Assembly: GCF_022568775.1 (NCBI RefSeq)
Contig: NZ_JAKZHW010000002.1
Coordinates: 447,501-511,500 of the forward strand
Reading direction: 5' to 3'
DNA: 64,000 bases
Source of the DNA: Sphingomonas telluris
GTDB lineage: Bacteria > Pseudomonadota > Alphaproteobacteria > Sphingomonadales > Sphingomonadaceae
This document shows positions 1 to 64,000 of the stretch, one piece after another. The notes below the pieces were generated by a model. It ran no database searches. It was not told where the DNA came from and worked only from the letters and a program-made list of their open reading frames with translations. Made by a program: the position numbers and the translations under genes. How positions within the stretch are numbered: the stretch's first letter is position 1; each line of letters opens with the position of its first letter.

Positions 1-1902
<1,902 letters not shown>

Positions 1903-1925
1903 GAAGTACTGAGTACCAAAGACTG

Positions 1926-1961
1926 GGGCGGCGGATCGAAAGGTCCGCCGCCCTTTCTTTT
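1926..1961 (+). terminator. Rho-independent terminator after the first TonB receptor
   Basis: A perfect 10-bp stem (GGGCGGCGGA at 1926-1935 with TCCGCCGCCC at 1944-1953) and an 8-base loop are followed directly by TTTCTTTT. It lies 24 bases after the receptor stop and before the sulfotransferase, so the downstream genes probably need read-through or their own promoter in 1962-2019. Confidence 0.85.
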
Positions 1962-2019
1962 GCCCCAATCAAGCCGGTCCAAGGCTGTTCCTCAGCCCCA
2001 ATTGCGCTAGACAGCGCCC

Positions 2020-4029
2020 ATGACCGCCAGTTCCGTTCTCGACGATAAGACTACGACCGCCATCCGCGCAGCCATGACGGCCGCAGGGGCTGGACGCGTG
2101 TCCGAGGCAGTGGACATCGGAGAGCGCGCCCTCGCGGGTGGTGGCGACAAAGCTGCGCTAAACGCGATGATAGGCATGCTGCATTGCCAGACCGGCAACC
2201 TCGACGCCGGCATCCGTCATCTCAAGACCGCCCGTCAGGCGAGGCCCGCTGACCCCGTCATCGCTGGCAACCTGGCCACCGCGCTTGCTTCGAACGGCGA
2301 CAATTCAGGCGCGCTACAGGTTTTAGGCGAGGACGTTGCAGCGAAGGACCCGACGTTCCGCTTGTTGAAGGTTCGGGCTTTCCTGGCGCAATCGACCGAG
2401 GACTTTCCTGCCGCGGTTACGGCGTACCAACGAGTTGTCGAAGCAAACCCCTCTGACTGGGAAAGCTGGAACAATCTCGGGAATGCGCGCCGCATGCTGG
2501 GAGATTTCGAAGGCAGCGTCATTGCTCTGCAGACAGCCGCAAAGCTCAACCCTGAGTCGCCTCCGGTGCGACTCAATCTGGCTCTCGCACTCGGCAACGC
2601 GGGGCATTTCGACGAAGCCGAGCAGCGCCTCCGGCGGATGGCCGAAGATCTCTCGAGCGATCCGAAGCCCCTTCGTGAATTGCATGCGTTGCTCAAGGAG
2701 CAAGGTCGCGAGGACGCGGCCTTGGAGGCGATCGAAGCGGCTGCTGAACGCGATCCAGCAGACAATGAATTGCAGCTGGCGTTAGCGAGCCAGCGCCTCA
2801 ACCTGCTTCACACGGAAGCTGCCGAACGAGCGTACCGGCAGGTTGTAGATCGTGATCCGTCTAACGCGCTGGCCAATTTGGGACTGGCCGTGGTGTTCGA
2901 GCTCACCAACCGAACCGAAGAATTGTCGTCCCTGGCCGGGGAAGCCGAGAAGCGAGGCGTCGGGCCCGATGTCCTGAACTTCATCCGCGCGTTCGATCAT
3001 CGGCGAGGCAAGCGTTTTGCCGAGGGGCTTGCGGCGCTTGAGGGCGTGCCGGACGAGCTGGAGACTGCTCGTCGGAATCACCTTCTCGGCCAGCTGCTCG
3101 AAGGTGCGGGACGCTACGACGAGGCTTTCGATGCCTTCACGCGCATGAACAAGATCCAGAGCGAGGATGCCTCACAACCTCTGGAACGCGCCGCCACATA
3201 TCGGGCGACCATCCGCGCTCAGTTGAACACGCTCACGCCTCATTGGGTCGACAGCTGGACGGCTCCCCACGAAGATGAGCGGGGGACCCCTGTCTTTCTT
3301 GTGGGCTTTCCGAGGTCAGGAACCACGCTTCTAGACACGATGCTCATGGGTCATTCCAACGTCGAAGTTCTCGAGGAAGAGCCGACATTGACCAGAGCGA
3401 CAAAGCTCTTGCCGGAGTTGAGCGAGCTTCCAAGCGCAACCGAGGAGCAGGTTCGCGCCGCACGGGATGAGTACTTCCGTATTGCCGCAGGTCATGTAAC
3501 GCTGGAGGCCGGGAAGCTCCTGGTCGACAAAAACCCTCTTTCGATGAATGGCCTTCCAGTCATCAAGAAGCTCTTCCCGAACGCCAAGATCATTCTCGCG
3601 CTTCGGCACCCCTGCGATGTGCTGCTGAGTTGCTACGCGACGAACTTCAAACTCAATGACGGAATGTCGAACTTCCTCAAGCTCGACACTGCGGCCGAAC
3701 TATACGACCTCAGCTTCCGCTATTTCGAGAAGGCCCAGGAGCTGCTGGGCATGCCTGTTCATCGCGTCGTCTACGAAAACGTCGTGGAGGATCGCGAGAG
3801 CGAGCTGAAGGCGCTTCTCCAATACCTTGGGCTCGAGTGGGACGCGGACGTGCTCGAGCATGAGAAGACGGCGCGCGGTCGCGGGCGCATCAAGACCGCG
3901 AGCTATGCGCAGGTCGCTCAACCGATCTACAGCCAGTCGGCGGGACGCTGGACCAACTATCGCAAACATCTCGAGCCCGTTCTGCCTGTGCTTGAGCCCT
4001 GGATAGCCAAGTTCGGCTACACGGTGTGA
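2020..4029 (+). CDS. TPR-repeat sulfotransferase
   Basis: A 669-residue two-part protein. Residues ~1-390 are TPR-like helical repeats (for example a block with NPSDWESWNNLGNARR near 145). Residues ~425-660 are a sulfotransferase domain. The PAPS 5'-phosphosulfate loop GFPRSGTT is at 429-436, and a 3'-phosphate-type segment LRHPCDVLLSCY lies near residue 527-540. The family moves sulfate from PAPS to a hydroxyl or tyrosine; fused TPRs usually bind a protein partner. No signal peptide is visible, so it should be cytoplasmic. It lies 4 bases before the next gene, also a TPR-fused modifying enzyme. The ATG at 2020 was chosen because the TPR region begins right after it; no strong ribosome binding site is seen. 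The substrate is unknown. Confidence 0.88.
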   Translation: MTASSVLDDKTTTAIRAAMTAAGAGRVSEAVDIGERALAGGGDKAALNAMIGMLHCQTGNLDAGIRHLKTARQARPADPVIAGNLATALASNGDNSGALQVLGEDVAAKDPTFRLLKVRAFLAQSTEDFPAAVTAYQRVVEANPSDWESWNNLGNARRMLGDFEGSVIALQTAAKLNPESPPVRLNLALALGNAGHFDEAEQRLRRMAEDLSSDPKPLRELHALLKEQGREDAALEAIEAAAERDPADNELQLALASQRLNLLHTEAAERAYRQVVDRDPSNALANLGLAVVFELTNRTEELSSLAGEAEKRGVGPDVLNFIRAFDHRRGKRFAEGLAALEGVPDELETARRNHLLGQLLEGAGRYDEAFDAFTRMNKIQSEDASQPLERAATYRATIRAQLNTLTPHWVDSWTAPHEDERGTPVFLVGFPRSGTTLLDTMLMGHSNVEVLEEEPTLTRATKLLPELSELPSATEEQVRAARDEYFRIAAGHVTLEAGKLLVDKNPLSMNGLPVIKKLFPNAKIILALRHPCDVLLSCYATNFKLNDGMSNFLKLDTAAELYDLSFRYFEKAQELLGMPVHRVVYENVVEDRESELKALLQYLGLEWDADVLEHEKTARGRGRIKTASYAQVAQPIYSQSAGRWTNYRKHLEPVLPVLEPWIAKFGYTV

Positions 4030-4033
4030 CCTG

Positions 4034-5179
4034 ATGCAGGACGGACTGGTGGGCGAAGCGGAACAGGCCGTCGCTGCCGGTGATCTCAAGCGGGCAGCAA
4101 CCTTGCTCCGGCAGGCGGCGGAGAGCCGTCCCGACGATCCGTCCCTATGGATGAAGGCCGCTGCGCTCCTGCGTGCAACAGGCGAACCGCAGGCCGCGCT
4201 CGACGCGGTGCACCGCGCGCTCACCGCTTCTCCGCTCGACTTCACAATGCTGCTGATGCGCGCCAGCCTCTTGCAGCGCCTCGGCCATCCCGAAGCCGGT
4301 CAAGCTTGGGGGCACGCAATCGCGCAGAAGCCGACTGGTGATTTGCCTCCGCAGATCGAGCAGGTTCTTGCCGAGGCTGAACGCCACCATTCAGCCTATG
4401 TTGATGCTCGCGAGACGCGGCTGAAGTCCGCGCTTTCTCCGATCGAGAAGGACGCCAGCGCAGAAGAACGCAAACGGATCGAGCGGTTTCGCGATAACGT
4501 CGTCGGCAGGACGAAAGTCTTTCATAGCGCGCCAACGCACTTCCATTTCCCCGAACTGACCGAGCGCGAATTTCATCCTCGTCACCTTTTCCCGTGGCTC
4601 GAGGATCTCGAGGCTGCGACCGATACGCTCGCGGAAGAACTGCAGACCGTCATGGCCGCCGAGCGCGCGGAGCTGGTTCCTTACATCCAGTACGACGAGC
4701 ATCTTCCGCTCGATCAATGGCGTCCGCTCAACAAGAACCCGGACTGGACGGCAATCCACTTGTGGCGGAACGGGTCGCTCGTCGAGGCGAATGCGCGCCA
4801 CTGTCCGCGGACGATCCAGTTGCTAAAGTCATTCCCGCAGCCGACAATTCGCGGTTCGGGGCCGAACGCAATGTTCTCGCTCCTAGCGCCGAAGACGGAA
4901 ATCCCGGCGCATGTCGGTGTGAACAATGCGCGGCTGGTCTGCCATCTGCCGCTGATCGTGCCCGAAGGCTGCTGGTTCCGCGTGGGCGCGGAGACACGTT
5001 ACTGGAAGCGCGGCGAGGCGTTCGTCTTCGACGACACGATCGAACATGAGGCGCTGAACCCCTCCGACGAACTGCGCGTCGTCTTCATCTTCGACGTCTG
5101 GCATCCGGACCTTAGCACCGTGGAACGCGATGCCGTGGCCGCACTGATCGGCGCCGAAGGAGGCGTGGGCGCGCTGTGA
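4034..5179 (+). CDS. TPR-aspartyl/asparaginyl beta-hydroxylase-like protein
   Basis: 381 residues: N-terminal TPR helices (~1-130), a linker, then an Asp/Asn beta-hydroxylase-type double-stranded beta-helix (~190-360). Candidate iron ligands are His293 (PAHVGVNN) and His338 (DDTIEHEA), 45 residues apart, with Arg348 as likely 2-oxoglutarate contact. Human AspH is unusual in having only two His ligands at nearly this spacing, and the same pattern is seen here. The enzyme would hydroxylate a protein or peptide side chain using O2, Fe(II) and 2-oxoglutarate. No export signal. The stop overlaps the next start (GTGA), so the genes are translationally coupled. A paralogue lies at 28147-29412. Confidence 0.9.
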   Translation: MQDGLVGEAEQAVAAGDLKRAATLLRQAAESRPDDPSLWMKAAALLRATGEPQAALDAVHRALTASPLDFTMLLMRASLLQRLGHPEAGQAWGHAIAQKPTGDLPPQIEQVLAEAERHHSAYVDARETRLKSALSPIEKDASAEERKRIERFRDNVVGRTKVFHSAPTHFHFPELTEREFHPRHLFPWLEDLEAATDTLAEELQTVMAAERAELVPYIQYDEHLPLDQWRPLNKNPDWTAIHLWRNGSLVEANARHCPRTIQLLKSFPQPTIRGSGPNAMFSLLAPKTEIPAHVGVNNARLVCHLPLIVPEGCWFRVGAETRYWKRGEAFVFDDTIEHEALNPSDELRVVFIFDVWHPDLSTVERDAVAALIGAEGGVGAL

Positions 5180-6687
5180 GCTTCTCCGCTGCATTGGCCG
5201 AGGCGTCTTCGCGGCCCGCGGACTCGGCGGCGCTGGAGCAACTCGCGGGAAGCGCCGTCGAGAACGGCGAGGAAGAGCGTGCTCTCCCGATCCTTGCGCG
5301 GGCCGTCGAGACCAGTCCGACTGCGCGCTTGTGGCAGGGGAAGGCGTTCCTCGAACGATCCCTCGACGAACATGAGCTGGCGCTCGCGTCCTACGCCGCT
5401 GCTGCCCGGCTCGCGCCCGACAACGTCCGGATCGCGCGTGATCGCGCGGAGACGACGCTAGAGGCAGGTCTCGACGCGCGGCCGCTCTATGAGGAGGCGC
5501 TGGCGCTCGCCCCGGGCAACGGCCTCCTGCGGATCGGGATGGCGAGAGCGCGAGCAGCGGCGGGGGAGGGCGAGAGCGCTATCGCCGAGCTGGAAGCATT
5601 GCTGGAGCAGGCGCCAGCCTGGACCGTGGGTCACGAGCAACTTGCCCAATTGAAGGCCACGCAGGGGAAGGCGGCCGAAGCGACATCGTCGCTGGAGCGC
5701 GCGCTCGAACGCTTCCCCGGTGCGCAGCCGCTTTGGGAGACCCTGCTCTACGTCCAGCTGCGGCGGGGCGCCTACGAGAGTCTGAGCGATATCCTCCTCA
5801 GGGCGCGCGCCGCGGGCGTCAATTCTCCCGAGTTCCGTATCTACGATGCCATTCACGCTGCGGAATTCGGGGCAGAGACTCATCCCGCAGCCTTGTTCGA
5901 TCCTGCCCATCCGGAAATCGACGCGGCACTTGGCCGCTGGCGGGTACGCCATCTGCTTCGCGTCGGCGCGCTCGACGAGGCATTGCGCTTGGTCGATGCA
6001 CAGCTTCGTGGCGATCGGACGGCCGAACTTTATGCCTATGCGGCGACCGCTTGGCGCCTCGCGGACGATCCGCGTTCTGAGTGGCTGGAGCGTCACGAGC
6101 CGTTTGTCAGCGTCGTCGACCTTTCCGACGATCTTCCGCCGTTGGACGTGCTTGGCGATACTCTTCGGGCGCTGCACGTCGCTAAGGGCGAATATCTCAA
6201 CGAGTCCGTGCGCGGTGGGACGCAGACGGACGGGCCGCTGTTCAGCCGGATCGATCCCGTCATCCGGCAACTCCGCAAGGCGGCCGTAGGCGCCGTGGAG
6301 AAGTACGTGTCCGCCCTGCCGCCAACCGACGGCGATCATCCATTGCTCCGTGAACGACGCGACCGCCGGGTGCGCTTCTCGGGAAGTTGGTCGGTCCGCC
6401 TGCGCTCCGGCGGCCGGCATGCGAACCACGTGCATCCGCAGGGATGGATCAGCTCGGCGCTCTATGTTGCGCTGCCCCCGAAATCGCAGGGCGAGGCCGA
6501 CGACGCGGGGTGGTTCACACTCGGCGAACCCGACGAGCGCCTTGGCCTTCAGCTTGGGCCTTGGCGCAAGATCGAGCCGAAGCCGGCGCAGCTCGTACTC
6601 TTTCCGTCCTGGATGTGGCACGGAACCGTGCCTTTCGCGGAGGGCGAGCGCCTTACGGTCGCCTTCGATGTCGCCCCGCCAATCTGA
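5176..6687 (+). CDS. TPR-2OG-Fe(II) oxygenase, copy 1
   Basis: 503 residues with a GTG start that overlaps the previous stop. Residues ~1-300 are TPR-like repeats. Residues ~330-503 match the putative 2OG-Fe(II) oxygenase family PF13759 (2OG-FeII_Oxy_5): NHVHPQGWISSALYV with His418 and His420, FPSWMWHGTVPF with His482, and Arg492 for 2-oxoglutarate. No signal peptide, so probably cytoplasmic. The next gene encodes a protein of exactly the same length that aligns with no visible gaps at the catalytic residues, so the two are a tandem duplication. The substrate is unknown. The TPR half has diverged more than the catalytic half. Confidence 0.85.
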   Translation: MSFSAALAEASSRPADSAALEQLAGSAVENGEEERALPILARAVETSPTARLWQGKAFLERSLDEHELALASYAAAARLAPDNVRIARDRAETTLEAGLDARPLYEEALALAPGNGLLRIGMARARAAAGEGESAIAELEALLEQAPAWTVGHEQLAQLKATQGKAAEATSSLERALERFPGAQPLWETLLYVQLRRGAYESLSDILLRARAAGVNSPEFRIYDAIHAAEFGAETHPAALFDPAHPEIDAALGRWRVRHLLRVGALDEALRLVDAQLRGDRTAELYAYAATAWRLADDPRSEWLERHEPFVSVVDLSDDLPPLDVLGDTLRALHVAKGEYLNESVRGGTQTDGPLFSRIDPVIRQLRKAAVGAVEKYVSALPPTDGDHPLLRERRDRRVRFSGSWSVRLRSGGRHANHVHPQGWISSALYVALPPKSQGEADDAGWFTLGEPDERLGLQLGPWRKIEPKPAQLVLFPSWMWHGTVPFAEGERLTVAFDVAPPI

Positions 6688-6696
6688 GCGCCGCGG

Positions 6697-8208
6697 ATGA
6701 GCTTTACCAACGCGCTCGCCATTGTATCCAGCCGGCCGACGGACGTCGCGGCGCTGGAGCAGCTTGCGAGCGCGGCTCTAGACGCAGGCGAGGAAGATCG
6801 CGCGCTTCCGCTCCTTGCTCGCGCTGTCGCCCAGCGCCAGTCGGCGCGGCTGTGGCAGTGGAAGGGGCTCCTCGAGCGAGCGCTCGACGAGCATGAAGAT
6901 GCTCTTGTTTCCTTGTCGGAAGCTGCGCGGCTCGATCCGCAGGACGCGAGCATCGCGCACGGCCTCGCGCGCACTGCGCTCGAAGCCGGTGTCCCGGCGG
7001 AGACATTATTCGAGCGGGCCCGCGCTCTCGCACCGGTCGATGGATCGGTGCTCATCGGGCTGGCTGCGGCGAGAGCCGCTGCCGGTCACGGCGAGCAGGG
7101 TGCGCAGGAGCTGGAAGCGATCCTTGCCGAGGTACCGCTGTGGCTCGACGGGCAATTGCAGCTCGCCCAATTGCGATCGACGCTTGGCGCCGGGCCACGT
7201 GCGATCGAAGCAGTCGAGCGCGCGCTAGCAGCGACACCGCAACAGCCGCAGCTTTGGCAGCTCTTGTTCGACCTGCATGCGAAGCGCGAGGACTTCGCGG
7301 CGCTTCTGGCGGCCGTCGAAAGGAGCAAGCAGGCTGGCGCACCTCGTACGCTGACGCGCGTGTTCGAAGCCGTTGCTTCGGGCGAGCTGGGAATGACGGA
7401 GCAGGCCGACCGCCTCTACGCCGAGGTGGACGCGAACGGGGGCGCCGGAATCGCGATGTGGCGCGTGCGGCACCTGCTGCGATCCGGCCGTCCCGAAGAA
7501 GCCAAGCCCATCATCGATGCGGAGATGGGTGGACCGGGCGCAGCCGTGACCTGGCCCTACGCAGCTTCCGCTTGGCGGATGACTGGAGATCCGCGTTCCG
7601 ATTGGCTTGACGGCGCTTCGAAGCTCGTGTCGGCCGCCGACCTCACGCCGGACCTGCCGCCAATCGAGCAGCTGGCGGCCACGCTACGAGCGCTTCACAT
7701 CGCCAAGGGCGAATATCTCGACCAGTCCGTTCGCGGCGGGACCCAAACTGATGGTCCCCTGTTCTCGCGGGTCGATCCGGTCATTCGCGCGCTGCGATCT
7801 GCGGTCGTGAGGGCAGTCGAGAAGCACGTCGCGCAGCTTCCGCCGCCGGACTCGCGCCATCCGCTACTCGCATCTCGTCGCGACCGCCGCATCCGTTTCG
7901 CGGGCAGTTGGTCGGTGCGGCTTCGGGATGCGGGCTTCCACACCAGCCACGTGCATCCCCAAGGCTGGATCAGCTCGGCCCTCTACGTCGCATTGCCGGA
8001 GGAGAAGCCCGGCGGCGATCCGCATGCTGGCTGGTTGCAACTGGGAGCGCCCCCGGCGGACCTCCGCACAGGGCTGGAGCCGCTCCGGCTGATCAAGCCC
8101 GAGCCGGGCAAGCTCGTGCTCTTCCCGTCATGGATGTGGCATGGGACGGTCCCGTTCGCGGCGGGCGAACGGCTCACCGTCGCCTTTGATGTTGCCCCGC
8201 CGCGCTGA
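6697..8208 (+). CDS. TPR-2OG-Fe(II) oxygenase, copy 2
   Basis: 503 residues, tandem paralogue of the gene just upstream, with a 9-base gap. The catalytic half is strongly conserved: the shared blocks SVRGGTQTDGPLFSR and GSWSVRLR and the ligands His418, His420 and His482 fall at identical numbers in both proteins. The N-terminal TPR half differs more, as expected if each copy binds another partner while doing the same chemistry (inference). ATG start at 6697. It is the last enzyme of the run starting with the sulfotransferase; a small secreted protein follows 80 bases later. Confidence 0.85.
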   Translation: MSFTNALAIVSSRPTDVAALEQLASAALDAGEEDRALPLLARAVAQRQSARLWQWKGLLERALDEHEDALVSLSEAARLDPQDASIAHGLARTALEAGVPAETLFERARALAPVDGSVLIGLAAARAAAGHGEQGAQELEAILAEVPLWLDGQLQLAQLRSTLGAGPRAIEAVERALAATPQQPQLWQLLFDLHAKREDFAALLAAVERSKQAGAPRTLTRVFEAVASGELGMTEQADRLYAEVDANGGAGIAMWRVRHLLRSGRPEEAKPIIDAEMGGPGAAVTWPYAASAWRMTGDPRSDWLDGASKLVSAADLTPDLPPIEQLAATLRALHIAKGEYLDQSVRGGTQTDGPLFSRVDPVIRALRSAVVRAVEKHVAQLPPPDSRHPLLASRRDRRIRFAGSWSVRLRDAGFHTSHVHPQGWISSALYVALPEEKPGGDPHAGWLQLGAPPADLRTGLEPLRLIKPEPGKLVLFPSWMWHGTVPFAAGERLTVAFDVAPPR

Positions 8209-8287
8209 GGACCGTTTGTCGATTTTGCTTTGCTTCTCCGCGCCCGGAGGAGAATATTCGCCGAGTTCGTTATCGGGAGTTTGTACC

Positions 8288-8554
8288 TTGAAGATTCATC
8301 GCGCGTCATTGGTTGCGGCATTGACACTTGGTCTGTCCGCACCTGCATTCGCTCAGGCGCCCACTGCGGCTCCGGCTCCGACGACCGCTGCCCAGAACCC
8401 GAACGAGATCGTCTGCCAGAAGCAGGAAGAAACCGGCAGCCGCCTCGCCAAGAAGAAGATCTGCATGACCCGCGCCGAATGGGCGGATCGGCAGCTTCAG
8501 GACCGCCAAGAACTGGAGCGCGCGCAGACCCGCCGCGGAATGAAGGGCGAGTAA
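8288..8554 (+). CDS. Small secreted two-cysteine protein (GSRL/TRAEW family), member 1
   Basis: 88 residues from a TTG start, chosen because GGGAG at 8275-8279 is well spaced and a clean signal peptide follows (cleavage after AFAQ, ~23). The mature part has NPNEIVC, GSRLAKKKIC and MTRAEW: two cysteines 15 residues apart, then a charged helix rich in Asp, Arg and Gln. Three relatives lie at 27239-28101. I recognise the pattern as recurring in alphaproteobacterial hypothetical proteins but know no function. It should sit in the periplasm or outside the cell, with its cysteines probably disulfide-bonded. Its stop is 3 bases from the end of the convergent msrA. Confidence 0.8.
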   Translation: MKIHRASLVAALTLGLSAPAFAQAPTAAPAPTTAAQNPNEIVCQKQEETGSRLAKKKICMTRAEWADRQLQDRQELERAQTRRGMKGE

Positions 8555-8557
8555 AGC

Positions 8558-9160
8558 CTAAGCCTTATAGAATTGCGGATACGTCCGCTTCAGCTTCGCG
8601 ACTTTCGGTGCATCGTTGATCACGATGTAGGGATAGTTGGGATTCCGCCGGGCGAAATCTTGGTGATAGGCCTCGGCCGGGTAGAAGCCGCCGCTTTCGA
8701 TCTTGGTCGCGATCTTGTTTCCGCGGGCGCGTAGCTGCTGGATGAAGCTCGCGGCGAGCTGCTTCTGCGCGGCATTCTGTGGGAAAATCGCGGAACGATA
8801 GCTCGGTCCCACGTCGGGCCCCTGGCGGTTCACCTGCGTCGGGTCGTGTGCGACCGCGAAATAGATTTTGAGCAGCTGCCCATAGCTCACCTGGCGAGGG
8901 TCGAAGGTGATGCGGACGGCCTCGGCATGACCGGTACCTTCGCCGCTGACCTTGTCATACTTCGCGTCCCGCGCGGTTCCTCCGGCGTAGCCCGAGACGA
9001 CGTCCTTCACGCCTTTGACGTGCTCGAAGACCGACTCCATGCCCCAGAAGCATCCGCCTGCAAGGACAGCCGTCTCCGTTGCCGGTTGCGCAACTGCGGA
9101 GGTCGAGAGCGAGAAGCTGGCGGCCCCTGCAAGTGCGAGAAGGCCTAGCGGCTTGATCAT
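8558..9160 (-). CDS. msrA: Peptide-methionine (S)-S-oxide reductase MsrA, exported
   Basis: 200 residues. A signal peptide (to ~AVAQ, 25) precedes the MsrA core with catalytic GGCFWG (Cys37), then GYAGG and an HAEAV segment. It reduces the S-epimer of methionine sulfoxide in proteins, here in the periplasm. An ATG at 9175 (METIA) is also in frame, but the one at 9160 has GGAG at proper distance and starts the signal peptide directly. It follows the detoxification operon by 59 bases and could be its last gene or have its own promoter. A separate exported MsrB lies at 46263. Confidence 0.94.
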   Translation of the reverse strand: MIKPLGLLALAGAASFSLSTSAVAQPATETAVLAGGCFWGMESVFEHVKGVKDVVSGYAGGTARDAKYDKVSGEGTGHAEAVRITFDPRQVSYGQLLKIYFAVAHDPTQVNRQGPDVGPSYRSAIFPQNAAQKQLAASFIQQLRARGNKIATKIESGGFYPAEAYHQDFARRNPNYPYIVINDAPKVAKLKRTYPQFYKA

Positions 9161-9219
9161 GGCGATCGTCTCCATCTTCTGCGCGCTTTATCCACAGGCC
9201 ACCTGAATGAAGGCTGAGG

Positions 9220-9873
9220 CTAGTCGCGGTCCGGTGCGCCGAGCGGGAAATAGGCGCGGTACGGGCGTCCTTCGTCGACTGCTCGGACGACAACGGGGTG
9301 CGCTAACAGCCTTTCGCGGTAAGCCTTGAGCTTCGGGCGGCCGTCGCCGATCTCCTCGACCCAGTCGGCATAGAACAGCGACGGCGCGGCCGCGCAGTCG
9401 GCGAGCGTGAACCGGTCGCCCGCCGCCCATGCATTGCCGATCTGATCCTCCAACCAGTCGTAGGCGACGTGCAGCTTTTGCCGCGCGCGTTCGACCCCGA
9501 GCGCGTCCTGCGTGCCGTCTGGCCGAAGCCTGTCCGCGACCGGCACCTGCATGTTGCCCATGACGTAGAGGTCGAAGAAGCGGTCGAGGAAGCGCACGCG
9601 GCGTCCTTCTTCTCCGTCGGGAATCCAGCGGTTCGGCCCCGGATGATGCGCCTGCAGATGCTCGATGATCGTGGTCGATTCGAAGACGGGACGGCCGTCG
9701 TCGATGATCAGCGGGAAAAGGCCGTACGGCGAGTGCCGCTTCAGCTCCTCGAAATTCTCGGGATGGTCCTGTTCGAGGATTCGATATTCGAACGGCGTCT
9801 CGTCCGCCCAAAGGGCGATCAGGACCTTCTGCGTGTAGCTGCTGAACGGATGCCCGAAGAACTGCAGGCTCAT
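9220..9873 (-). CDS. Glutathione S-transferase family protein
   Basis: 217 residues. The N-terminal thioredoxin-like domain begins MSLQFFGHPFSSYTQKVLIA, with Ser/Tyr candidates for glutathione activation, and includes the FESTTIIEHL segment (Glu-Ser glutathione contact). The helical C-terminal domain contains FTLADCAAAPSLFYADW. It would conjugate glutathione to electrophiles or reduce them. The start codon overlaps the stop of the DUF899 gene (ATGA), so the much longer upstream reading frame is not used. Last clear gene of the minus-strand detoxification operon. Confidence 0.87.
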   Translation of the reverse strand: MSLQFFGHPFSSYTQKVLIALWADETPFEYRILEQDHPENFEELKRHSPYGLFPLIIDDGRPVFESTTIIEHLQAHHPGPNRWIPDGEEGRRVRFLDRFFDLYVMGNMQVPVADRLRPDGTQDALGVERARQKLHVAYDWLEDQIGNAWAAGDRFTLADCAAAPSLFYADWVEEIGDGRPKLKAYRERLLAHPVVVRAVDEGRPYRAYFPLGAPDRD

Positions 9874-10571
9874 GCAGTGTACTCGAGCTTGGGGTACCAG
9901 TCCGTGCCGCGACCGCCCGGAGTCCAGTCGAGTATGTTCCACAGCGGCGTCGGGTCGGGAGCAAGGTGCGGATCGAAGCCCGGGTCGGCCGTCTCGAAGT
10001 CGCCTTCCGCCGCCCAGAACAGGCGAACCTTGTCGCCTTGTCGCCTCCAGCTCGCGCAGATGGCCCACTCGCTGCCGTCGTCGTGAAGACCGCGATAGTC
10101 GCGCGCGAAGTCATCGCCGACCGTCTGGTAGAACTTCAGGTTGTTCCAACCGCGCTCGCGAGCGAACTCGAGCTGCCGCGACACCGGCGAACGGCCGATA
10201 ATCACGAGTGCGACACGTTGCTCGATGTCCCGAGCCGGAATGTCGAGCGAACCGACGAACGACGTGCACATCGGGCAGGGCCGCTCGCGTTCCGGGCCGA
10301 ACATCCAGAAATAGGTGACCAGAGTGTCGTGCCGCCCGAACAGATCGGCGAAGCGATGCTCCTTCCCCTCGGCGTCGAGGAAGCGATAGTCTCCCGCCTC
10401 GCTGCCATCTGGGAGAGCACGGCGTTGAGCGGCCACGCGCTGTATCTGCCGCCGGAGCTCAATCTCCTCGGCGAGAAGTTTGGTTCGGGCCGCGCGATAT
10501 TCTGCGCTCTCCCGGGGGAAGGGCTTGCTGCCAATTTCGGCCAGCTCCGCTGCAGGTCGTAGTGCAGTCAT
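9870..10571 (-). CDS. DUF899 thioredoxin-like protein
   Basis: 233 residues. The order of motifs (a TYFWMFGPERERPCPMC segment, then ARERGWNNLKFY and DWTPGGRG) is characteristic of DUF899 proteins, which have a thioredoxin/peroxiredoxin-like fold. Two cysteines (CPMC) could be redox active. I infer, but cannot show, a role in peroxide or electrophile defence from the operon. The start at 10571 overlaps the stop of the upstream gene by ATGA; a further ATG at 10589 would give six more residues. Translationally coupled on both sides. Confidence 0.85.
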   Translation of the reverse strand: MTALRPAAELAEIGSKPFPRESAEYRAARTKLLAEEIELRRQIQRVAAQRRALPDGSEAGDYRFLDAEGKEHRFADLFGRHDTLVTYFWMFGPERERPCPMCTSFVGSLDIPARDIEQRVALVIIGRSPVSRQLEFARERGWNNLKFYQTVGDDFARDYRGLHDDGSEWAICASWRRQGDKVRLFWAAEGDFETADPGFDPHLAPDPTPLWNILDWTPGGRGTDWYPKLEYTA

Positions 10572-11236
10572 GCGTCCTCGCTTGCCCATTTGGCGCGCCG
10601 CTCAAGCTCTGCTTCGCTCGGGGGTTTGGTCTCGAAGGTGCCGGTTGGGACTTCGCCAGCGGGCTCGTAGGTCGCGAACACCACGCCCTTGTCAGTGACG
10701 GTGTGTTCGACGAGCTTCAGTGCGCCCGGGTGCTGCGACCCGTCGAAGATCCGTTTTCCCTCGCCCAGTACCACCGGATAGGTCATCAGGATCAGGCGAT
10801 CGATCAGGCCGGCGGCAAGCAAAGGCACGTAGAGTGTGCTGCTGCCCTGGATCAGCAGGTCGCGGCCTTCGCTCCGCTTGAGCTTCTCGACCGCAGTCGC
10901 CGTGTCGCCCGCGAGCTTGTGGCTATTGTCCCAGGTCAGCGGCTCTTCGGAATGGGTCAGCACATATTTGTTGATGCGCTGGAACTTCTCTCCGATCGCA
11001 TTATCCCGGTTGTACGGCCAGTAAGCCGCGAAAATGTCGTACGTCCGCTTGCCGAGCAGGAGGTCGTAGTCCGGCTCCATCAGATATTTCGACAAGGGCT
11101 CGTGCGCGCTCTCGTCGTCGAACGGAGCGGTCCAGCCGCCAAAACGGAAGCCGCCGGACGGATCCTCATTCGGTCCGCCCGGAGCCTGCATGACGCCGTC
11201 GAGCGACACGAAGACGGCGCCGGTCAGCTTACGCAT
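10568..11236 (-). CDS. DHFR-like / RibD C-terminal domain reductase
   Basis: 222 residues with the dihydrofolate-reductase-like fold seen at the RibD C-terminus: MRKLTGAVFVSLDGVMQAPGG at the start, LLGKRTYDIFAAYWP, DLLIQGSSTLYVPLL (NADPH site) and PVVLGEGKRIF. Such stand-alone proteins are NADPH-dependent reductases of uncertain substrate. The ATG at 11236 lies inside the end of the upstream VOC gene (8-base overlap); an ATG at 11251 would add five residues. Its stop overlaps the DUF899 start. Confidence 0.86.
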   Translation of the reverse strand: MRKLTGAVFVSLDGVMQAPGGPNEDPSGGFRFGGWTAPFDDESAHEPLSKYLMEPDYDLLLGKRTYDIFAAYWPYNRDNAIGEKFQRINKYVLTHSEEPLTWDNSHKLAGDTATAVEKLKRSEGRDLLIQGSSTLYVPLLAAGLIDRLILMTYPVVLGEGKRIFDGSQHPGALKLVEHTVTDKGVVFATYEPAGEVPTGTFETKPPSEAELERRAKWASEDA

Positions 11237-11729
11237 CGATGGTTTCGCCACGCTCGGCCGCCTCGATCTTGGCGATGTCGATCTTCTTCATCGTCATCAT
11301 CGCCTGGAAGGCCCGCTGGGCGGCAGCCTTGTCCGGGTTGCTCGTCGCCTTGAGCAAAGCACGAGGGGTGATCTGCCAGGAGAAGCCCCACTTGTCCTTG
11401 CACCAGCCGCAGGCGCTTTCCTGCCCGCCGCCGTTGACGATCGCGTCCCAGTAGCGGTCGGTCTCCGCTTGGTCATCTGTCAGCACCATGAAGCTGACCG
11501 CCTCATTGGCCTTGAAATTAGGACCGCCGTTTAGCCCGACAAAGGACTGTCCGAGCACAGTGAACTCGACCGTCAGCTCCTCGCCCTGCGAACCGCCCGG
11601 GAAGTCGGTGACGGCGTCATGGATCGAGCCGACGCGGCTGTCCGGGAACACGGAGGCGTAGAATTCCGCCGCCTTGCGAGCCTCGCCTTTGTCGAACCAG
11701 AGGCAGGTCGTCAGTTTGTTGCTAGCCAT
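11229..11729 (-). CDS. VOC family protein, PhnB-like
   Basis: 166 residues. The N-terminus LTTCLWFDKGEARKAAEFY and the later GWCKDKWGFSWQITP segment mark the PhnB / '3-demethylubiquinone methyltransferase-like' branch of the vicinal-oxygen-chelate superfamily, which is not a methyltransferase in practice. Members bind metal and handle small electrophiles or antibiotics, but the substrate here is unknown. It starts 10 bases after the two-domain VOC gene and overlaps the DHFR-like gene. Confidence 0.86.
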   Translation of the reverse strand: MASNKLTTCLWFDKGEARKAAEFYASVFPDSRVGSIHDAVTDFPGGSQGEELTVEFTVLGQSFVGLNGGPNFKANEAVSFMVLTDDQAETDRYWDAIVNGGGQESACGWCKDKWGFSWQITPRALLKATSNPDKAAAQRAFQAMMTMKKIDIAKIEAAERGETIDA

Positions 11730-11739
11730 TGAGCCCTCC

Positions 11740-12567
11740 TCAGGCCTTGCCGACGAGCGCGAATTCGGCGCCCTGGGGATCGTTTCCGATGATGATGTAA
11801 TCGGCGCCCGGGACCTCGTGCGGCCCCATGCTCACCTGGCCCCCGCCCGACTTCACGGCTTCGACCGCAGCGGAGATGGAGGGAACGCGGAAATAGTAGC
11901 GCCACTTGCTGCTGCCGCTGCCCATCTCCTTGCAGACCGCGCCGAAGGGGGCTCCTTGGCGGGCCCAGAAGCGATACTCGCCATTCTCCCCCATCGGCAT
12001 GAAGTCGTCGCTCGTCCAGCCGAACAGCTGGCCGTAGAATTGCCGGGCAGCGACCGGGTCGCTCGTCATCAGCTCGTTCCATCCGACGCGCTGCTCGGCA
12101 TCGAGCGAGAAGACGTCGCTCTGCGCGTTGGGATCGCCCTGCGGCGGGATCGGCTTCATGATGTAGAAGGGATTGCCCTGCGGGTCGGTCACCATCGCGA
12201 TGCGGCCGACGTTCGGGATGTCCATCGCGGGCATCAGCGCCTTGCCGCCCGCCGCCTCGAGCTTTGAGAGCGACTGGTCCACGTCCGCCACATGGATATA
12301 GCCGAGCCAGGTCGGCCGCGCGCCATGCTGCTGCATTTCGTCGTTGAGGGGCAGGACTCCGCCGGCGAACCCGCCGTCCTTCCGGCCGATCATGCGGTAG
12401 CCGTTGAAGTCCACGGAGCCCTCACCGATGTCCCAACCCACCACTGCGTCGTAAAAGGCCTTCGCGCCATCGGGATCGGGCGTCATCAGCTCGTACCAGA
12501 TGAAGCCTCCCGTATCGCTGGATGCGCTGTCCTGGGTGGACGCAGCGGCGTCTCGAACGTCCGTCAT
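11740..12567 (-). CDS. Two-domain VOC (glyoxalase-like) protein
   Basis: 275 residues containing two consecutive glyoxalase-type modules, each opening with W-x-E-L-M-T-x-D-P (FIWYELMTPDPDGAKAFY near 22 and VGWNELMTSDPVAARQFY near 160). Each module has a repeat of the VOC beta-alpha-beta-beta-beta unit, for example NVGRIAMVTDPQGNPF. It resembles the bacterial 27 kDa antigen / glyoxalase family. The ATG at 12567 was chosen because AAGGAG lies 7 bases upstream; the longer upstream extension has no such support. Confidence 0.86.
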   Translation of the reverse strand: MTDVRDAAASTQDSASSDTGGFIWYELMTPDPDGAKAFYDAVVGWDIGEGSVDFNGYRMIGRKDGGFAGGVLPLNDEMQQHGARPTWLGYIHVADVDQSLSKLEAAGGKALMPAMDIPNVGRIAMVTDPQGNPFYIMKPIPPQGDPNAQSDVFSLDAEQRVGWNELMTSDPVAARQFYGQLFGWTSDDFMPMGENGEYRFWARQGAPFGAVCKEMGSGSSKWRYYFRVPSISAAVEAVKSGGGQVSMGPHEVPGADYIIIGNDPQGAEFALVGKA

Positions 12568-12602
12568 GGATCGATCTCCTTGTTCTGCAGTCGTGGTGCG
12601 AG

Positions 12603-13343
12603 TCAGGCGCTCGCGGACGCCTTGGCCAGGTCGTTGTCGAGGATCGGTTCGAAGCCGCCCCAGAACATACGCTGACCGGAAAATGGCATGGGATCCTCCG
12701 GCTTCATCGTGTCGTCCTGCATGATCTTCGCCCAGGCTTCGTCGCGCGACTGCTTGTCCGGCCATTCGATGAAGCTGAACACCACGGTCTCGCCGTCCTC
12801 GGCCTTCACGGCGCGATAGAAGTCGGTGACTTCGCCGTGCGGAACGTCGTCGGCGATCGCCTCGACGACGCGGTTGGCGCCGTGCTCGCGGAAGACCTTG
12901 GCCATCTTCGCCGCCAGCTCGCGATAGGCCTCGCGCTTGCCCTCGGGGACCGGGACGACGAAGCCGTCGGTATAGCCTCCGCGCTCGCTGCCTTCCTCGA
13001 CGATCGCATTGAAGCCGCCGAAGATCATCCGCTTCGCATCAAAGGGCATGTTCTTGCCCATTTCCTCCATGCGCGGATCGCTCATCATCTTCTCGTTCGC
13101 GGCGTCGCGAGCGGCGCGGTCCGGATATTCGAACCAGGCGAAGACGACCTTCTCTTCCGGCTTGGCGTCGACCGCCTTGCGGAAGTCCGTCACCTTCCCT
13201 TCGGGTACGTCACTCTCCCAAGCCTCGAAGTGCCGCTGGACACCGAAGTCGCCGAACATGGACGACGCTTCATTCGCATGGCCGCGGTAAACCTCCCTAT
13301 TGTCCTCGGGGACTGGCGCGATGAAGCCTTCGAAATAGGTCAT
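12603..13343 (-). CDS. Tandem DUF1428 protein
   Basis: 246 residues made of two copies of DUF1428. Copy 1 (~1-118) begins MTYFEGFIAPVPEDNREVY and copy 2 (~123-240) begins YTDGFVVPVPEGKREAY. Both contain D-x-x-x-G-x-VTDFxxAV, a VVF-x-x-x-EWP/EYP strand and a MPF-x-x-x-RM-x-x-GGF end. DUF1428 proteins are usually about 120 residues and ferredoxin-like (dimeric alpha+beta barrel), so this is a fused duplication that may form the two-domain unit within one chain. AGGAGAG precedes the ATG. Function unknown. Confidence 0.86.
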   Translation of the reverse strand: MTYFEGFIAPVPEDNREVYRGHANEASSMFGDFGVQRHFEAWESDVPEGKVTDFRKAVDAKPEEKVVFAWFEYPDRAARDAANEKMMSDPRMEEMGKNMPFDAKRMIFGGFNAIVEEGSERGGYTDGFVVPVPEGKREAYRELAAKMAKVFREHGANRVVEAIADDVPHGEVTDFYRAVKAEDGETVVFSFIEWPDKQSRDEAWAKIMQDDTMKPEDPMPFSGQRMFWGGFEPILDNDLAKASASA

Positions 13344-13378
13344 TGGTCTCTCCTCTGGGGAATTGAGGTACGCCTAGT

Positions 13379-14059
13379 TCACGCCGGCTGAGGCTCCGGC
13401 TGGTTCTCTGCGAAGACGGAAAGCTGGTCGGCCAGGGCGCGCTGGAATGCGGGCCGGGCCTCACCCCGAGCGACGAGCGCCTTCAAATTGGGGAAGTCGT
13501 CGAGCACCCGGCCGCCGCGCAGCTGGCGCAGAACGGTCACGAGCATCAGGTCCGCGATGGTGAAGCGGTCTTCCAGCCATTCCTTGTCGCCAAGCGCCTC
13601 CGACATGCACTTCAGCCGACTGTGGAGACGCTCCAGGAACTTCGGTCGCGCGTCCTCCGTCCACGGCTCGCCCTTGTTGAAGATGTTGATCATCAGCAGG
13701 GGGAAGATCGCCGGTTCGACGCTGTTGAGCGACGCGATTAGCCAGGCGATGGCGCGCATCTTCTGCGCTTGGTCCGTTGGAAGAAGCCGCTCGTCCTGTG
13801 ACCCCAGGTGAATGAGGATCGCGCCGCTTTCGAAAAGCTGCACCTGGTCGTCGCGGAAGGCAGGGACCTGGCCGAACGGCTGCTCGCAGAAATATTCCTC
13901 GGGCCGAGGCTTCGTCGCGTCGAGGAGACGCACGCTGTAGGGCCGGCCAATCTCTTCCAGGGCCCAACGTACGCGCAGGTCGCGAACGAGCCCCTGAGCG
14001 AAGTCCGGAACCCAGCGGAAGGCCGTGACCTCCGCAGTTGCAGTCGAGTCGACCGGCAT
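13379..14059 (-). CDS. Glutathione S-transferase family protein
   Basis: 226 residues. The N-terminal thioredoxin-like domain has FRWVPDFAQGLVRDLRVRWAL, then GQVPAFRDDQVQLFESGAIL (cis-Pro and the Glu-Ser glutathione contact). The C-terminal helices contain FTIADLMLVTVLRQL. AAGGAG lies just upstream of the ATG. Second gene of the minus-strand operon. Sequence differs clearly from the other GST at 9220-9873, so the operon carries two GST types rather than a recent duplicate. Confidence 0.87.
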   Translation of the reverse strand: MPVDSTATAEVTAFRWVPDFAQGLVRDLRVRWALEEIGRPYSVRLLDATKPRPEEYFCEQPFGQVPAFRDDQVQLFESGAILIHLGSQDERLLPTDQAQKMRAIAWLIASLNSVEPAIFPLLMINIFNKGEPWTEDARPKFLERLHSRLKCMSEALGDKEWLEDRFTIADLMLVTVLRQLRGGRVLDDFPNLKALVARGEARPAFQRALADQLSVFAENQPEPQPA

Positions 14060-14079
14060 GGCGCGCTCCTTAGCCTAAG

Positions 14080-14532
14080 TTAGACAATATCAGCAGTGGC
14101 GGATTCGACGGGATGAGCCCCCTTTTCGGCGAACTCGGGGTCCATCCACATGGGTGCCCATTGATGGCCGTCGGGGTCCTCGAAGTCGCGGCCGTACATG
14201 GGGCCACCCTGGGTCTGGTCTTCCTGGGAGACGTCGATCTTCCCGCCTGCGGCTCCGGCGGCATTCGTGATCTCGTCTACTTCGGCCGGGCTGTCGCACG
14301 AGATGCAGAGCAGCACCTGGCTGGTCTGATGAGCGTCCGCGATCGGCCGGGTCGTGAAGGTCGAATAGAACGGCTTGGTCAGCAGCATGATGTGGATGGT
14401 GTCTGAGAGCACCATCATGGCCGCAGCCTCGTTTGTGAACTTCGGCTCATTCCGTGCGCCGATCGCCTCGTAGAAGCGCTTGGACCGCTCGAGGTCCTCC
14501 ACCGGCAGGTTCACGAAGATCTTTCGAGACAT
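14080..14532 (-). CDS. VOC family protein (glyoxalase/bleomycin-resistance type)
   Basis: 150 residues beginning MSRKIFVNLPVEDLERSKRFYEAIG, with GRDFEDPDGHQWAPMWMDP near the end; this is the standard N- and C-terminal pattern of single-module VOC proteins of the PhnB/YcgJ type. First gene of the operon. The reading frame extends further upstream, but GGGGAG before the ATG at 14532 supports this start. It faces the HxlR-type regulator across ~90 bases. Confidence 0.87.
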   Translation of the reverse strand: MSRKIFVNLPVEDLERSKRFYEAIGARNEPKFTNEAAAMMVLSDTIHIMLLTKPFYSTFTTRPIADAHQTSQVLLCISCDSPAEVDEITNAAGAAGGKIDVSQEDQTQGGPMYGRDFEDPDGHQWAPMWMDPEFAEKGAHPVESATADIV

Positions 14533-14602
14533 TTTCAGCGCTCCCCTTGCGACTCGATTCGCTTGCATTTTGCCCGCCGGAGTCATAAATTGCAACTTAG
14601 TC

Positions 14603-14617
14603 GTTATAAAAGATAAC
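14603..14617. promoter_or_regulatory. Candidate HxlR-type operator in the divergent promoter region
   Basis: A perfect inverted repeat GTTAT-AAAAG-ATAAC lies between the divergent VOC gene and the regulator, 4 bases before the regulator ATG. It would overlap the regulator ribosome binding site or transcript start. HxlR/MarR-type winged-helix dimers bind such short AT-rich palindromes, usually autoregulating and controlling the divergent genes. The repeat is seen; the binding is inferred. Confidence 0.5.
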
Positions 14618-14621
14618 CAAG

Positions 14622-15281
14622 ATGACGAAATCAGAGACGAAACGCCGCTATGACGACGCCTGTGGGACCGCTCACGGGCTGGAACTGATCGGCGAGCGGT
14701 GGGCCCTGCTGGTGCTCCGCGAGTTGATGCTGGGCGCCCGTCGCTTCAGCGACCTGCGCGCCGACCTGCCGGGGATCAGCGCCAACGTATTGACGCAGCG
14801 GCTAACCGAACTGGAGGAGCGCGGGCTGGTCCGCCGCAAGAAGTTGCCGCCTCCGGCGTCAGCGCAGGTCTATGAAGCGACTGAATGGGGATTGGAGGCG
14901 GAGCCGATCGTGCAGGTCCTCGGGCGCTGGGCCGCCCGCTCGCCGATGCATGATCCGACGATGCCGATCAGCGCGACCTCGATCATGCTCAGCCTGAAAA
15001 CCATGGCCGACGAGAAGAAGGCCAAGGGCTTCGAAGCGCGCATCGGCTTTCGCTTGGGCGAGGAGCGCTTCATTGGTCGGATGCGCAAGGGTCGCTTCAA
15101 GGTCGCGCGGGCTGAGCCGGAGAATGTGGACTTCACCTTCACCGGCACTCCGCCGCAGCTGGCAGGGGTAATTTACGGGGGAGCGCCGCTCGATTCGATG
15201 GGATTTGAGGGCGATGCGAACCTCGCCAAGCGGTTCGTGACCCTGTTCACGCTGCCGCCCAAGGCCGAGGTTGCGTGCTAA
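14622..15281 (+). CDS. HxlR-type winged-helix regulator with C-terminal ligand domain
   Basis: 219 residues. Residues ~1-110 form an HxlR winged helix: CGTAHGLELIGERWALLVLRELMLGARRFSDLR region, ISANVLTQRLTELEERGLV recognition part and the wing VRRKKLPPPASAQVYEAT. The remaining ~100 residues look like an SCP2-like hydrophobic-ligand pocket, as in some longer members. It is transcribed away from a nine-gene stress operon, so I infer it senses an electrophile or lipid-like ligand and controls that operon and itself. The cobS gene follows 45 bases later. Confidence 0.88.
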   Translation: MTKSETKRRYDDACGTAHGLELIGERWALLVLRELMLGARRFSDLRADLPGISANVLTQRLTELEERGLVRRKKLPPPASAQVYEATEWGLEAEPIVQVLGRWAARSPMHDPTMPISATSIMLSLKTMADEKKAKGFEARIGFRLGEERFIGRMRKGRFKVARAEPENVDFTFTGTPPQLAGVIYGGAPLDSMGFEGDANLAKRFVTLFTLPPKAEVAC

Positions 15282-15326
15282 TCCCGATTGTTGAGACGCT
15301 CGCGCCCTTCCCGTAAGGGACTCGCG

Positions 15327-16334
15327 ATGACCGATTTGCCAAATGTGAAGCCCGAAGCCCGTGGCGAGACTGTGCTCTCCGCGCCCGACAAGTCTGTGAA
15401 CATCCGCGAAATCTTCGGAATCGACAGCGACATGGCGGTCCCGGCCTTCAGCGAGGCGGATGAGCGCGTTCCCGACCTCGATCCGGCCTATGTGTTCGAT
15501 CCGGACACCACCCTAGCGATCTGTGCCGGCTTCGCGAAGAACCGCCGAGTCATGGTCCAGGGCTATCATGGGACCGGCAAGTCGACCCATATTGAGCAGG
15601 TTGCGGCACGGCTGAACTGGCCACTGATCCGCATCAACCTCGACGCGCACATCAGCCGCATCGACCTCGTCGGCCGCGACGCCATCGTCCTCAAGGACGG
15701 CCAGCAGGTCACGGAATTCCGCGAAGGCCTTCTGCCCTGGGCTCTGCAGCATCCGGTCGCGCTGGTGTTCGACGAATATGACGCCGGACGGCCGGACGTG
15801 ATGTTCGTCATCCAGCGCGTGCTGGAGACAGAGGGAAAGCTGACGCTTCTGGATCAGAACCGCGTGATCCGCCCGAACCCGTTCTTCCGGCTGTTCGCGA
15901 CCACGAACACGATCGGGCTCGGCGATACGACGGGCCTCTATCACGGCACGCAGGCGATCAATCAGGGCCAGATGGACCGCTGGAACATCGTCACGACGCT
16001 CAACTACCTGCCCGCCGCGGTCGAGGCGCAGATCGTCCTCGCCAAGTCGGGCGAGTACGACAATCCGAAGGGCAAGGATGCCGTCGAGAAGATGATCAAG
16101 GTCGCCGAGCTCTCGCGGCAGGGCTTCATCAATGGCGACATTTCGACGGTCATGAGCCCTCGCACCGTGATCAGCTGGGCGCAGAACGCGCTCATTTTCG
16201 GCGATGTCGGCTTCGCGTTCCGGGTGACATTCCTCAATAAGTGCGACGAATCCGAACGGCCTCTGATCGCCGAATATTATCAGCGGGTGTTCGGCACGGA
16301 CCTTCCCGAGAGCGTAGCCTCGAAGGCGACCTGA
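15327..16334 (+). CDS. cobS: CobS-like AAA+ ATPase (cobaltochelatase subunit family)
   Basis: 335 residues from an ATG preceded by AAGGGA. MoxR/CobS-type AAA+ protein: Walker [10 protein letters not shown], Walker [11 protein letters not shown], sensor [19 protein letters not shown] and a C-terminal lid. In aerobic cobalamin synthesis CobS with CobT drives cobalt insertion by CobN into hydrogenobyrinic acid diamide. No cobN or other cob gene is in this window. cobT begins 8 bases later, so the pair is co-transcribed. Confidence 0.93.
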
Positions 16335-16341
16335 GGCTCCC

Positions 16342-18153
16342 GTGGCTGAGCCGATCGATCTGTTCCGGCGAGCCCTGGCGGGAGCCGCGCGCGCAATCGC
16401 TCGCGATCCGGAAGTCGAAGTCATCTTCGCCTCGGAGGCTACCGCGGCTTCCGGGAAGACTGCTCGGGTTCCTTCGCCTGGGCCGTCACTGCAGGCACGG
16501 CTGGTTGCCGAGGCCCGCGGCGCGGCCGATTCCACCGCGTTGCGCCTCCGATATCATGACGACCGGCTGCACATGGTCGCGGCACCGCTCGACCTCGATG
16601 CCCGCGCCGTCTTCGACGCGCTGGAGACGGCGCGTTTCGAGGCCCTCGGAGCGCGCGTCATGGACGGCGTGCGCGAGAACCTCGGCGAGCTGACCGAGGC
16701 GCGCGTCCGCGGCGACGCGATCCTGCGGGCGCGCGAGGCCGAGGAAGTGCCACTGGCAACGGCGATCGGCCTGCTCGCCCGCCAGCGCCTCACCGGCGCA
16801 GAGCCGCCCGCTACGGCGCGCGCCGGACTCGACCTGGTCGCCCCGTGGATCGAGGAGAAGGCGGGTGCGGAGCTCGACGCCTTGGCTTTGACGATCGACG
16901 ATCAGGCCGCCTTCGCGAAAATAGCGCGACACCTTCTGGAAGATCTCGAACTCGCCGCCGCGCCCGATGAAACGCAGGAGCCTCCTGAGAACGGCGGCGA
17001 AGAGGAGCAGGGCGAACAAGGCGGCGCTGACGAAGGCGGCGAGGACAGCGACAGCGGCGCTTCCTCCGAGAAGACCGAAATGCGCGCGGAGCAGGTCGAG
17101 GAGGAGGGTGAGGGCGATACCGCCCCGCAGGAGATGGACCTCGGCGACGACGAGCTCTCGGACGGCGAGGATGCCAGCGAAAGCTCTTTCGCGACGCCTG
17201 CGCGCCGCAATTGGGACCTGTCGCCGGTGACCGACTACAAGGCATTCAGCACTCGGTTCGACGAGATCATCGAAGCCGACGAGCTGTGCGACGAGGACGA
17301 GCTTACCCGGCTTCGCGCCTATCTCGACCAGCAGATGGCGGGCCTGCACAACGTCGTGACGCGCTTAGCCAATCGCCTTCAGCGGCGCCTCATGGCGCAG
17401 CAGGCGCGTAGCTGGGATTTCGATCAGGAAGAAGGCCTGCTCGACGCCGCTCGGCTGGCGCGTGTGGTCGTCAACCCTATGCATTCGCTGAGCTACAAGG
17501 TGGAGCGGGACACGGAGTTTCGCGACACGATCGTCAGCCTGCTGATCGACAATTCGGGATCAATGCGCGGTCGACCGATCGCCATCGCCGCGATCTGTGC
17601 GGATATCCTGGCGCGGACGCTCGAGCGAGTGGGCGTCGCCAGCGAAGTGCTGGGATTTACGACGCGCGCCTGGAAGGGAGGCCAGAGCCGTGAGCTATGG
17701 CTGGCGGACGGTCGGCCGCCCAATCCGGGCCGCCTCAATGACCTTCGCCACATCGTCTACAAGCGCGCGGACGAGCCGTATCGCCACGCCAAGCGCCATC
17801 TCGGCCTGATGATGCGCGAAGGGCTGCTCAAGGAGAATATTGACGGCGAGGCGCTGCTGTGGGCGCACAACCGGCTGATCGGCCGGCCTGAGGAGCGGCG
17901 GATCCTCATGGTGATCTCGGACGGCGCGCCGGTCGACGATTCGACGGCTTCGGCCAACGGCGGCGCCTATCTTGAGCGGCACTTGCGGCAGGTAATCGAG
18001 TGGATCGAGAAGCGCTCGACAGTCGAATTGGTCGCCATCGGCATCGGCCACGACGTGACGCGATACTACAGTCGCGCTGTGACGATCATGGATGCGGAGC
18101 AGCTTGGCGGTGCAATGATCGAGCAGCTGGCCCGTCTGTTCGAAGCGGATTAG
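16342..18153 (+). CDS. cobT: CobT-like VWA protein (cobaltochelatase subunit family)
   Basis: 603 residues from a GTG. An N-terminal helical CobT domain (~1-210) is followed by a strongly acidic low-complexity linker (~213-285, Glu/Asp/Gly/Ser rich) and a C-terminal von Willebrand A domain with the metal-ion site DNSGSMRG and a later DGAPVDDS. The VWA part docks on a MIDAS-binding partner, and CobST work like MoxR-VWA chaperones that remodel or load a metal into a client. In B12 makers the client is CobN; here the client is not visible. Confidence 0.93.
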
Positions 18154-18159
18154 CTGAAT

Positions 18160-18196
18160 AAAAAGTGGGCCCGGTACAGCGACGCGCACCGGGCCC
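18160..18196 (-). terminator. Strong hairpin with U-tract on the minus strand, beyond cobT
   Basis: A perfect 9-bp inverted repeat, GGGCCCGGT (18167-18175) with ACCGGGCCC (18188-18196), has a run of five A at 18160-18164. Read on the minus strand it is stem, two bases, then TTTTT, a classic intrinsic terminator. Both flanking protein genes run on the plus strand, so it would end an unannotated minus-strand RNA. A second stem, CCCTCG (18197-18202) with CGAGGG (18213-18218), abuts it. On the plus strand it could still help end cobT transcripts. Confidence 0.6.
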
Positions 18197-18333
18197 CCCT
18201 CGGTACGCGACGCGAGGGTAAGTTACGGCGGCGAGGAAAAGGGGAAAACCGCGCCACTTGAGGGCCTTATGTCCGATTCGGCCTTCACCTAGGCTGAACA
18301 GCTCTCGCAACGTCCGTTCAGGAAACTTGTCCG

Positions 18334-18356
18334 TTGTTGCGAACCGCTCGCAACAA
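18334..18356. promoter_or_regulatory. Perfect 9-bp palindrome before the PepSY gene, possible Fur-type operator
   Basis: TTGTTGCGA (18334-18342), spacer ACCGC, TCGCAACAA (18348-18356), ending 14 bases before the ATG of the PepSY gene. The core TTGCGA-N5-TCGCAA resembles the TGCGAA/TTCGCA half-sites of bacterial Fur boxes, and PepSY-TM proteins are often iron regulated. Identity of the regulator is inferred. It could also act as an RNA hairpin in the 5' leader. Confidence 0.45.
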
Positions 18357-18370
18357 GCTATGGGCGAATT

Positions 18371-19489
18371 ATGAGCCCATCTACGATTCGCCTTCGCCGC
18401 GCCTGGTTCCAAATCCACAAGTGGATCGGCATCCTCCTAGCCGCCCTCATCATCCCGCTCTCGCTCAGTGGGGCGGCCCTGGTCTGGCACGACTGGCTGG
18501 ACGAGCAGGTTAATCCGCAGCGTTATTCAGAAGTGTCCGCGCCGTTGTTGGCGCCGAGTGCGTACACGGCAAGCGCGAACAAGCTCCTGAAGCCGGGCGA
18601 ACGCATCGCCTCGGTCAGCTTTCCCGATGGCACCGGAAGCGTCCAGGTCTCGGTCAGCAAGGCGGCCGAGGGCGGGGGACGTCCACAGCGGTCGTGGATC
18701 TGGCTCGATCCGAAGACCGCGGAGCCGATCGAGCGCGCGGGGATGAACGAAGGGATCGTGCGCGTCCTGCACTCGCTTCACGGAAGCCTGATGGTTCCGG
18801 GCGTGGGCCGTCAGATCGTGGGCTGGATCGGCGTTGCCATGCTCCTGTCGTCGCTGACCGGCCTCTGGCTGTGGTGGCCGCTCAAGGGCAGCGTGACGCG
18901 AGGACTCCGCTGGGACCGGCGGCCGGACTTCAACTCCAACCTCCACCATTTGGGCGGGTTCTGGATCGCCCTGCCGCTGGCCGTCCTGTCGGCCACGGGC
19001 GTCTGGATCTCGTTCCCGGCGGCGTTCAACCAGTTTTCCGTCGCGCCGCAGGCAGCGGGTGGACCCGGGGGACCGGGCGCAATGGCTCTACCGCTGATGC
19101 TTCCGCGTCAGAGCGTCGATCAGGCAGCGTCGGCCGCGCAGGTCGCCGGCAATGGCCGAATCACGAATATCGCCTGGCCGACCGACAAGAAGCGCGAATG
19201 GACCGTAATTGTGAAGGGGAAGGGCGCGCCGACCGGGGTGAAGGTTCAGGACCTCGATGCCAGCACCAAGCTCTCGCCGCCAAAGCCGGAAACGGTCGCG
19301 CGGACTATGCGGCGCATCCACGACGGCACGGGAATGCCGCTCGTCTGGCAAATGATCATCTTCGTTGGGGGAATCCTGCCAGCGATCCTTGCTGTGACAG
19401 GAATCCTGATGTGGCTACGCACCCGCAGGCGGCGCGACAAATACCGCCGAGCGGCGGCCTTTGCGGAGTCGGAAGCCTTGGCAAGCTAG
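18371..19489 (+). CDS. PepSY-associated TM (PiuB-like) membrane protein
   Basis: 372 residues. The N-terminal segment FQIHKWIGILLAALIIPLSL with a conserved His in the first membrane helix, the periplasmic PepSY-like region, a second helix pair around IVGWIGVAMLLSSLTGLWLWW, NSNLHHLGGFWIALPLAVLS, and a last helix IIFVGGILPAILAVTGILMW followed by an Arg/Lys-rich cytoplasmic end match PepSY_TM proteins. These four-helix proteins accompany siderophore or heme TonB uptake and are proposed inner-membrane ferric reductases using heme-ligating His residues. The upstream palindrome fits iron control (inference). Confidence 0.87.
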   Translation: MSPSTIRLRRAWFQIHKWIGILLAALIIPLSLSGAALVWHDWLDEQVNPQRYSEVSAPLLAPSAYTASANKLLKPGERIASVSFPDGTGSVQVSVSKAAEGGGRPQRSWIWLDPKTAEPIERAGMNEGIVRVLHSLHGSLMVPGVGRQIVGWIGVAMLLSSLTGLWLWWPLKGSVTRGLRWDRRPDFNSNLHHLGGFWIALPLAVLSATGVWISFPAAFNQFSVAPQAAGGPGGPGAMALPLMLPRQSVDQAASAAQVAGNGRITNIAWPTDKKREWTVIVKGKGAPTGVKVQDLDASTKLSPPKPETVARTMRRIHDGTGMPLVWQMIIFVGGILPAILAVTGILMWLRTRRRRDKYRRAAAFAESEALAS

Positions 19490-19508
19490 CGGCCCCGGAC
19501 CGGGCCGC
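19489..19508. terminator. GC-rich hairpin between convergent PepSY and rpmB genes
   Basis: GCGGCCC (19489-19495) pairs with GGGCCGC (19502-19508) around CGGACC, directly after the PepSY stop and 9 bases before the rpmB stop. No U-tract on either side, so it is a weak or Rho-assisted terminator at best. Confidence 0.35.
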
Positions 19509-19516
19509 CGAGAGGG

Positions 19517-19807
19517 TCAGGCCGCGGCCTGGCCCTTCTTCGCGATCTCGCGCTTCAGCTTGCGGACCTTCGGCGACAGCTTGTCCTCGCTGGTCTTCAG
19601 CAGCCAGTTGTCGAGGCCGCCCACGTGCTCGACCGAACGCAGGCCGTGCGTCGAAACGCGCAGCTTCACGCTCTGACCCAGCGTGTCGGAAATCAAGGTC
19701 ACGTTCTGCAGGTTCGGCAGGAACGTGCGCTTGGTCTTGTTGTTGGCGTGGGAAACATTGTGTCCCACCTGCCGGCCCTTGCCGGTCAGCTCGCAAACGC
19801 GCGACAT
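19517..19807 (-). CDS. rpmB: 50S ribosomal protein L28
   Basis: 96 residues beginning [32 protein letters not shown], the signature of L28, including the alphaproteobacterial C-terminal extension that ends in a Lys-rich helix. It is a component of the large ribosomal subunit. AGGAAAG lies 7 bases before the ATG. The gene stands alone here: L33 (rpmG), its usual partner in many bacteria, is absent. Confidence 0.97.
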
Positions 19808-19966
19808 GTTGTTCTTTCCTGATTCTCTGGATCGGGCCGCTCAAGAAAGCGCCCGGAAAGCCGAGGCCCGTTAGCGGCTGGGGCGGTGGACGTCAACACT
19901 TGGGCGGAAACCTTGGCAGGGTTCGCTGCGTTGTGTCGGGAACGTAACAAGAAGTGAGAGCCGCCA

Positions 19967-20248
19967 ATGCGCCCCGTCCTGCTCGTCCTGATCCTCGCCG
20001 TCGTGGTTCTCATCGCGCTGGTAGCCACCGGTCTGCTGAACATCAATCAGACCCGGCCGGCGGAGGTACCGAAGGTCGAGGCCACCCGCGAAGGAATCGT
20101 TGCAAAGGGCGGAAAGGCTCCCGCGTTCGACGTGGAGACGGGCTCCGTCAGCGTGCAGGCGAAAGAAAAGACCGTTGCCGTTCCGGTCCCGACGCTCAAG
20201 GTCAACGAGGCCAACGAGCAGGCGCCGGCCACGAACGCCGCGCAATAG
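19967..20248 (+). CDS. Small membrane-anchored protein, function unknown
   Basis: 93 residues. One N-terminal hydrophobic helix (PVLLVLILAVVVLIALVATGLL, ~3-24) is followed by a polar tail with a Pro/Val-rich segment VAVPVPTLKV. The N-terminus has no cleavage motif, so it is probably a single-pass inner-membrane protein with a periplasmic tail. Divergent from rpmB, 46 bases before tadA. I recognise no family; the coding call rests on GC-rich third positions, topology and position. Confidence 0.65.
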   Translation: MRPVLLVLILAVVVLIALVATGLLNINQTRPAEVPKVEATREGIVAKGGKAPAFDVETGSVSVQAKEKTVAVPVPTLKVNEANEQAPATNAAQ

Positions 20249-20293
20249 GCGCCGCGTCGACACAGATGCACGGCTGCGCTAGCCGCGACAGCC

Positions 20294-20746
20294 GTGAGCT
20301 TTCCGCTTCCACCGCCGATGCGCCGTGCGCTCGACCTTGCCCGCGAGGCAGCAGAGGCCGGGGAGGTACCGGTCGGGGCAGTCGTGACCAAAGGCGACGA
20401 AATCGTCGCGGAGGCGCGCAATGCCATGCGGGGAAGCATCGACCCCACGGCCCATGCCGAGATCGTCGCCATACGCGAAGCCGCATCCAAGCTCGGCCAG
20501 CCGCGGCTCGACGGATGCACGATCTGGGTGAGCCTGGAGCCGTGCGCGATGTGCGCGGCGGCGATGGCGCTCGCCCGCGTGGATGCGGTTCGTTTCGCGG
20601 CCGAGGACCCGAAGGGCGGTGGTGTCGTCCACGGCGCGCGCATCTTCAACCAGCCGACCTGCCACCATCGGCCGGACGTCCTCGGCGGCATTGGAGAAGA
20701 CGAGGCGGCGGCCCTGCTGCGGCGCTTCTTCGAAGAGCGCCGCTAA
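20294..20746 (+). CDS. tadA: tRNA-adenosine deaminase (TadA-type)
   Basis: 150 residues from a GTG. Zinc-dependent deaminase: HAE (His54, proton-shuttling Glu56) and PCAMC (Cys84, Cys87). The segments VPVGAVV and DPTAHAEI are typical of TadA, which converts the wobble adenosine of tRNA-Arg(ACG) to inosine and is essential. Length matches the family. A guanine-deaminase-like role is less likely given the motif context. Confidence 0.9.
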   Translation: MSFPLPPPMRRALDLAREAAEAGEVPVGAVVTKGDEIVAEARNAMRGSIDPTAHAEIVAIREAASKLGQPRLDGCTIWVSLEPCAMCAAAMALARVDAVRFAAEDPKGGGVVHGARIFNQPTCHHRPDVLGGIGEDEAAALLRRFFEERR

Positions 20747-20819
20747 GCTCTCATTCCGCCTGCGAATATATCGGCGCTTGTGAACAAAATCGCTCCACGG
20801 CATTTAGCAGTCTCAAGCA

Positions 20820-22163
20820 ATGAGTGCTCCTACTCCCATCCCCTGGATCGACGTCGTCATCATCCTCGCCCTGGTCGCGCTGAACGGCGTGCTGGCGATG
20901 AGCGAGCTTTCGATCGTTTCGGCGCGCGAGGCGCGGCTCAAGGCCATGGCCAAGAGCGGCAGCAGGGGAGCGCAATGCGCTCTCGACCTCGCGTCCGACC
21001 CGGGACGGTTCCTCGCGACCGTCCAGACGGGCATCACGCTGATTGCCATCTTCGCGGGCGCTTTTTCTGGAGCAAGCCTCGGCAAACCGGCCGCAGAGCG
21101 CATTCAGCAGTTGGGCTTCAGCCCGGAAACAGCTGAATCGCTGGGGTTCGGCCTGGTCATCGTTCTGACCACCTACGTTTCGCTGGTGATCGGCGAGATC
21201 GTTCCGAAGCAGATCGCCCTTCGCTCGCCGGAGCCGATCGCAGCAGTCATGGCGCGCCCGATGTTGTGGCTGTCGAAGATCACGGCGCCCTTCGTCTGGT
21301 TGCTCGACCAAACGAGCCGACTCGTGTTCAAGCTCATCGGGCTCAGCCGCGAATCGGAGAACACGGTCACCGCCGAGGAACTTCACCTGGTCGTCGCCGA
21401 AGCGCAGACGGCGGGCGTTTTGGAAGAGAGCGAACGAGCGATCATCTCCGGCATCGTGCGCCTCGCCGATCGCCCGGTGCGCGAGGTGATGACGCCCCGC
21501 ACCGACGTCGACTGGATCGATATCTCGAAGGCGGGCGAAGAGCTGCGCCAGGCACTGAAGGAGATCCCGCACACGCGGGTGCCGGTCGCCGAGGGTTCCG
21601 TCGACAATATCGTCGGCGTGATCCAGACGCGCGACCTCCTTGATACGGTGCTCGAAGGGCGGGAGCTGAGCTTGCGCGAGCTGGTGAAGCCCGCGCCGGT
21701 CATTCCCGACCTGATGGACGCGATGGACGCGCTGGCGGTGCTTCGCTCTGCCGAAGTGCCCCTCGCCCTCGTCCACGACGAATACGGCCATTTCGACGGC
21801 ATCGTGACGCCCGGCAGCATCCTTGCCGCTCTGGCGGGTGCCTTCGCACACGACGTGGAGGACGAGGAGCCGCCGCTGGTCGAGCGTGACGATGGCAGCT
21901 GGCTGGTTTCGGGAGCTGCCAGCGCTGACCTGCTGATCGACCGCCTAGGCATCAACATGCCGAACGATCGCGACTACGCGACGGTCGCCGGCTTCGCTTT
22001 GTCCGTGCTCAAGCACCTTCCCGACACCGGGGAGGTGTTCACGCACGACGGCTGGAAGTTCGAGGTCGTCGATCTCGACGGCCGCAAGATCGACAAGCTG
22101 ATTGCGTCGCGTCCGAAGCGGCGGTCCAAGGAACAGGAGCCTGCGTCGGTCGTGCAGGACTGA
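20820..22163 (+). CDS. CNNM/CBS-domain 'hemolysin family' membrane protein
   Basis: 447 residues: an N-terminal CNNM (DUF21) membrane domain (~8-200; WIDVVIILALVALNGVLAMSELSIVSARE and GEIVPKQIALR segments), two CBS domains (~215-335; VMTPRTDVDWID) and a C-terminal CorC_HlyC domain (~355-430; YATVAGFALSVLKHLP). Family members are implicated in magnesium or cobalt efflux; the old name hemolysin is misleading. ATG at 20820, 73 bases after tadA. Confidence 0.9.
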   Translation: MSAPTPIPWIDVVIILALVALNGVLAMSELSIVSAREARLKAMAKSGSRGAQCALDLASDPGRFLATVQTGITLIAIFAGAFSGASLGKPAAERIQQLGFSPETAESLGFGLVIVLTTYVSLVIGEIVPKQIALRSPEPIAAVMARPMLWLSKITAPFVWLLDQTSRLVFKLIGLSRESENTVTAEELHLVVAEAQTAGVLEESERAIISGIVRLADRPVREVMTPRTDVDWIDISKAGEELRQALKEIPHTRVPVAEGSVDNIVGVIQTRDLLDTVLEGRELSLRELVKPAPVIPDLMDAMDALAVLRSAEVPLALVHDEYGHFDGIVTPGSILAALAGAFAHDVEDEEPPLVERDDGSWLVSGAASADLLIDRLGINMPNDRDYATVAGFALSVLKHLPDTGEVFTHDGWKFEVVDLDGRKIDKLIASRPKRRSKEQEPASVVQD

Positions 22164-22184
22164 GGCTCACGAAGAGGGGGAGTG

Positions 22185-23204
22185 ATGTTCAAGAAGCTGA
22201 TTGCGCCGATTATTGCGTGTCTGCTGACGGCCTGTGCAGCGGAGACGCCTGCGCCTGAAACAGCCTCGACACCGGCAGGGGCACCCAGCGCCGAGCTTCG
22301 CCGGGGTGTCAACGTTCTCGGCTACGACCCGATCTGGACCGACCCTGCGAAGGGCCGCTTCCAGCAACGTCACTTTGCTGAGATCCGTCAGGGCGGCTTC
22401 GACTTTGTTCGCGTCAATCTAGCCGCCTTCAAGCACATGAATGCCGAAAATCAGCTGAGCCCGGCCTTCCTCGAACGTCTCGACTGGATCGTGGAGAATG
22501 CGACCGCGGCCGGCCTGTCGGTCATCATCGACGAGCACGACTTCAACGCCTGCTCCGACAACGTCGACACCTGCCGCGCAAAGCTGTCCGCGTTCTGGAA
22601 CCAGGTCGCGCCGCGCTATCGTGATGCGCCGCAGAGCGTCCTCTTCGAGCTATTGAACGAGCCGCACGCCAAGCTCGACGCGGATACTTGGAATGCGCTG
22701 TACCCAGAGATCCTCGCGATCGTTCGCCAGACGAATCCGACCCGGCGCGTGGTCATTGGCCCGACGCAGTGGAACAGCCGGTCTAAGCTCGACGCGCTTA
22801 AGCTGCCGGCTGACCCGAACATCATCGTCACCTTCCATTATTACGATCCGTTCCCGTTCACCCATCAGGGCGCGTCATGGGTCGAGGAGACCAAGCTCCT
22901 GCGCGGAATTACCTGGGGCACTGACGCGGACCGCGCCGCTGTCGCGAAGGACTTCGACGAGGTCGCAGCCTGGGCCAAAGCCAACGATCGCCAAATCCTG
23001 CTTGGCGAGTTCGGCGCCTACGACGGCAGCGGAACGCCGATCGAAATGCGCGCGGCTTATACCGAGGCGGTCGCGCGCGAGGCCGAACGCCACGGCTTCT
23101 CGTGGGCCTATTGGCAGTTCGACAGCGACTTCATCGTCTGGGACATGAAGAAGAACGGCTGGGTCGAGCCGCTCCACAAGGCACTGATCCCGGAGGCTCG
23201 CTAG
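22185..23204 (+). CDS. GH5 family glycoside hydrolase, lipoprotein
   Basis: 339 residues with lipobox LTAC (Cys17), so anchored in a membrane by lipid. The TIM-barrel glycosidase shows RRGVNVLGY at the start, the acid/base Glu in LFELLNEPH, HYYDPFPFTHQG, and the nucleophile Glu in LLGEFGAYD, all typical of GH5 endo-beta-glucanases. It would cleave a beta-linked glucan or mannan at the cell envelope. A GTG three bases earlier (22182) could also start; GAGGGGGAG precedes both. No other polysaccharide gene is next to it. Confidence 0.9.
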   Translation: MFKKLIAPIIACLLTACAAETPAPETASTPAGAPSAELRRGVNVLGYDPIWTDPAKGRFQQRHFAEIRQGGFDFVRVNLAAFKHMNAENQLSPAFLERLDWIVENATAAGLSVIIDEHDFNACSDNVDTCRAKLSAFWNQVAPRYRDAPQSVLFELLNEPHAKLDADTWNALYPEILAIVRQTNPTRRVVIGPTQWNSRSKLDALKLPADPNIIVTFHYYDPFPFTHQGASWVEETKLLRGITWGTDADRAAVAKDFDEVAAWAKANDRQILLGEFGAYDGSGTPIEMRAAYTEAVAREAERHGFSWAYWQFDSDFIVWDMKKNGWVEPLHKALIPEAR

Positions 23205-23698
23205 TTGAGGCTGCCGAAGCGGGACTCAAAACCTTCGGTGTCTCCGCGGGCGAGGTAGTCCGCCTGCTCGACGACACGGTCCCGGAGCAGGCGGCCGCGA
23301 AAGGGGCCGAGGTCCTTGTCGAGATGCTCGATCTCAGCCGCGGAAAGTTTTGCGAGCTGATCGTAGCGCAGGATCCCCCGCTCGTTGAGCATCTGCGCGA
23401 ATTTCGGGCCCACGCCCTTCAGCCTCTGCAGGTCGTCGGCGGGTCCAGACGCGCCCGGAAGGTGGGCGTGGACCGGCGCATCGAGAATCTCGCCGGATAC
23501 GTCGCCGATCGCAGCTGCGGCTTCCGAAACCAAATCGTTCGGCTCACCACCGTCCTTGTTCAAATGCTGCATGTGGGGCCGGACCGGGGTGGTATCGCTC
23601 AGCTGAACCCTTTGTCGCGGCCGCAGCAGCAGAAACGCGAGGATCGCGAGAACGACGATCCCAAGGATGATCCAGACGAGGTTGCCACCAAAATCCAT
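23201..23698 (-). CDS. Membrane-anchored helix-hairpin-helix protein
   Basis: 165 residues. One N-terminal helix (LVWIILGIVVLAILAFLLL) is followed by a flexible linker and a C-terminal helix-hairpin-helix / SAM-like unit (~90-150): LKGVGPKFAQMLNERGILRYDQLA. Such 'GVGPKxAxxLxxxGI' units are found in DNA-binding proteins and in many membrane-anchored proteins of unknown role. Its stop overlaps that of the convergent GH5 gene. It directly follows another membrane protein in an operon with purD. Confidence 0.8.
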   Translation of the reverse strand: MDFGGNLVWIILGIVVLAILAFLLLRPRQRVQLSDTTPVRPHMQHLNKDGGEPNDLVSEAAAAIGDVSGEILDAPVHAHLPGASGPADDLQRLKGVGPKFAQMLNERGILRYDQLAKLSAAEIEHLDKDLGPFRGRLLRDRVVEQADYLARGDTEGFESRFGSLN

Positions 23699-24238
23699 TC
23701 ACCATCTCCACTGAGCGCGCGAGCGTCGACGAAGCTCGAGCAAGTAGGCCAACAACAGTCCCAAGCCAAAGCTGACGAGCGCCCCAAGTTCCACTTCCGC
23801 CAGCAGCGGCAGCTGCAGCGGCTCGGGCATGTCCTGCCAGCGCGCTGATCCCGCGCCGTCGACAGCGCGCATGATCCGCACGAGCTCGGTACGCTGGAAA
23901 TCGTCCGCCGGACCGGTGAGGAGGAGAGTGCGACGAAGCGGTCCGCGCTCCAGCTTCGCCTGCACCTGCGCCATCTCGAAGTCGACGAGTGTCTTCTTCG
24001 ACCTGGCTTCGACGCCTGAGGCGAAGCGTTCGCCGTAGCCGACTGGGCCGTGCCACACCGCTCCGAAGACGAGCGCGACCGCAATGCCGCTCGCGAGGAT
24101 CAGGGCGCGCTTGCGGGTGTAGGAAGAGGTCTGAAACCGCGTTGCCGTCTTGCGGCGGAAGGCGAATGCGCCGGCGTTCAGCCCGATGATGATGGCGGCC
24201 GTCAGGACCGGCCAGTACGCGTCCCACAAAGCATTCAT
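23699..24238 (-). CDS. Membrane protein with two or three helices, function unknown
   Basis: 179 residues. Hydrophobic helices at ~8-25, ~43-62 and near the C-terminus (LGALVSFGLGLLLAYLL) surround a soluble domain of about 85 residues with GPADDFQRTELVRIMRAV. The ATG at 24238 overlaps the purD stop (ATGA), so it is coupled to purD, and the HhH gene starts immediately after its stop. I recognise no family. A further start in the purD frame region was rejected because it lacks support. Confidence 0.72.
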   Translation of the reverse strand: MNALWDAYWPVLTAAIIIGLNAGAFAFRRKTATRFQTSSYTRKRALILASGIAVALVFGAVWHGPVGYGERFASGVEARSKKTLVDFEMAQVQAKLERGPLRRTLLLTGPADDFQRTELVRIMRAVDGAGSARWQDMPEPLQLPLLAEVELGALVSFGLGLLLAYLLELRRRSRAQWRW

Positions 24239-25506
24239 TCGCCCGCCATTGCCCCCTCTGACCGTTGAATCTCGCGCCAACCGATGTCGCTGCGATAGAA
24301 GCCGTCCGCGAAATCGATCTGATCGACGGCGCGGTACGCCCGCGCCCGTGCATTGGCGAAGGTCTCGGCGATGGCCGTGACCGCGAGGACGCGTCCGCCT
24401 TTCGCGACGAGGCCATTGTCGGACTGGGCGGTGCCGGCATGGAAGACGGTCACGCCGGTAATCTGCTCGGCAGCCTCGATCTCGCGGATGAGGCCTCCGC
24501 TTGCCGGCGTGCCGGGATAACCTCGCGCTGCGACGATGACGGTCACGGCGTGCTGCGGCGAAAGCCGCGGCTCGACGCCAGACAGTCGACCGGTCGCGAC
24601 ATTGAGCAGGAGCTCGGCGAAGTCACCCTCGATGAGAGGCATGATTGCCTCGCACTCGGGGTCTCCGAACCGGACGTTATATTCGATCAGCTTCGGCCCA
24701 TCGTGCGTCAGCATGAGCCCTGCGTAGAGAACGCCCGAGAAGGGCGTCCCGGCGCTTGCCATGGCCCGCGCGGTCGGGAGCACGATCTCTTTCATCGCGC
24801 GTCGTTCGAGTTCGGCGGTCAGCACGGGCGCGGGGCTGTAGGCGCCCATGCCACCGGTGTTCGGGCCCGTGTCCCCTTCGCCGACGCGCTTGTGGTCCTG
24901 TGCCGAGGCCAGCGAGATAGCGGTTTCGCCATCGACCAGCGCGAACAGGCTCGCTTCCTCGCCCTCCAGGAATTCCTCGATGACCATCGGTCCGTCGCCC
25001 GCCGCGTCGATCGCGGCTTCCGCTTCGACCATGGACATGGCGAGGGTGACGCCCTTGCCGGCGGCGAGCCCGTCGGCCTTGATGACGACCGGTGCGCCGA
25101 ACTGCGCCAGCGCGTTGCGCGCTTCATCGACAGTCTCGACACGCACGTAGCCGGCGGTGGGAATGTCGTTTGCGGCGCACAGGTCCTTGGTGAAGCCCTT
25201 GGAGCCTTCGAGCTGGGCAGCGGCCGCGTTTGGTCCGAAGACCGGAATCGCAGCGCTACGCAGCGCATCTGCAACGCCCGCCACCAAGGGCGCCTCGGGC
25301 CCAATGACCACCAGGCCGATGTCACGGTCCTTCGCGAGGTTCGTCACCGCCTCGGGATCGCACGGGTCGATGCCGACGCATTCAGCCCATCGTGAAATGC
25401 CCGGATTTCCCGGCGAAGCGATGAGTGTTTCGCAGCTCGGCGATTGCCTCAGCCGCCACGCGAGCGCATCTTCGCGTCCACCCGAACCCAGCAGCAGGAT
25501 GTTCAT
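24235..25506 (-). CDS. purD: Phosphoribosylamine-glycine ligase (GARS)
   Basis: 423 residues. [19 protein letters not shown] (family motif GGREHA, here with Asp for His), [29 protein letters not shown] (ATP-grasp) and [15 protein letters not shown] identify PurD. It joins glycine to 5-phosphoribosylamine with ATP in purine synthesis. Its start codon overlaps the start codon of the divergent xseA by two bases, so each gene's promoter must lie inside the other coding region. Two membrane-protein genes follow in the same transcript. Confidence 0.96.
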
Positions 25507-26911
25507 GGATCTCCCCGAAGACAGCGGCGGTGGACTGTTAGCCGAGGCCAAGGCCGGCGACAACGCGCCAGCGTTGTCCGTTACCGAGCTGTCGTCGTCC
25601 CTGAAGCGGACTATCGAGGCCTCGTTCGGCCGGGTCCGAGTCCGCGGCGAGATTTCCGGCTTCAAACGTCACGCTTCGGGCCATTGCTATTTCTCATTGA
25701 AGGACGAGGGCGCCTGCATGGACGCGGTCGTCTGGCGCAGCTCGGCGCAGACGCTTGCCTTCCGCCCCGAGGACGGAGCCGAGGTCATCGCGACCGGCAA
25801 GCTGACGACGTACCCCGGCCGCTCGAAATACCAGATCATGGTCGAGCGGATGGAGTTGGCGGGCGAGGGCGCCCTCATGGCTCTGCTCGACAAACGTCGG
25901 CGGGCCCTGGCCGCGGAAGGCCTGTTCGACGTCGGCCGCAAACGCAAGCTGCCGTACCTCCCGCGCCTGATCGGCGTGGTCACCTCGCCGACCGGCGCGG
26001 TCATCCGCGACATCCTCCACCGCCTGGAGGATCGCTGCCCGACCCACGTCATCGTCTGGCCGGTCCCGGTGCAGGGGGAGGGCGCGTCAACAAAGGTCGC
26101 GCAGGCGATCCGCGGGTTCGGCGCGCTTGAACCGGGTGGTCCGGTGCCCAGACCCGACCTGCTAATCGTCGCTCGCGGCGGCGGATCGATCGAGGACCTG
26201 TGGGCCTTCAACGAGGAAGAGGTCGTACGCGCGGCGGCGGAATCGCCGATCCCTCTGATCTCGGCCGTGGGCCATGAGACCGATACGACCTTGATCGACT
26301 TCGCCTCGGACATGCGGGCGCCGACCCCTACGGCGGCGGCCGAGATCGCGGTCCCGGTCAGGTCGGAGCTGATGGCGCTGGTGGACGACCTCGGTCGGCG
26401 TTCGGCGTCGTGTCTCACCGTCCACGCGCGACGAGCCCGCGAAAGGCTCGACCTCACGCTTCATCGCTGGCCGCAGCCGGAAGCGCTGTTCGCTCCGGCA
26501 ACCCAGCGCGTAGACGATCTTGTCGCGCGCATGCCGCGAGCGCTGGCGGCGCGTGCCGCCCACGCTCGCGCCGACCTTAGCGCAGTCGCACCCAGGCTGC
26601 GGATGGAGCTTCTGACGGACCGTATCCACCGCGCCGAGGACCGGCTGGCCTCGCTCTGGCGGCTGGCCGAGCTCGCGCACCCCGACCGCCCGCTAAAGCG
26701 CGGATTCGCCCGCGTCACCGACCGTGCGGGCAAGACCCTCACCCACGCCCCGGAGGCGCGCGCGGCCAAGACACTCACGCTGCATTTCGGCGACGGGACC
26801 GTCGAAGCGACCACCGAAGCGGAGCCCAGGCGCCCGCCACGGGTTGAGAGGACGTCCAGCCGACCCTATGTCGCTCCTCAACGGGGGCTGTTCGATGAAC
26901 CTGAGGACTAG
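25505..26911 (+). CDS. xseA: Exodeoxyribonuclease VII large subunit
   Basis: 468 residues. The N-terminal OB-fold ([29 protein letters not shown]), the catalytic core ([60 protein letters not shown]) and a coiled C-terminal part are typical of XseA, which with XseB degrades single-stranded DNA. The reading frame is open far upstream, but family length places the start at ATG 25505 (or 25499), overlapping the purD start. DUF2093 follows 3 bases later. Confidence 0.94.
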
Positions 26912-26914
26912 CCA

Positions 26915-27121
26915 ATGCTGATGAGCGGCACCGGCCGGATGGCCCGCCTTCACTATCTTCCTGGCACGTTCAGGGTGCTCTCGAACGGCGATCACGTGAT
27001 CTGTGCGGTCACAGGCGCGCACATTCCGCTGCACGAGCTCCGCTACTGGAGCGTGGAGCGGCAGGAAGCCTATGCCGATGCCGATGCCAGCCTTCAGGCC
27101 GAGAAGAACGCGGGCGGCTGA
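26915..27121 (+). CDS. DUF2093 protein
   Basis: 68 residues. The pattern ARLHYLPGTFRVLSNGDHVICAVTGAHIPLHELRYWSVERQEAY is that of DUF2093, a short alphaproteobacterial family often found next to xseA. Likely soluble; function unknown. A second in-frame ATG at 26921 is possible. Confidence 0.88.
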   Translation: MLMSGTGRMARLHYLPGTFRVLSNGDHVICAVTGAHIPLHELRYWSVERQEAYADADASLQAEKNAGG

Positions 27122-27238
27122 CCATCCGCCGTTGGTCGAATTGACCTTGCGCTAAACACTAGACGAAGTTCACAAATTTGGTTTGGCTGTTCGCGGTTTC
27201 GCGGGCGGCTCCGAATCGCATTGGACAGGGAGACGCTC

Positions 27239-27526
27239 ATGTTCGTTCGCCCCCTTGCACTGACCTTCGCTTTTTCCCTTGCGGCAGTGCCTCCAGCAAC
27301 CGCTCAGACGGCGAGCAAAGCCACTGGCTACGATCCAAACGAAAAGGTCTGCGAAAGCATCCCCGCGATCGGCAGCCGCCTCGCCAAGAAGAAGGTGTGC
27401 GGGACGCGCGCCGAATGGGAAGAGAAGAAGCGGCTCGACCGTGAGGCCGTCGAGCAGGCTCAGAGGCAGATCGGCGGTCCCTGCACCACCGTCGGGAACA
27501 AGAACACGGGAGGGCCTTCGTGCTGA
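27239..27526 (+). CDS. Small secreted four-cysteine protein (GSRL/TRAEW family), member 2
   Basis: 95 residues. A signal peptide (to ~TAQ, 23) is followed by DPNEKVC, GSRLAKKKVC and GTRAEW, with the first two cysteines 15 residues apart as in the other members, a charged helix and a Gly/Cys tail (GGPC...GGPSC). The ATG at 27239 is preceded by AGGGAGA. First of three adjacent paralogues; the next start lies inside its last codons. The mature protein is about 72 residues, probably with two disulfides. Function unknown. Confidence 0.8.
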   Translation: MFVRPLALTFAFSLAAVPPATAQTASKATGYDPNEKVCESIPAIGSRLAKKKVCGTRAEWEEKKRLDREAVEQAQRQIGGPCTTVGNKNTGGPSC

Positions 27527-27804
27527 AGCCGCCTTTGATGATGATCGCCGTCTGCGGGCTTTGCCTGACGGCGACCCCCGCGCTCGCCGACCAGAAGAAT
27601 GCGACGACCGCCTCCGAGGACCCGAACCAGAAGATCTGCGAGAATATCGTGGTGACGGGCAGCAGGTTGGCGAGCCGCCGGTTCTGCGGGACCCGCGCCG
27701 AATGGGCAGAGCGCAAGCGGGCGGATCGGGAGGCTCTCGATGCGGCGCAACGCGGCCCCTGCGTGCTCACTCATAACAACGGCGGGGGGCATCCCTCTTG
27801 CTAG
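27520..27804 (+). CDS. Small secreted four-cysteine protein (GSRL/TRAEW family), member 3
   Basis: 94 residues from a GTG that overlaps the previous stop by 7 bases, with GGGAGG well placed. Signal peptide to ~ALA (24). The mature part contains DPNQKICENIVVTGSRLASRRFC and GTRAEWAERK with the conserved C-x15-C spacing, then a C-terminal pair GPC...HPSC. The stretch IVVTGSRL looks like the start of TonB-receptor plug domains, noted under findings. Translationally coupled to member 2. Confidence 0.8.
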   Translation: MLKPPLMMIAVCGLCLTATPALADQKNATTASEDPNQKICENIVVTGSRLASRRFCGTRAEWAERKRADREALDAAQRGPCVLTHNNGGGHPSC

Positions 27805-27819
27805 TCAGGAGTTCATGAG

Positions 27820-28101
27820 ATGATTGTTCGATCTCTGATGGTTGCGTCGGCCCTGATGATTTCCAGCATGGCGTCCGCTCAAACGGCCCCGGCGCCGCCA
27901 GCGAATGCCAACCCAGGCACGAACACGCCGGATCCGAACGAGAAGATCTGCCAGAACATCACGATGATCGGCAGCCGCCTCGCCACGAAGCGCTTCTGCG
28001 GAACGCGCGCCGAGTGGGCGGAGCGGAAGCAGCAGGACCGCGATGCGCTCGATGCAGCGCAAAGAAGCCCGTGCGTGCGCGACGGCCTGACCTGCAAATA
28101 G
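27820..28101 (+). CDS. Small secreted four-cysteine protein (GSRL/TRAEW family), member 4
   Basis: 93 residues; ATG at 27820 with CAGGAG nine bases upstream. Signal peptide to ~ASAQ (22), a Pro/Ala/Asn-rich spacer, then DPNEKICQN, GSRLATKRFC and GTRAEWAERK, and the C-terminal SPC...LTC pair. Closest to member 3 in its core. It is 45 bases before a TPR-hydroxylase gene, as member 1 is just after two TPR-oxygenases. Function unknown. Confidence 0.8.
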   Translation: MIVRSLMVASALMISSMASAQTAPAPPANANPGTNTPDPNEKICQNITMIGSRLATKRFCGTRAEWAERKQQDRDALDAAQRSPCVRDGLTCK

Positions 28102-28146
28102 GCATTGCTTGACCACTAAGGGGCGGTCTGCCTGAATGCCGGTCGC

Positions 28147-29412
28147 ATGGCGGGCGGCACCATCCACCAACACCTTGAAGCGGCCCAGCACGCTCGGAGC
28201 GCCGGCCAGCGCGACGTCGCGCGGAAGCATCTGGAAGCCGTCCTGGCCATCGACAGCGAGGAGCCAAGTGCCCGCAACCTTCTGGGCGTCGATGCTCTGG
28301 AGCGGCAAGACGCCGGTGCGTCAGCCGACCATTTCGAGATAGCGTGCAGGCGAGAGCCGGATAATCGCGGGCATTGGATCAACCTTGCGACGGCGCGTCG
28401 GATGCTCGGCAATGCAGCTGCCGAGGAAGCAGCTCTCGAAAAGGCCCTGACGCTCGACCAGACCGATTTGCTTGCGCTGATTCGGCTTGCGGAACTTTAC
28501 GAGCGGCAGGGGAGGTCGGCGAAGGCGGCAGACCGCTGGCGCGCGGTCATCCAGCTTTCGTCGCACATCGAGGATCCTTCGCCGGAGTTCCTCGCCATCG
28601 TCGAGCGAGCCAAGAACGCAGTTCGGGAGGAGAAGCGGCAGCTCGCGACTGCCGTTGCGGATGCGCTCGACGCCGAGCTTTCGGAAGCGAGCGTCCGGGA
28701 CAGGCGAAGGATGCAAGCAGCTTCTGATGCTTGGCTGGGAAAGCGGGCCATCTACGCAAACCATTGCGAAGGACTGCACTATCCGTTCCTGCCCGCCGAC
28801 GAATTTTTCGACCGCGAGCATTTCACCTGGCTGGAGCAGTTGGAAGCGGCCACGGCCGTCGTCATCGAAGAGCTAAAGGCGGTTCTCGCGACGCCCGACG
28901 TCGGCCTGGTGCCCTACATCTCGATGCCGGAAGGCATGCCGGCGAACAAATGGTCTGAGCTCGACAAGTCACTCGACTGGGGGGCGCTGCATCTGTGGAA
29001 AGAGGGCGAGCGCAACGACGCGGTCTGCGCCCGCGTGCCTCGAACCGCCGCTCTGCTCGAATCGCTTCCGCTTCCCCGGATCTCCGGCCGAGCGCCGAAC
29101 GCCTTCTTCTCGATCCTCAAGGCTGGAGCCCACATTCCGCCGCACACCGGGGTCACGAACGTCCGCAGCGTCGTCCATTTGCCGCTGATCGTCCCCGCGG
29201 GCTGCGCATTCCGCGTCGGGGGCGAGACGCGGTCGTGGCGCGTCGGCGAGGCGTTCGTGTTCGACGATACGATCGAGCATGAGGCGTGGAACCGCAGCAA
29301 CGAGGACCGCGCGGTGCTGATCATCGACACGTGGAACCCTCATCTCAGCGAGCATGAGCGCGCGATGATCCGCCGCCTCTATGAAGCGGCCGACCGTCAA
29401 CGTCTCGGCTGA
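28147..29412 (+). CDS. TPR-aspartyl/asparaginyl beta-hydroxylase-like protein, second copy
   Basis: 421 residues: TPR repeats (~5-140), a linker, and the same hydroxylase fold as the protein at 4034. Candidate ligands are His333 (PPHTGVTN) and His378 (DDTIEHEA), again 45 apart, and the blocks RVGGETRSWRVGEAFVFDD and LPLIVPAGC match closely. No signal peptide. It follows three small secreted cysteine proteins on the same strand, with 45 bases in between. Its stop touches the stop of clpB with no gap. Substrate unknown; the proximity suggests, but does not prove, that those proteins or their partners are modified. Confidence 0.9.
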   Translation: MAGGTIHQHLEAAQHARSAGQRDVARKHLEAVLAIDSEEPSARNLLGVDALERQDAGASADHFEIACRREPDNRGHWINLATARRMLGNAAAEEAALEKALTLDQTDLLALIRLAELYERQGRSAKAADRWRAVIQLSSHIEDPSPEFLAIVERAKNAVREEKRQLATAVADALDAELSEASVRDRRRMQAASDAWLGKRAIYANHCEGLHYPFLPADEFFDREHFTWLEQLEAATAVVIEELKAVLATPDVGLVPYISMPEGMPANKWSELDKSLDWGALHLWKEGERNDAVCARVPRTAALLESLPLPRISGRAPNAFFSILKAGAHIPPHTGVTNVRSVVHLPLIVPAGCAFRVGGETRSWRVGEAFVFDDTIEHEAWNRSNEDRAVLIIDTWNPHLSEHERAMIRRLYEAADRQRLG

Positions 29413-32019
<2,607 letters not shown>

Positions 32020-32079
32020 TACCTACCCCTGGCTAGAGGCCGGATATGGTGTTGCGTCAGGGCAACACAAGGGCCGTCG

Positions 32080-32940
32080 TCAATGTTGCGGCTGCGAGTC
32101 CGGCATCGACGGAGCCGTGGACGGCGGCGCGTAGACCACCTTCGGTGTGGCGGTGTCGACCGGTGCCGCGCTGACCGTTGGTACGGCCGTCGAGCTTGTC
32201 GTGCTCGACGCAGCCTGAAGCGGCTGGCCGACTGTCGCGACGTCGCTGGGCTTCACGATCGGCGGGCAAAGAGAGGCAACGGCCGGGTCCATGTTCCAGC
32301 GGCGGTACTTGGTCGTGTCGACATGGAAACGGAGGAACGCGTAGAAGCCGAGGCCGACCTGGTAGTCCGGTCCACGCCTCGCCTGCACCGCGCAGAGCGT
32401 GCGCATCAGCTGCTCGCGAGTGGTCGGGCGCAGCGGCACCATGTCGATCGCCGAATAATGCTTGTGCGCGCTTTCCGGCGCGCCGCCGGCGCAGGCATTG
32501 AGCAGTGGGTTGCGATACGCGGACACCGGCTCGACCGGACCGACGGCTGGGATTACGTAATCGCGAATGTACCGAAGCGTCTGCACGATGTGCGGCCATT
32601 CGCTCGTCGGGGGCACCTCGAACGGCGCGCCTCCGCACTTCTGCCAGGACGTGGCGGTGCGCAGCAGCTGCCAGGTCGGAAACACGCCGCCGACCTCATA
32701 CTGCTCAAGATAAGCGTTGAAGGACTTCACCGCCGTCGCGTGCGCAGTCGTCGCCGCGAACCAGTTGCGGTAGCCCGGCTCATCCTGCCCAATGGCGATA
32801 TAGTCGCCGACCGGATTCCACACCGCGGGTGTCGGGGCATAGACCATCTTGCCGACGGTCGGCGCGGGCATGACGACCTGAGCACTGGCGGGCGTCGCCA
32901 CGAGCAACAGGAGAATTGAGAACAAACGCATCTTCGGCAT
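32080..32940 (-). CDS. Exported M15-like peptidase (D-Ala-D-Ala carboxypeptidase fold)
   Basis: 286 residues; AGGAG lies 5 bases before the ATG, then a signal peptide (to ~ASAQ). The core has VSAYRNPLLNACAGGAPESAHKHYSAIDMVP, matching the S-x-YR...SxHxxxxAxD zinc-site pattern of peptidase M15, and a later GFYAFLRFHVDTTKYRRW with the third His. Members trim peptidoglycan stem peptides in the periplasm. A Thr/Ser/Pro-rich tail of ~60 residues follows the domain. Divergent from the next gene by 55 bases. Confidence 0.78.
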   Translation of the reverse strand: MPKMRLFSILLLLVATPASAQVVMPAPTVGKMVYAPTPAVWNPVGDYIAIGQDEPGYRNWFAATTAHATAVKSFNAYLEQYEVGGVFPTWQLLRTATSWQKCGGAPFEVPPTSEWPHIVQTLRYIRDYVIPAVGPVEPVSAYRNPLLNACAGGAPESAHKHYSAIDMVPLRPTTREQLMRTLCAVQARRGPDYQVGLGFYAFLRFHVDTTKYRRWNMDPAVASLCPPIVKPSDVATVGQPLQAASSTTSSTAVPTVSAAPVDTATPKVVYAPPSTAPSMPDSQPQH

Positions 32941-32995
32941 GATACTCCTGCAGCGTGGCTTGCAAAGCGCCGAATGCCATCCCATCGTCGCATCG

Positions 32996-33325
32996 ATGGA
33001 GCGTCCGATCGAAGTCGACCTGCCGCACAAGCTGGGCCGCGAAGAGGCTCGCCGGCGGATCGCGGACAATGTGCACAAGCTTCGCGACCATCTTCCCGGC
33101 GGAGCAGCCTCGCACGTTCAGTCGAACTGGACTGGAGACACGCTCAACCTGGACATTTCCGCCATGGGCCAGACGGTCGCCGGCCAGATCGACGTCCAGG
33201 ATTCCAAGGTCCGCGTCAAAGTAATGCTTCCGGGGATGCTTTCCCTATTCGCGGCGCCCATCGAGGCGGCGCTCAAGGCAAAAGGCGGCAACGTCCTCCT
33301 CGAAGACAAGAGCAAGAAAAGCTGA
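32996..33325 (+). CDS. Polyhydroxyalkanoic-acid-system family protein
   Basis: 109 residues starting MERPIEVDLPHKLGREEARRRI, with WTGDTLNLDISAMGQTVAGQIDV and a Lys-rich end; this is the PHA_gran_rgn family (PF09650), named from a PHA granule region but widespread and of unknown function. Soluble, no signal. Its stop overlaps the start of the reductase gene (TGATG), so the two are coupled. Confidence 0.82.
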   Translation: MERPIEVDLPHKLGREEARRRIADNVHKLRDHLPGGAASHVQSNWTGDTLNLDISAMGQTVAGQIDVQDSKVRVKVMLPGMLSLFAAPIEAALKAKGGNVLLEDKSKKS

Positions 33326-34635
33326 TGCGGCACTTCGCTGTGGTGGGGTCGGGGCCTGCGGGCTTCTACACGGCGGAGGCGTTGCAAAAGGCGTACGGGG
33401 AGCAGGCGCGGATCGACATTCTCGACCGTTATCCTGTGCCGTACGGGCTGATCCGCTTCGGCGTGGCGCCGGACCATCAGTCGCTGAAGGCGGTCAGCAA
33501 GCGCTACGACAAGGTCGCAGAGAGCCCGGGCGTCGACTTCATCGGCAATGTGAACGTCGGCAGCGATGTCTCCGTCGAGGAGCTGCTGGAGCTTTACGAC
33601 GCTGTTATCCTGGCGATCGGCGCCCCGCACGATCGCAAGCTTGGCATCCCGGGAGAGGAGCTGCCCGGTGTCGTGGGATCCGCCGAGTTCGTCGGCTGGT
33701 ATAACGGTCATCCCGATTTCGCCGACCTCGACCCACCGCTGGACGGGACGCACGCGGTCATCATCGGCAACGGCAACGTGGCGCTCGATTGCGCTCGCAT
33801 CCTGTCCAAGACGCAGCACGAGTTCGAAGGCTCGGACATCGTCGGCCATGCTTTGGAGGCGCTCGATAAGTCGGCGATCACTACGGTCACGATCCTTGGC
33901 CGGCGAGGGCCTCACCAGATCGCAATGACGCCCAAGGAGCTCGGCGAGCTCGGGCATCTCGAAGTGTCGGCTCCGGTCATCGATGGCGCGGACTTCCCGC
34001 CGCTTGAGGCGGACGACGCGCTCGAGCCCGGTCACCGCAAGTCGATCACCATTCTCCGCGAGTTCGCGGCCACGCCGCGCGATTCCGCGAAGCCCAAGCG
34101 GATGGTCTTCGACTTCTTCGCCAAGCCGCTTCGCATCGAAGGCGACGGCAAGGCTGAGCGGGTGATCGTCGAACGAACGGAACTTGACGAGAACGGCGCT
34201 GCTCGCGGCACGGGCGAAACGTACGAAGTGCCCGCATCGCTGGTGATTACGGCCATAGGTTACGCCAGCCCGCGCATGGACGGCGTCCCGTACGACGAGC
34301 GTGGCGGCAAGTTCCAGAACCAGGATGGCCGCGTCGCGGACCGGCTCTTCGCAGTCGGCTGGGCCAGGCGCGGACCTACGGGGACGATCGGCACGAATCG
34401 GCCCGACGGATATGAGGTCGCGGAGCTTGTCGCGGCCGACATGCCGCCCGGAAGCTCGAGCGATCGCCAGGGCGCCGAGGGCCTGCAGCGACTCCTCAAC
34501 GAGCGCGGCATCATGCTCACCGACTATGACGATTGGCGGAAAATCGAGGAAACCGAGGTCGGACGGGCGCGTCCGGGCTCTCCGCGCGAGAAGTTCGTAC
34601 GGCCGGAAGACTGGTTCCGCGCTCTCGGCCGTTAA
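33325..34635 (+). CDS. Ferredoxin-NADP+ reductase (FprA/adrenodoxin-reductase type)
   Basis: 436 residues. FAD site VVGSGPAGFYTAEAL, then YPVPYGLIRFGVAPDH, which is diagnostic of the adrenodoxin-reductase/FprA branch, the NADPH segment VIIGNGNVALDCARIL, LGRRGPHQIAMTPKEL, and the late GWARRGPTGTIGTNRPDGYE. It passes electrons between NADPH and a ferredoxin, whose gene is not in the window. Coupled to the gene upstream. The tRNA-Pro gene follows 90 bases later. Confidence 0.92.
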   Translation: MRHFAVVGSGPAGFYTAEALQKAYGEQARIDILDRYPVPYGLIRFGVAPDHQSLKAVSKRYDKVAESPGVDFIGNVNVGSDVSVEELLELYDAVILAIGAPHDRKLGIPGEELPGVVGSAEFVGWYNGHPDFADLDPPLDGTHAVIIGNGNVALDCARILSKTQHEFEGSDIVGHALEALDKSAITTVTILGRRGPHQIAMTPKELGELGHLEVSAPVIDGADFPPLEADDALEPGHRKSITILREFAATPRDSAKPKRMVFDFFAKPLRIEGDGKAERVIVERTELDENGAARGTGETYEVPASLVITAIGYASPRMDGVPYDERGGKFQNQDGRVADRLFAVGWARRGPTGTIGTNRPDGYEVAELVAADMPPGSSSDRQGAEGLQRLLNERGIMLTDYDDWRKIEETEVGRARPGSPREKFVRPEDWFRALGR

Positions 34636-34725
34636 GCGGGTTGCGCTCCGCGAAACCCCCATCTATCTAGCCGCGGCCTTGGCTCCCGCAGCGACCCTTC
34701 GTCGTGGCAAAATGCGGGTTCCGGT

Positions 34726-34802
34726 CGGGGAGTAGCTCAGCCTGGTAGAGCACTGTCTTCGGGAGGCAGGGGCCGGAGGTTCGAATCCTCTCTCCCCGAC
34801 CA
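34726..34802 (+). tRNA. tRNA-Pro (CGG)
   Basis: 77 bases that fold as a full cloverleaf: acceptor CGGGGAG/CTCCCCG, D arm GCTC...GAGC, anticodon stem CTGTC/GGCAG with loop TTCGGGA (anticodon CGG, proline), T arm GGAGG-TTCGAAT-CCTCT, discriminator A and an encoded CCA. It decodes CCG, the likely main proline codon in this GC-rich genome. Confidence 0.96.
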
Positions 34803-34829
34803 ACTAACTGCCTAAAATCCCAGTCCTTT

Positions 34830-34860
34830 GGGGGTCCTTAACCTTGTTCGGTTAACCCCC
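34830..34860 (+). terminator. Hairpin after tRNA-Pro
   Basis: GGGGG (34830-34834) plus TTAACC (34838-34843) pair with GGTTAA (34850-34855) and CCCCC (34856-34860); three bases bulge out. No U-tract follows. It lies 27 bases after the tRNA and ends 5 bases before the next GTG start, so it may help end the tRNA transcript or sit in the leader of the next gene. Confidence 0.4.
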
Positions 34861-34865
34861 CGGTC

Positions 34866-36158
34866 GTGCGTAGCGATCGATCGTTCTCGATCCCGGGTGT
34901 TATCGCGCGGCTGCTGGTGACGGCGGGCGCGTGCTTCGGCGCGCCCGCAATGGCGCAGAGTGCCGACATCCTCTCGCCAGAAACGATTTCGGTGACGGGA
35001 ACGGTCAGCCTTTCCGGAACGAATGGCGAAGAGACCTGGCTCGACGGCGGCTTCGGCAAGCTGAGCACGAGCGGCGACAATGACCGCAACCTCCGCGTCA
35101 TTCCGATGCTCAGCGAAGCCAATCTCGTTTGGCTGCCACGCTTCACTTGGGCGCTCTCGGCGAACGTCGTCGGCACGTTCCAGGGCGGCGAGCGCAACGA
35201 AGCCGGGATCGGCGAAGCTTACTTCAGCTACAAGCCGATGCGCGGCTCGGCGACGCGCTTCTCCGCCCGCGCGGGGCTGATGTGGCCGCCGGTCAGCCTC
35301 GAGCATGAAGGCGCCGACTGGCACGTCCGTGACACGATCACGCCTTCGGCGATCAACAGCTGGATCGGCGAGGAAGTGCGGCCGGTCGCGCTCGAGGGGA
35401 CGGTTGGGACAAGCCTTGGCGAGCACAAGCTCGCCGCGACGGCAGCCGTGTTCGCGGCCAACGACACAGCTGGGACTTTGCTTACGTTCCGTGGCTGGGC
35501 CCTACACAATCGCCGCACGCTCGCCTTCAACGATCAGCCTCTTCCACCGTTCGAAGAGGAAGACGAGGGCTATCAGGCGCCGTTTACGCACCCTTTGCTC
35601 AATGTGGATTCCGGCTTTGCCAAGCGGCCGGGCTATTACGCCAAGGTCTCGTGGCAGCCACCGGCGCCGATGCGGCTGGAGCTCTTCCACTACGACAATC
35701 GCGCCAAGCCCGAGGCCGTGAATGAGGACCTCGAATGGGGCTGGCGCACCCACTTCACCAATCTGGGTTTCGAAGCGGACCTGTCCGGCACCCATGTCCA
35801 CGCCCAGGCGATGACCGGCCGCACGCGCATGGGTTATCCGGAATTGCCGAACAACCGGCACTGGATCGACATGCGTTTTCGGTCCGCATTCCTGCTCGTC
35901 ACGCAGCCGATCGGGAAGTTGAGCCTGGCGGGCAGGATCGAGGCCTTCGAGACCCGCCATCACGGCAGCTGGTGGGATTCGGAATATGATGAAGACGGCT
36001 GGGCGGCGACGCTCGCCGGCAAGCGCGAATGGGGACCCTTCACCGGCCTTGTCGAACTGATTCATGTTTCCAGCGACAATCCTGCGCGTGAGCACGTTTC
36101 CCTCTCGCCGCGCCAGCAGCAAACGCGTCTTCAGGCAGATCTCCGACTAGCCTGGTAA
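34866..36158 (+). CDS. Outer-membrane beta-barrel protein, function unknown
   Basis: 430 residues from a GTG; signal peptide with cleavage near APAMAQ (~31). The mature part alternates polar and hydrophobic residues and ends QQQTRLQADLRLAW, with a terminal aromatic residue as in outer-membrane barrels. Blocks such as ARAGLMWPPVSLEHEG and GYYAKVSWQPPAPMRLELFHYDN suggest a porin-like barrel of about 16 strands. No plug domain. It is followed by an exported cupredoxin and a GGDEF-EAL protein. No recognisable ribosome binding site precedes the start. Confidence 0.72.
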   Translation: MRSDRSFSIPGVIARLLVTAGACFGAPAMAQSADILSPETISVTGTVSLSGTNGEETWLDGGFGKLSTSGDNDRNLRVIPMLSEANLVWLPRFTWALSANVVGTFQGGERNEAGIGEAYFSYKPMRGSATRFSARAGLMWPPVSLEHEGADWHVRDTITPSAINSWIGEEVRPVALEGTVGTSLGEHKLAATAAVFAANDTAGTLLTFRGWALHNRRTLAFNDQPLPPFEEEDEGYQAPFTHPLLNVDSGFAKRPGYYAKVSWQPPAPMRLELFHYDNRAKPEAVNEDLEWGWRTHFTNLGFEADLSGTHVHAQAMTGRTRMGYPELPNNRHWIDMRFRSAFLLVTQPIGKLSLAGRIEAFETRHHGSWWDSEYDEDGWAATLAGKREWGPFTGLVELIHVSSDNPAREHVSLSPRQQQTRLQADLRLAW

Positions 36159-36207
36159 CCATCTTCGCACACCGGTCCGTTTACTTCGCGCGCGTAAACA
36201 CCGGCCC

Positions 36208-36822
36208 ATGTTGCGACGGGCGTTCTTCATTTCGCTGTTCCTTCTCTCGGCTGCGCAAGCGTCAGCCGCGCCGCTGTCGGTGCGCGTCGTCGATGCCAAG
36301 GGCCAGCCAGTCAGGGATGCCGTAGTCACCTTTCGCGCCGCCGGGAGCACAAGCAGGTCGGCGGCGTCCGGCAACTACAGCGTGTCGCAGAAGGACATGC
36401 AGTTCCATCCGTTTGTGCTGGTCGTGCCCGTCGGAGCGAAAGTCTCCTTCCCGAACCTCGATCCGACCCGCCACCACGTCTATTCTTTTTCGCCTGCCAA
36501 GAAGTTCGAGCTCAAGCTGTTCGCCAGGGACCAGTCGCGCAGCGTGACGTTCGACAAGCCCGGCGTCGTCGCGCTCGGCTGCAACATCCACGACGCCATG
36601 ACGGCGTTCATCTACGTCTCGGACACGCAATATACCGCGAAGACGGGCGCCAACGGCGTCGCCCAGTTCGCCAATGCACCGGCGGGCAAGATCTCGGTCT
36701 GGCACCCGTACCTGCGGGCGAAAGGCAATGTGGTCGAGCGGCAGGTCGCGGCGAACGACCGCAACGAGAGCTTCACGGTCGCGCTGCGCGCGCCGCCGAT
36801 GGCGATGAGCAATGACTACTAA
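36208..36822 (+). CDS. Exported cupredoxin-like protein ('methylamine utilization' type)
   Basis: 204 residues. A signal peptide (to ~ASA, 21) is followed by an Ig-like start (VRVVDAKGQPVRDAVVTF) and a cupredoxin fold. Likely type-1 copper ligands are His89 or His90 (RHHVYSF), Cys125, His128 and Met131 (GCNIHDAM). A C-terminal carboxypeptidase-regulatory-like repeat (ANGVAQFANAPAGKISVWHP) follows. Databases often name such proteins methylamine utilization protein, but no amine dehydrogenase genes are here. Its end overlaps the next start by 11 bases, so it is coupled to the GGDEF-EAL gene. Confidence 0.82.
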   Translation: MLRRAFFISLFLLSAAQASAAPLSVRVVDAKGQPVRDAVVTFRAAGSTSRSAASGNYSVSQKDMQFHPFVLVVPVGAKVSFPNLDPTRHHVYSFSPAKKFELKLFARDQSRSVTFDKPGVVALGCNIHDAMTAFIYVSDTQYTAKTGANGVAQFANAPAGKISVWHPYLRAKGNVVERQVAANDRNESFTVALRAPPMAMSNDY

Positions 36823-39154
36823 CGCCAAGCGCTTCCGCTCGCTGAGCGCGCGCCTGACGGTGCAGTTCGCGCTGCTGTTCGCGGTGGCGATGTTGTGCGT
36901 CTCCGCGGCGCTTTCGACCTTCATCGCCGGTGCTGCTTCGCGCCAGGTCGAGAACCAGCTTCAGTCGAGCGGCGCCGTCTACGATCGCCTCTGGCAGCAG
37001 CGGGTTCGCGAGCTGCAGGGGGCGTCCCAGCTCCTCGCCCGGGACTACGGGTTCCGCGCCGCGGTCGCGACCGGCGACACGGCCACGATGGAATCCGCGC
37101 TGGGCAATGCGGCGGCGCGCCTGCGGGTAAAGACCGCTTTCATCGTCTCGCTCGACGGGTCGGTGCACGGCCTGGCCAACCATCGGCTCGCGCGCGAAGC
37201 GGAGCAGCTATGGGACCCGCTGGATGCGGGCCGCCTCGGCGGAGTGGTCGTGCTCGGCGGGAAGCCGCGCCAGCTTGTCGCTGCACCTGTCATGGCGCCC
37301 AGCCTGATCGGCTGGGTCGTGTTCGCGGCGGACCTCGACGAGCGCGAGATGACCTCGCTCGAACGGCTTTCCGCGATCCCGCTTCACGCGGGCGTGCTTG
37401 TCGGCGACGAGCAGAGCTGGCGGACCGCTGCAGGCGGGCTGAGTGTCGATGAAGCCGCCAAGCGGTCGATCAACACGCATCTCAAGAGCAATGCCGCCTT
37501 CGAAATGAGCTTCGAGGGCGAGCAGGCGATCACGCTCGCCAAGCCGCTGCCCACGATGCTTCCAGGCGATCGCGCGTTGCTAATCCTCGCCTATCCGAAG
37601 GCGCAGGCGCTCGCCGCGGCCCGCAAGCTGCAGCTGGCGCTTGGGCTGATGACGCTCCTCGGGCTCACTCTCGCCGCCTTCGCCACCTGGCGCGCGGCGG
37701 GCCGGATCACGGAGCCGCTGGCGAGGCTCGACCATGCTGCAGGACGTCTCGCATCAGGAGAGCATGTGAAGGTCCAGGTTCGGGGCGAAGACGAGCTTGC
37801 CCGCCTCGCCGCCACTTTCAATGAGATGTCCGACAAGATCGAGGAGCGCGAGAAGAGAATCACACAGCTCGCGTTCAACGATGTGCTGACCGGACTGCCG
37901 AACCGAACAATGTTCCAGCAGCAGCTGGAGCATGTTTACACCTCGCTCGGCGACGGATCGTTGGTCGCGCTTCACTGCCTCGACCTCGACCAGTTCAAGG
38001 TCATCAACGACACGCTCGGCCATCCCGCCGGCGACGCCTTGCTGATCGCTGCCGGCCAGCGCATTCGCGAAGTCGCGCGCGGTCATTTCGTGGCGCGGCT
38101 GGGTGGCGATGAGTTCGTCGTGCTTCAGACGGTCGGTCAGGACCGCAACGCCGTTGACCGGCTCGCGGAGAAGCTGATCGAATCCGTCGCCCGCCCGCTC
38201 AACATCGACGGGAATGAGCTGATGCCCTCCACCAGCGTCGGCATCGCTATCGCGCCTTTCGATGCTCCGGACGCGGGAACGCTGCTCAGGAACGCCGACC
38301 TCGCGCTCTATCGCGCCAAGGAGGCGGGCCGCGGGACGTTTGCCTTCTTCGAAGAGAGCCTGAACCGTCGTGCCCAGGATCGGCGCCGATTGGAGACCGA
38401 CCTGCGCCTGGCGCTCGAGCGCGGGGAGTTCGAGCTATACTATCAGCCGCTCTTCGATCTCGAGAGCAATCGCATCGGCTCCTTCGAGGCGCTCATCCGC
38501 TGGAATCATCCGGAGCGCGGGCTCGTCTCTCCTCTCGAGTTCATCGGCGTCGCGGAGGAGACTGGGCTTATCGTCCCGATGGGCGCTTGGGCCCTGCGCG
38601 AAGCATGCCGCAAGGCAAGCGAGTGGCCCGACCATGTGCGCGTCGCCGTCAACGTCTCGCCGGTGCAATTCCACCGCGGCGGCCTCAACGAGACCATCGT
38701 TCAGGCGCTTGCAGCCAGTGGCCTGGCTCCGCAGCGGCTGGAGATCGAGATCACCGAGTCCGTCTTCCTCGACGGCAGCGACGCAACGCTGAAGCTGTTG
38801 CACGCACTGCGCTCGATCGGCGTGCGGGTGGCGCTCGACGATTTCGGGACGGGCTATTCCTCGCTCAGCTATTTGCAGAGCTTCCCGTTCGACAAGATCA
38901 AGATCGACCGCAGCTTCATCGAGAACATCCTGACCCGTCCCGGCGCCAGCGCGATCGTCGCTGCGATCACCGACCTTGCCAACGCGCTCGGCATGGAGAC
39001 GACGGCTGAAGGGGTGGAGGACAACGCGCAGCTGGCAGAGCTTCGCTCGCATGGCTGTTCGTCGGTGCAGGGCTTTCTGTTCGCCAAGCCGATGCAGGCG
39101 CGGGAAGTCGAAAAGCTTTTCGATGAAGGCAATCAGGCCCGCCACGTCGCGTGA
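36812..39154 (+). CDS. Membrane GGDEF-EAL protein (c-di-GMP turnover) with periplasmic sensor
   Basis: 780 residues: membrane helix 1 (~17-40), a periplasmic sensor of ~230 residues, helix 2 (~272-294), HAMP (~295-347), GGDEF at 431-435 (ARLGGDEFVV) and EAL at 559-561 (FEALIRWNHP) with later DDFGTGYSSLSYL and AEGVED. Both catalytic motifs are intact. The inhibitory I-site RxxD before GGDEF is R-G-H-F here (423-426), so product inhibition by that site is unlikely. It overlaps the cupredoxin gene. I infer that its sensor reads something handled by the cupredoxin and barrel, for example copper or redox state. Confidence 0.93.
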   Translation: MTTNAKRFRSLSARLTVQFALLFAVAMLCVSAALSTFIAGAASRQVENQLQSSGAVYDRLWQQRVRELQGASQLLARDYGFRAAVATGDTATMESALGNAAARLRVKTAFIVSLDGSVHGLANHRLAREAEQLWDPLDAGRLGGVVVLGGKPRQLVAAPVMAPSLIGWVVFAADLDEREMTSLERLSAIPLHAGVLVGDEQSWRTAAGGLSVDEAAKRSINTHLKSNAAFEMSFEGEQAITLAKPLPTMLPGDRALLILAYPKAQALAAARKLQLALGLMTLLGLTLAAFATWRAAGRITEPLARLDHAAGRLASGEHVKVQVRGEDELARLAATFNEMSDKIEEREKRITQLAFNDVLTGLPNRTMFQQQLEHVYTSLGDGSLVALHCLDLDQFKVINDTLGHPAGDALLIAAGQRIREVARGHFVARLGGDEFVVLQTVGQDRNAVDRLAEKLIESVARPLNIDGNELMPSTSVGIAIAPFDAPDAGTLLRNADLALYRAKEAGRGTFAFFEESLNRRAQDRRRLETDLRLALERGEFELYYQPLFDLESNRIGSFEALIRWNHPERGLVSPLEFIGVAEETGLIVPMGAWALREACRKASEWPDHVRVAVNVSPVQFHRGGLNETIVQALAASGLAPQRLEIEITESVFLDGSDATLKLLHALRSIGVRVALDDFGTGYSSLSYLQSFPFDKIKIDRSFIENILTRPGASAIVAAITDLANALGMETTAEGVEDNAQLAELRSHGCSSVQGFLFAKPMQAREVEKLFDEGNQARHVA

Positions 39155-40291
39155 TCAGCGGCGATCAAGGATCTCCGGGCCGATCTTCCGCACCTCTGTG
39201 CAACCCGTCAGAGCCATCGCCACGCGCATCTCCGCTTCGATTAGCTTCAGCACGTGCGCAACGCCTTCGCCACCGCGTGACCCGAGAGCGTAGGCCCAGG
39301 CGCGTCCGAGAAGGACGAAGTCGGCGCCGAGGGCGAGCATGCGGATGACGTCGAGACCAGAGCGAACGCCTCCGTCGACGAGAACGGGCATACGCCCAGC
39401 GACGGCTTCGGCGACCGACGGTAGCGCTCGAACGGACGAGCTGACGCCATCCAGCTGCCGCCCGCCGTGGTTGGACACGACGATCCCGTCCACGCCGTTC
39501 GCCGCGGCTTCACGCGCGTCGTCGGGTTCGAGGATTCCCTTGATGATGAGCGGTCCGTCCCAATTCTCGCGGACCCAGGCGACGTCATTCCATGTGATGC
39601 GTGGGTCGAAATTGGCACCGATCCAGCCGAAATAATCCTCCATGCCGGAATTCTTGCCGAGAACCGGCTCCAGATTGCCGAGGCTGTGCGGACGTCCGCG
39701 GAGGCCCACGTCCCAAGCCCAACTGGGGCGCAGCAGGCCTTGGCATGCCCGGCGAAGCCTGCTGCCGCCAGACAGGCCCGAGCGGCTATCACGATACCGG
39801 CTACCCGCGACGGGCAGATCCACTGTCAGGAGCAAGGCGCTGCAGCGCGCCTCCTTGGCCTGATCCAACAGGTCCGTCACGAAGCCGCGGTCGCGGATGA
39901 CGTAGAGCTGCATCCAGAATGGCGCCTGGAGCTCACGCGCGATCTCGCGCACCGAGCAGACGCTGAGGCTCGAAAGCGAGAAGGGCACGCCCGCCGCGTG
40001 GGCCGCCTTTGCCGCCTGCACTTCGCCGCGGCGCGCATACATTCCGGACAGTCCGACCGGTCCGAGGCCCACCGGCAGCGACCAAGTTTGACCGAACAAT
40101 TCCGTGGTGAGATCCAGCTCGGAAACATCGCGAAGGACGCGCTGGCGAAGTTTCACGGCGCGGAGGTCGTCGACGTTCGCGGCCAGCGTCACCTCGTCGT
40201 ACGAACCGCCGTCGAGATATTCGAAGAGGAAGTGCGGCAGCCGCGCCTTGGCGAGTTCGCGATAGTCGCTGACCGATGCGGCTTTCTTCAT
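39155..40291 (-). CDS. FMN-dependent alpha-hydroxy-acid oxidase/dehydrogenase (LldD-like)
   Basis: 378 residues. The FMN TIM-barrel family signature [10 protein letters not shown] (catalytic His), [31 protein letters not shown] and [25 protein letters not shown] identify an LldD/glycolate-oxidase-type enzyme. It oxidises an L-2-hydroxy acid such as lactate and passes electrons to quinone or oxygen. No lactate permease or regulator lies near it. Its stop is directly next to that of the convergent GGDEF-EAL gene. Confidence 0.9.
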
Positions 40292-40405
40292 GCGCGATCA
40301 GGCATCGCAGGCACTGCCGATGACCGCAAGATCGTGCCATAGGGCCCCGCGAGTCTGCCGACTCCTGTTCCCGCGTCACTCGCCGAACCACGACAGGAGA
40401 AAGCC

Positions 40406-40888
40406 ATGGTCGAACCCCTGCGGATGAACATCGCGAAGCTTGCGCCGGAGGGATATCAGCACCTGTTGAACCTGGAGCAGGCGATCGCTTCGAAGCTCGA
40501 TCGGAAGCTCATCCATCTCATCAAGCTGAGAGCCTCGCAGATCAACGGCTGCGCCTATTGCATCGCCATGCACACTCGGGAGGCTTTGCACGACGGAGAC
40601 TCGGCGGAACGCCTGCTGCTGCTCGACGCGTGGCAGGAAAGCTCGCAGTTCAGCGAGAAGGAACGGGCGGCGTTGCAGTGGGTCGAGGAGATCACGCTGA
40701 TTGCCGACGGCCACGCGCACAAGGAAGCCTTCGAAGCGCTGAAGCCGCACTTCTCGGAAGAAGAGATCGCTTGGCTGACGCTGGCGTCCAGCCTGATCAA
40801 CGCCTGGAACCGGATCTCGATTGCCTCACGCGCGCAGCTTGGAGCATCCCATCAGGCGCCGGAGCAGAAAGTCGCTGAGCCCGCCTAG
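40406..40888 (+). CDS. AhpD-like / carboxymuconolactone decarboxylase family protein
   Basis: 160 residues. The all-helical CMD core has the redox pair CAYC followed by IAMH (CxxC-x3-H), as in AhpD alkylhydroperoxidases. ASQINGCAYCIAMHTREALHDG is the usual segment. It would act as a small thiol peroxidase or adaptor. AGGAGA precedes the ATG. Its end overlaps the stop of the convergent aldolase-family gene. Confidence 0.9.
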   Translation: MVEPLRMNIAKLAPEGYQHLLNLEQAIASKLDRKLIHLIKLRASQINGCAYCIAMHTREALHDGDSAERLLLLDAWQESSQFSEKERAALQWVEEITLIADGHAHKEAFEALKPHFSEEEIAWLTLASSLINAWNRISIASRAQLGASHQAPEQKVAEPA

Positions 40889-41700
40889 GAGGCGAAGCTG
40901 GGATCGAGCCGGTAGGCTTTGCGCTTCAGCGCCGGCCATGCGAGCAGGTTCGCGGCGAGCGGAAGTCCCACCTCGCCCTGCTGGGCAGTAATCTCGGGCG
41001 ATCCCTGCGGCGGCGTGTTCAGCCTATCGCCTGCGGTCAGCGCCATGATCTGCGCCTGGCAAGCACGCTCGATATAATAGAGGCGGATGAAACACTCGCC
41101 GACGTTCTTGCCGACGGCGAGCGTGCCGTGATTGCGCAGGATCATCGCATTCTTGGTGCCGAGGTCTGAGACGAGCCGCTCACGCTCGCCGAGGTCCACT
41201 GCAACGCCCTCATATTCGTGGAATGCGATCTCGCCACGGATCAGCATCGCAGTCTGAGTGAGCGGAAGAAGGCCATCGGCGTTGGCGGACACAGCCTGCC
41301 CTGCCGGCGTGTGGAGATGCATCACCGCATGAGCATCGTCGCGCGCCATGTGAATCGCCGAATGGATGGTGAAGCCAGCGGGGTTAGTGATGAAGGGGGT
41401 CGGATCGACCGGATTGCCGTTCACATCGACCTTCACCAGCGACGACGCGGTCACTTCCTCGAACATCAAATTGTACGGGTTGAGCAGGAAATGATGTTCG
41501 GGTCCCGGGGTGCGCGCTGACAAGTGCGTGAAGATGAGGTCATCCCAGCCGTAGTGCGCAACCATGCGGTAGGCGGCGGCGAGATCCACGCGGATAGCCC
41601 ATTCCTCGTCGCTGACCTTGCCCTCCAGCGAGGGGATGTTGACCGACTCCAGCGGCCTAGTGTCGCTCATTCCGCGGTTGATCGCGTCGACGCGGTTCAT
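40885..41700 (-). CDS. Class II aldolase/adducin family protein
   Basis: 271 residues. The zinc aldolase/adducin-type fold is shown by WDDLIFTHLSARTPGPEHHFLLNP, AVMHLHTPAGQAVSA (two zinc-type His) and MILRNHGTLAVG (third His). Stand-alone members of this type have uncertain substrates. The ATG overlaps the maiA stop (ATGA), so it is co-transcribed with tyrosine catabolism, though it has no known step there. An ATG at 41670 is a possible alternative. Confidence 0.87.
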   Translation of the reverse strand: MNRVDAINRGMSDTRPLESVNIPSLEGKVSDEEWAIRVDLAAAYRMVAHYGWDDLIFTHLSARTPGPEHHFLLNPYNLMFEEVTASSLVKVDVNGNPVDPTPFITNPAGFTIHSAIHMARDDAHAVMHLHTPAGQAVSANADGLLPLTQTAMLIRGEIAFHEYEGVAVDLGERERLVSDLGTKNAMILRNHGTLAVGKNVGECFIRLYYIERACQAQIMALTAGDRLNTPPQGSPEITAQQGEVGLPLAANLLAWPALKRKAYRLDPSFAS

Positions 41701-42338
41701 TTCGGTTGCTCCTGTCGGTCCGGGTGCGCGGAGGCGAACGGCTCCAGCTTACTCGCATTCTCGTCGGCACGCAGCAGGGTCGGATAATCGTCGAGCGGCA
41801 CGTTGAAGCGCCGCGCATTAAAGAGCTGTGGCACGAGGAGGACATCGGCCGCGGTCGGCGCGTCGCCGAACAGGAACTTGCCCGCTCTCGGCGCAGCGAA
41901 TGCTTCCAGCGCTGGGAGGCCCTCGCTGATCCAGTGTGCGTACCAGGCGTCGGCTTCTTGCTTGGAATGGCCGAGCTCGTTCTTCAGATATTTAAGAACC
42001 CTGAGATTGTTCAGCGGGTGGATGTCGCAGGCTACCATCATCGCCATTGCGACCACATGCGCGCGGTCGACCGCAGGCGTCGGAATCAACGGCGGGGTCG
42101 GGAAGCGCAGGTCGAGATAATTAATGATCGCCAGGCTCTGAACGAAGCGGTGCCCGTCGATCTCAAGCATGGGAACGAAGCTCTGCGGATTTAGCTTTTT
42201 GTACTCGTCGGATTTCTGAGCGCCCTCGGCCAAATTGATCGGCCGGCTCTCATATTGAACGTTCTTGAGGTTGAGGGCGATCCGCACCCGGTAGGCGGCG
42301 GAAGAGCGAAAATAATCGTAGAGAACGACGTCGGGCAT
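41697..42338 (-). CDS. maiA: Maleylacetoacetate isomerase (zeta-class GST)
   Basis: 213 residues. DYFRSSAAYRVRIALNLKN is the zeta-GST active-site segment (Ser-Ser-x-x-x-Arg), followed by NPQSFVPMLEIDGHRFVQSLAIINYLD. It isomerises maleylacetoacetate to fumarylacetoacetate with glutathione, the step between HmgA and FahA, both encoded 1.3-3.9 kb away on the other strand. This placement supports the specific name over a general GST. Confidence 0.92.
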   Translation of the reverse strand: MPDVVLYDYFRSSAAYRVRIALNLKNVQYESRPINLAEGAQKSDEYKKLNPQSFVPMLEIDGHRFVQSLAIINYLDLRFPTPPLIPTPAVDRAHVVAMAMMVACDIHPLNNLRVLKYLKNELGHSKQEADAWYAHWISEGLPALEAFAAPRAGKFLFGDAPTAADVLLVPQLFNARRFNVPLDDYPTLLRADENASKLEPFASAHPDRQEQPK

Positions 42339-42399
42339 GCCTCGGCTTAGCGGCTGGCGCCCTCATGCGGCAAGTTACGGCTTAGCGCGTTGTTACGGC

Positions 42400-42609
42400 A
42401 TGCCGTCAAAGGTCATCCGCCGCTTTTTCTACGTGCCGGACTCGCGGGAACTCACGATCGAGTTCGTGACCGGGCGGCGATACATCTATTCAGAAGTGCC
42501 GGAGGACGACGTACGCGCCTTCCGAGCGGCGTTCTCGAAAGGCGCACACTTCAATCGTCACATCCGCGATCACTACGAATGTCGCGAACTCGCGGCGGGC
42601 GAGACCTAG
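42400..42609 (+). CDS. KTSC-domain small protein
   Basis: 69 residues. The pattern SKVIRRFFYVPDSRELTIEFVTGRRYIYSEVPEDDVRAFRAAFSKGAHFNRHIRDHY fits the KTSC domain, a short fold found alone or after lysyl-tRNA synthetase. The reading frame is longer upstream; ATG 42400 begins the domain. Its last bases overlap the convergent DUF2171 stop. Role unknown. Confidence 0.82.
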   Translation: MPSKVIRRFFYVPDSRELTIEFVTGRRYIYSEVPEDDVRAFRAAFSKGAHFNRHIRDHYECRELAAGET

Positions 42610-42866
42610 AGGTTCTCGCCGCCCTCTTCGGTCTCGAAGATGCTTTCGAGGGCATCGATCCGAGCGGACAAGCGAACGGTATCGCCTTCGACATCGGCCA
42701 CGAGGCCGGCCGGTACGTAATGATGGTGACCTTCATGCGAGCCCGCGCCCGCGCTGTCCCGAGTCAGTTTGATGCGGTCGCCTTCCACATGATCGACCTT
42801 GCCGATCGGCGTACCCTCGGCGTCGATTACCTGCATATGCTCACGAACCTGGTCGATGCTGCTCAT
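42606..42866 (-). CDS. DUF2171 protein
   Basis: 86 residues: MSSIDQVREHMQVIDAEGTPIGKVDHVEGDRIKLTRD and HHYVPAGLVADVEGDTVRLSA are the PRC-barrel-like DUF2171 pattern, often seen in alphaproteobacterial stress or osmotic-response genes. GGAG is 7 bases before this ATG; the longer upstream extension is Pro/Arg-rich noise. Confidence 0.84.
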   Translation of the reverse strand: MSSIDQVREHMQVIDAEGTPIGKVDHVEGDRIKLTRDSAGAGSHEGHHHYVPAGLVADVEGDTVRLSARIDALESIFETEEGGENL

Positions 42867-42930
42867 CCGTGTCTCCATTGGTGGGGGTCTCAAAACAGGC
42901 CGCGCTACCGGCGGCAGATAGTATACCGCG

Positions 42931-43185
42931 TCATTGTGACGGGGCCGAATCTCCGCCGGCTCCATTCCCTGGATCGCTGGTAGGTCCCGCCGCGTTGGCG
43001 GGCATGGTGTCTCCGAGCTGGCCCTGCTCGGTCGCGGGTGCCGTTCCGGCGGCAATATTGCTGGGACCGGTGACCTGTTCCGGTCCGCGCTCACGCTCCG
43101 AGATATTCTGCTCCGCGGCGGTTGGTCCCGACCCGCAAGCGGCGATGAGCACGAATGCGGGGGTGACGACCATCCATCGGCGCAT
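42931..43185 (-). CDS. Small lipoprotein, function unknown
   Basis: 84 residues. MRRWMVVTPAFVLIAAC is a lipoprotein signal (lipobox IAAC, Cys17), followed by a low-complexity tail rich in Gly, Ala, Pro, Thr and Ser with no recognisable domain. GGAAGGA precedes the ATG. It would be anchored in the inner or outer membrane. The low-complexity tail gives no clue to function. Confidence 0.65.
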   Translation of the reverse strand: MRRWMVVTPAFVLIAACGSGPTAAEQNISERERGPEQVTGPSNIAAGTAPATEQGQLGDTMPANAAGPTSDPGNGAGGDSAPSQ

Positions 43186-43318
43186 CTGAAGTCCTTCCGG
43201 CGTATTGGAGCGAGGAAGCCTCGGAAGGCGCAAAGGTTCCGCTTTGGGCATCACGGAACCCTCACCCCAAAGCTTCGTTCGTTTCGCCAGCATAACAGGC
43301 CAACAGGGAGGTAAACCA

Positions 43319-43519
43319 ATGGCCGATGACCGTGATACCGTAGAACGCACGACTGTAGTCGAGACGGATGGTGGCGGCGGAGGCGGCGGTGTCCTCGCCG
43401 TTGTCCTGCTGATCATCGTCGTGCTCGTTCTGCTGTTCCTCTTCCGCGACCAACTCGGTTTCGGAAGCAAGACGACGGAAGTGAAGATCCCCGACCAGAT
43501 CAACGTCAACGTCAACTAG
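43319..43519 (+). CDS. Small single-pass membrane protein, function unknown
   Basis: 66 residues; AGGGAGG lies 7-8 bases before the ATG. An acidic N-terminus (MADDRDTVERTTVVETD) and seven glycines lead into one helix (LAVVLLIIVVLVLLFLF) and a short polar C-terminus. The lipoprotein gene is divergent from it, sharing about 130 bases of control region. A terminator follows 41 bases later. Confidence 0.72.
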   Translation: MADDRDTVERTTVVETDGGGGGGGVLAVVLLIIVVLVLLFLFRDQLGFGSKTTEVKIPDQINVNVN

Positions 43520-43559
43520 ATCGACGACCAAAACGCGCGGTAGGCGAGTCCCGCGCGGT

Positions 43560-43598
43560 CGGGCGCAGTTCCAACAGGGGCTGCGCCCGTTTGTTTTT
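43560..43598 (+). terminator. Rho-independent terminator before hmgA
   Basis: CGGGCGCAG (43560-43568) pairs perfectly with CTGCGCCCG (43581-43589) over a 12-base loop and is followed by TTTGTTTTT. It ends the small membrane-protein transcript and separates it from hmgA, which begins 28 bases later and must have its promoter close by. Confidence 0.85.
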
Positions 43599-43625
43599 GG
43601 GCGCCGCAGCCTTTAACGAGCCGCC

Positions 43626-44912
43626 ATGCAAGCGAACGCATTGCGGTACATGAGCGGCTTCGGCGGCCATTTCGAAACCGAGGCCGTGGAAGGCGCGCTG
43701 CCGAAGGGCCGCAACAGCCCACAGAAGCCGGCCTTCGGTCTCTATGCCGAGCAATTGTCCGGCAGCGCTTTCACGGCCCCGCGTCACGAGAACCGGCGCA
43801 GCTGGCTCTATCGCATGCGGCCGACGGCGGACCACCGGCCGTTCACCCGTTACGATGGCGCGCCCTTGTTTGCGCCGGGGACGGTCAAGGAGCCGCTGGC
43901 ACCCAATCGCCTGCGCTGGAACCCGCCTGCCGATCTGCCCGCGGATACGGACTTCGTCGACGGCATGGTCACCATGCTGGCGAACCGCGACCCTTCGGAT
44001 CTGGAAGGCGTCGCGGTCCATCTCTATCGCGCTAGCAAGTCAATGAGCCGCCGCGTCTTCGTCGATGCCGACGGCGAGCTGCTGATCATCCCCCAGCAGG
44101 GCGTCCTGCACCTCCTGACCGAGTTTGGCCGCCTCGAAGTTGCGCCGGGCTCCGTCGCGCTGGTTCCGCGCGGCGTGAAGTTCCGCGTCGAGGTGGACGG
44201 CGAGTCTCGCGGCTATGTTGCCGAGAACCACGGCCTGCCGTTTCGGCTTCCGGATCTCGGGCCGATCGGCTCCAACGGTCTCGCCAATGCGCGCGATTTC
44301 GAGATTCCCGTCGCCTGGTTCGACGACCGCGACGAGCCGACCGAAGTCATCCAGAAGTCGCTCGGCTCGCTGTGGACGACCACGCTCGATCACTCGCCGC
44401 TCGATGTCGTCGCGTGGCACGGCAATTACGCGCCGTGGCGCTACGATCTCGCTCACTTCAACACGATCGGCACGGTTAGCTTCGATCATCCGGACCCGTC
44501 GATCTTCACGGTCCTGACGAGCCCCAGCAACGTGCACGGGCGTGCCAACGCCGACTTCGTCATCTTCCCGCCGCGCTGGATGGTGGCCGAGGATACATTT
44601 CGGCCTCCTTGGTTCCACCGCAACGCGATGAGTGAGGCGATGGGCCTGATCCACGGTGCATACGATGCGAAGGCGGACGGCTTTTCGCCGGGCGGACTGT
44701 CGCTGCACAATTTGATGAGCGGCCACGGGCCGGACGTCGAAAGCTGGCATAAGGCGAGCGAGGCGGAGCTGACGCCCGCGAAGATCGACAACACCCTGGC
44801 CTTCATGGTCGAGACTTGCTGGCCGTATCGCCCTACCCAGTTCGCGCTCGACCGCGCGCAGCACGACTATGATGAAGCGTGGGCGGGCTTTCCGAAGGCG
44901 AAGCTGCCGTGA
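43626..44912 (+). CDS. hmgA: Homogentisate 1,2-dioxygenase
   Basis: 428 residues. [25 protein letters not shown] at the start, [62 protein letters not shown] (iron ligands His and Glu) and [11 protein letters not shown] are family hallmarks. It opens the ring of homogentisate to maleylacetoacetate. It forms an operon with fahA (GTGA overlap). The gene for the preceding step, hydroxyphenylpyruvate dioxygenase, is not in the window. Confidence 0.96.
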
Positions 44913-46195
44913 CTGACGAAACGCACGATCCCTCCGCCGTCAGCTGGGTCGATGGGGCCGGTCCCGGCAGCGACTTCCCGGTGCAGAACCTGCCGCTTGG
45001 GATCTTCTCGGAGGCAAAGGGGCTCAGGCGGCCGGGTGTTGCGATCGGCGATTACATTCTCGACCTCGTGTCCGCAGCCGATCTGCTCGACGAAGAGTGG
45101 CGCGAAGACTTGTCGCAACCCATCCTCAACGCCTGGCTGTCACGGGGGCCGGAGACGCATCGAGCACTTCGCCAGCGCCTGTTCGAGCTACTGACCGACG
45201 AGCGCTATCGCGACGATCTGGAAGTGCATCTGATCGGGCAGAGCGAGGTGCGGATGCACGTGCCGTGCCTCATCGGCGACTACACCGATTTCTACGTCGG
45301 CATCCATCACGCGACCAATGTCGGCAAGCAGTTCCGGCCCGACAATCCGCTGCTTCCAAACTACAAATATGTGCCGATCGGCTATCACGGCCGGGCAAGC
45401 TCGGTGCGCCCGTCGGGCGAGCCCGTGACCCGGCCGAGAGGCCAGCGCAAACCGCCGGACGCTGAGACGCCGGACTACGGTCCCAGCCGCCGTCTCGACT
45501 ACGAGCTGGAACTCGGCATGTGGATCGGGCGCGGCAACGATCTCGGCCAGCCGATCCCGATCGGCGAGGCTGGCGAGCACATCGCAGGCTTTTGCCTGCT
45601 TAACGATTGGTCCGCGCGCGACCTGCAGGCTTGGGAATATCAGCCGCTCGGTCCGTTCCTGGCGAAGAATTTCCTGACCAGCGTGTCGCCGTGGATCGTG
45701 ACTGCCGATGCGCTGGAGCCATTCCGCAAGGCTCTGCCGCCGCGCGCCCAGGGCGATCCGCAGCCGCTACCCTATCTCGACGATCCTTCGGACCGCGCGA
45801 GCGGGGGCCTCGCCATCCAGCTCGAAGTGACGCTGACCTCCGCGCGGATGCGCAGCGAGGGCATCGCGCCCCACGTTCTGTCGCGCGGAAGCGCGGACGC
45901 CGCGATGTACTGGAGCGCCGCGCAGATCGTCGCGCACCATTCCTCCAATGGCTGCAACCTTCAGCCGGGAGACCTGATCGCGACGGGCACGCTCTCGACC
46001 GACAGCGACGAGGGGCTGGGATCGATGCTGGAGATCAGCCGCGGTGGGAAGCAGCCGCTCACCCTGCCGACCGGCGAGACGCGAAGCTTCCTCGAAGACG
46101 GCGATGAAGTCACTCTTCGTGCGTGGTGCGAGCGTGAAGGTGCCGTGCGCATTGGCCTCGGCGAGTGCGTGGGGCGCGTCGTCCCACCGGCGTAA
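44909..46195 (+). CDS. fahA: Fumarylacetoacetase
   Basis: 428 residues from the GTG that overlaps the hmgA stop. Family segments: [30 protein letters not shown] (metal site), [51 protein letters not shown] and [10 protein letters not shown]. It cleaves fumarylacetoacetate to fumarate and acetoacetate, the last step of tyrosine breakdown. Confidence 0.96.
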
Positions 46196-46262
46196 GTTCC
46201 AAATCATCACGGTCAGGGCCAGCTTCAGCAATCAGCAAGGTTGATTGTTGCTATGAGCCTGC

Positions 46263-46751
46263 ATGGCTCCTGTTTTGGACCGCCGCACGCTTCTCGCCGG
46301 CCTGGGCCTCGGCGGAGTTGCTTGGGTGCTGTTCAGGCCGGCTGCAGGCGATGCAGCACCTGCTTTCGCGGTCACACACACCCAGGACCAGTGGCGCAAA
46401 CTGCTTGGACCGGCGCGCTACCATATCTTGCGTGAAGCTGGGACGGAGCGTGCCTACACGAGCCCGCTCAACTCCGAGCATCGCCGCGGCACGTTCTTTT
46501 GTGCCGGCTGCGCGCTTCTGCTGTTCAGTTCGACGACGAAATTCGACAGCGGCACCGGCTGGCCGAGTTTCTTCAAACCTCTGCCCAACGCGGTCGTCAC
46601 CCGCTCGGATCGCAGCCTGCTAATGGAACGCACGGGGGTGCTTTGCCGCCGTTGTGGTGGGCATCTCGGGCATGTTTTCGACGATGGTCCGAAGCCCACA
46701 GGTCTTCGCTATTGCATGAATGGACTCGCGCTGAAGTTCCAGCCAGCTTGA
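46263..46751 (+). CDS. msrB: Peptide-methionine (R)-S-oxide reductase MsrB, exported by Tat
   Basis: 162 residues. The N-terminus DRRTLLAGLGLGGVAWVL has twin arginines and a hydrophobic core, a likely Tat signal. The MsrB core follows with zinc pairs CAGC and CRRC, GTGWPSFF and the catalytic-Cys segment RYCMNGLALKF. It would repair R-methionine sulfoxide in the periplasm, complementing the exported MsrA at 8558-9160. It is directly followed by a DipZ-like gene that can supply electrons. Confidence 0.93.
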   Translation: MAPVLDRRTLLAGLGLGGVAWVLFRPAAGDAAPAFAVTHTQDQWRKLLGPARYHILREAGTERAYTSPLNSEHRRGTFFCAGCALLLFSSTTKFDSGTGWPSFFKPLPNAVVTRSDRSLLMERTGVLCRRCGGHLGHVFDDGPKPTGLRYCMNGLALKFQPA

Positions 46752-46758
46752 GCGCGCC

Positions 46759-48483
46759 ATGCTGATCGCACTGCTAGCCTATTTCGGCGGAATGCTGACG
46801 ATCGTCAGCCCCTGCATCCTGCCGGTCCTCCCCTTCGTGTTCGCCAATGCTGGCCGCAGCTTCAAGCGCGGCGCGCTGCCCATGCTCGCAGGTATGGCGC
46901 TAACCTTCGCGGTCGTTGCGACTCTTGCGGCAGTGGGGGGCAGCTGGGCGGTTCGCGCCAACGAGGTGGGACGCTGGGCGGCCCTGATCCTCCTCGCCTT
47001 GTTCGGGCTGGCGCTAGTCTTTCCATCGATTTCCGACCGCGCGACGCGTCCTCTAGTCGCGCTCGGCTCGCGGCTGTCGGAGCGGCACGATCAGGAATCG
47101 ATCTGGTCGTCGGTCGTTCTCGGCATTGCGACCGGCTTGCTGTGGGCCCCCTGCGCGGGCCCGATCCTCGGGATCATCTTCACGGCGGCCGCAATCCAGG
47201 GCGCAACGCTCGGCACCACCTTCCTGCTGCTGTCCTATGCACTGGGCGCTGCGACTTCGCTGGCGCTCGCGCTTCTAGTCGGCGGCAAGGTCTTCCAGCG
47301 GATGAAGGGGTCGCTTCACACCACCGAATGGATCCGCCGAGTGCTGGGCGTGCTGGTGATCGTCGGCGTTGTTGCCATTGCGTTTGGGCTCGATACGCGG
47401 GTGCTGGCGAAGATCTCGAGCACGCAGACGACCACCCTCGAAACAGGGCTAGCGAGCAAGCTCGGGTTGGGCGCTGGTCCGTCGAAGGGGCCGAAGCTCG
47501 GCGCCGGCGGCAAGCTCGAGCTTCCGGTCGAAGGGCAGCTTCCGTCGCTCGATGGCATCGGTCCGTGGATCAACAGCCCGCCGCTCTCGGCCGGCGACCT
47601 CAAGGGCAAGGTCGTCGTCATCGACTTCTGGACCTACAGCTGCATCAACTGCATCCGTTCGATCCCCTACGTCCGGGCCTGGTACGAGCGCTATCGCGAC
47701 GACGGACTGGTGGTTATCGGCGTGCATGCGCCCGAGTTCGCGTTCGAGCGTAATGCGGAGAACGTGATGCAGGCGGTCCGGGACCTCGGCATCCGCTACC
47801 CCGTCGCTCTCGACAACGACTATGTCGTCTGGAACCGGCTGAAGAACAATTACTGGCCGGCCCACTACTTCTTCGATGCGCAGGGCCGGCAGCGCTATCA
47901 TCACTTCGGAGAGGGCAAGTACGACGAGTCCGAGATGGTGATCCGCCAACTCCTCGCCGAAGCCGGCCACGCGCCCAAGGCCGGGGGCATGGCAGAGGAG
48001 ACCGCCACCGGCGCGGAACAGGACGCCGCGCGTTCCGATCTCAGGTCTCCCGAGACTTATGTCGGCTACGCGCGGGCCGACCGCTTCGCGTCACCGGGCG
48101 GACAGGCGAAGGACGTCGCCAAGGCCTATTCCTCGTCGCCCCTGGCGCTCAACGACTGGTCGCTGGAAGGCCAGTGGCTGGTCGGCAAGCAGGACGCGAC
48201 CCTCAAGTCCCCATCGGGGGCAATCGCCTACCGGTTCCACGCTCGCGACCTGCACTTGGTCATGGGTACTTGGAGCGGGATTCCGATCCGCTTCCGCGTG
48301 ACCATCGACGGCAAGCCGCCGGGTGCGGACGCGGGCGTGGACGTGAAGCCGGACGGGACCGGCACGATCGTCGGTCAGCGCCTCTACCAGCTCGTCCGGC
48401 AGAAGGGCCAGGTGCGCGACCGCACCGTCCGGGTCGAATTCCTCGATCCCGGCGCTCAAGCCTTCGCTTTCACCTTCGGCTGA
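46759..48483 (+). CDS. DipZ-like thiol reductant carrier (CcdA + thioredoxin + C-terminal sandwich domain)
   Basis: 574 residues. CcdA/DsbD-beta-like membrane part (~1-215; first Cys in IVSPCILPVLPF, Cys19, and second in LLWAPCAGP), a periplasmic thioredoxin-like domain with SCINC (Cys295, Cys298) and a ~150-residue C-terminal beta-sandwich domain as in DipZ. It carries electrons from cytoplasmic thioredoxin across the inner membrane to a periplasmic target. The gene starts 7 bases after msrB, so MsrB is the obvious client (inference). Confidence 0.9.
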   Translation: MLIALLAYFGGMLTIVSPCILPVLPFVFANAGRSFKRGALPMLAGMALTFAVVATLAAVGGSWAVRANEVGRWAALILLALFGLALVFPSISDRATRPLVALGSRLSERHDQESIWSSVVLGIATGLLWAPCAGPILGIIFTAAAIQGATLGTTFLLLSYALGAATSLALALLVGGKVFQRMKGSLHTTEWIRRVLGVLVIVGVVAIAFGLDTRVLAKISSTQTTTLETGLASKLGLGAGPSKGPKLGAGGKLELPVEGQLPSLDGIGPWINSPPLSAGDLKGKVVVIDFWTYSCINCIRSIPYVRAWYERYRDDGLVVIGVHAPEFAFERNAENVMQAVRDLGIRYPVALDNDYVVWNRLKNNYWPAHYFFDAQGRQRYHHFGEGKYDESEMVIRQLLAEAGHAPKAGGMAEETATGAEQDAARSDLRSPETYVGYARADRFASPGGQAKDVAKAYSSSPLALNDWSLEGQWLVGKQDATLKSPSGAIAYRFHARDLHLVMGTWSGIPIRFRVTIDGKPPGADAGVDVKPDGTGTIVGQRLYQLVRQKGQVRDRTVRVEFLDPGAQAFAFTFG

Positions 48484-48487
48484 GCGC

Positions 48488-48898
48488 CTAGCGTTCGTTG
48501 TCCCAAATCATCGAGATGATGCGCCATCCCTGGTCGGGGTCGCGGAACAGCTGGATGGAATTGATGCCGCGACGCTCCGGCTCCTCGTCGTCCAGCGAGG
48601 TGCGGGCTTCGTAATGGCTCCAGACGTGGGCCATGTTGCCGAACACGTCGATGCGCCGCGCGGTCTCGATCTCGTAGAAGTTGTTGGCGTTGAAGAAAGG
48701 CGTCGTGTTCTCCGCATATTCGTCGAGGCCCATGATCTTCTTCGCCGGGCGGCCATGCTCGTCCAGCCAAGTCCGGACTTGCCGCGCTTCGGGCAGGAAG
48801 GCGTTGCGCTGCCGCGACCAGTCGCGAGGTCCTGCCGGACCGGAGATCATCGCGTACATCTCGTTGATGACGGCGCCGATCGCGTCTTCGTCGCTCAT
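48488..48898 (-). CDS. SnoaL/NTF2-like protein
   Basis: 136 residues: MSDEDAIGAVINEMYAMISGPAG, a central FFNANNFYEIETARRIDVFGNMAHVWSHYEA and a final GWRIISMIWDNER match small NTF2-fold proteins. These are often enzymes or binding proteins for small hydrophobic molecules. Its start overlaps the stop of the MFS transporter (ATGA), placing it last in the sugar-locus minus-strand transcript. The specific role is unknown. Confidence 0.78.
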   Translation of the reverse strand: MSDEDAIGAVINEMYAMISGPAGPRDWSRQRNAFLPEARQVRTWLDEHGRPAKKIMGLDEYAENTTPFFNANNFYEIETARRIDVFGNMAHVWSHYEARTSLDDEEPERRGINSIQLFRDPDQGWRIISMIWDNER

Positions 48899-50397
48899 GC
48901 CTGGCTCTCCTTCACGCGAGTCATGGCGAGTGCTGCAAGCACCAACACCCCGGCGGCGACCAGCATGGTCCAGATCGGCTCGTCGGGGAAGGCGGCCTTC
49001 ATGATCGATCCCATGACCGTCGCGACCAGCAGCTGCGGGACCACCACGAAGACGTTGAACAGGCCCATGTAGATGCCGAGCTTCCTCTGCGGCAGGTTGG
49101 ACGCGAGGATGGCGTAGGGCATCGCAAGGATAGACGCCCAGGCGATGCCGACGCCGATCTCAGACAGAACCAGCCATTTCGCGTCCTGGATGAAGAAGAA
49201 GCTCGCATAGGCTGCGGCTCCCGCGAGGAGGCAGACCATGTGCGTGCGCTCCTTGCCCAAGCGGCTGCTCAGCCACGGAAGTAGTGTCAGAGCGGCTACG
49301 GCGGAGACGCCATTGTAGATGGCGAACAGTTCGCCGACGCGGTTGCTGGCGTCCTGGTATCCGGCGCTCGCGGGATCGGGAGAATGGAAGAAGTATTGGG
49401 CGACCACGGGCGTCGTGTAGATCCACATGATGAAGAGCGCGGACCAGCTGAAGAACTGAACCAGCGCCAGGCGCTTCATCAATGGCGGCATTCCGGTAAA
49501 ATCGCCGACGATGTGAGCCAGCATATTGCTCGACCCGCCGCGGCGAGCGAGTTGGATGGCGATGATGCTGGCAAGGCCGTAGGCGATCAGAAGGCCGCCC
49601 AGCAGATACATCTCCTTTTCGAGGCCCCATTTGGCGACACCGAAGATCACCAGGCCGCCCGCCACAATCCAGATAATGCTTCGGCCGAGGCTTCGTGAGC
49701 CAAGAGCGCGAATCGTGGTGTCGCCGTCGGGATGGTCGGCCGTCTCGCCGAAGCCCGCCATTTCCTCGGGCGAATATTCGCGGGTCGCGAGCACGGTCCA
49801 AAGCACGGCAAGGAACAGCGCAGCTCCGCCGATCCAGAAGGCGTAGCGGACAGTGTCGGGAATGCCTCCACCTGCCGCCACGTTCGAAACGCCCAGTTTC
49901 TCCAACCCGGGCGGGATGAGCGAGCCGAGCACCGCACCGGCGCCGATGAAGGCGGTCTGCACCGCATAACCGGCGGTGTGCTGATCCTTGCGCAGCATGT
50001 CGCCGACGAAAGCGCGGAAAGGCTCCATGGAAATGTTGAGGCTCGCGTCGAGCATCCACAGCAGCAGCGCCGCGAAGAGGAGCGCGCCGGATAGCGGCAT
50101 GAGGAAGAGCGACAGCGCCGCGAGAAGGGCGCCGGCGACGAAATAGGGCCGGCGGCGACCGAGCCGTCCAAGCCAGGTCCGGTCCGACATGTGCCCGATA
50201 ATCGGTTGGACGAGCAGTCCCGTCAGCGGCGCCGCGACCCACAGGGCGGGCAGGTCATCGAGGCTCGATCCGAGCGACTGGAAAATGCGTGACATGTTCG
50301 CGTTCTGAAGCGCGAAGCCGATCTGGATGCCGAAGAAGCCGAACGAGATATTCCAAAGACCGGCCAGACTCTGCCGGGGTTTCTCACTGCCGAGCAT
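48895..50397 (-). CDS. MFS sugar transporter (maltose/SLC45-like)
   Basis: 500 residues with 12 predicted helices. The GPH/SLC45-type segment PIIGHMSDRTWLGRLGRRRPYFVAGA (MFS motif A) and FRAFVGDMLRKDQHTAGYAVQ are typical of maltose/sucrose-type permeases in sphingomonads and Caulobacter. ATG 50397 is preceded by GGGAGGG; an upstream TTG in frame is less likely. It would import oligosaccharides from the periplasm. It is transcribed with the LacI gene upstream. Confidence 0.88.
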   Translation of the reverse strand: MLGSEKPRQSLAGLWNISFGFFGIQIGFALQNANMSRIFQSLGSSLDDLPALWVAAPLTGLLVQPIIGHMSDRTWLGRLGRRRPYFVAGALLAALSLFLMPLSGALLFAALLLWMLDASLNISMEPFRAFVGDMLRKDQHTAGYAVQTAFIGAGAVLGSLIPPGLEKLGVSNVAAGGGIPDTVRYAFWIGGAALFLAVLWTVLATREYSPEEMAGFGETADHPDGDTTIRALGSRSLGRSIIWIVAGGLVIFGVAKWGLEKEMYLLGGLLIAYGLASIIAIQLARRGGSSNMLAHIVGDFTGMPPLMKRLALVQFFSWSALFIMWIYTTPVVAQYFFHSPDPASAGYQDASNRVGELFAIYNGVSAVAALTLLPWLSSRLGKERTHMVCLLAGAAAYASFFFIQDAKWLVLSEIGVGIAWASILAMPYAILASNLPQRKLGIYMGLFNVFVVVPQLLVATVMGSIMKAAFPDEPIWTMLVAAGVLVLAALAMTRVKESQA

Positions 50398-50460
50398 GCT
50401 TTCCCTCCCGCGCTCACGCGCGAGGCTGGCAGATCGATTGGCGTCGGACAACGCGGTCGG

Positions 50461-51489
50461 TCAGGCGCCTTGGCTGGAGTCGCGAACCACGAGCTTCACG
50501 GGAAGCAGCTGCGACTTGATCGTTCCATATTCGACCGCCTCGACGGCCGCTTCGACCAGCGCCTCGCCGGCGCGGCGCGAATCCTGGCGCACAGTGCTGA
50601 GTGGTGGGCTCGACAGGCTAGCGGCTGGAATGTCGTCGAAGCCGACGATCGCAACTTCGTCGGGGATCAGCCGCCCTAACTTCTGGAGCGCGTGCATGGC
50701 GCCAATCGCGGCGACGTCGCTGGCGCCAAAGATCGCGTCGAAGCGAACGCCTCGTTTGATGAGTTCTTCGACGCCCTCGCGCCCGGCTTGCTCGCTGGGC
50801 TCCGCATCGACGCACAGGCGGTTGTCGGGCTCGATGCCGGCGGCACGAAGGGCGCGGCAATAGCCACGCCAGCGGTCGAAGCACTCGGGATAGGCGGGTC
50901 CAGCTGTACCGATGAAAGCGATGTCCCTGCGGCCGGACTGCAGGAGGTGCTCGGTCGCGTCGAATCCGCCCTGTTCATTGTCGGAACCGACCGTGGCGCC
51001 GATTGGCACTCCCGGGGCCGATCCCCACCAGACGAAATGCGTACCCCGTTCGGTCAGCCGGCGAAGGATCGCCTCGTACTGCAGATAGTCGCCGTAACCG
51101 AGCAGGATGATCCCGTCCGCGCGATGCGTGTCGGCATAGTCGACGTGCCAGTCGGAGGAGAGCTGCTGGAACGAGATGAGCAGGTCGTACCCAGTGTCGG
51201 CGCACTTGCGGACCATCGCCCCCAGCATCGACAGATAGAAGGGATTTATGAGGCCGCCGTCGTCCGACGCGGCCTCCTCGAACAGGACGGCAAGCGTGCG
51301 CGAGCGGTTCCGGCGGAGGCCGGAGGCGTTCTTGTCGACCTTGTAGTTGAGCTGCTCCGCGGCGGCGAGGACTCGGGCCCGGGTCTCGGCGCTGACGGAG
51401 GGGCTATTGTTGAGGGCGCGGGACACCGTCGGCTGCGAAACGCCAGCCAGTGCTGCGATGTCGAAAGAGGTCGGCCGCCTCTGCATCAT
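50461..51489 (-). CDS. LacI-family regulator of the oligosaccharide locus
   Basis: 342 residues. The N-terminal helix-turn-helix is SFDIAALAGVSQPTVSRALNN, with hinge QLNYKVDKNASGLRR, and the periplasmic-binding-protein-like core includes GYGDYLQ, VGSDNEQGGFDATEHLLQSGRRDIAFIG and VAIVGFDDIPAASLSSPPLSTV. Such regulators are released from DNA by an oligosaccharide. Its gene lies between the MFS gene and the divergent TBDR, next to a palindrome it may bind. Confidence 0.94.
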   Translation of the reverse strand: MMQRRPTSFDIAALAGVSQPTVSRALNNSPSVSAETRARVLAAAEQLNYKVDKNASGLRRNRSRTLAVLFEEAASDDGGLINPFYLSMLGAMVRKCADTGYDLLISFQQLSSDWHVDYADTHRADGIILLGYGDYLQYEAILRRLTERGTHFVWWGSAPGVPIGATVGSDNEQGGFDATEHLLQSGRRDIAFIGTAGPAYPECFDRWRGYCRALRAAGIEPDNRLCVDAEPSEQAGREGVEELIKRGVRFDAIFGASDVAAIGAMHALQKLGRLIPDEVAIVGFDDIPAASLSSPPLSTVRQDSRRAGEALVEAAVEAVEYGTIKSQLLPVKLVVRDSSQGA

Positions 51490-51514
51490 CCCCTTCGACC
51501 CAAATTAGGCGCTC

Positions 51515-51528
51515 TGAATACGTATGTA
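51515..51528. promoter_or_regulatory. Candidate LacI-type operator
   Basis: TGAATACGTATGTA, a 14-base imperfect palindrome (12 of 14 bases symmetric) with central CpG, the feature LacI-family dimers recognise. It lies 26 bases upstream of the lacI-type start and 117 bases before the TonB receptor start, so it can control both directions. Seen in the sequence; binding is inferred. Confidence 0.6.
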
Positions 51529-51644
51529 TAGCTGCTGATCCAGTTCCCCTCAGCCGAAGCACTGATATTCCTGGTGCATCAGGAGAGAGGCGTCCGCGCT
51601 GCTTGGGGCATCGACGGCCGGACGTGTCAACGAGGGGAGAGTAC

Positions 51645-54608
51645 ATGACTGGTTTAACTTCGCGTTCGCGCCTGGCCGCAGCGGCGAGCCCGCTCGCGCT
51701 ATGCCTGGCATTCGCAAGCAGCGCGGCCTACGCGCAAGACACGACGCCACCGCCGCCGGATCCGAGCGCAGCGATCGAGGCCGGCCAGGAGGTCGACGCC
51801 GGCGCTTTAAAGGAAGAGACGCCGGGCGAGAGCCCGATCGTCGTTACCGGCTTCCGCGCCGCGCTGCAGAACGCAGTGAACACTAAGAAGCGGGCCGACC
51901 AGATCGTCGAGTCGGTCAGCGCGGAAGACATCGGCAAGCTGCCGGACGCCTCGATCGCGGAATCGATTTCCCGCCTGCCGGGCGTCGCCTCGCAGCGCAT
52001 CGCGGGTTCCGGCCGCACGTCCTATCTGTCGATCCGCGGCTTCGCCCCGGACTATTCGACGACGCTCCTTAATGGGCGCGAACAGACGTCGACGGGCGAC
52101 AACCGTGCGGTCGAATACGACCAGTATCCGTCGGAAATCGTCAGCCAGGTCAACGTCTATAAGACGCCCATGGCCTCGATCATCGGCCAGGGTGTCGCCG
52201 GTACGGTCGACCTTCGGACGATCCGTCCCCTCGAATATGGCAAGCAGGTCATCTCGTTCGGTGGCCGTGGCGTCTACATCGACAACGGCAAGATCAACGA
52301 CGGCAGCAAGGAGTTCGGCTACCGCCTGAACGGCGTCTACGTCGACCAGTTCGCCGACGGGAAGGTGGGCGTGTCGCTCGCCGCCAGCTGGAACGACGAG
52401 CCCTATTCGCTCGAGGAGTTCGAATCGTGGGGCTATCCGACGATCGGCCCGAACGGCGGCCCGCCGGCGGTCATCGGCGGCACCAAGTCCTACGTGACGT
52501 CCAGCCAGCTGAAGCGCTTCGGCCTTCAGGGCACGCTGGAATTCAAGCCGACGGACCAGATCACGTCGACCGTCGACGCCTTCTACTCCAACTTCAAGGA
52601 CGACCAGATCAAGCGCGGCATGGAAGTGCCGCTCTATTGGTCGTCGGCCGTCCTGGAGCCTGGCTTCACCGTCAACGACGGCCTGGTCACCAAGGGGACG
52701 TTCAGCAACGTCCATGCCGTGCCCCGCAACGTCGCCTGGCAGCGTGATGCCAAGCTCTATTCGTTCGGCTGGAACAACCGGTACGACAATGACGACGGCT
52801 GGCACGGCGTCCTCGACCTCAGCTACTCGAAGACCAAGCGCAACGAGTGGATCTTCGAGGTCTGGTCGACCACCGGCGGCGTGCCCGACGTCATGGATTT
52901 CGAATCCGGCGGCCACGGGACCAGCTTCACGCACGATCTCGATTATTCCGATCCGAACCTCGTCGTTCTGTCCGATCCGGGCGGATGGGGCGGCACCGGC
53001 TACTCGAACAACCGCATCGTCCACGATCGCATCTGGCAGTATCGCGGCGAAATCGGGAAGGATCTGAACACCAGCATCTTCTCGCGCGGCGTCTTCGGCG
53101 TGAACTTCACGAACCACGACAAGTCGCTGACCCCGGACGAGGCCTTCATTCGCCTGCCGAACGGCGCCGCTTCGGCCCACGTCCCGACAGACCTTCTCAA
53201 GAAGCCGACCGATCTCGACTTCCTCGGGCTCGGACCGGTTCTGTCCTTCGATCCGTTCGATCTGCTCGACGCGGGCATCATCACGCTCGTCAGCGGCAAC
53301 ACGAATCCGGACGTTCAGCTGAAGGCCTACGACGTCCACGAAAACCTTTGGACGCTGTACACGCAGTGGGACATCCGTGCCGACCTCGGCTCGGCTGAGC
53401 TGACCGGCAACGTTGGCGTGCAGGCGGTGCACACCGATCAGAGCGCCGGCGGCTTCATTGCGCAGAACGGCGAGATCACGCCTACGACTGGTGGGGCGCA
53501 GTATTGGGACGTCATGCCCAGCCTCAACCTGTCGGCTCGCTTCCCGAGCGATTGGGTGATCCGCCTCGGCCTCGCGCGTGAAGTGATGCGGCCGCGCATG
53601 GACGACATGCGGTCCTCGACGCGCGTTAATATCAGCAATGGAAGCAGCCCCGATCCGGAGCTTCACTTCGTCACGGGCGATACGGGTCAGCCGGAACTCC
53701 GGCCGTTCCGTGCCAATGCAGCGGACCTCAGCTTCGAGAAGTATTTCGGCATCAAGGGCTACGTCGCGCTGCAGCTGTTCTACAAGCACTTCAACACGTT
53801 TGTCGTGAACCAGGCGCTGCCCGGCGTACCTTACGACTTTACGGGGCTTCCGCTGCCGGAACCGTTCCAGAGTACCGACCCGAGCGATCCGCTCACCTAC
53901 GTGCCGCCTGAAAATATCCAGAACGGCATCATCTTCCAGCCGTACAACGTGAAGGGCGGCAACCTGTACGGTGCGGAACTTGCAGGTACGATCCCGATTG
54001 GCGAATTCATCCCCGCACTGGACGGCTTCGGCTTCACGGGCGGCGCGGGCTGGACCAAGTCGAAGATCCACATTTCTCCAGGCGCGCCTCCAAGCGACCT
54101 GCCCGGCTATTCGAAGTGGGTCGTGAACGGCACCGCCTACTTCGAAAAGTACGGCTTCTCTGCCCGTGTCAGCGGACGCTATCGTTCGAGCTTCATCGGC
54201 GAGGTCTCGGGCTTCGGCGCGAACCGTACGCTTCGCCGTTCGAAGCCGGAGACGGTCTGGGATGCGCAGATCGGGTATGAGTTCCAGCCAACCTCTGCGC
54301 TGGCTGGCTTGTCTCTCTATCTGCAGGGCCAGAACCTGACGAACGAGCCGTTCGTGACCTTCGGAAGCGCCGAGAACCAGATCATCAACTATCAGGAGTT
54401 CGGTCGGCGCTTCATGCTGGGCGCGACCTACAAGTTCGGTCAGCACGCGGCTCCGCCGCCTCCGCCGCCGCCACCTCCGCCGCCGCCTGCACCGCCGCCT
54501 CCGGCGACGCAGACTTGCGCCGACGGCTCGGTAATCCTGGCGACCGAGGCCTGCCCGGCCCCGCCGCCTCCGCCTCCGCCGCCTCCGCCGGCGCCTGAAC
54601 GCGGCTGA
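51645..54608 (+). CDS. TonB-dependent receptor of the oligosaccharide locus
   Basis: 987 residues; GAGGGGAGA precedes the ATG. Signal peptide to ~AYAQ (31), then a Pro-rich stretch, ESPIVVTGFRAALQNAVNTKK, the plug (VSAEDIGKLPDASIAESISRLPGV; LSIRGFAPDYSTTLLNGREQTSTGDN) and a barrel ending YKF at 931. This is the Caulobacter MalA-type TBDR group. A 56-residue tail follows: poly-Pro, TQTCADGSVILATEACP, poly-Pro and APERG, almost the same as in the first receptor. A huge antisense reading frame covers it but is a codon-bias shadow. Its neighbours suggest maltodextrin import. Confidence 0.95.
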   Translation: MTGLTSRSRLAAAASPLALCLAFASSAAYAQDTTPPPPDPSAAIEAGQEVDAGALKEETPGESPIVVTGFRAALQNAVNTKKRADQIVESVSAEDIGKLPDASIAESISRLPGVASQRIAGSGRTSYLSIRGFAPDYSTTLLNGREQTSTGDNRAVEYDQYPSEIVSQVNVYKTPMASIIGQGVAGTVDLRTIRPLEYGKQVISFGGRGVYIDNGKINDGSKEFGYRLNGVYVDQFADGKVGVSLAASWNDEPYSLEEFESWGYPTIGPNGGPPAVIGGTKSYVTSSQLKRFGLQGTLEFKPTDQITSTVDAFYSNFKDDQIKRGMEVPLYWSSAVLEPGFTVNDGLVTKGTFSNVHAVPRNVAWQRDAKLYSFGWNNRYDNDDGWHGVLDLSYSKTKRNEWIFEVWSTTGGVPDVMDFESGGHGTSFTHDLDYSDPNLVVLSDPGGWGGTGYSNNRIVHDRIWQYRGEIGKDLNTSIFSRGVFGVNFTNHDKSLTPDEAFIRLPNGAASAHVPTDLLKKPTDLDFLGLGPVLSFDPFDLLDAGIITLVSGNTNPDVQLKAYDVHENLWTLYTQWDIRADLGSAELTGNVGVQAVHTDQSAGGFIAQNGEITPTTGGAQYWDVMPSLNLSARFPSDWVIRLGLAREVMRPRMDDMRSSTRVNISNGSSPDPELHFVTGDTGQPELRPFRANAADLSFEKYFGIKGYVALQLFYKHFNTFVVNQALPGVPYDFTGLPLPEPFQSTDPSDPLTYVPPENIQNGIIFQPYNVKGGNLYGAELAGTIPIGEFIPALDGFGFTGGAGWTKSKIHISPGAPPSDLPGYSKWVVNGTAYFEKYGFSARVSGRYRSSFIGEVSGFGANRTLRRSKPETVWDAQIGYEFQPTSALAGLSLYLQGQNLTNEPFVTFGSAENQIINYQEFGRRFMLGATYKFGQHAAPPPPPPPPPPPPAPPPPATQTCADGSVILATEACPAPPPPPPPPPPAPERG

Positions 54609-54619
54609 TCTTGAGCGTT

Positions 54620-54645
54620 GCCGGCGGCGCTTCGGTGCCGCCGGC
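54620..54645 (+). promoter_or_regulatory. Stable intercistronic hairpin after the TonB receptor
   Basis: An 11-bp stem, GCCGGCGGCGC with GTGCCGCCGGC (one G-U pair), is closed by a C(UUCG)G tetraloop, the most stable RNA loop class. It lies 11 bases after the receptor stop and 22 before the halogenase, with no U-tract. It may stabilise the upstream receptor mRNA or reduce read-through, leaving the downstream genes at lower level. Confidence 0.5.
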
Positions 54646-54667
54646 CCGCGAACGATGAAAGAGCGAC

Positions 54668-56188
54668 ATGGGTGAAGTGAGTCAGCCCCGGATCGTCGTC
54701 GTGGGCGGCGGAACGGCGGGATGGATGACGGCCGCCGCACTCGCGCGCTTCTGCGTGCCGAAGTTCTCGGTGACGCTCGTGGAGTCGGACGAGATCGGCA
54801 TCGTCGGCGTCGGCGAGGCCACGATTCCCTCCATCCGCGATTTCAACAGCGCGCTGGGGATCAACGAGGCGGAATTCCTCGCCGCGACGGGCGCCACCTA
54901 CAAGCTTGGCATCGCCTTCGAAGGGTGGGGTCGCCCGAATGAGAGCTATGTCCACGCCTTCGGCCTCGTCGGCAGCGCTCTCGGCGTCGTGCCCTTCCAT
55001 CAATACTGGTTGCGCGGCCGGCAGCTGGGCATTTCGAAGCCGCTCGGCCATTACGTCCTGCACACGATCGCCATTGCCGGCAATCGCTTCGCGCATGTCG
55101 AGCGGCCGGCGGGAAGCCCGCTTCCGCCGATGCCCTACGCGTTTCACTTCGACGCGAGCCTGTACGCCCGCTTCCTGCGCGGTTTTGCCGAGCAGCGCGG
55201 CGTCGTCCGGCAGGAAGGTCGCATCGTCAGCATCGAGCGCAACGGGGAGAACGGCGACGTCTCGGCAGTCCTGCTGGCGAACGGCACGCGGGTGGCGGGC
55301 GACCTGTTCATCGACTGCTCCGGGTTCCGGGGCCTGCTGATCGAACAGGAGCTGGAAGCCGGTTTCGAAGACTGGTCGCAGTGGCTTCAGTGCGACCGCG
55401 CGGTTGCCGTTCCCTGCGCTCGGGTAGAGCCACTGATGCCGCTCACGCGCTCGATCGCGCGGGAGGCGGGCTGGCAGTGGCGAATTCCGCTGCAGCACCG
55501 GATCGGCAACGGCCACGTCTTCTCATCGCGCCGCATCAGCGAAGACGAAGCAACGGCGCAGTTGCTCGCCAATCTCGACGGCGAGCCGATGGCAGATCCC
55601 CGAACGATCCGCTTCAAGACGGGTCGGCGGCGGAAAACCTGGGTACGGAACGTGGTCGCGATCGGTCTCTCGTCGGGGTTCATCGAGCCGCTGGAATCGA
55701 CGTCGATCCATCTGATCCAGACCGGCATCAACCGCCTGCTGGAGCTCTTGCCCGCAGCCGAGATCACCGATGCTGCCCGCGAGGACTACAACCAGCGCTC
55801 CGCGTTCGAGATGGAGCGCGTCCGCGATTTCATCATCCTCCACTATCACGCCAACCAGCGCGAGGGTGAGCCGTTCTGGGATGAGCTCCGGACCATGGAA
55901 GTGCCCGAGGAGCTCAAACACAAGATGGATCTGTTCCAGGCGATCGGCCGCGTCAGCCCTAGCTTCGACGAACTCTTCGACTCCCGGGCGTGGGTGCAGG
56001 TGATGATCGGTCAGAACGTCATCCCAGAGAGCTACAATCCCGTTGCAGACCTGCTACCCGAGCCGCGCCTGCGCGAGTTCCTCGAAGGGCTGGAGCGGTC
56101 GCACGTACAGGAGGTGTCGCGAATGCCTGATCACGGCGAGTTTGTCGCGAAGTTCGGTCCCATGAACCGCGAGATGGAGACCGCCTGA
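54668..56188 (+). CDS. Flavin-dependent halogenase family protein (tryptophan-halogenase type)
   Basis: 506 residues. FAD site IVVVGGGTAGWMTAAAL (GxGxxG at 13-18), catalytic-type Lys79 in GATYKLGIAFEGW (the number of the essential Lys in PrnA/RebH), and the WxWxIP signature AGWQWRIP near 270, which blocks the monooxygenase side reaction. The residues needed for halogenation are therefore present. A separate flavin reductase is not visible. Such genes recur beside TonB receptors in sphingomonads, Caulobacter and Xanthomonas, and several accept indole-type substrates in vitro. The natural substrate here is unknown. Confidence 0.88.
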   Translation: MGEVSQPRIVVVGGGTAGWMTAAALARFCVPKFSVTLVESDEIGIVGVGEATIPSIRDFNSALGINEAEFLAATGATYKLGIAFEGWGRPNESYVHAFGLVGSALGVVPFHQYWLRGRQLGISKPLGHYVLHTIAIAGNRFAHVERPAGSPLPPMPYAFHFDASLYARFLRGFAEQRGVVRQEGRIVSIERNGENGDVSAVLLANGTRVAGDLFIDCSGFRGLLIEQELEAGFEDWSQWLQCDRAVAVPCARVEPLMPLTRSIAREAGWQWRIPLQHRIGNGHVFSSRRISEDEATAQLLANLDGEPMADPRTIRFKTGRRRKTWVRNVVAIGLSSGFIEPLESTSIHLIQTGINRLLELLPAAEITDAAREDYNQRSAFEMERVRDFIILHYHANQREGEPFWDELRTMEVPEELKHKMDLFQAIGRVSPSFDELFDSRAWVQVMIGQNVIPESYNPVADLLPEPRLREFLEGLERSHVQEVSRMPDHGEFVAKFGPMNREMETA

Positions 56189-57960
56189 TGGTCATCCTGA
56201 CGATGCTTGCGGCGATGGTCGTCGCCACACCGCCGGCTGCCGACTACCGCGCTCGCCAGCCGGAAGACGAGGTCATCTACTTCCTGCTTCCGGACCGGTT
56301 CGATAACGGCGACCCCGCGAACGATCGCGGCGGTTTGAAGGGTGACCGGCTGACGACCGGCTTCGATCCGACAGCTAAGGGCTTCTTCCACGGCGGCGAC
56401 CTCAAAGGCGTGATCAAGCGCCTCGATTACATCCAGGGGCTTGGCGCGACCGCCGTCTGGGTCGCGCCGGTATTTCAGAACAAGGCCGTTCAGGGCGCTC
56501 CCGGGCATGAGAGCGCGGGCTACCATGGCTACTGGATCACCGATTTTACTGAGGCCGATTCACATCTCGGCACGAACAAGGACTTCAAGGCGCTGGTGGA
56601 CGCCGTCCATGCGCGCGGAATGAAGTTCTACATGGACATCGTGGTCAACCACACGGCCGACGTGATCCAGCTCGAAGGATGCAAGAGCGGCGTCGAATGT
56701 CCGTATCGGAGCATCGCCGATTATCCTTTTCAACGCCGCGGCGGCGTCGACGGCACGCCGATCAATCCGGGCTTCGATGGCGCCAATTTCGAAGCGCTGA
56801 AGGATCCGAACTACGCCTATACGGTCAGCATTCCGCCCGCCGAGCGGAACGTGAAGGTTCCGGCCTGGCTCAACGACCCGATCTACTATCACAACCGCGG
56901 CAACTCGACGTTTCGGGGCGAGTCCAGCTTGATGGGCGACTTCTTCGGGCTCGACGACGTCTACACGGAGCATCCTCGGGTCATCGAAGGGATGATCGAG
57001 ATCTACGGGAAGTGGATCGACGACTTCGCTGTCGACGGTTTCCGCATCGACACGGCGCAGCACGTCAATCCCGAGTTCTGGCAAAAGTTCGTCCCCGCCA
57101 TGCTGGCGCGGGCGAAGGGTCGCGGCATCCCGAACTTCCACATCTTCGGGGAAGTCTCGACGAGCGAGATGGACCCGGCGCACACTGCCGTGAACACGCG
57201 CGTCGACAAGCTGCCCAACATCCTCGACTTCGCGTTCGGCCGCGCAGTCATCGACACCGTCGCCGGGCAAGCGGGAACGGACGAGCTCGCCAAGCTCTTC
57301 CGCGCCGACCCCTTATACGAAGGCGGGGCCGATGCCGCGCGGCGGAACCCGACCTTCCTCGGCAATCATGACGCGGGCCGCTTCCCCGCATTGCTCAAGA
57401 TCTTCGGCTTCAAAGGGGACGATGCCGAGCTGTTCAAGCGCGACATCCTGGGTCACGCGATGCTGCTCACACTGCGCGGAGTTCCGACGATCTACTCGGG
57501 CGACGAGCAGGGTTTCGTCGGCAAGGGCGGGGACCAGGACGCTCGTCAGGACATGTTCGCGTCCAGGGTGGCGACCTATAACGAGGACAAGCTGCTCGGC
57601 ACGGCGTCGACGACCGCCCGCGAAAACTTCGCCACGGATCATCCGATGTACCGTGAAATCGCGAAGCTCGCTCAACTTCGCACGAGCCATGCGGCGCTGA
57701 CGCGCGGCCGGCAGGTCGTGCGCTACTCGCAGGACAAGCCGGGACTGTTCGCGGTGTCGCGTCTGGACCCGTCGACCGGCCGCGAGATGCTGCTGCTGTT
57801 CAACACGTCGACAAGTCCCGTCGAGCAGAACGTCGTCGTCGAAGTTCGTTCCGCTCAGTGGGACACCCTCGCCGGGACCTGCTCCGCGACGGCGTCAGCG
57901 CCCGGGAGCGTTCGCGTCAATGTGCCGGCTCTCGGCTATGCTGTGTGCAATGCTCGCTGA
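56188..57960 (+). CDS. Exported GH13 alpha-amylase-family enzyme
   Basis: 590 residues. A short hydrophobic leader (ILTMLAAMVVATPPA) suggests export to the periplasm. GH13 regions: DIVVNH (I), DGFRIDTAQH (II, nucleophile Asp), FGEVS (III, acid/base Glu) and FLGNHD (IV). The start sits on the halogenase stop (TGATG), and the end overlaps the next gene by 11 bases. It likely cuts maltodextrins or cyclodextrins. The sequence is closer to cyclomaltodextrinase/neopullulanase-like than classical amylase, though the exact subfamily is uncertain. Confidence 0.9.
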   Translation: MVILTMLAAMVVATPPAADYRARQPEDEVIYFLLPDRFDNGDPANDRGGLKGDRLTTGFDPTAKGFFHGGDLKGVIKRLDYIQGLGATAVWVAPVFQNKAVQGAPGHESAGYHGYWITDFTEADSHLGTNKDFKALVDAVHARGMKFYMDIVVNHTADVIQLEGCKSGVECPYRSIADYPFQRRGGVDGTPINPGFDGANFEALKDPNYAYTVSIPPAERNVKVPAWLNDPIYYHNRGNSTFRGESSLMGDFFGLDDVYTEHPRVIEGMIEIYGKWIDDFAVDGFRIDTAQHVNPEFWQKFVPAMLARAKGRGIPNFHIFGEVSTSEMDPAHTAVNTRVDKLPNILDFAFGRAVIDTVAGQAGTDELAKLFRADPLYEGGADAARRNPTFLGNHDAGRFPALLKIFGFKGDDAELFKRDILGHAMLLTLRGVPTIYSGDEQGFVGKGGDQDARQDMFASRVATYNEDKLLGTASTTARENFATDHPMYREIAKLAQLRTSHAALTRGRQVVRYSQDKPGLFAVSRLDPSTGREMLLLFNTSTSPVEQNVVVEVRSAQWDTLAGTCSATASAPGSVRVNVPALGYAVCNAR

Positions 57961-59551
57961 CGAGGCGGCGCCCACTGCCAAAGCGGCCACGGCGCATCCG
58001 TGGTGGCGCGGTGCGGCGATCTACCAGATCTATCCTCGCAGCTTCGCCGACTCCAACGGCGACGGCATCGGCGATTTGCCGGGCATCACCTCGCGGCTCG
58101 ACTATGTCGCACGGTTGGGCGTGGATGCGATCTGGCTTTCGCCCTTCTTCAAGTCGCCGATGCGCGACTTCGGCTACGACATCTCGGATTATTGCGCGGT
58201 GGACCCAATCTTCGGGACGCTCCACGATTTCGACCAGCTTGTTCGTACGGCACACGCCGCGGGCCTGAAAGTGATCATCGACCAGGTTTATTCGCATACG
58301 TCCGATCAACACGCCTGGTTTCAGCAAAGCCGCCAAAGCCGCGATAACGAGCATGCGGACTGGTACGTCTGGGCAGATGCCAAGCAGGACGGCTCGCCGC
58401 CGAACAATTGGCAGTCGGTCTTCGGAGGGCCCGCGTGGACGTGGGACGCGCGGCGCGGGCAATATTACCTGCACAACTTCCTGTCCGAGCAGCCGGACCT
58501 CAACGTGCACAATCTCGCGGTCCAGGATGCGTTGGTCGATGTGACGCGCTTCTGGCTGGATCGCGGTGTCGACGGTTTCAGGCTGGATGCGATCAACTTC
58601 GCGATGCACGACCCGTCCTTGCAGGATAACCCGCCCGCGCCACCGGGCGGCAAGCGAACAAGGCCGTTCGATTTCCAGCAGCACGTCTACAACCAGTCCC
58701 ATCCGGAGATCGCGAATTTCCTGAAGCGCGTCCGTGACGTGACGGATGAATATGGAGCGCGCTTTACGGTCGCAGAGGTCGGTGGCGACGATGCGCTTGC
58801 GGAGATGCAGACCTTCACCAGGCCTGGCCATCTGAACAGCGCGTACGGGTTCGACTTCCTTTATGCGGACCGGTTGACGCCGCGCCTCGTCGCTAGCGTT
58901 GCCCAACACTGGCCCGAAGAAGCGGGGTGGCCGACGTGGGCCTTCGAGAACCACGACGCGCCGCGCGCCATTTCCCGCTGGGTCGACGAGGAGCATCGCA
59001 CGACCTTCGCCCGCTCGAAGATGCTCCTGCTGTGCAGTCTGAGGGGCTCGATTACCATCTGGCAGGGAGAAGAGCTCGGGCTTCCACAGGTCGATGTGCC
59101 GTTCGACAAGCTGCAGGATCCCGAAGCGATCGCGAATTGGCCGCTGACGCTCAGCCGTGACGGCGCGCGGACTCCCATGCCGTGGGAGGCTCAGGCGCCG
59201 AACCTCGGCTTCACGAATGGGGTTCCCTGGCTTCCGCTCGGTTCGACGCATGTCGAACTGGCGATCGACCGTCAGGAGACGGCGGAATCCACGCTGAACT
59301 TCACGCGCAAGTGCCTCGCCCTGCGGCACGCGCGTGCCGCACTCCATCATGGCTCGATGACCATCCTCGAAGCCGGCGATCAGTTGCTCGTCTTTGAGCG
59401 AACATCTGGCGGCGAGACTCTTCGGTGCACATTCAACTTGTCGGATCGGCCGGCGTCCTATCGTCCGAGCGGAACTCCGCTGATCGCCGCAGGGGATATC
59501 GACGGCAGCTCGCTTGGGCCTTACGCAGCGGTCGTCGAGGAGATCGCATGA
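57950..59551 (+). CDS. Cytoplasmic GH13 alpha-glucosidase
   Basis: 533 residues, no signal peptide. WWRGAAIYQIYPRSFADSNGDGIGDLPGI, the oligo-1,6-glucosidase-type start, GFRLDAINF (nucleophile Asp), VAEVGG (acid/base Glu) and FENHDAPR identify a GH13 alpha-glucosidase. It would hydrolyse maltose and small maltodextrins in the cytoplasm after MFS import. Start at ATG 57950 (an ATG at 57938 is also in frame). It overlaps the previous gene and couples to GH97 by ATGA. Confidence 0.92.
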   Translation: MLADEAAPTAKAATAHPWWRGAAIYQIYPRSFADSNGDGIGDLPGITSRLDYVARLGVDAIWLSPFFKSPMRDFGYDISDYCAVDPIFGTLHDFDQLVRTAHAAGLKVIIDQVYSHTSDQHAWFQQSRQSRDNEHADWYVWADAKQDGSPPNNWQSVFGGPAWTWDARRGQYYLHNFLSEQPDLNVHNLAVQDALVDVTRFWLDRGVDGFRLDAINFAMHDPSLQDNPPAPPGGKRTRPFDFQQHVYNQSHPEIANFLKRVRDVTDEYGARFTVAEVGGDDALAEMQTFTRPGHLNSAYGFDFLYADRLTPRLVASVAQHWPEEAGWPTWAFENHDAPRAISRWVDEEHRTTFARSKMLLLCSLRGSITIWQGEELGLPQVDVPFDKLQDPEAIANWPLTLSRDGARTPMPWEAQAPNLGFTNGVPWLPLGSTHVELAIDRQETAESTLNFTRKCLALRHARAALHHGSMTILEAGDQLLVFERTSGGETLRCTFNLSDRPASYRPSGTPLIAAGDIDGSSLGPYAAVVEEIA

Positions 59552-61623
59552 CCCTGCTGCGCGTATTTGTTGCATTTGTCCTTTGTTTAATTGCAGTTCC
59601 CGCCACGGCCCAAGGCGTCGCGCAGGCCGCGCGAACGTCCGAGACCGTGGCGAGCGCCTCGTCTCCTGCGGGAACGCTGAAGGTCGAGATCACTCTCAGT
59701 CCCGAGGGCCGCGTCGGCTACGTCGTCAGTCGCCTGGGGAAGCCGGTCATCGACGAGAGCCGACTCGGCTTCCTCTTCACCGACCAACCCGAGATGCTCC
59801 GCAATTTCCAGTTGGCGGGGCAGGGAACGCGCAGCTTCGATGAGACCTGGGAAGAGCCCTGGGGCGAGTACCGGACTATCCGGAATCGCTACACCGAGCT
59901 GACGGCGAGCTTCGACGAGAAGATATGGGCGAAGCGGCGGATGAACGTCGTGTTCCGCATTTACGACGATGGCGTGGGCTTCCGTTACGAGCTTCCGAGC
60001 CGCCCGAACTTCACGCACGCGAACATCGCCGACGAACTGACCGAGTTCAACGTGGCCGAGCCCGGCACTGCCTGGTGGGACGAAGCGCTCGAGTGGAACC
60101 GCGAGGAATATCCGTATCGCCGCACGACGATCGATCAGATCGGCACTGCTCAGACGCCGCTGACTATTCGCACGGACAGCGGACTGCACCTCTCGTTCCA
60201 CGAAGCCGCCCTGGTCGATTATTCCGGCATGGACCTGCGCCGCGTGCACGACCGCCTGCTCAAGGCGACGCTCATGCCGTCTTCGACCGGGCCGAGGGTC
60301 AGCCGCGATCTGCCGCTGGCGACGCCCTGGCGCGTCATCATGATCGCTCCGGACGCGCCGTCGCTCTACCGGTCAGCGCAGATCGTCCTCAACCTCAACG
60401 AGCCCAACAAGCTTGGCGATGTCAGCTGGGTGAAGCCGATGAAATATGTCGGCATCTGGTGGGCGATGCACCTCGACAAGGCGACGTGGGATTCCGGACC
60501 CAAGCACGGCGCCACTACAGCCAACGCGAAGCGCTACATAGATTTCGCGGCGAAGAACGGGTTCGGCGGGGTCCTCGTCGAGGGCTGGAACAAGGGCTGG
60601 GACAAGAACGGCAACTACGAATGGTTCGCCAACGGGTCGGAGTTCAGCTTCACCGAGGCCTATCCCGACTTCGATATCGCCGAGGTCGCGCGTTACGCAC
60701 GATCCAAGGGCGTAGCGATCATCGGCCATCATGAGACCGCCGGAAACATCGCCAATTACGAGAAGCAGCTGGGGCCGGCGCTCGACCTCTATCAGCGCCT
60801 GGGCATCCACGCGGTCAAGACCGGCTATGTCGCCGATGCCAGCGGTATCCAGGCCGAGGGCGCCGATGGAAAGATCCACTTCGAATGGCATCAGGGCCAG
60901 GTTGCCGTGAACCATCATATGAAGGTGGTGACGGAGGCAGCGAAGCGGCAGATCGCGGTGAACCCGCATGAGCCGGTAAAGGACACAGGTCTCCGCCGCA
61001 CCTATCCGAATTGGGTCTCCCGCGAGGGGCAGCGGGGCATGGAGTACAACGCTTGGGGTGAGCCGAAGAATCCGCCTGAGCACGAAGCGAATCTGGTCTT
61101 CACCCGCATGCTGTCCGGGCCGATGGATTTCACGCCCGGCATCTTGAGCCTTGAAGGTAAGAACAAAACTCACATCCCGTCGACGCTGGCGAAGCAGTTA
61201 GCGCTCTACGTCGTGCTCTATTCGCCGATCCAGATGGCCGCCGACCTCCCCGAGAATTACGCGGCCAATCCGAAGCCATTCCAGTTCATCAAGGATGTGG
61301 CGGTGGATTGGGACGATACGCGCATGCTTGCCGGTGAAGTCGGCGATCTCGCGGTCTTCGCGCGCAAGGCAAGAGGCAAGGACGAGTGGTTCCTGGGTGC
61401 CGTCGGGGACGAGCAGGAGCGCCGGTTCGACGTCGCGCTGGAGTTTCTCCAGCCTGGCCGCCGCTACCGCGCCGAGATCTACCGCGACGGGGACGATGCC
61501 GATTATCGCACCAATCCGCGCTCTATCGTAATCGAGCAGCGAACGGTGACTTCAACCGATCGGTTCGCCGCGAGGATCGCCCCGGGAGGCGGTACGGCGA
61601 TCCGGTTCGTCCCGGCCAAATGA
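59548..61623 (+). CDS. Exported GH97 alpha-glucosidase (SusB-like)
   Basis: 691 residues. Signal peptide to ~TAQ (22), then the N-terminal sandwich (SPAGTLKVEITLSPEGRVGYVV), the TIM barrel with WWAMHLDKATWDSGPKHGATTANAKRYIDFAAKNGF and HEPVKDTGLRRTYPNWVSREG, and a C-terminal sandwich. This is the GH97 family of SusB. It cleaves alpha-linked glucose from oligosaccharides in the periplasm. GAGGAGA precedes the ATG. Coupled to genes on both sides by ATGA. Confidence 0.93.
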   Translation: MTLLRVFVAFVLCLIAVPATAQGVAQAARTSETVASASSPAGTLKVEITLSPEGRVGYVVSRLGKPVIDESRLGFLFTDQPEMLRNFQLAGQGTRSFDETWEEPWGEYRTIRNRYTELTASFDEKIWAKRRMNVVFRIYDDGVGFRYELPSRPNFTHANIADELTEFNVAEPGTAWWDEALEWNREEYPYRRTTIDQIGTAQTPLTIRTDSGLHLSFHEAALVDYSGMDLRRVHDRLLKATLMPSSTGPRVSRDLPLATPWRVIMIAPDAPSLYRSAQIVLNLNEPNKLGDVSWVKPMKYVGIWWAMHLDKATWDSGPKHGATTANAKRYIDFAAKNGFGGVLVEGWNKGWDKNGNYEWFANGSEFSFTEAYPDFDIAEVARYARSKGVAIIGHHETAGNIANYEKQLGPALDLYQRLGIHAVKTGYVADASGIQAEGADGKIHFEWHQGQVAVNHHMKVVTEAAKRQIAVNPHEPVKDTGLRRTYPNWVSREGQRGMEYNAWGEPKNPPEHEANLVFTRMLSGPMDFTPGILSLEGKNKTHIPSTLAKQLALYVVLYSPIQMAADLPENYAANPKPFQFIKDVAVDWDDTRMLAGEVGDLAVFARKARGKDEWFLGAVGDEQERRFDVALEFLQPGRRYRAEIYRDGDDADYRTNPRSIVIEQRTVTSTDRFAARIAPGGGTAIRFVPAK

Positions 61624-62600
61624 ATCTCGTACGGTTCCTGGTCTCATTCGCGCTGCTCGCCGGGGCTCCAGCTGCCGCGCAGACAAGCGACCAGTCCGCC
61701 GAGGCACTACAGCCTGTTCATGTCAGCGCGGGTCGGATCGTCGACCTGGGCATTGTGCAATCGAGATACGCCGACCCTCGGCGCGTCGTCGTTTGGCTGC
61801 CAAGCGGCTACAAGCCGGACGGGCCGAGATATTCCGTGCTTTACATGCACGACGGGCAGAATCTCTTCGACAAGGCGACCGCCGGTTATGGCATGGAGTG
61901 GGAGATCGATGAGCATCTCGATCCTCTCATCCGGCAGAAGGAGGTCAGGCCGACCATCGTGATCGGCATTTGGAACACGCCCAAGCGGCTGCGGGAATAC
62001 GTACCTTCGAAAGCGTTCGCCCATCTTCCGCGACAATATATGGACAGGGTCCGCGGGCTCTACAGCGGCGATCCGCTGTCTGATGGATACCTTAAGTTCA
62101 TCGTCGACGAGCTTCGTCCGATGATCGCCCAACGCTTTCATGTGAAGACCGATCGCGCGAACACGGCAATCATGGGTTCGTCCATGGGCGGACTGATTTC
62201 TCTCTATGCGATCGACGAATATCCGGATGTGTTCGGAGCGGCGGGGATGATGTCGACGCACTGGCCGCTGTTCCTGCCGACGAATGGAAGAAAGGCGATC
62301 ACCGATCAGGAGTATGAGGTCGTCTCCGCCGCTTTCGAGTCCTATCTCCGGCCGTCGCTTCCTGATCCGAAGAGGCATCGCCTGTATTTCGATCACGGCA
62401 GCGAAACGCTCGATGCCATTTACGCGCGGTATCAGGCGCGAGTGGATGCAGTCGTCGCCGCGCGCGGGTACCGACTGAACAAGAATTGGCTGACCCGTAA
62501 CTTTCCGGGCCAGGCTCACAACGAACTCAGTTGGGCCTCGCGCGTCGACATTCCATTGAAATTCCTTCTCCCGCCCGAGAAATTGCCGGTCAGCCGTTGA
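61620..62600 (+). CDS. Exported esterase-D-type alpha/beta hydrolase
   Basis: 326 residues. Signal peptide (to ~AAAQ, 21), then VVWLPSGYK, YSVLYMHDGQNLFD and the nucleophile elbow GSSMGG (Ser188), with DHGSETLD and QAHNEL as likely Asp/His positions. This matches the putative esterase (PF00756) group. In this locus it could remove acyl groups from sugars. It overlaps the GH97 stop (ATGA). Confidence 0.88.
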   Translation: MNLVRFLVSFALLAGAPAAAQTSDQSAEALQPVHVSAGRIVDLGIVQSRYADPRRVVVWLPSGYKPDGPRYSVLYMHDGQNLFDKATAGYGMEWEIDEHLDPLIRQKEVRPTIVIGIWNTPKRLREYVPSKAFAHLPRQYMDRVRGLYSGDPLSDGYLKFIVDELRPMIAQRFHVKTDRANTAIMGSSMGGLISLYAIDEYPDVFGAAGMMSTHWPLFLPTNGRKAITDQEYEVVSAAFESYLRPSLPDPKRHRLYFDHGSETLDAIYARYQARVDAVVAARGYRLNKNWLTRNFPGQAHNELSWASRVDIPLKFLLPPEKLPVSR

Positions 62601-62631
62601 TGACACGAGCCGCCCGCTTCTAAAGGAGCGG

Positions 62632-63690
62632 GTGCCTAGTGCAGGGAACAGCATCTCGCGAACGATCCGAGCCGCGATCAGTGCGCCTGCCTGGATATTG
62701 GCCCTCGTTACTGGGGCCAAAAGCTTCGTCGACAATCCAATTATTGGCTCCCCAAGGCTCAATCGTTTCGGATTGCATGTGTGGCGGATCAAAGCCGCTC
62801 ACGGCCTTGCCGGATTTCGCAGGAGGCGCCTGAGGCACCTGATCTCCGAAGACCTGCGTGAGCAGTTCGATCACAACGGCTTCGTGCTCCTCCCGGAAGC
62901 CATGGCGCCAGAGGACTTCGCTGCTTTGAAAGGGACGTTGCTCGAAGCGGCACTTGAATCCCGCTCCCACCAACAGGGAGACTCGATCACGCGCCGGGTT
63001 CCGATTGGGCCTGATGTCAGGCGCCGCTTTCCGCAGCTAAACGCGTTGATCGAGAGTCGCCGCTGGAAAGGCCTCATGGCTTATGTCGCCAGCACACGCA
63101 GCGAGCCGATCTATTACATCCAGACCATCTTCGGCGGCGCCGTCGAGGGGCCGCCAGACCCGCAGCTGCAGCTCCATGCCGACACCTTTCACCCTTCACT
63201 CAAGGCGTGGCTGTTCCTGACCGATGTCGAAGAGAATGGACGCCCACTGACCTATGTCGCCGGTTCACACCGCCTGACGGAGAAGCGGGTGGAGTGGGAG
63301 CGAAAGAAGAGCATGGAGGTGCTGTCGGACGGTGACCGCCTTTCGCAGCGGGGCTCGTTCCGGGTCGCGGAGGAGGAGCTGGCCGCTCTGGACCTGCCAG
63401 CCCCAACCCATTTTGTGGTCCCTGCGAATACTCTGGTCGTCGCCGACACCTGCGGCTTTCACGCGCGCGCAAACTCATCGGTACCGACGGTGCGGCTTGA
63501 ACTCTTTGCCTATTGCCGCCGGACGCCATTCCTCCCCTGGACCGGCTTCGATCTGTTGTCGTGGCGACCGCTCGCGCAGCGGCGAGCCGACTGGGCAAAC
63601 GCCATCGTCGACTGGTTGGATCGCCGCGGCCTCATGAAGCAGCATTGGCGGCCGATAGGCCCCCGTCGCGCTGCGGAGCCTGACGCCTAA
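62632..63690 (+). CDS. Phytanoyl-CoA-dioxygenase-like (PhyH) protein
   Basis: 352 residues from a GTG with AAGGAG 3 bases upstream, a short spacing that makes the start less sure. PhyH-type 2OG-Fe(II) fold: iron site LHADTFHP (His182, Asp184) and CGFHARANSS (His277), with Arg288 for 2-oxoglutarate. N-terminal ~65 residues are an extra basic helix-rich region. No signal peptide. It follows the sugar locus after 31 bases and may be co-transcribed. Substrate unknown; it is the fifth 2OG-type hydroxylase in this window. Confidence 0.83.
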   Translation: MPSAGNSISRTIRAAISAPAWILALVTGAKSFVDNPIIGSPRLNRFGLHVWRIKAAHGLAGFRRRRLRHLISEDLREQFDHNGFVLLPEAMAPEDFAALKGTLLEAALESRSHQQGDSITRRVPIGPDVRRRFPQLNALIESRRWKGLMAYVASTRSEPIYYIQTIFGGAVEGPPDPQLQLHADTFHPSLKAWLFLTDVEENGRPLTYVAGSHRLTEKRVEWERKKSMEVLSDGDRLSQRGSFRVAEEELAALDLPAPTHFVVPANTLVVADTCGFHARANSSVPTVRLELFAYCRRTPFLPWTGFDLLSWRPLAQRRADWANAIVDWLDRRGLMKQHWRPIGPRRAAEPDA

Positions 63691-63693
63691 CAG

Positions 63694-64000
63694 TCAGAGA
63701 GGACCTTGCGCTCCGACGAGAGCGATTGCGCGCTCCGAAAACCACAGAGGCGCATTCGGCTCCAGCAGCAGGCATTCGCCGCATGACGCTTCCTCGCTGC
63801 CGGAAGCCACGGTCCCTTCGAGGGGCATGACCCACCGGCAGCGCCCATCGAGCCCGCGCGGGACCTCGTTGTCGGATGTCGCCCGAACGAGACAGAAATG
63901 TGGGCCGTTGGCCAGGACGCTCGCCCCCGGCCCACCGGCATGGCGGTAGTTGTCCATGTCAAATTCCGGCCGCGAGACAGCCACGCCCTCCTCCAGGTGA
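63694..64000 (-). CDS. C-terminal end of a cupin-like protein (possibly class I mannose-6-phosphate isomerase)
   Basis: About 101 residues are visible; the frame is open to the window edge, so the start lies beyond. The cupin-like strand pattern and the end GECLLLEPNAPLWFSERAIALVGAQGPL recall the C-terminal cupin half of sphingomonad mannose-6-phosphate isomerases, but the catalytic part is not in view. Convergent with the PhyH gene, 3 bases apart. Confidence 0.5.
   Translation of the reverse strand, partial: HLEEGVAVSRPEFDMDNYRHAGGPGASVLANGPHFCLVRATSDNEVPRGLDGRCRWVMPLEGTVASGSEEASCGECLLLEPNAPLWFSERAIALVGAQGPL

Follow-up and report, generated by a model that had tools for sequence, protein, structure and literature searches.

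The window, by which we mean the whole 64,000-nt stretch of Sphingomonas telluris DNA analysed here, opens inside a gene for a TonB-dependent receptor (TBDR) that begins 1,530 bp upstream and encodes 1143 aa in full, with a Plug domain (7e-20). Downstream of the receptor lie four consecutive genes that each join TPRs to a modifying enzyme, and then a gene for a small Cys protein, an arrangement described in the first-pass annotation and borne out by the coordinates and Pfam domains. A second set with a TPR-AspH gene is flanked by xseA and clpB. The features are as follows.

1..1902, + strand: TonB-dependent receptor (TBDR), 3′ part; PF00593 barrel, 1.4e-36
1774..1899, + strand: Pro-rich C-terminal tail of the receptor, with a Cys loop
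1925..1954, + strand: terminator-like hairpin of 13 pairs followed by TTCTTTT; fits the consensus, which does not prove a terminator
2020..4029, + strand: TPR-sulfotransferase (ST), 669 aa; TPRs and Sulfotransfer_3 (PF13469), 1.1e-31, domain at about 3289-3843
4034..5179, + strand: TPR-AspH-type hydroxylase, 381 aa; Asp_Arg_Hydrox, 9.7e-43, oxygenase domain at about 4619-5107
5176..6687, + strand: TPR-PF13759 2OG-Fe(II) oxygenase (OX) copy 1, 503 aa, GTG start; PF13759, 9.3e-22
6697..8208, + strand: TPR-PF13759 2OG-Fe(II) oxygenase (OX) copy 2, 503 aa; PF13759, 1.5e-21
8288..8554, + strand: small exported two-Cys protein (GSRL...C.TRAEW family), 88 aa; signal-like N-terminus
25157-26911: xseA, flanking the second small-protein/TPR-AspH set
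27239-27526, 27520-27804 and 27820-28101, + strand: three further small GSRL proteins, preceding the second TPR-AspH gene
28147..29412, + strand: second TPR-AspH-type hydroxylase, at the xseA-clpB site
29413-32019, minus strand: clpB, flanking the same set

In all four enzymes, significant TPR families were found by Pfam N-terminal to the catalytic domain. The AspH gene and OX copy 1 share 4 bp, the two OX copies are 55% identical, and the second TPR-AspH protein is 40-41% identical to the first. Four small GSRL proteins are encoded in the window, one after OX copy 2 and three before the second TPR-AspH gene; the one at 8288-8554 matches no Pfam family at E 0.01, and its TTG start is our choice. 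The hairpin at 1925-1954 separates the TBDR from the enzyme genes; terminator-like sites numbered 9 against 6.0 expected, and this one has the most pairs.

Enzyme domains and probable cellular site

The AspH-type protein has TPRs and a PF05118 oxygenase with the AspH fold. Human AspH is its nearest solved enzyme and resembles it in structure, with an identical order of TPR and oxygenase, and the two-His metal site and 2OG-binding Arg (H293, H338 and R348, numbering mapped from the comparison with human AspH) are invariant in all 30 AspH-type relatives. Unlike human AspH, however, the present enzyme is bacterial and has no detected export signal, and in its predicted model the domains are hinged differently (rmsd 12-13 Å). 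R688 of human AspH is described as contacting the substrate Asp (PMC12816917); this substrate-contacting Arg is missing in 30/30 AspH-type relatives, and its position is aliphatic throughout (V in 14, I in 14 and L in 2).

For ST, residues 423-667 match human TPST1 (5.3e-13), and the tyrosylprotein sulfotransferases TPST1/2 are the nearest solved enzymes to its Sulfotransfer_3 domain; in contrast to them, ST is fused C-terminal to TPRs and has no detected export signal. Its PRSG and DK.P positions are conserved in 90% or more of the aligned relatives (48 collected). The OX copies score 77.8 and 77.1 bits against a PF13759 gathering cut-off of 27, and their H415, H418, H420, H482 and R492, invariant in 29/29 relatives, are likely to have catalytic roles. 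The earlier proposal that sulfation and hydroxylation serve here as protein-modifying chemistry is strengthened by the nearest solved relatives, AspH and TPST, which act on proteins, and by PAPS-synthesis genes that lie within the module at two related loci, L106 and L114. In contrast with TPST substrates, the small GSRL protein has no conserved Tyr among the small-protein relatives compared.

Export was assessed by a crude hydropathy measure of a signal-like core and not by a trained predictor. By this measure the window's four enzymes have no signal-like core (maximum 0.67-1.31), and its TBDR and small proteins have one (2.11-2.38). At related loci the cut was reached by 1/24 ST, 0/30 AspH and 1/27 OX proteins, and by 24/36 small proteins and 30/43 TBDRs. 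This agrees with the previous claim that the enzymes lack export signals and are hence cytoplasmic, and we infer that all four TPR enzymes work in the cytoplasm.

Recurrence of the gene sets in related genomes

A clade of TBDRs recurs with at least one TPR enzyme, often with an RLACYD protein and, mostly in Sphingomonadaceae, with a GSRL protein. All five parts (TBDR, ST, AspH, OX and small protein) were found together in 15 of 37 loci, and across 41 genomes a TPR enzyme lay within 6 kb of 21/29 of the closest TBDR relatives compared with 4/28 of the distant ones. Twenty 20-kb regions drawn at random from the searched genomes contained no ST, AspH or small-protein gene, one single-domain PF13759 gene and two TBDR genes. 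The co-occurrence expected in the first-pass annotation is thus present in these counts, but within the family much of it reflects one inherited site, with xseA or clpB as neighbour in 19/37 loci and in 11/15 of the five-part loci. Synteny as the whole explanation was considered and rejected; it is partly true and fails for the sets away from xseA-clpB (the window, L041, L049, L055, L063, L065, L229 and L238), although some of these loci are short and the site could be beyond their ends. The window's set has moved away from that site together. TBDRs at the site stand without enzymes in L192 and L193, and AspH stands alone in 4/37 loci. In wider samples, a TBDR was near TPR-AspH in 10/20 regions and near TPR-PF13759 in 3/20, and the enzymes were often without a TBDR.

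A secreted VasI-like ‘RLACYD’ protein adjoins the TBDR in 13 of 14 strong matches and is absent from the S. telluris genome studied. Its N-terminal Cys motif matches that of VasI (PF11319, a type VI secretion accessory protein) at E 2.2e-5 to 0.025 in 8 proteins, but its C-terminal half has a conserved motif of its own, and all 8 proteins score below the Pfam cut-off for VasI family membership (best 24.6 bits versus 26.5).

The small GSRL proteins are variable and often in tandem. Enzymes do co-occur with GSRL/TRAEW proteins across genomes, but no small protein could be detected at 13 loci from other families, although L065 and L235 carry one. Neither enzyme nor TBDR was within 6 kb of 16 of the 63 distinct copies. 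Small proteins with a [DN]P[DN] motif showed a strong raw association with AspH (25/37 versus 0/26), which on the tree amounts to only 2 independent supported pairs, and among further AspH-linked small proteins within the stretches examined it is present in 1/4 (L235); as a possible AspH target it is a lead only. The small proteins also have GSR[LI] in common with the TonB-box region of the receptors. Such TonB-box mimicry was rejected as a clue to the enzymes, because the motif is also seen in receptors that do not belong to the clade.

A proposed receptor-linked modification module and its alternatives

Because sets of this kind are found again in many related bacteria, they are probably a real, undescribed modification system, and literature searches found no publication on a receptor-linked TPR modification module. 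We propose, with the arguments for and against in rough balance, a receptor-linked protein-modification module in which cytoplasmic TPR enzymes alter the module's exported proteins before export. The TPR grooves would hold the still-unfolded exported protein before it enters Sec export, and the C-terminal domains would hydroxylate or sulfate side chains on the protein so held. The most likely substrate would be an exported module protein, the TBDR and/or the small protein. We rank the receptor first, since no other exported protein accompanies so wide a range of enzyme combinations; the small GSRL protein comes next, chiefly where the AspH-type enzyme is concerned. Residues marking the TBDR clade (41 receptors versus 28 others) indicate no single modification site, and PDB matches of the receptor, mainly in the plug region, suggest no ligand. 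The modified protein would, in turn, adjust the receptor's recognition or uptake. More tentatively, the TPR hydroxylases and the tyrosine-type sulfotransferase might decorate both receptor and small exported companion in the cytoplasm, ahead of export, and so set what the receptor recognises, be it a nutrient, a partner protein, a phage or a toxin. The aliphatic R688 position in 30/30 relatives, the partial synteny and the terminator-like site between the TBDR and the enzymes are points against the module model, as are the loci with missing or isolated small proteins, the enzyme regions of the wider samples that have no TBDR nearby, the lone AspH genes and the weak tree result for the [DN]P[DN] motif.

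2OG oxygenases and sulfotransferases are common in peptide maturation, and the enzymes could instead tailor the ligand of the TBDR, a cytoplasmic peptide or natural product that is secreted and re-imported and whose precursor may be the small protein. The TBDR is indeed the most constant partner, the small proteins are exported, variable and often tandem, and a methyltransferase-like gene lies in the module at L106, L107, L108 and L114. We nevertheless consider this rather unlikely, as the small protein went undetected in the other-family loci and the TPR domains point toward protein clients; the annotated neighbours (9 + 5 proteins) also include no synthetase or peptide exporter, which is weak evidence because neighbours were annotated in few loci only. 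TBDR loci often carry catabolic genes as well, and a penicillin-amidase-family gene adjoins the TBDR of L238, so that the enzymes might act in the uptake pathway of the receptor, either by controlling that pathway or by processing what is imported, as the genes of a utilisation locus do; breakdown does not typically involve sulfation or AspH-type hydroxylation, however, and we hold this to be improbable. In Pseudomonas the gene for a siderophore TBDR, piuA, has as its neighbour the 2OG oxygenase gene piuC, to which a part in piuA expression is ascribed; the likeness to the present locus is that a 2OG oxygenase gene adjoins a TBDR gene, and the relevant part of that account mentions no TPR fusion, AspH or sulfotransferase (PMC11878004).

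It is still less probable that the PF05118 enzyme hydroxylates a lipid, like LpxO (lipid A) or OlsC (ornithine lipid), while its neighbours change the envelope near the receptor. OlsC (80.8 bits) and LpxO (52.1 bits) are its best NCBIfam matches, but both scores are far under the curated cut-offs (450 and 500 bits, respectively) and membership was rejected; moreover, the order of TPR and oxygenase and the structure match human AspH, and a lipid substrate leaves the TPST-like enzyme without a role. An early strong lead was the receptor's Pro-rich tail, with Asp inside its Cys loop, as common substrate. This peptide, common to 8 other outer-membrane-type proteins of the same genome, is kept though its codons differ (489 synonymous versus 156 amino-acid-changing differences over 36 pairs). 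Only the window's receptor, of the genome's 9 tail loci, has such enzymes nearby, however, and the tail is present in 25/25 genomes of the genus and 0/16 others of the order, across which the enzymes occur without it. We dropped this now scarcely credible reading because the tail is a genus-wide tag unconnected with the module, and judge it to lie outside the general module.

These bacteria have many TonB-dependent receptors, and to our knowledge most of them have no known ligand. Hydroxylation and sulfation of this kind are best known from eukaryotic secretory pathways, of whose protein decoration the proposed module would be a bacterial counterpart. If the module model is true, bacterial outer-membrane or secreted proteins would be hydroxylated or sulfated before export, and the module narrows the candidate substrates to a small set of proteins, giving mass spectrometry a clear yes or no.

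Gene set and its recurrence across genomes

The first-pass annotation had described four consecutive TPR-fused enzyme genes with a small protein after a TonB-dependent receptor (TBDR) and proposed a common substrate, and Pfam domain calls bore out this arrangement. The genes for the TPR-sulfotransferase (ST), the TPR-AspH-type hydroxylase (AspH) and two TPR-PF13759 2OG-Fe(II) oxygenases (OX) are tightly packed downstream of the TBDR gene. In a crude hydropathy test an N-terminal signal core was absent from all four enzymes, as had been read from the sequence, and present in the receptor and the small proteins.

Features of the window
1-1902: TBDR gene; the window starts inside it (full length 1143 aa)
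1774-1899 and 54480-54605: copies of the C-terminal tail
1925-1954: terminator-like hairpin, in the 117-bp gap between TBDR and enzyme genes
2020-4029: ST
4034-5179: AspH
5176-6687 and 6697-8208: OX, two genes
8288-8554: small exported protein, downstream of the second OX
8558-9175 (minus): MsrA (methionine sulfoxide reductase), signal-like start, convergent to the small protein
25157-26911: xseA
27.2-29.4 kb: second TPR-AspH gene, with three tandem small proteins upstream
29413-32019: clpB
51450-57960: second tail-bearing TBDR region, TBDR and two downstream genes
54668-56188: tryptophan-halogenase-like gene (named by eye), downstream of this TBDR
56188-57960: amylase-like gene (named by eye), following it

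With both window AspH proteins as queries and one genome per species, 37 loci (L-numbers) were collected and their ORFs tagged with profiles made in this analysis. Enzyme co-occurrence with TBDRs and small proteins was found across genomes, all five parts (TBDR, ST, AspH, OX and small protein) being present in 15 of the 37 loci; three more (L048, L061 and L063) were complete except for the small protein, a TBDR was present in 28, AspH stood alone in four (L067, L068, L069 and L074), and several partial loci are truncated by contig ends. Gene order is variable: L051-L054 read AspH-OX-ST, and the genes are arranged differently in L058, in L063 (recorded as Caulobacteraceae) and in L065 (recorded as a gammaproteobacterial MAG). 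Twenty random 20-kb regions contained no ST, AspH or small-protein gene, one single-domain PF13759 gene and two TBDR genes.

As a control in which the enzymes did not serve as bait, TBDR relatives of 41 genomes (G-numbers) were compared with all typed enzyme hits at a distance cut of 6 kb. An enzyme lay within this distance at 21 of 29 loci scoring at least 300 bits, at 5 of 8 between 230 and 300 bits, and at 4 of 28 below 230. The eight misses among the top loci comprise two contig-end splits (G003 and G012), one broken copy (G010) and five others, namely G037, two in G035, G013, and G002, where the place lies outside the fetched sequence. From the side of the oxygenase, a TBDR adjoins OX in 24 of 32 rows, which include two halves of a single G010 gene: 22 by distance comparison, plus G020 and G029, the receptor of the latter being broken; five of the eight rows without a TBDR are at contig ends. 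Broken TBDR copies are found in G010 and G029 (L189 and L195), and in G029 an open TPR-PF13759 gene adjoins the broken receptor. In a midpoint-rooted tree of 69 distinct receptors, one clade holds 41 enzyme-near receptors, with enzyme sets changing within it, the seven receptors of a neighbouring clade are paired with AspH and one of them with ST as well, and the remaining enzyme-near receptors are scattered.

The enzyme families extend wider than the module. TPR-PF13759 relatives occur in 33 of 190 genomes of the class, with a TBDR in 3 of 20 fetched regions, and TPR-AspH in 32 of 398 genomes of the phylum. Among 20 fetched TPR-AspH regions (5 from the same family, 10 from elsewhere in the class, 5 from other classes), a TBDR was present in 10 (3, 5 and 2, respectively), five of these scoring above 800 bits against the receptor profile; the other parts found were ST in 5, RLACYD protein (a secreted VasI-like protein) in 4, small protein in 3 and OX in 2.

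The xseA-clpB site

Many module sets share a single position in the genome, bounded by xseA (exonuclease VII) and clpB, and TBDRs occur there without enzymes (L192 and L193), hence co-occurrence in Sphingomonadaceae is partly inherited position. One of these two genes is a neighbour in 19 of 37 loci and in 11 of 15 five-part loci, the exceptions among the latter being L041, L049, L055 and L065. Across many relatives in Sphingomonadaceae the interval (window 25157-32019) has varying TBDR, small-protein and tailoring genes, and its window copy holds the second cluster of three small proteins and AspH. The main window set moved about 20 kb from the site as one unit. Off-site sets in other families (L063, L065, L229 and L238) likewise speak for functional linkage, although some of these are short loci and the site could lie beyond their ends.

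Exported partners

In the small protein two Cys, spaced by about 15 residues, flank G-[ST]-R-[LI], and C-x-T-[RK]-x-x-W follows; all 18 sequences compared keep C43, G50 and C59. Of the 41 genomes, 23 gave a match, namely 22 of the 25 of the genus plus G037 (weakly, within a receptor frame), and 16 of 63 distinct copies have no enzyme or TBDR within 6 kb. It accompanies AspH alone in the window, L062 and L073, and OX and TBDR, sometimes with ST and always without AspH, in L106, L107, L108 and L114. Outside the family it is present in L065 and L235 and was not detected in 13 loci (L059, L063, L070-L072, L139-L141, L143, L145, L167, L170 and L171). Ahead of the first Cys, 25 of 37 small proteins with AspH within 6 kb carry the motif [DN]P[DN], versus 0 of 26 without; PPP or PPK takes its place in L106, L107, L108 and L114. 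Because the short-protein tree gives only two independent supported pairs, this association is a lead rather than a result.

The RLACYD protein (about 170-200 aa) adjoins many of these TBDRs, usually divergently (L039, L070, L106, L130, L132, L134, L141, L145 and others), and was found beside 24 of 35 main-clade receptors with upstream sequence (hand count) and in none of the 20 random regions. It carries C-x(6-11)-R-L-x-C-[YF]-D near the N-terminus and a second conserved region, DGxxWxQxD...LGSY...VRRV, at the C-terminus; the latter has no Pfam match, and the protein gave VasI matches only, all sub-threshold. It deserves a separate family. Among the 41 genomes, 13 of 14 matches above 140 bits adjoin a TBDR, the 14th (G014) being at a contig end. 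The protein is absent from the window's genome, G012 and G015, and G008 and G010 have only weaker matches away from the receptor. In these same five genomes the module receptor has a C-terminal tail; since they are near relatives, no conclusion is drawn.

Nine outer-membrane-type proteins of this genome, both TBDRs and smaller proteins of porin-like type, terminate in the tail, which consists of a Pro run, TQTC.DG..I......CPAPP, a second Pro run and APERG (further copies, L027-L034). All 25 genomes of the genus have the tail (1-12 copies) and none of 16 others of the order, its peptide being kept while codons differ; it may serve to anchor or sort proteins in the periplasm. Of the other tail TBDRs, one in L032 has SapC-like and cupin-like neighbours, and one in L031 a further halogenase-like gene.

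Possible PAPS supply and candidate substrates

In L106 (3842-7440) and L114 (4921-8504), between ST and the small proteins, lie a PF01507 (CysD-like) gene, a gene that combines GTP_EFTU and APS_kinase domains, and then a methyltransferase-like gene. The first two together would make PAPS; the third, also present in L107 and L108, is a possible fourth tailoring step. Searches of literature drawn largely from outside subscription journals turned up no description of a module of this kind; the closest arrangement found is the oxygenase gene piuC adjoining the TBDR gene piuA (PMC11878004).

The module recurs, its enzymes have conserved active-site residues and protein-modifying kin, its partners are exported, and two relatives add PAPS-synthesis genes. 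The main rival to modification of a module protein is that the enzymes tailor the receptor's ligand instead. The shared xseA-clpB position and the PAPS genes weigh against each other, which leaves the odds of the readings as they were. On the favoured reading, the TPR grooves of the enzymes would bind an exported protein of the module prior to Sec translocation, and the catalytic domains would hydroxylate or sulfate it, the TBDR being the first candidate and the small protein the second.
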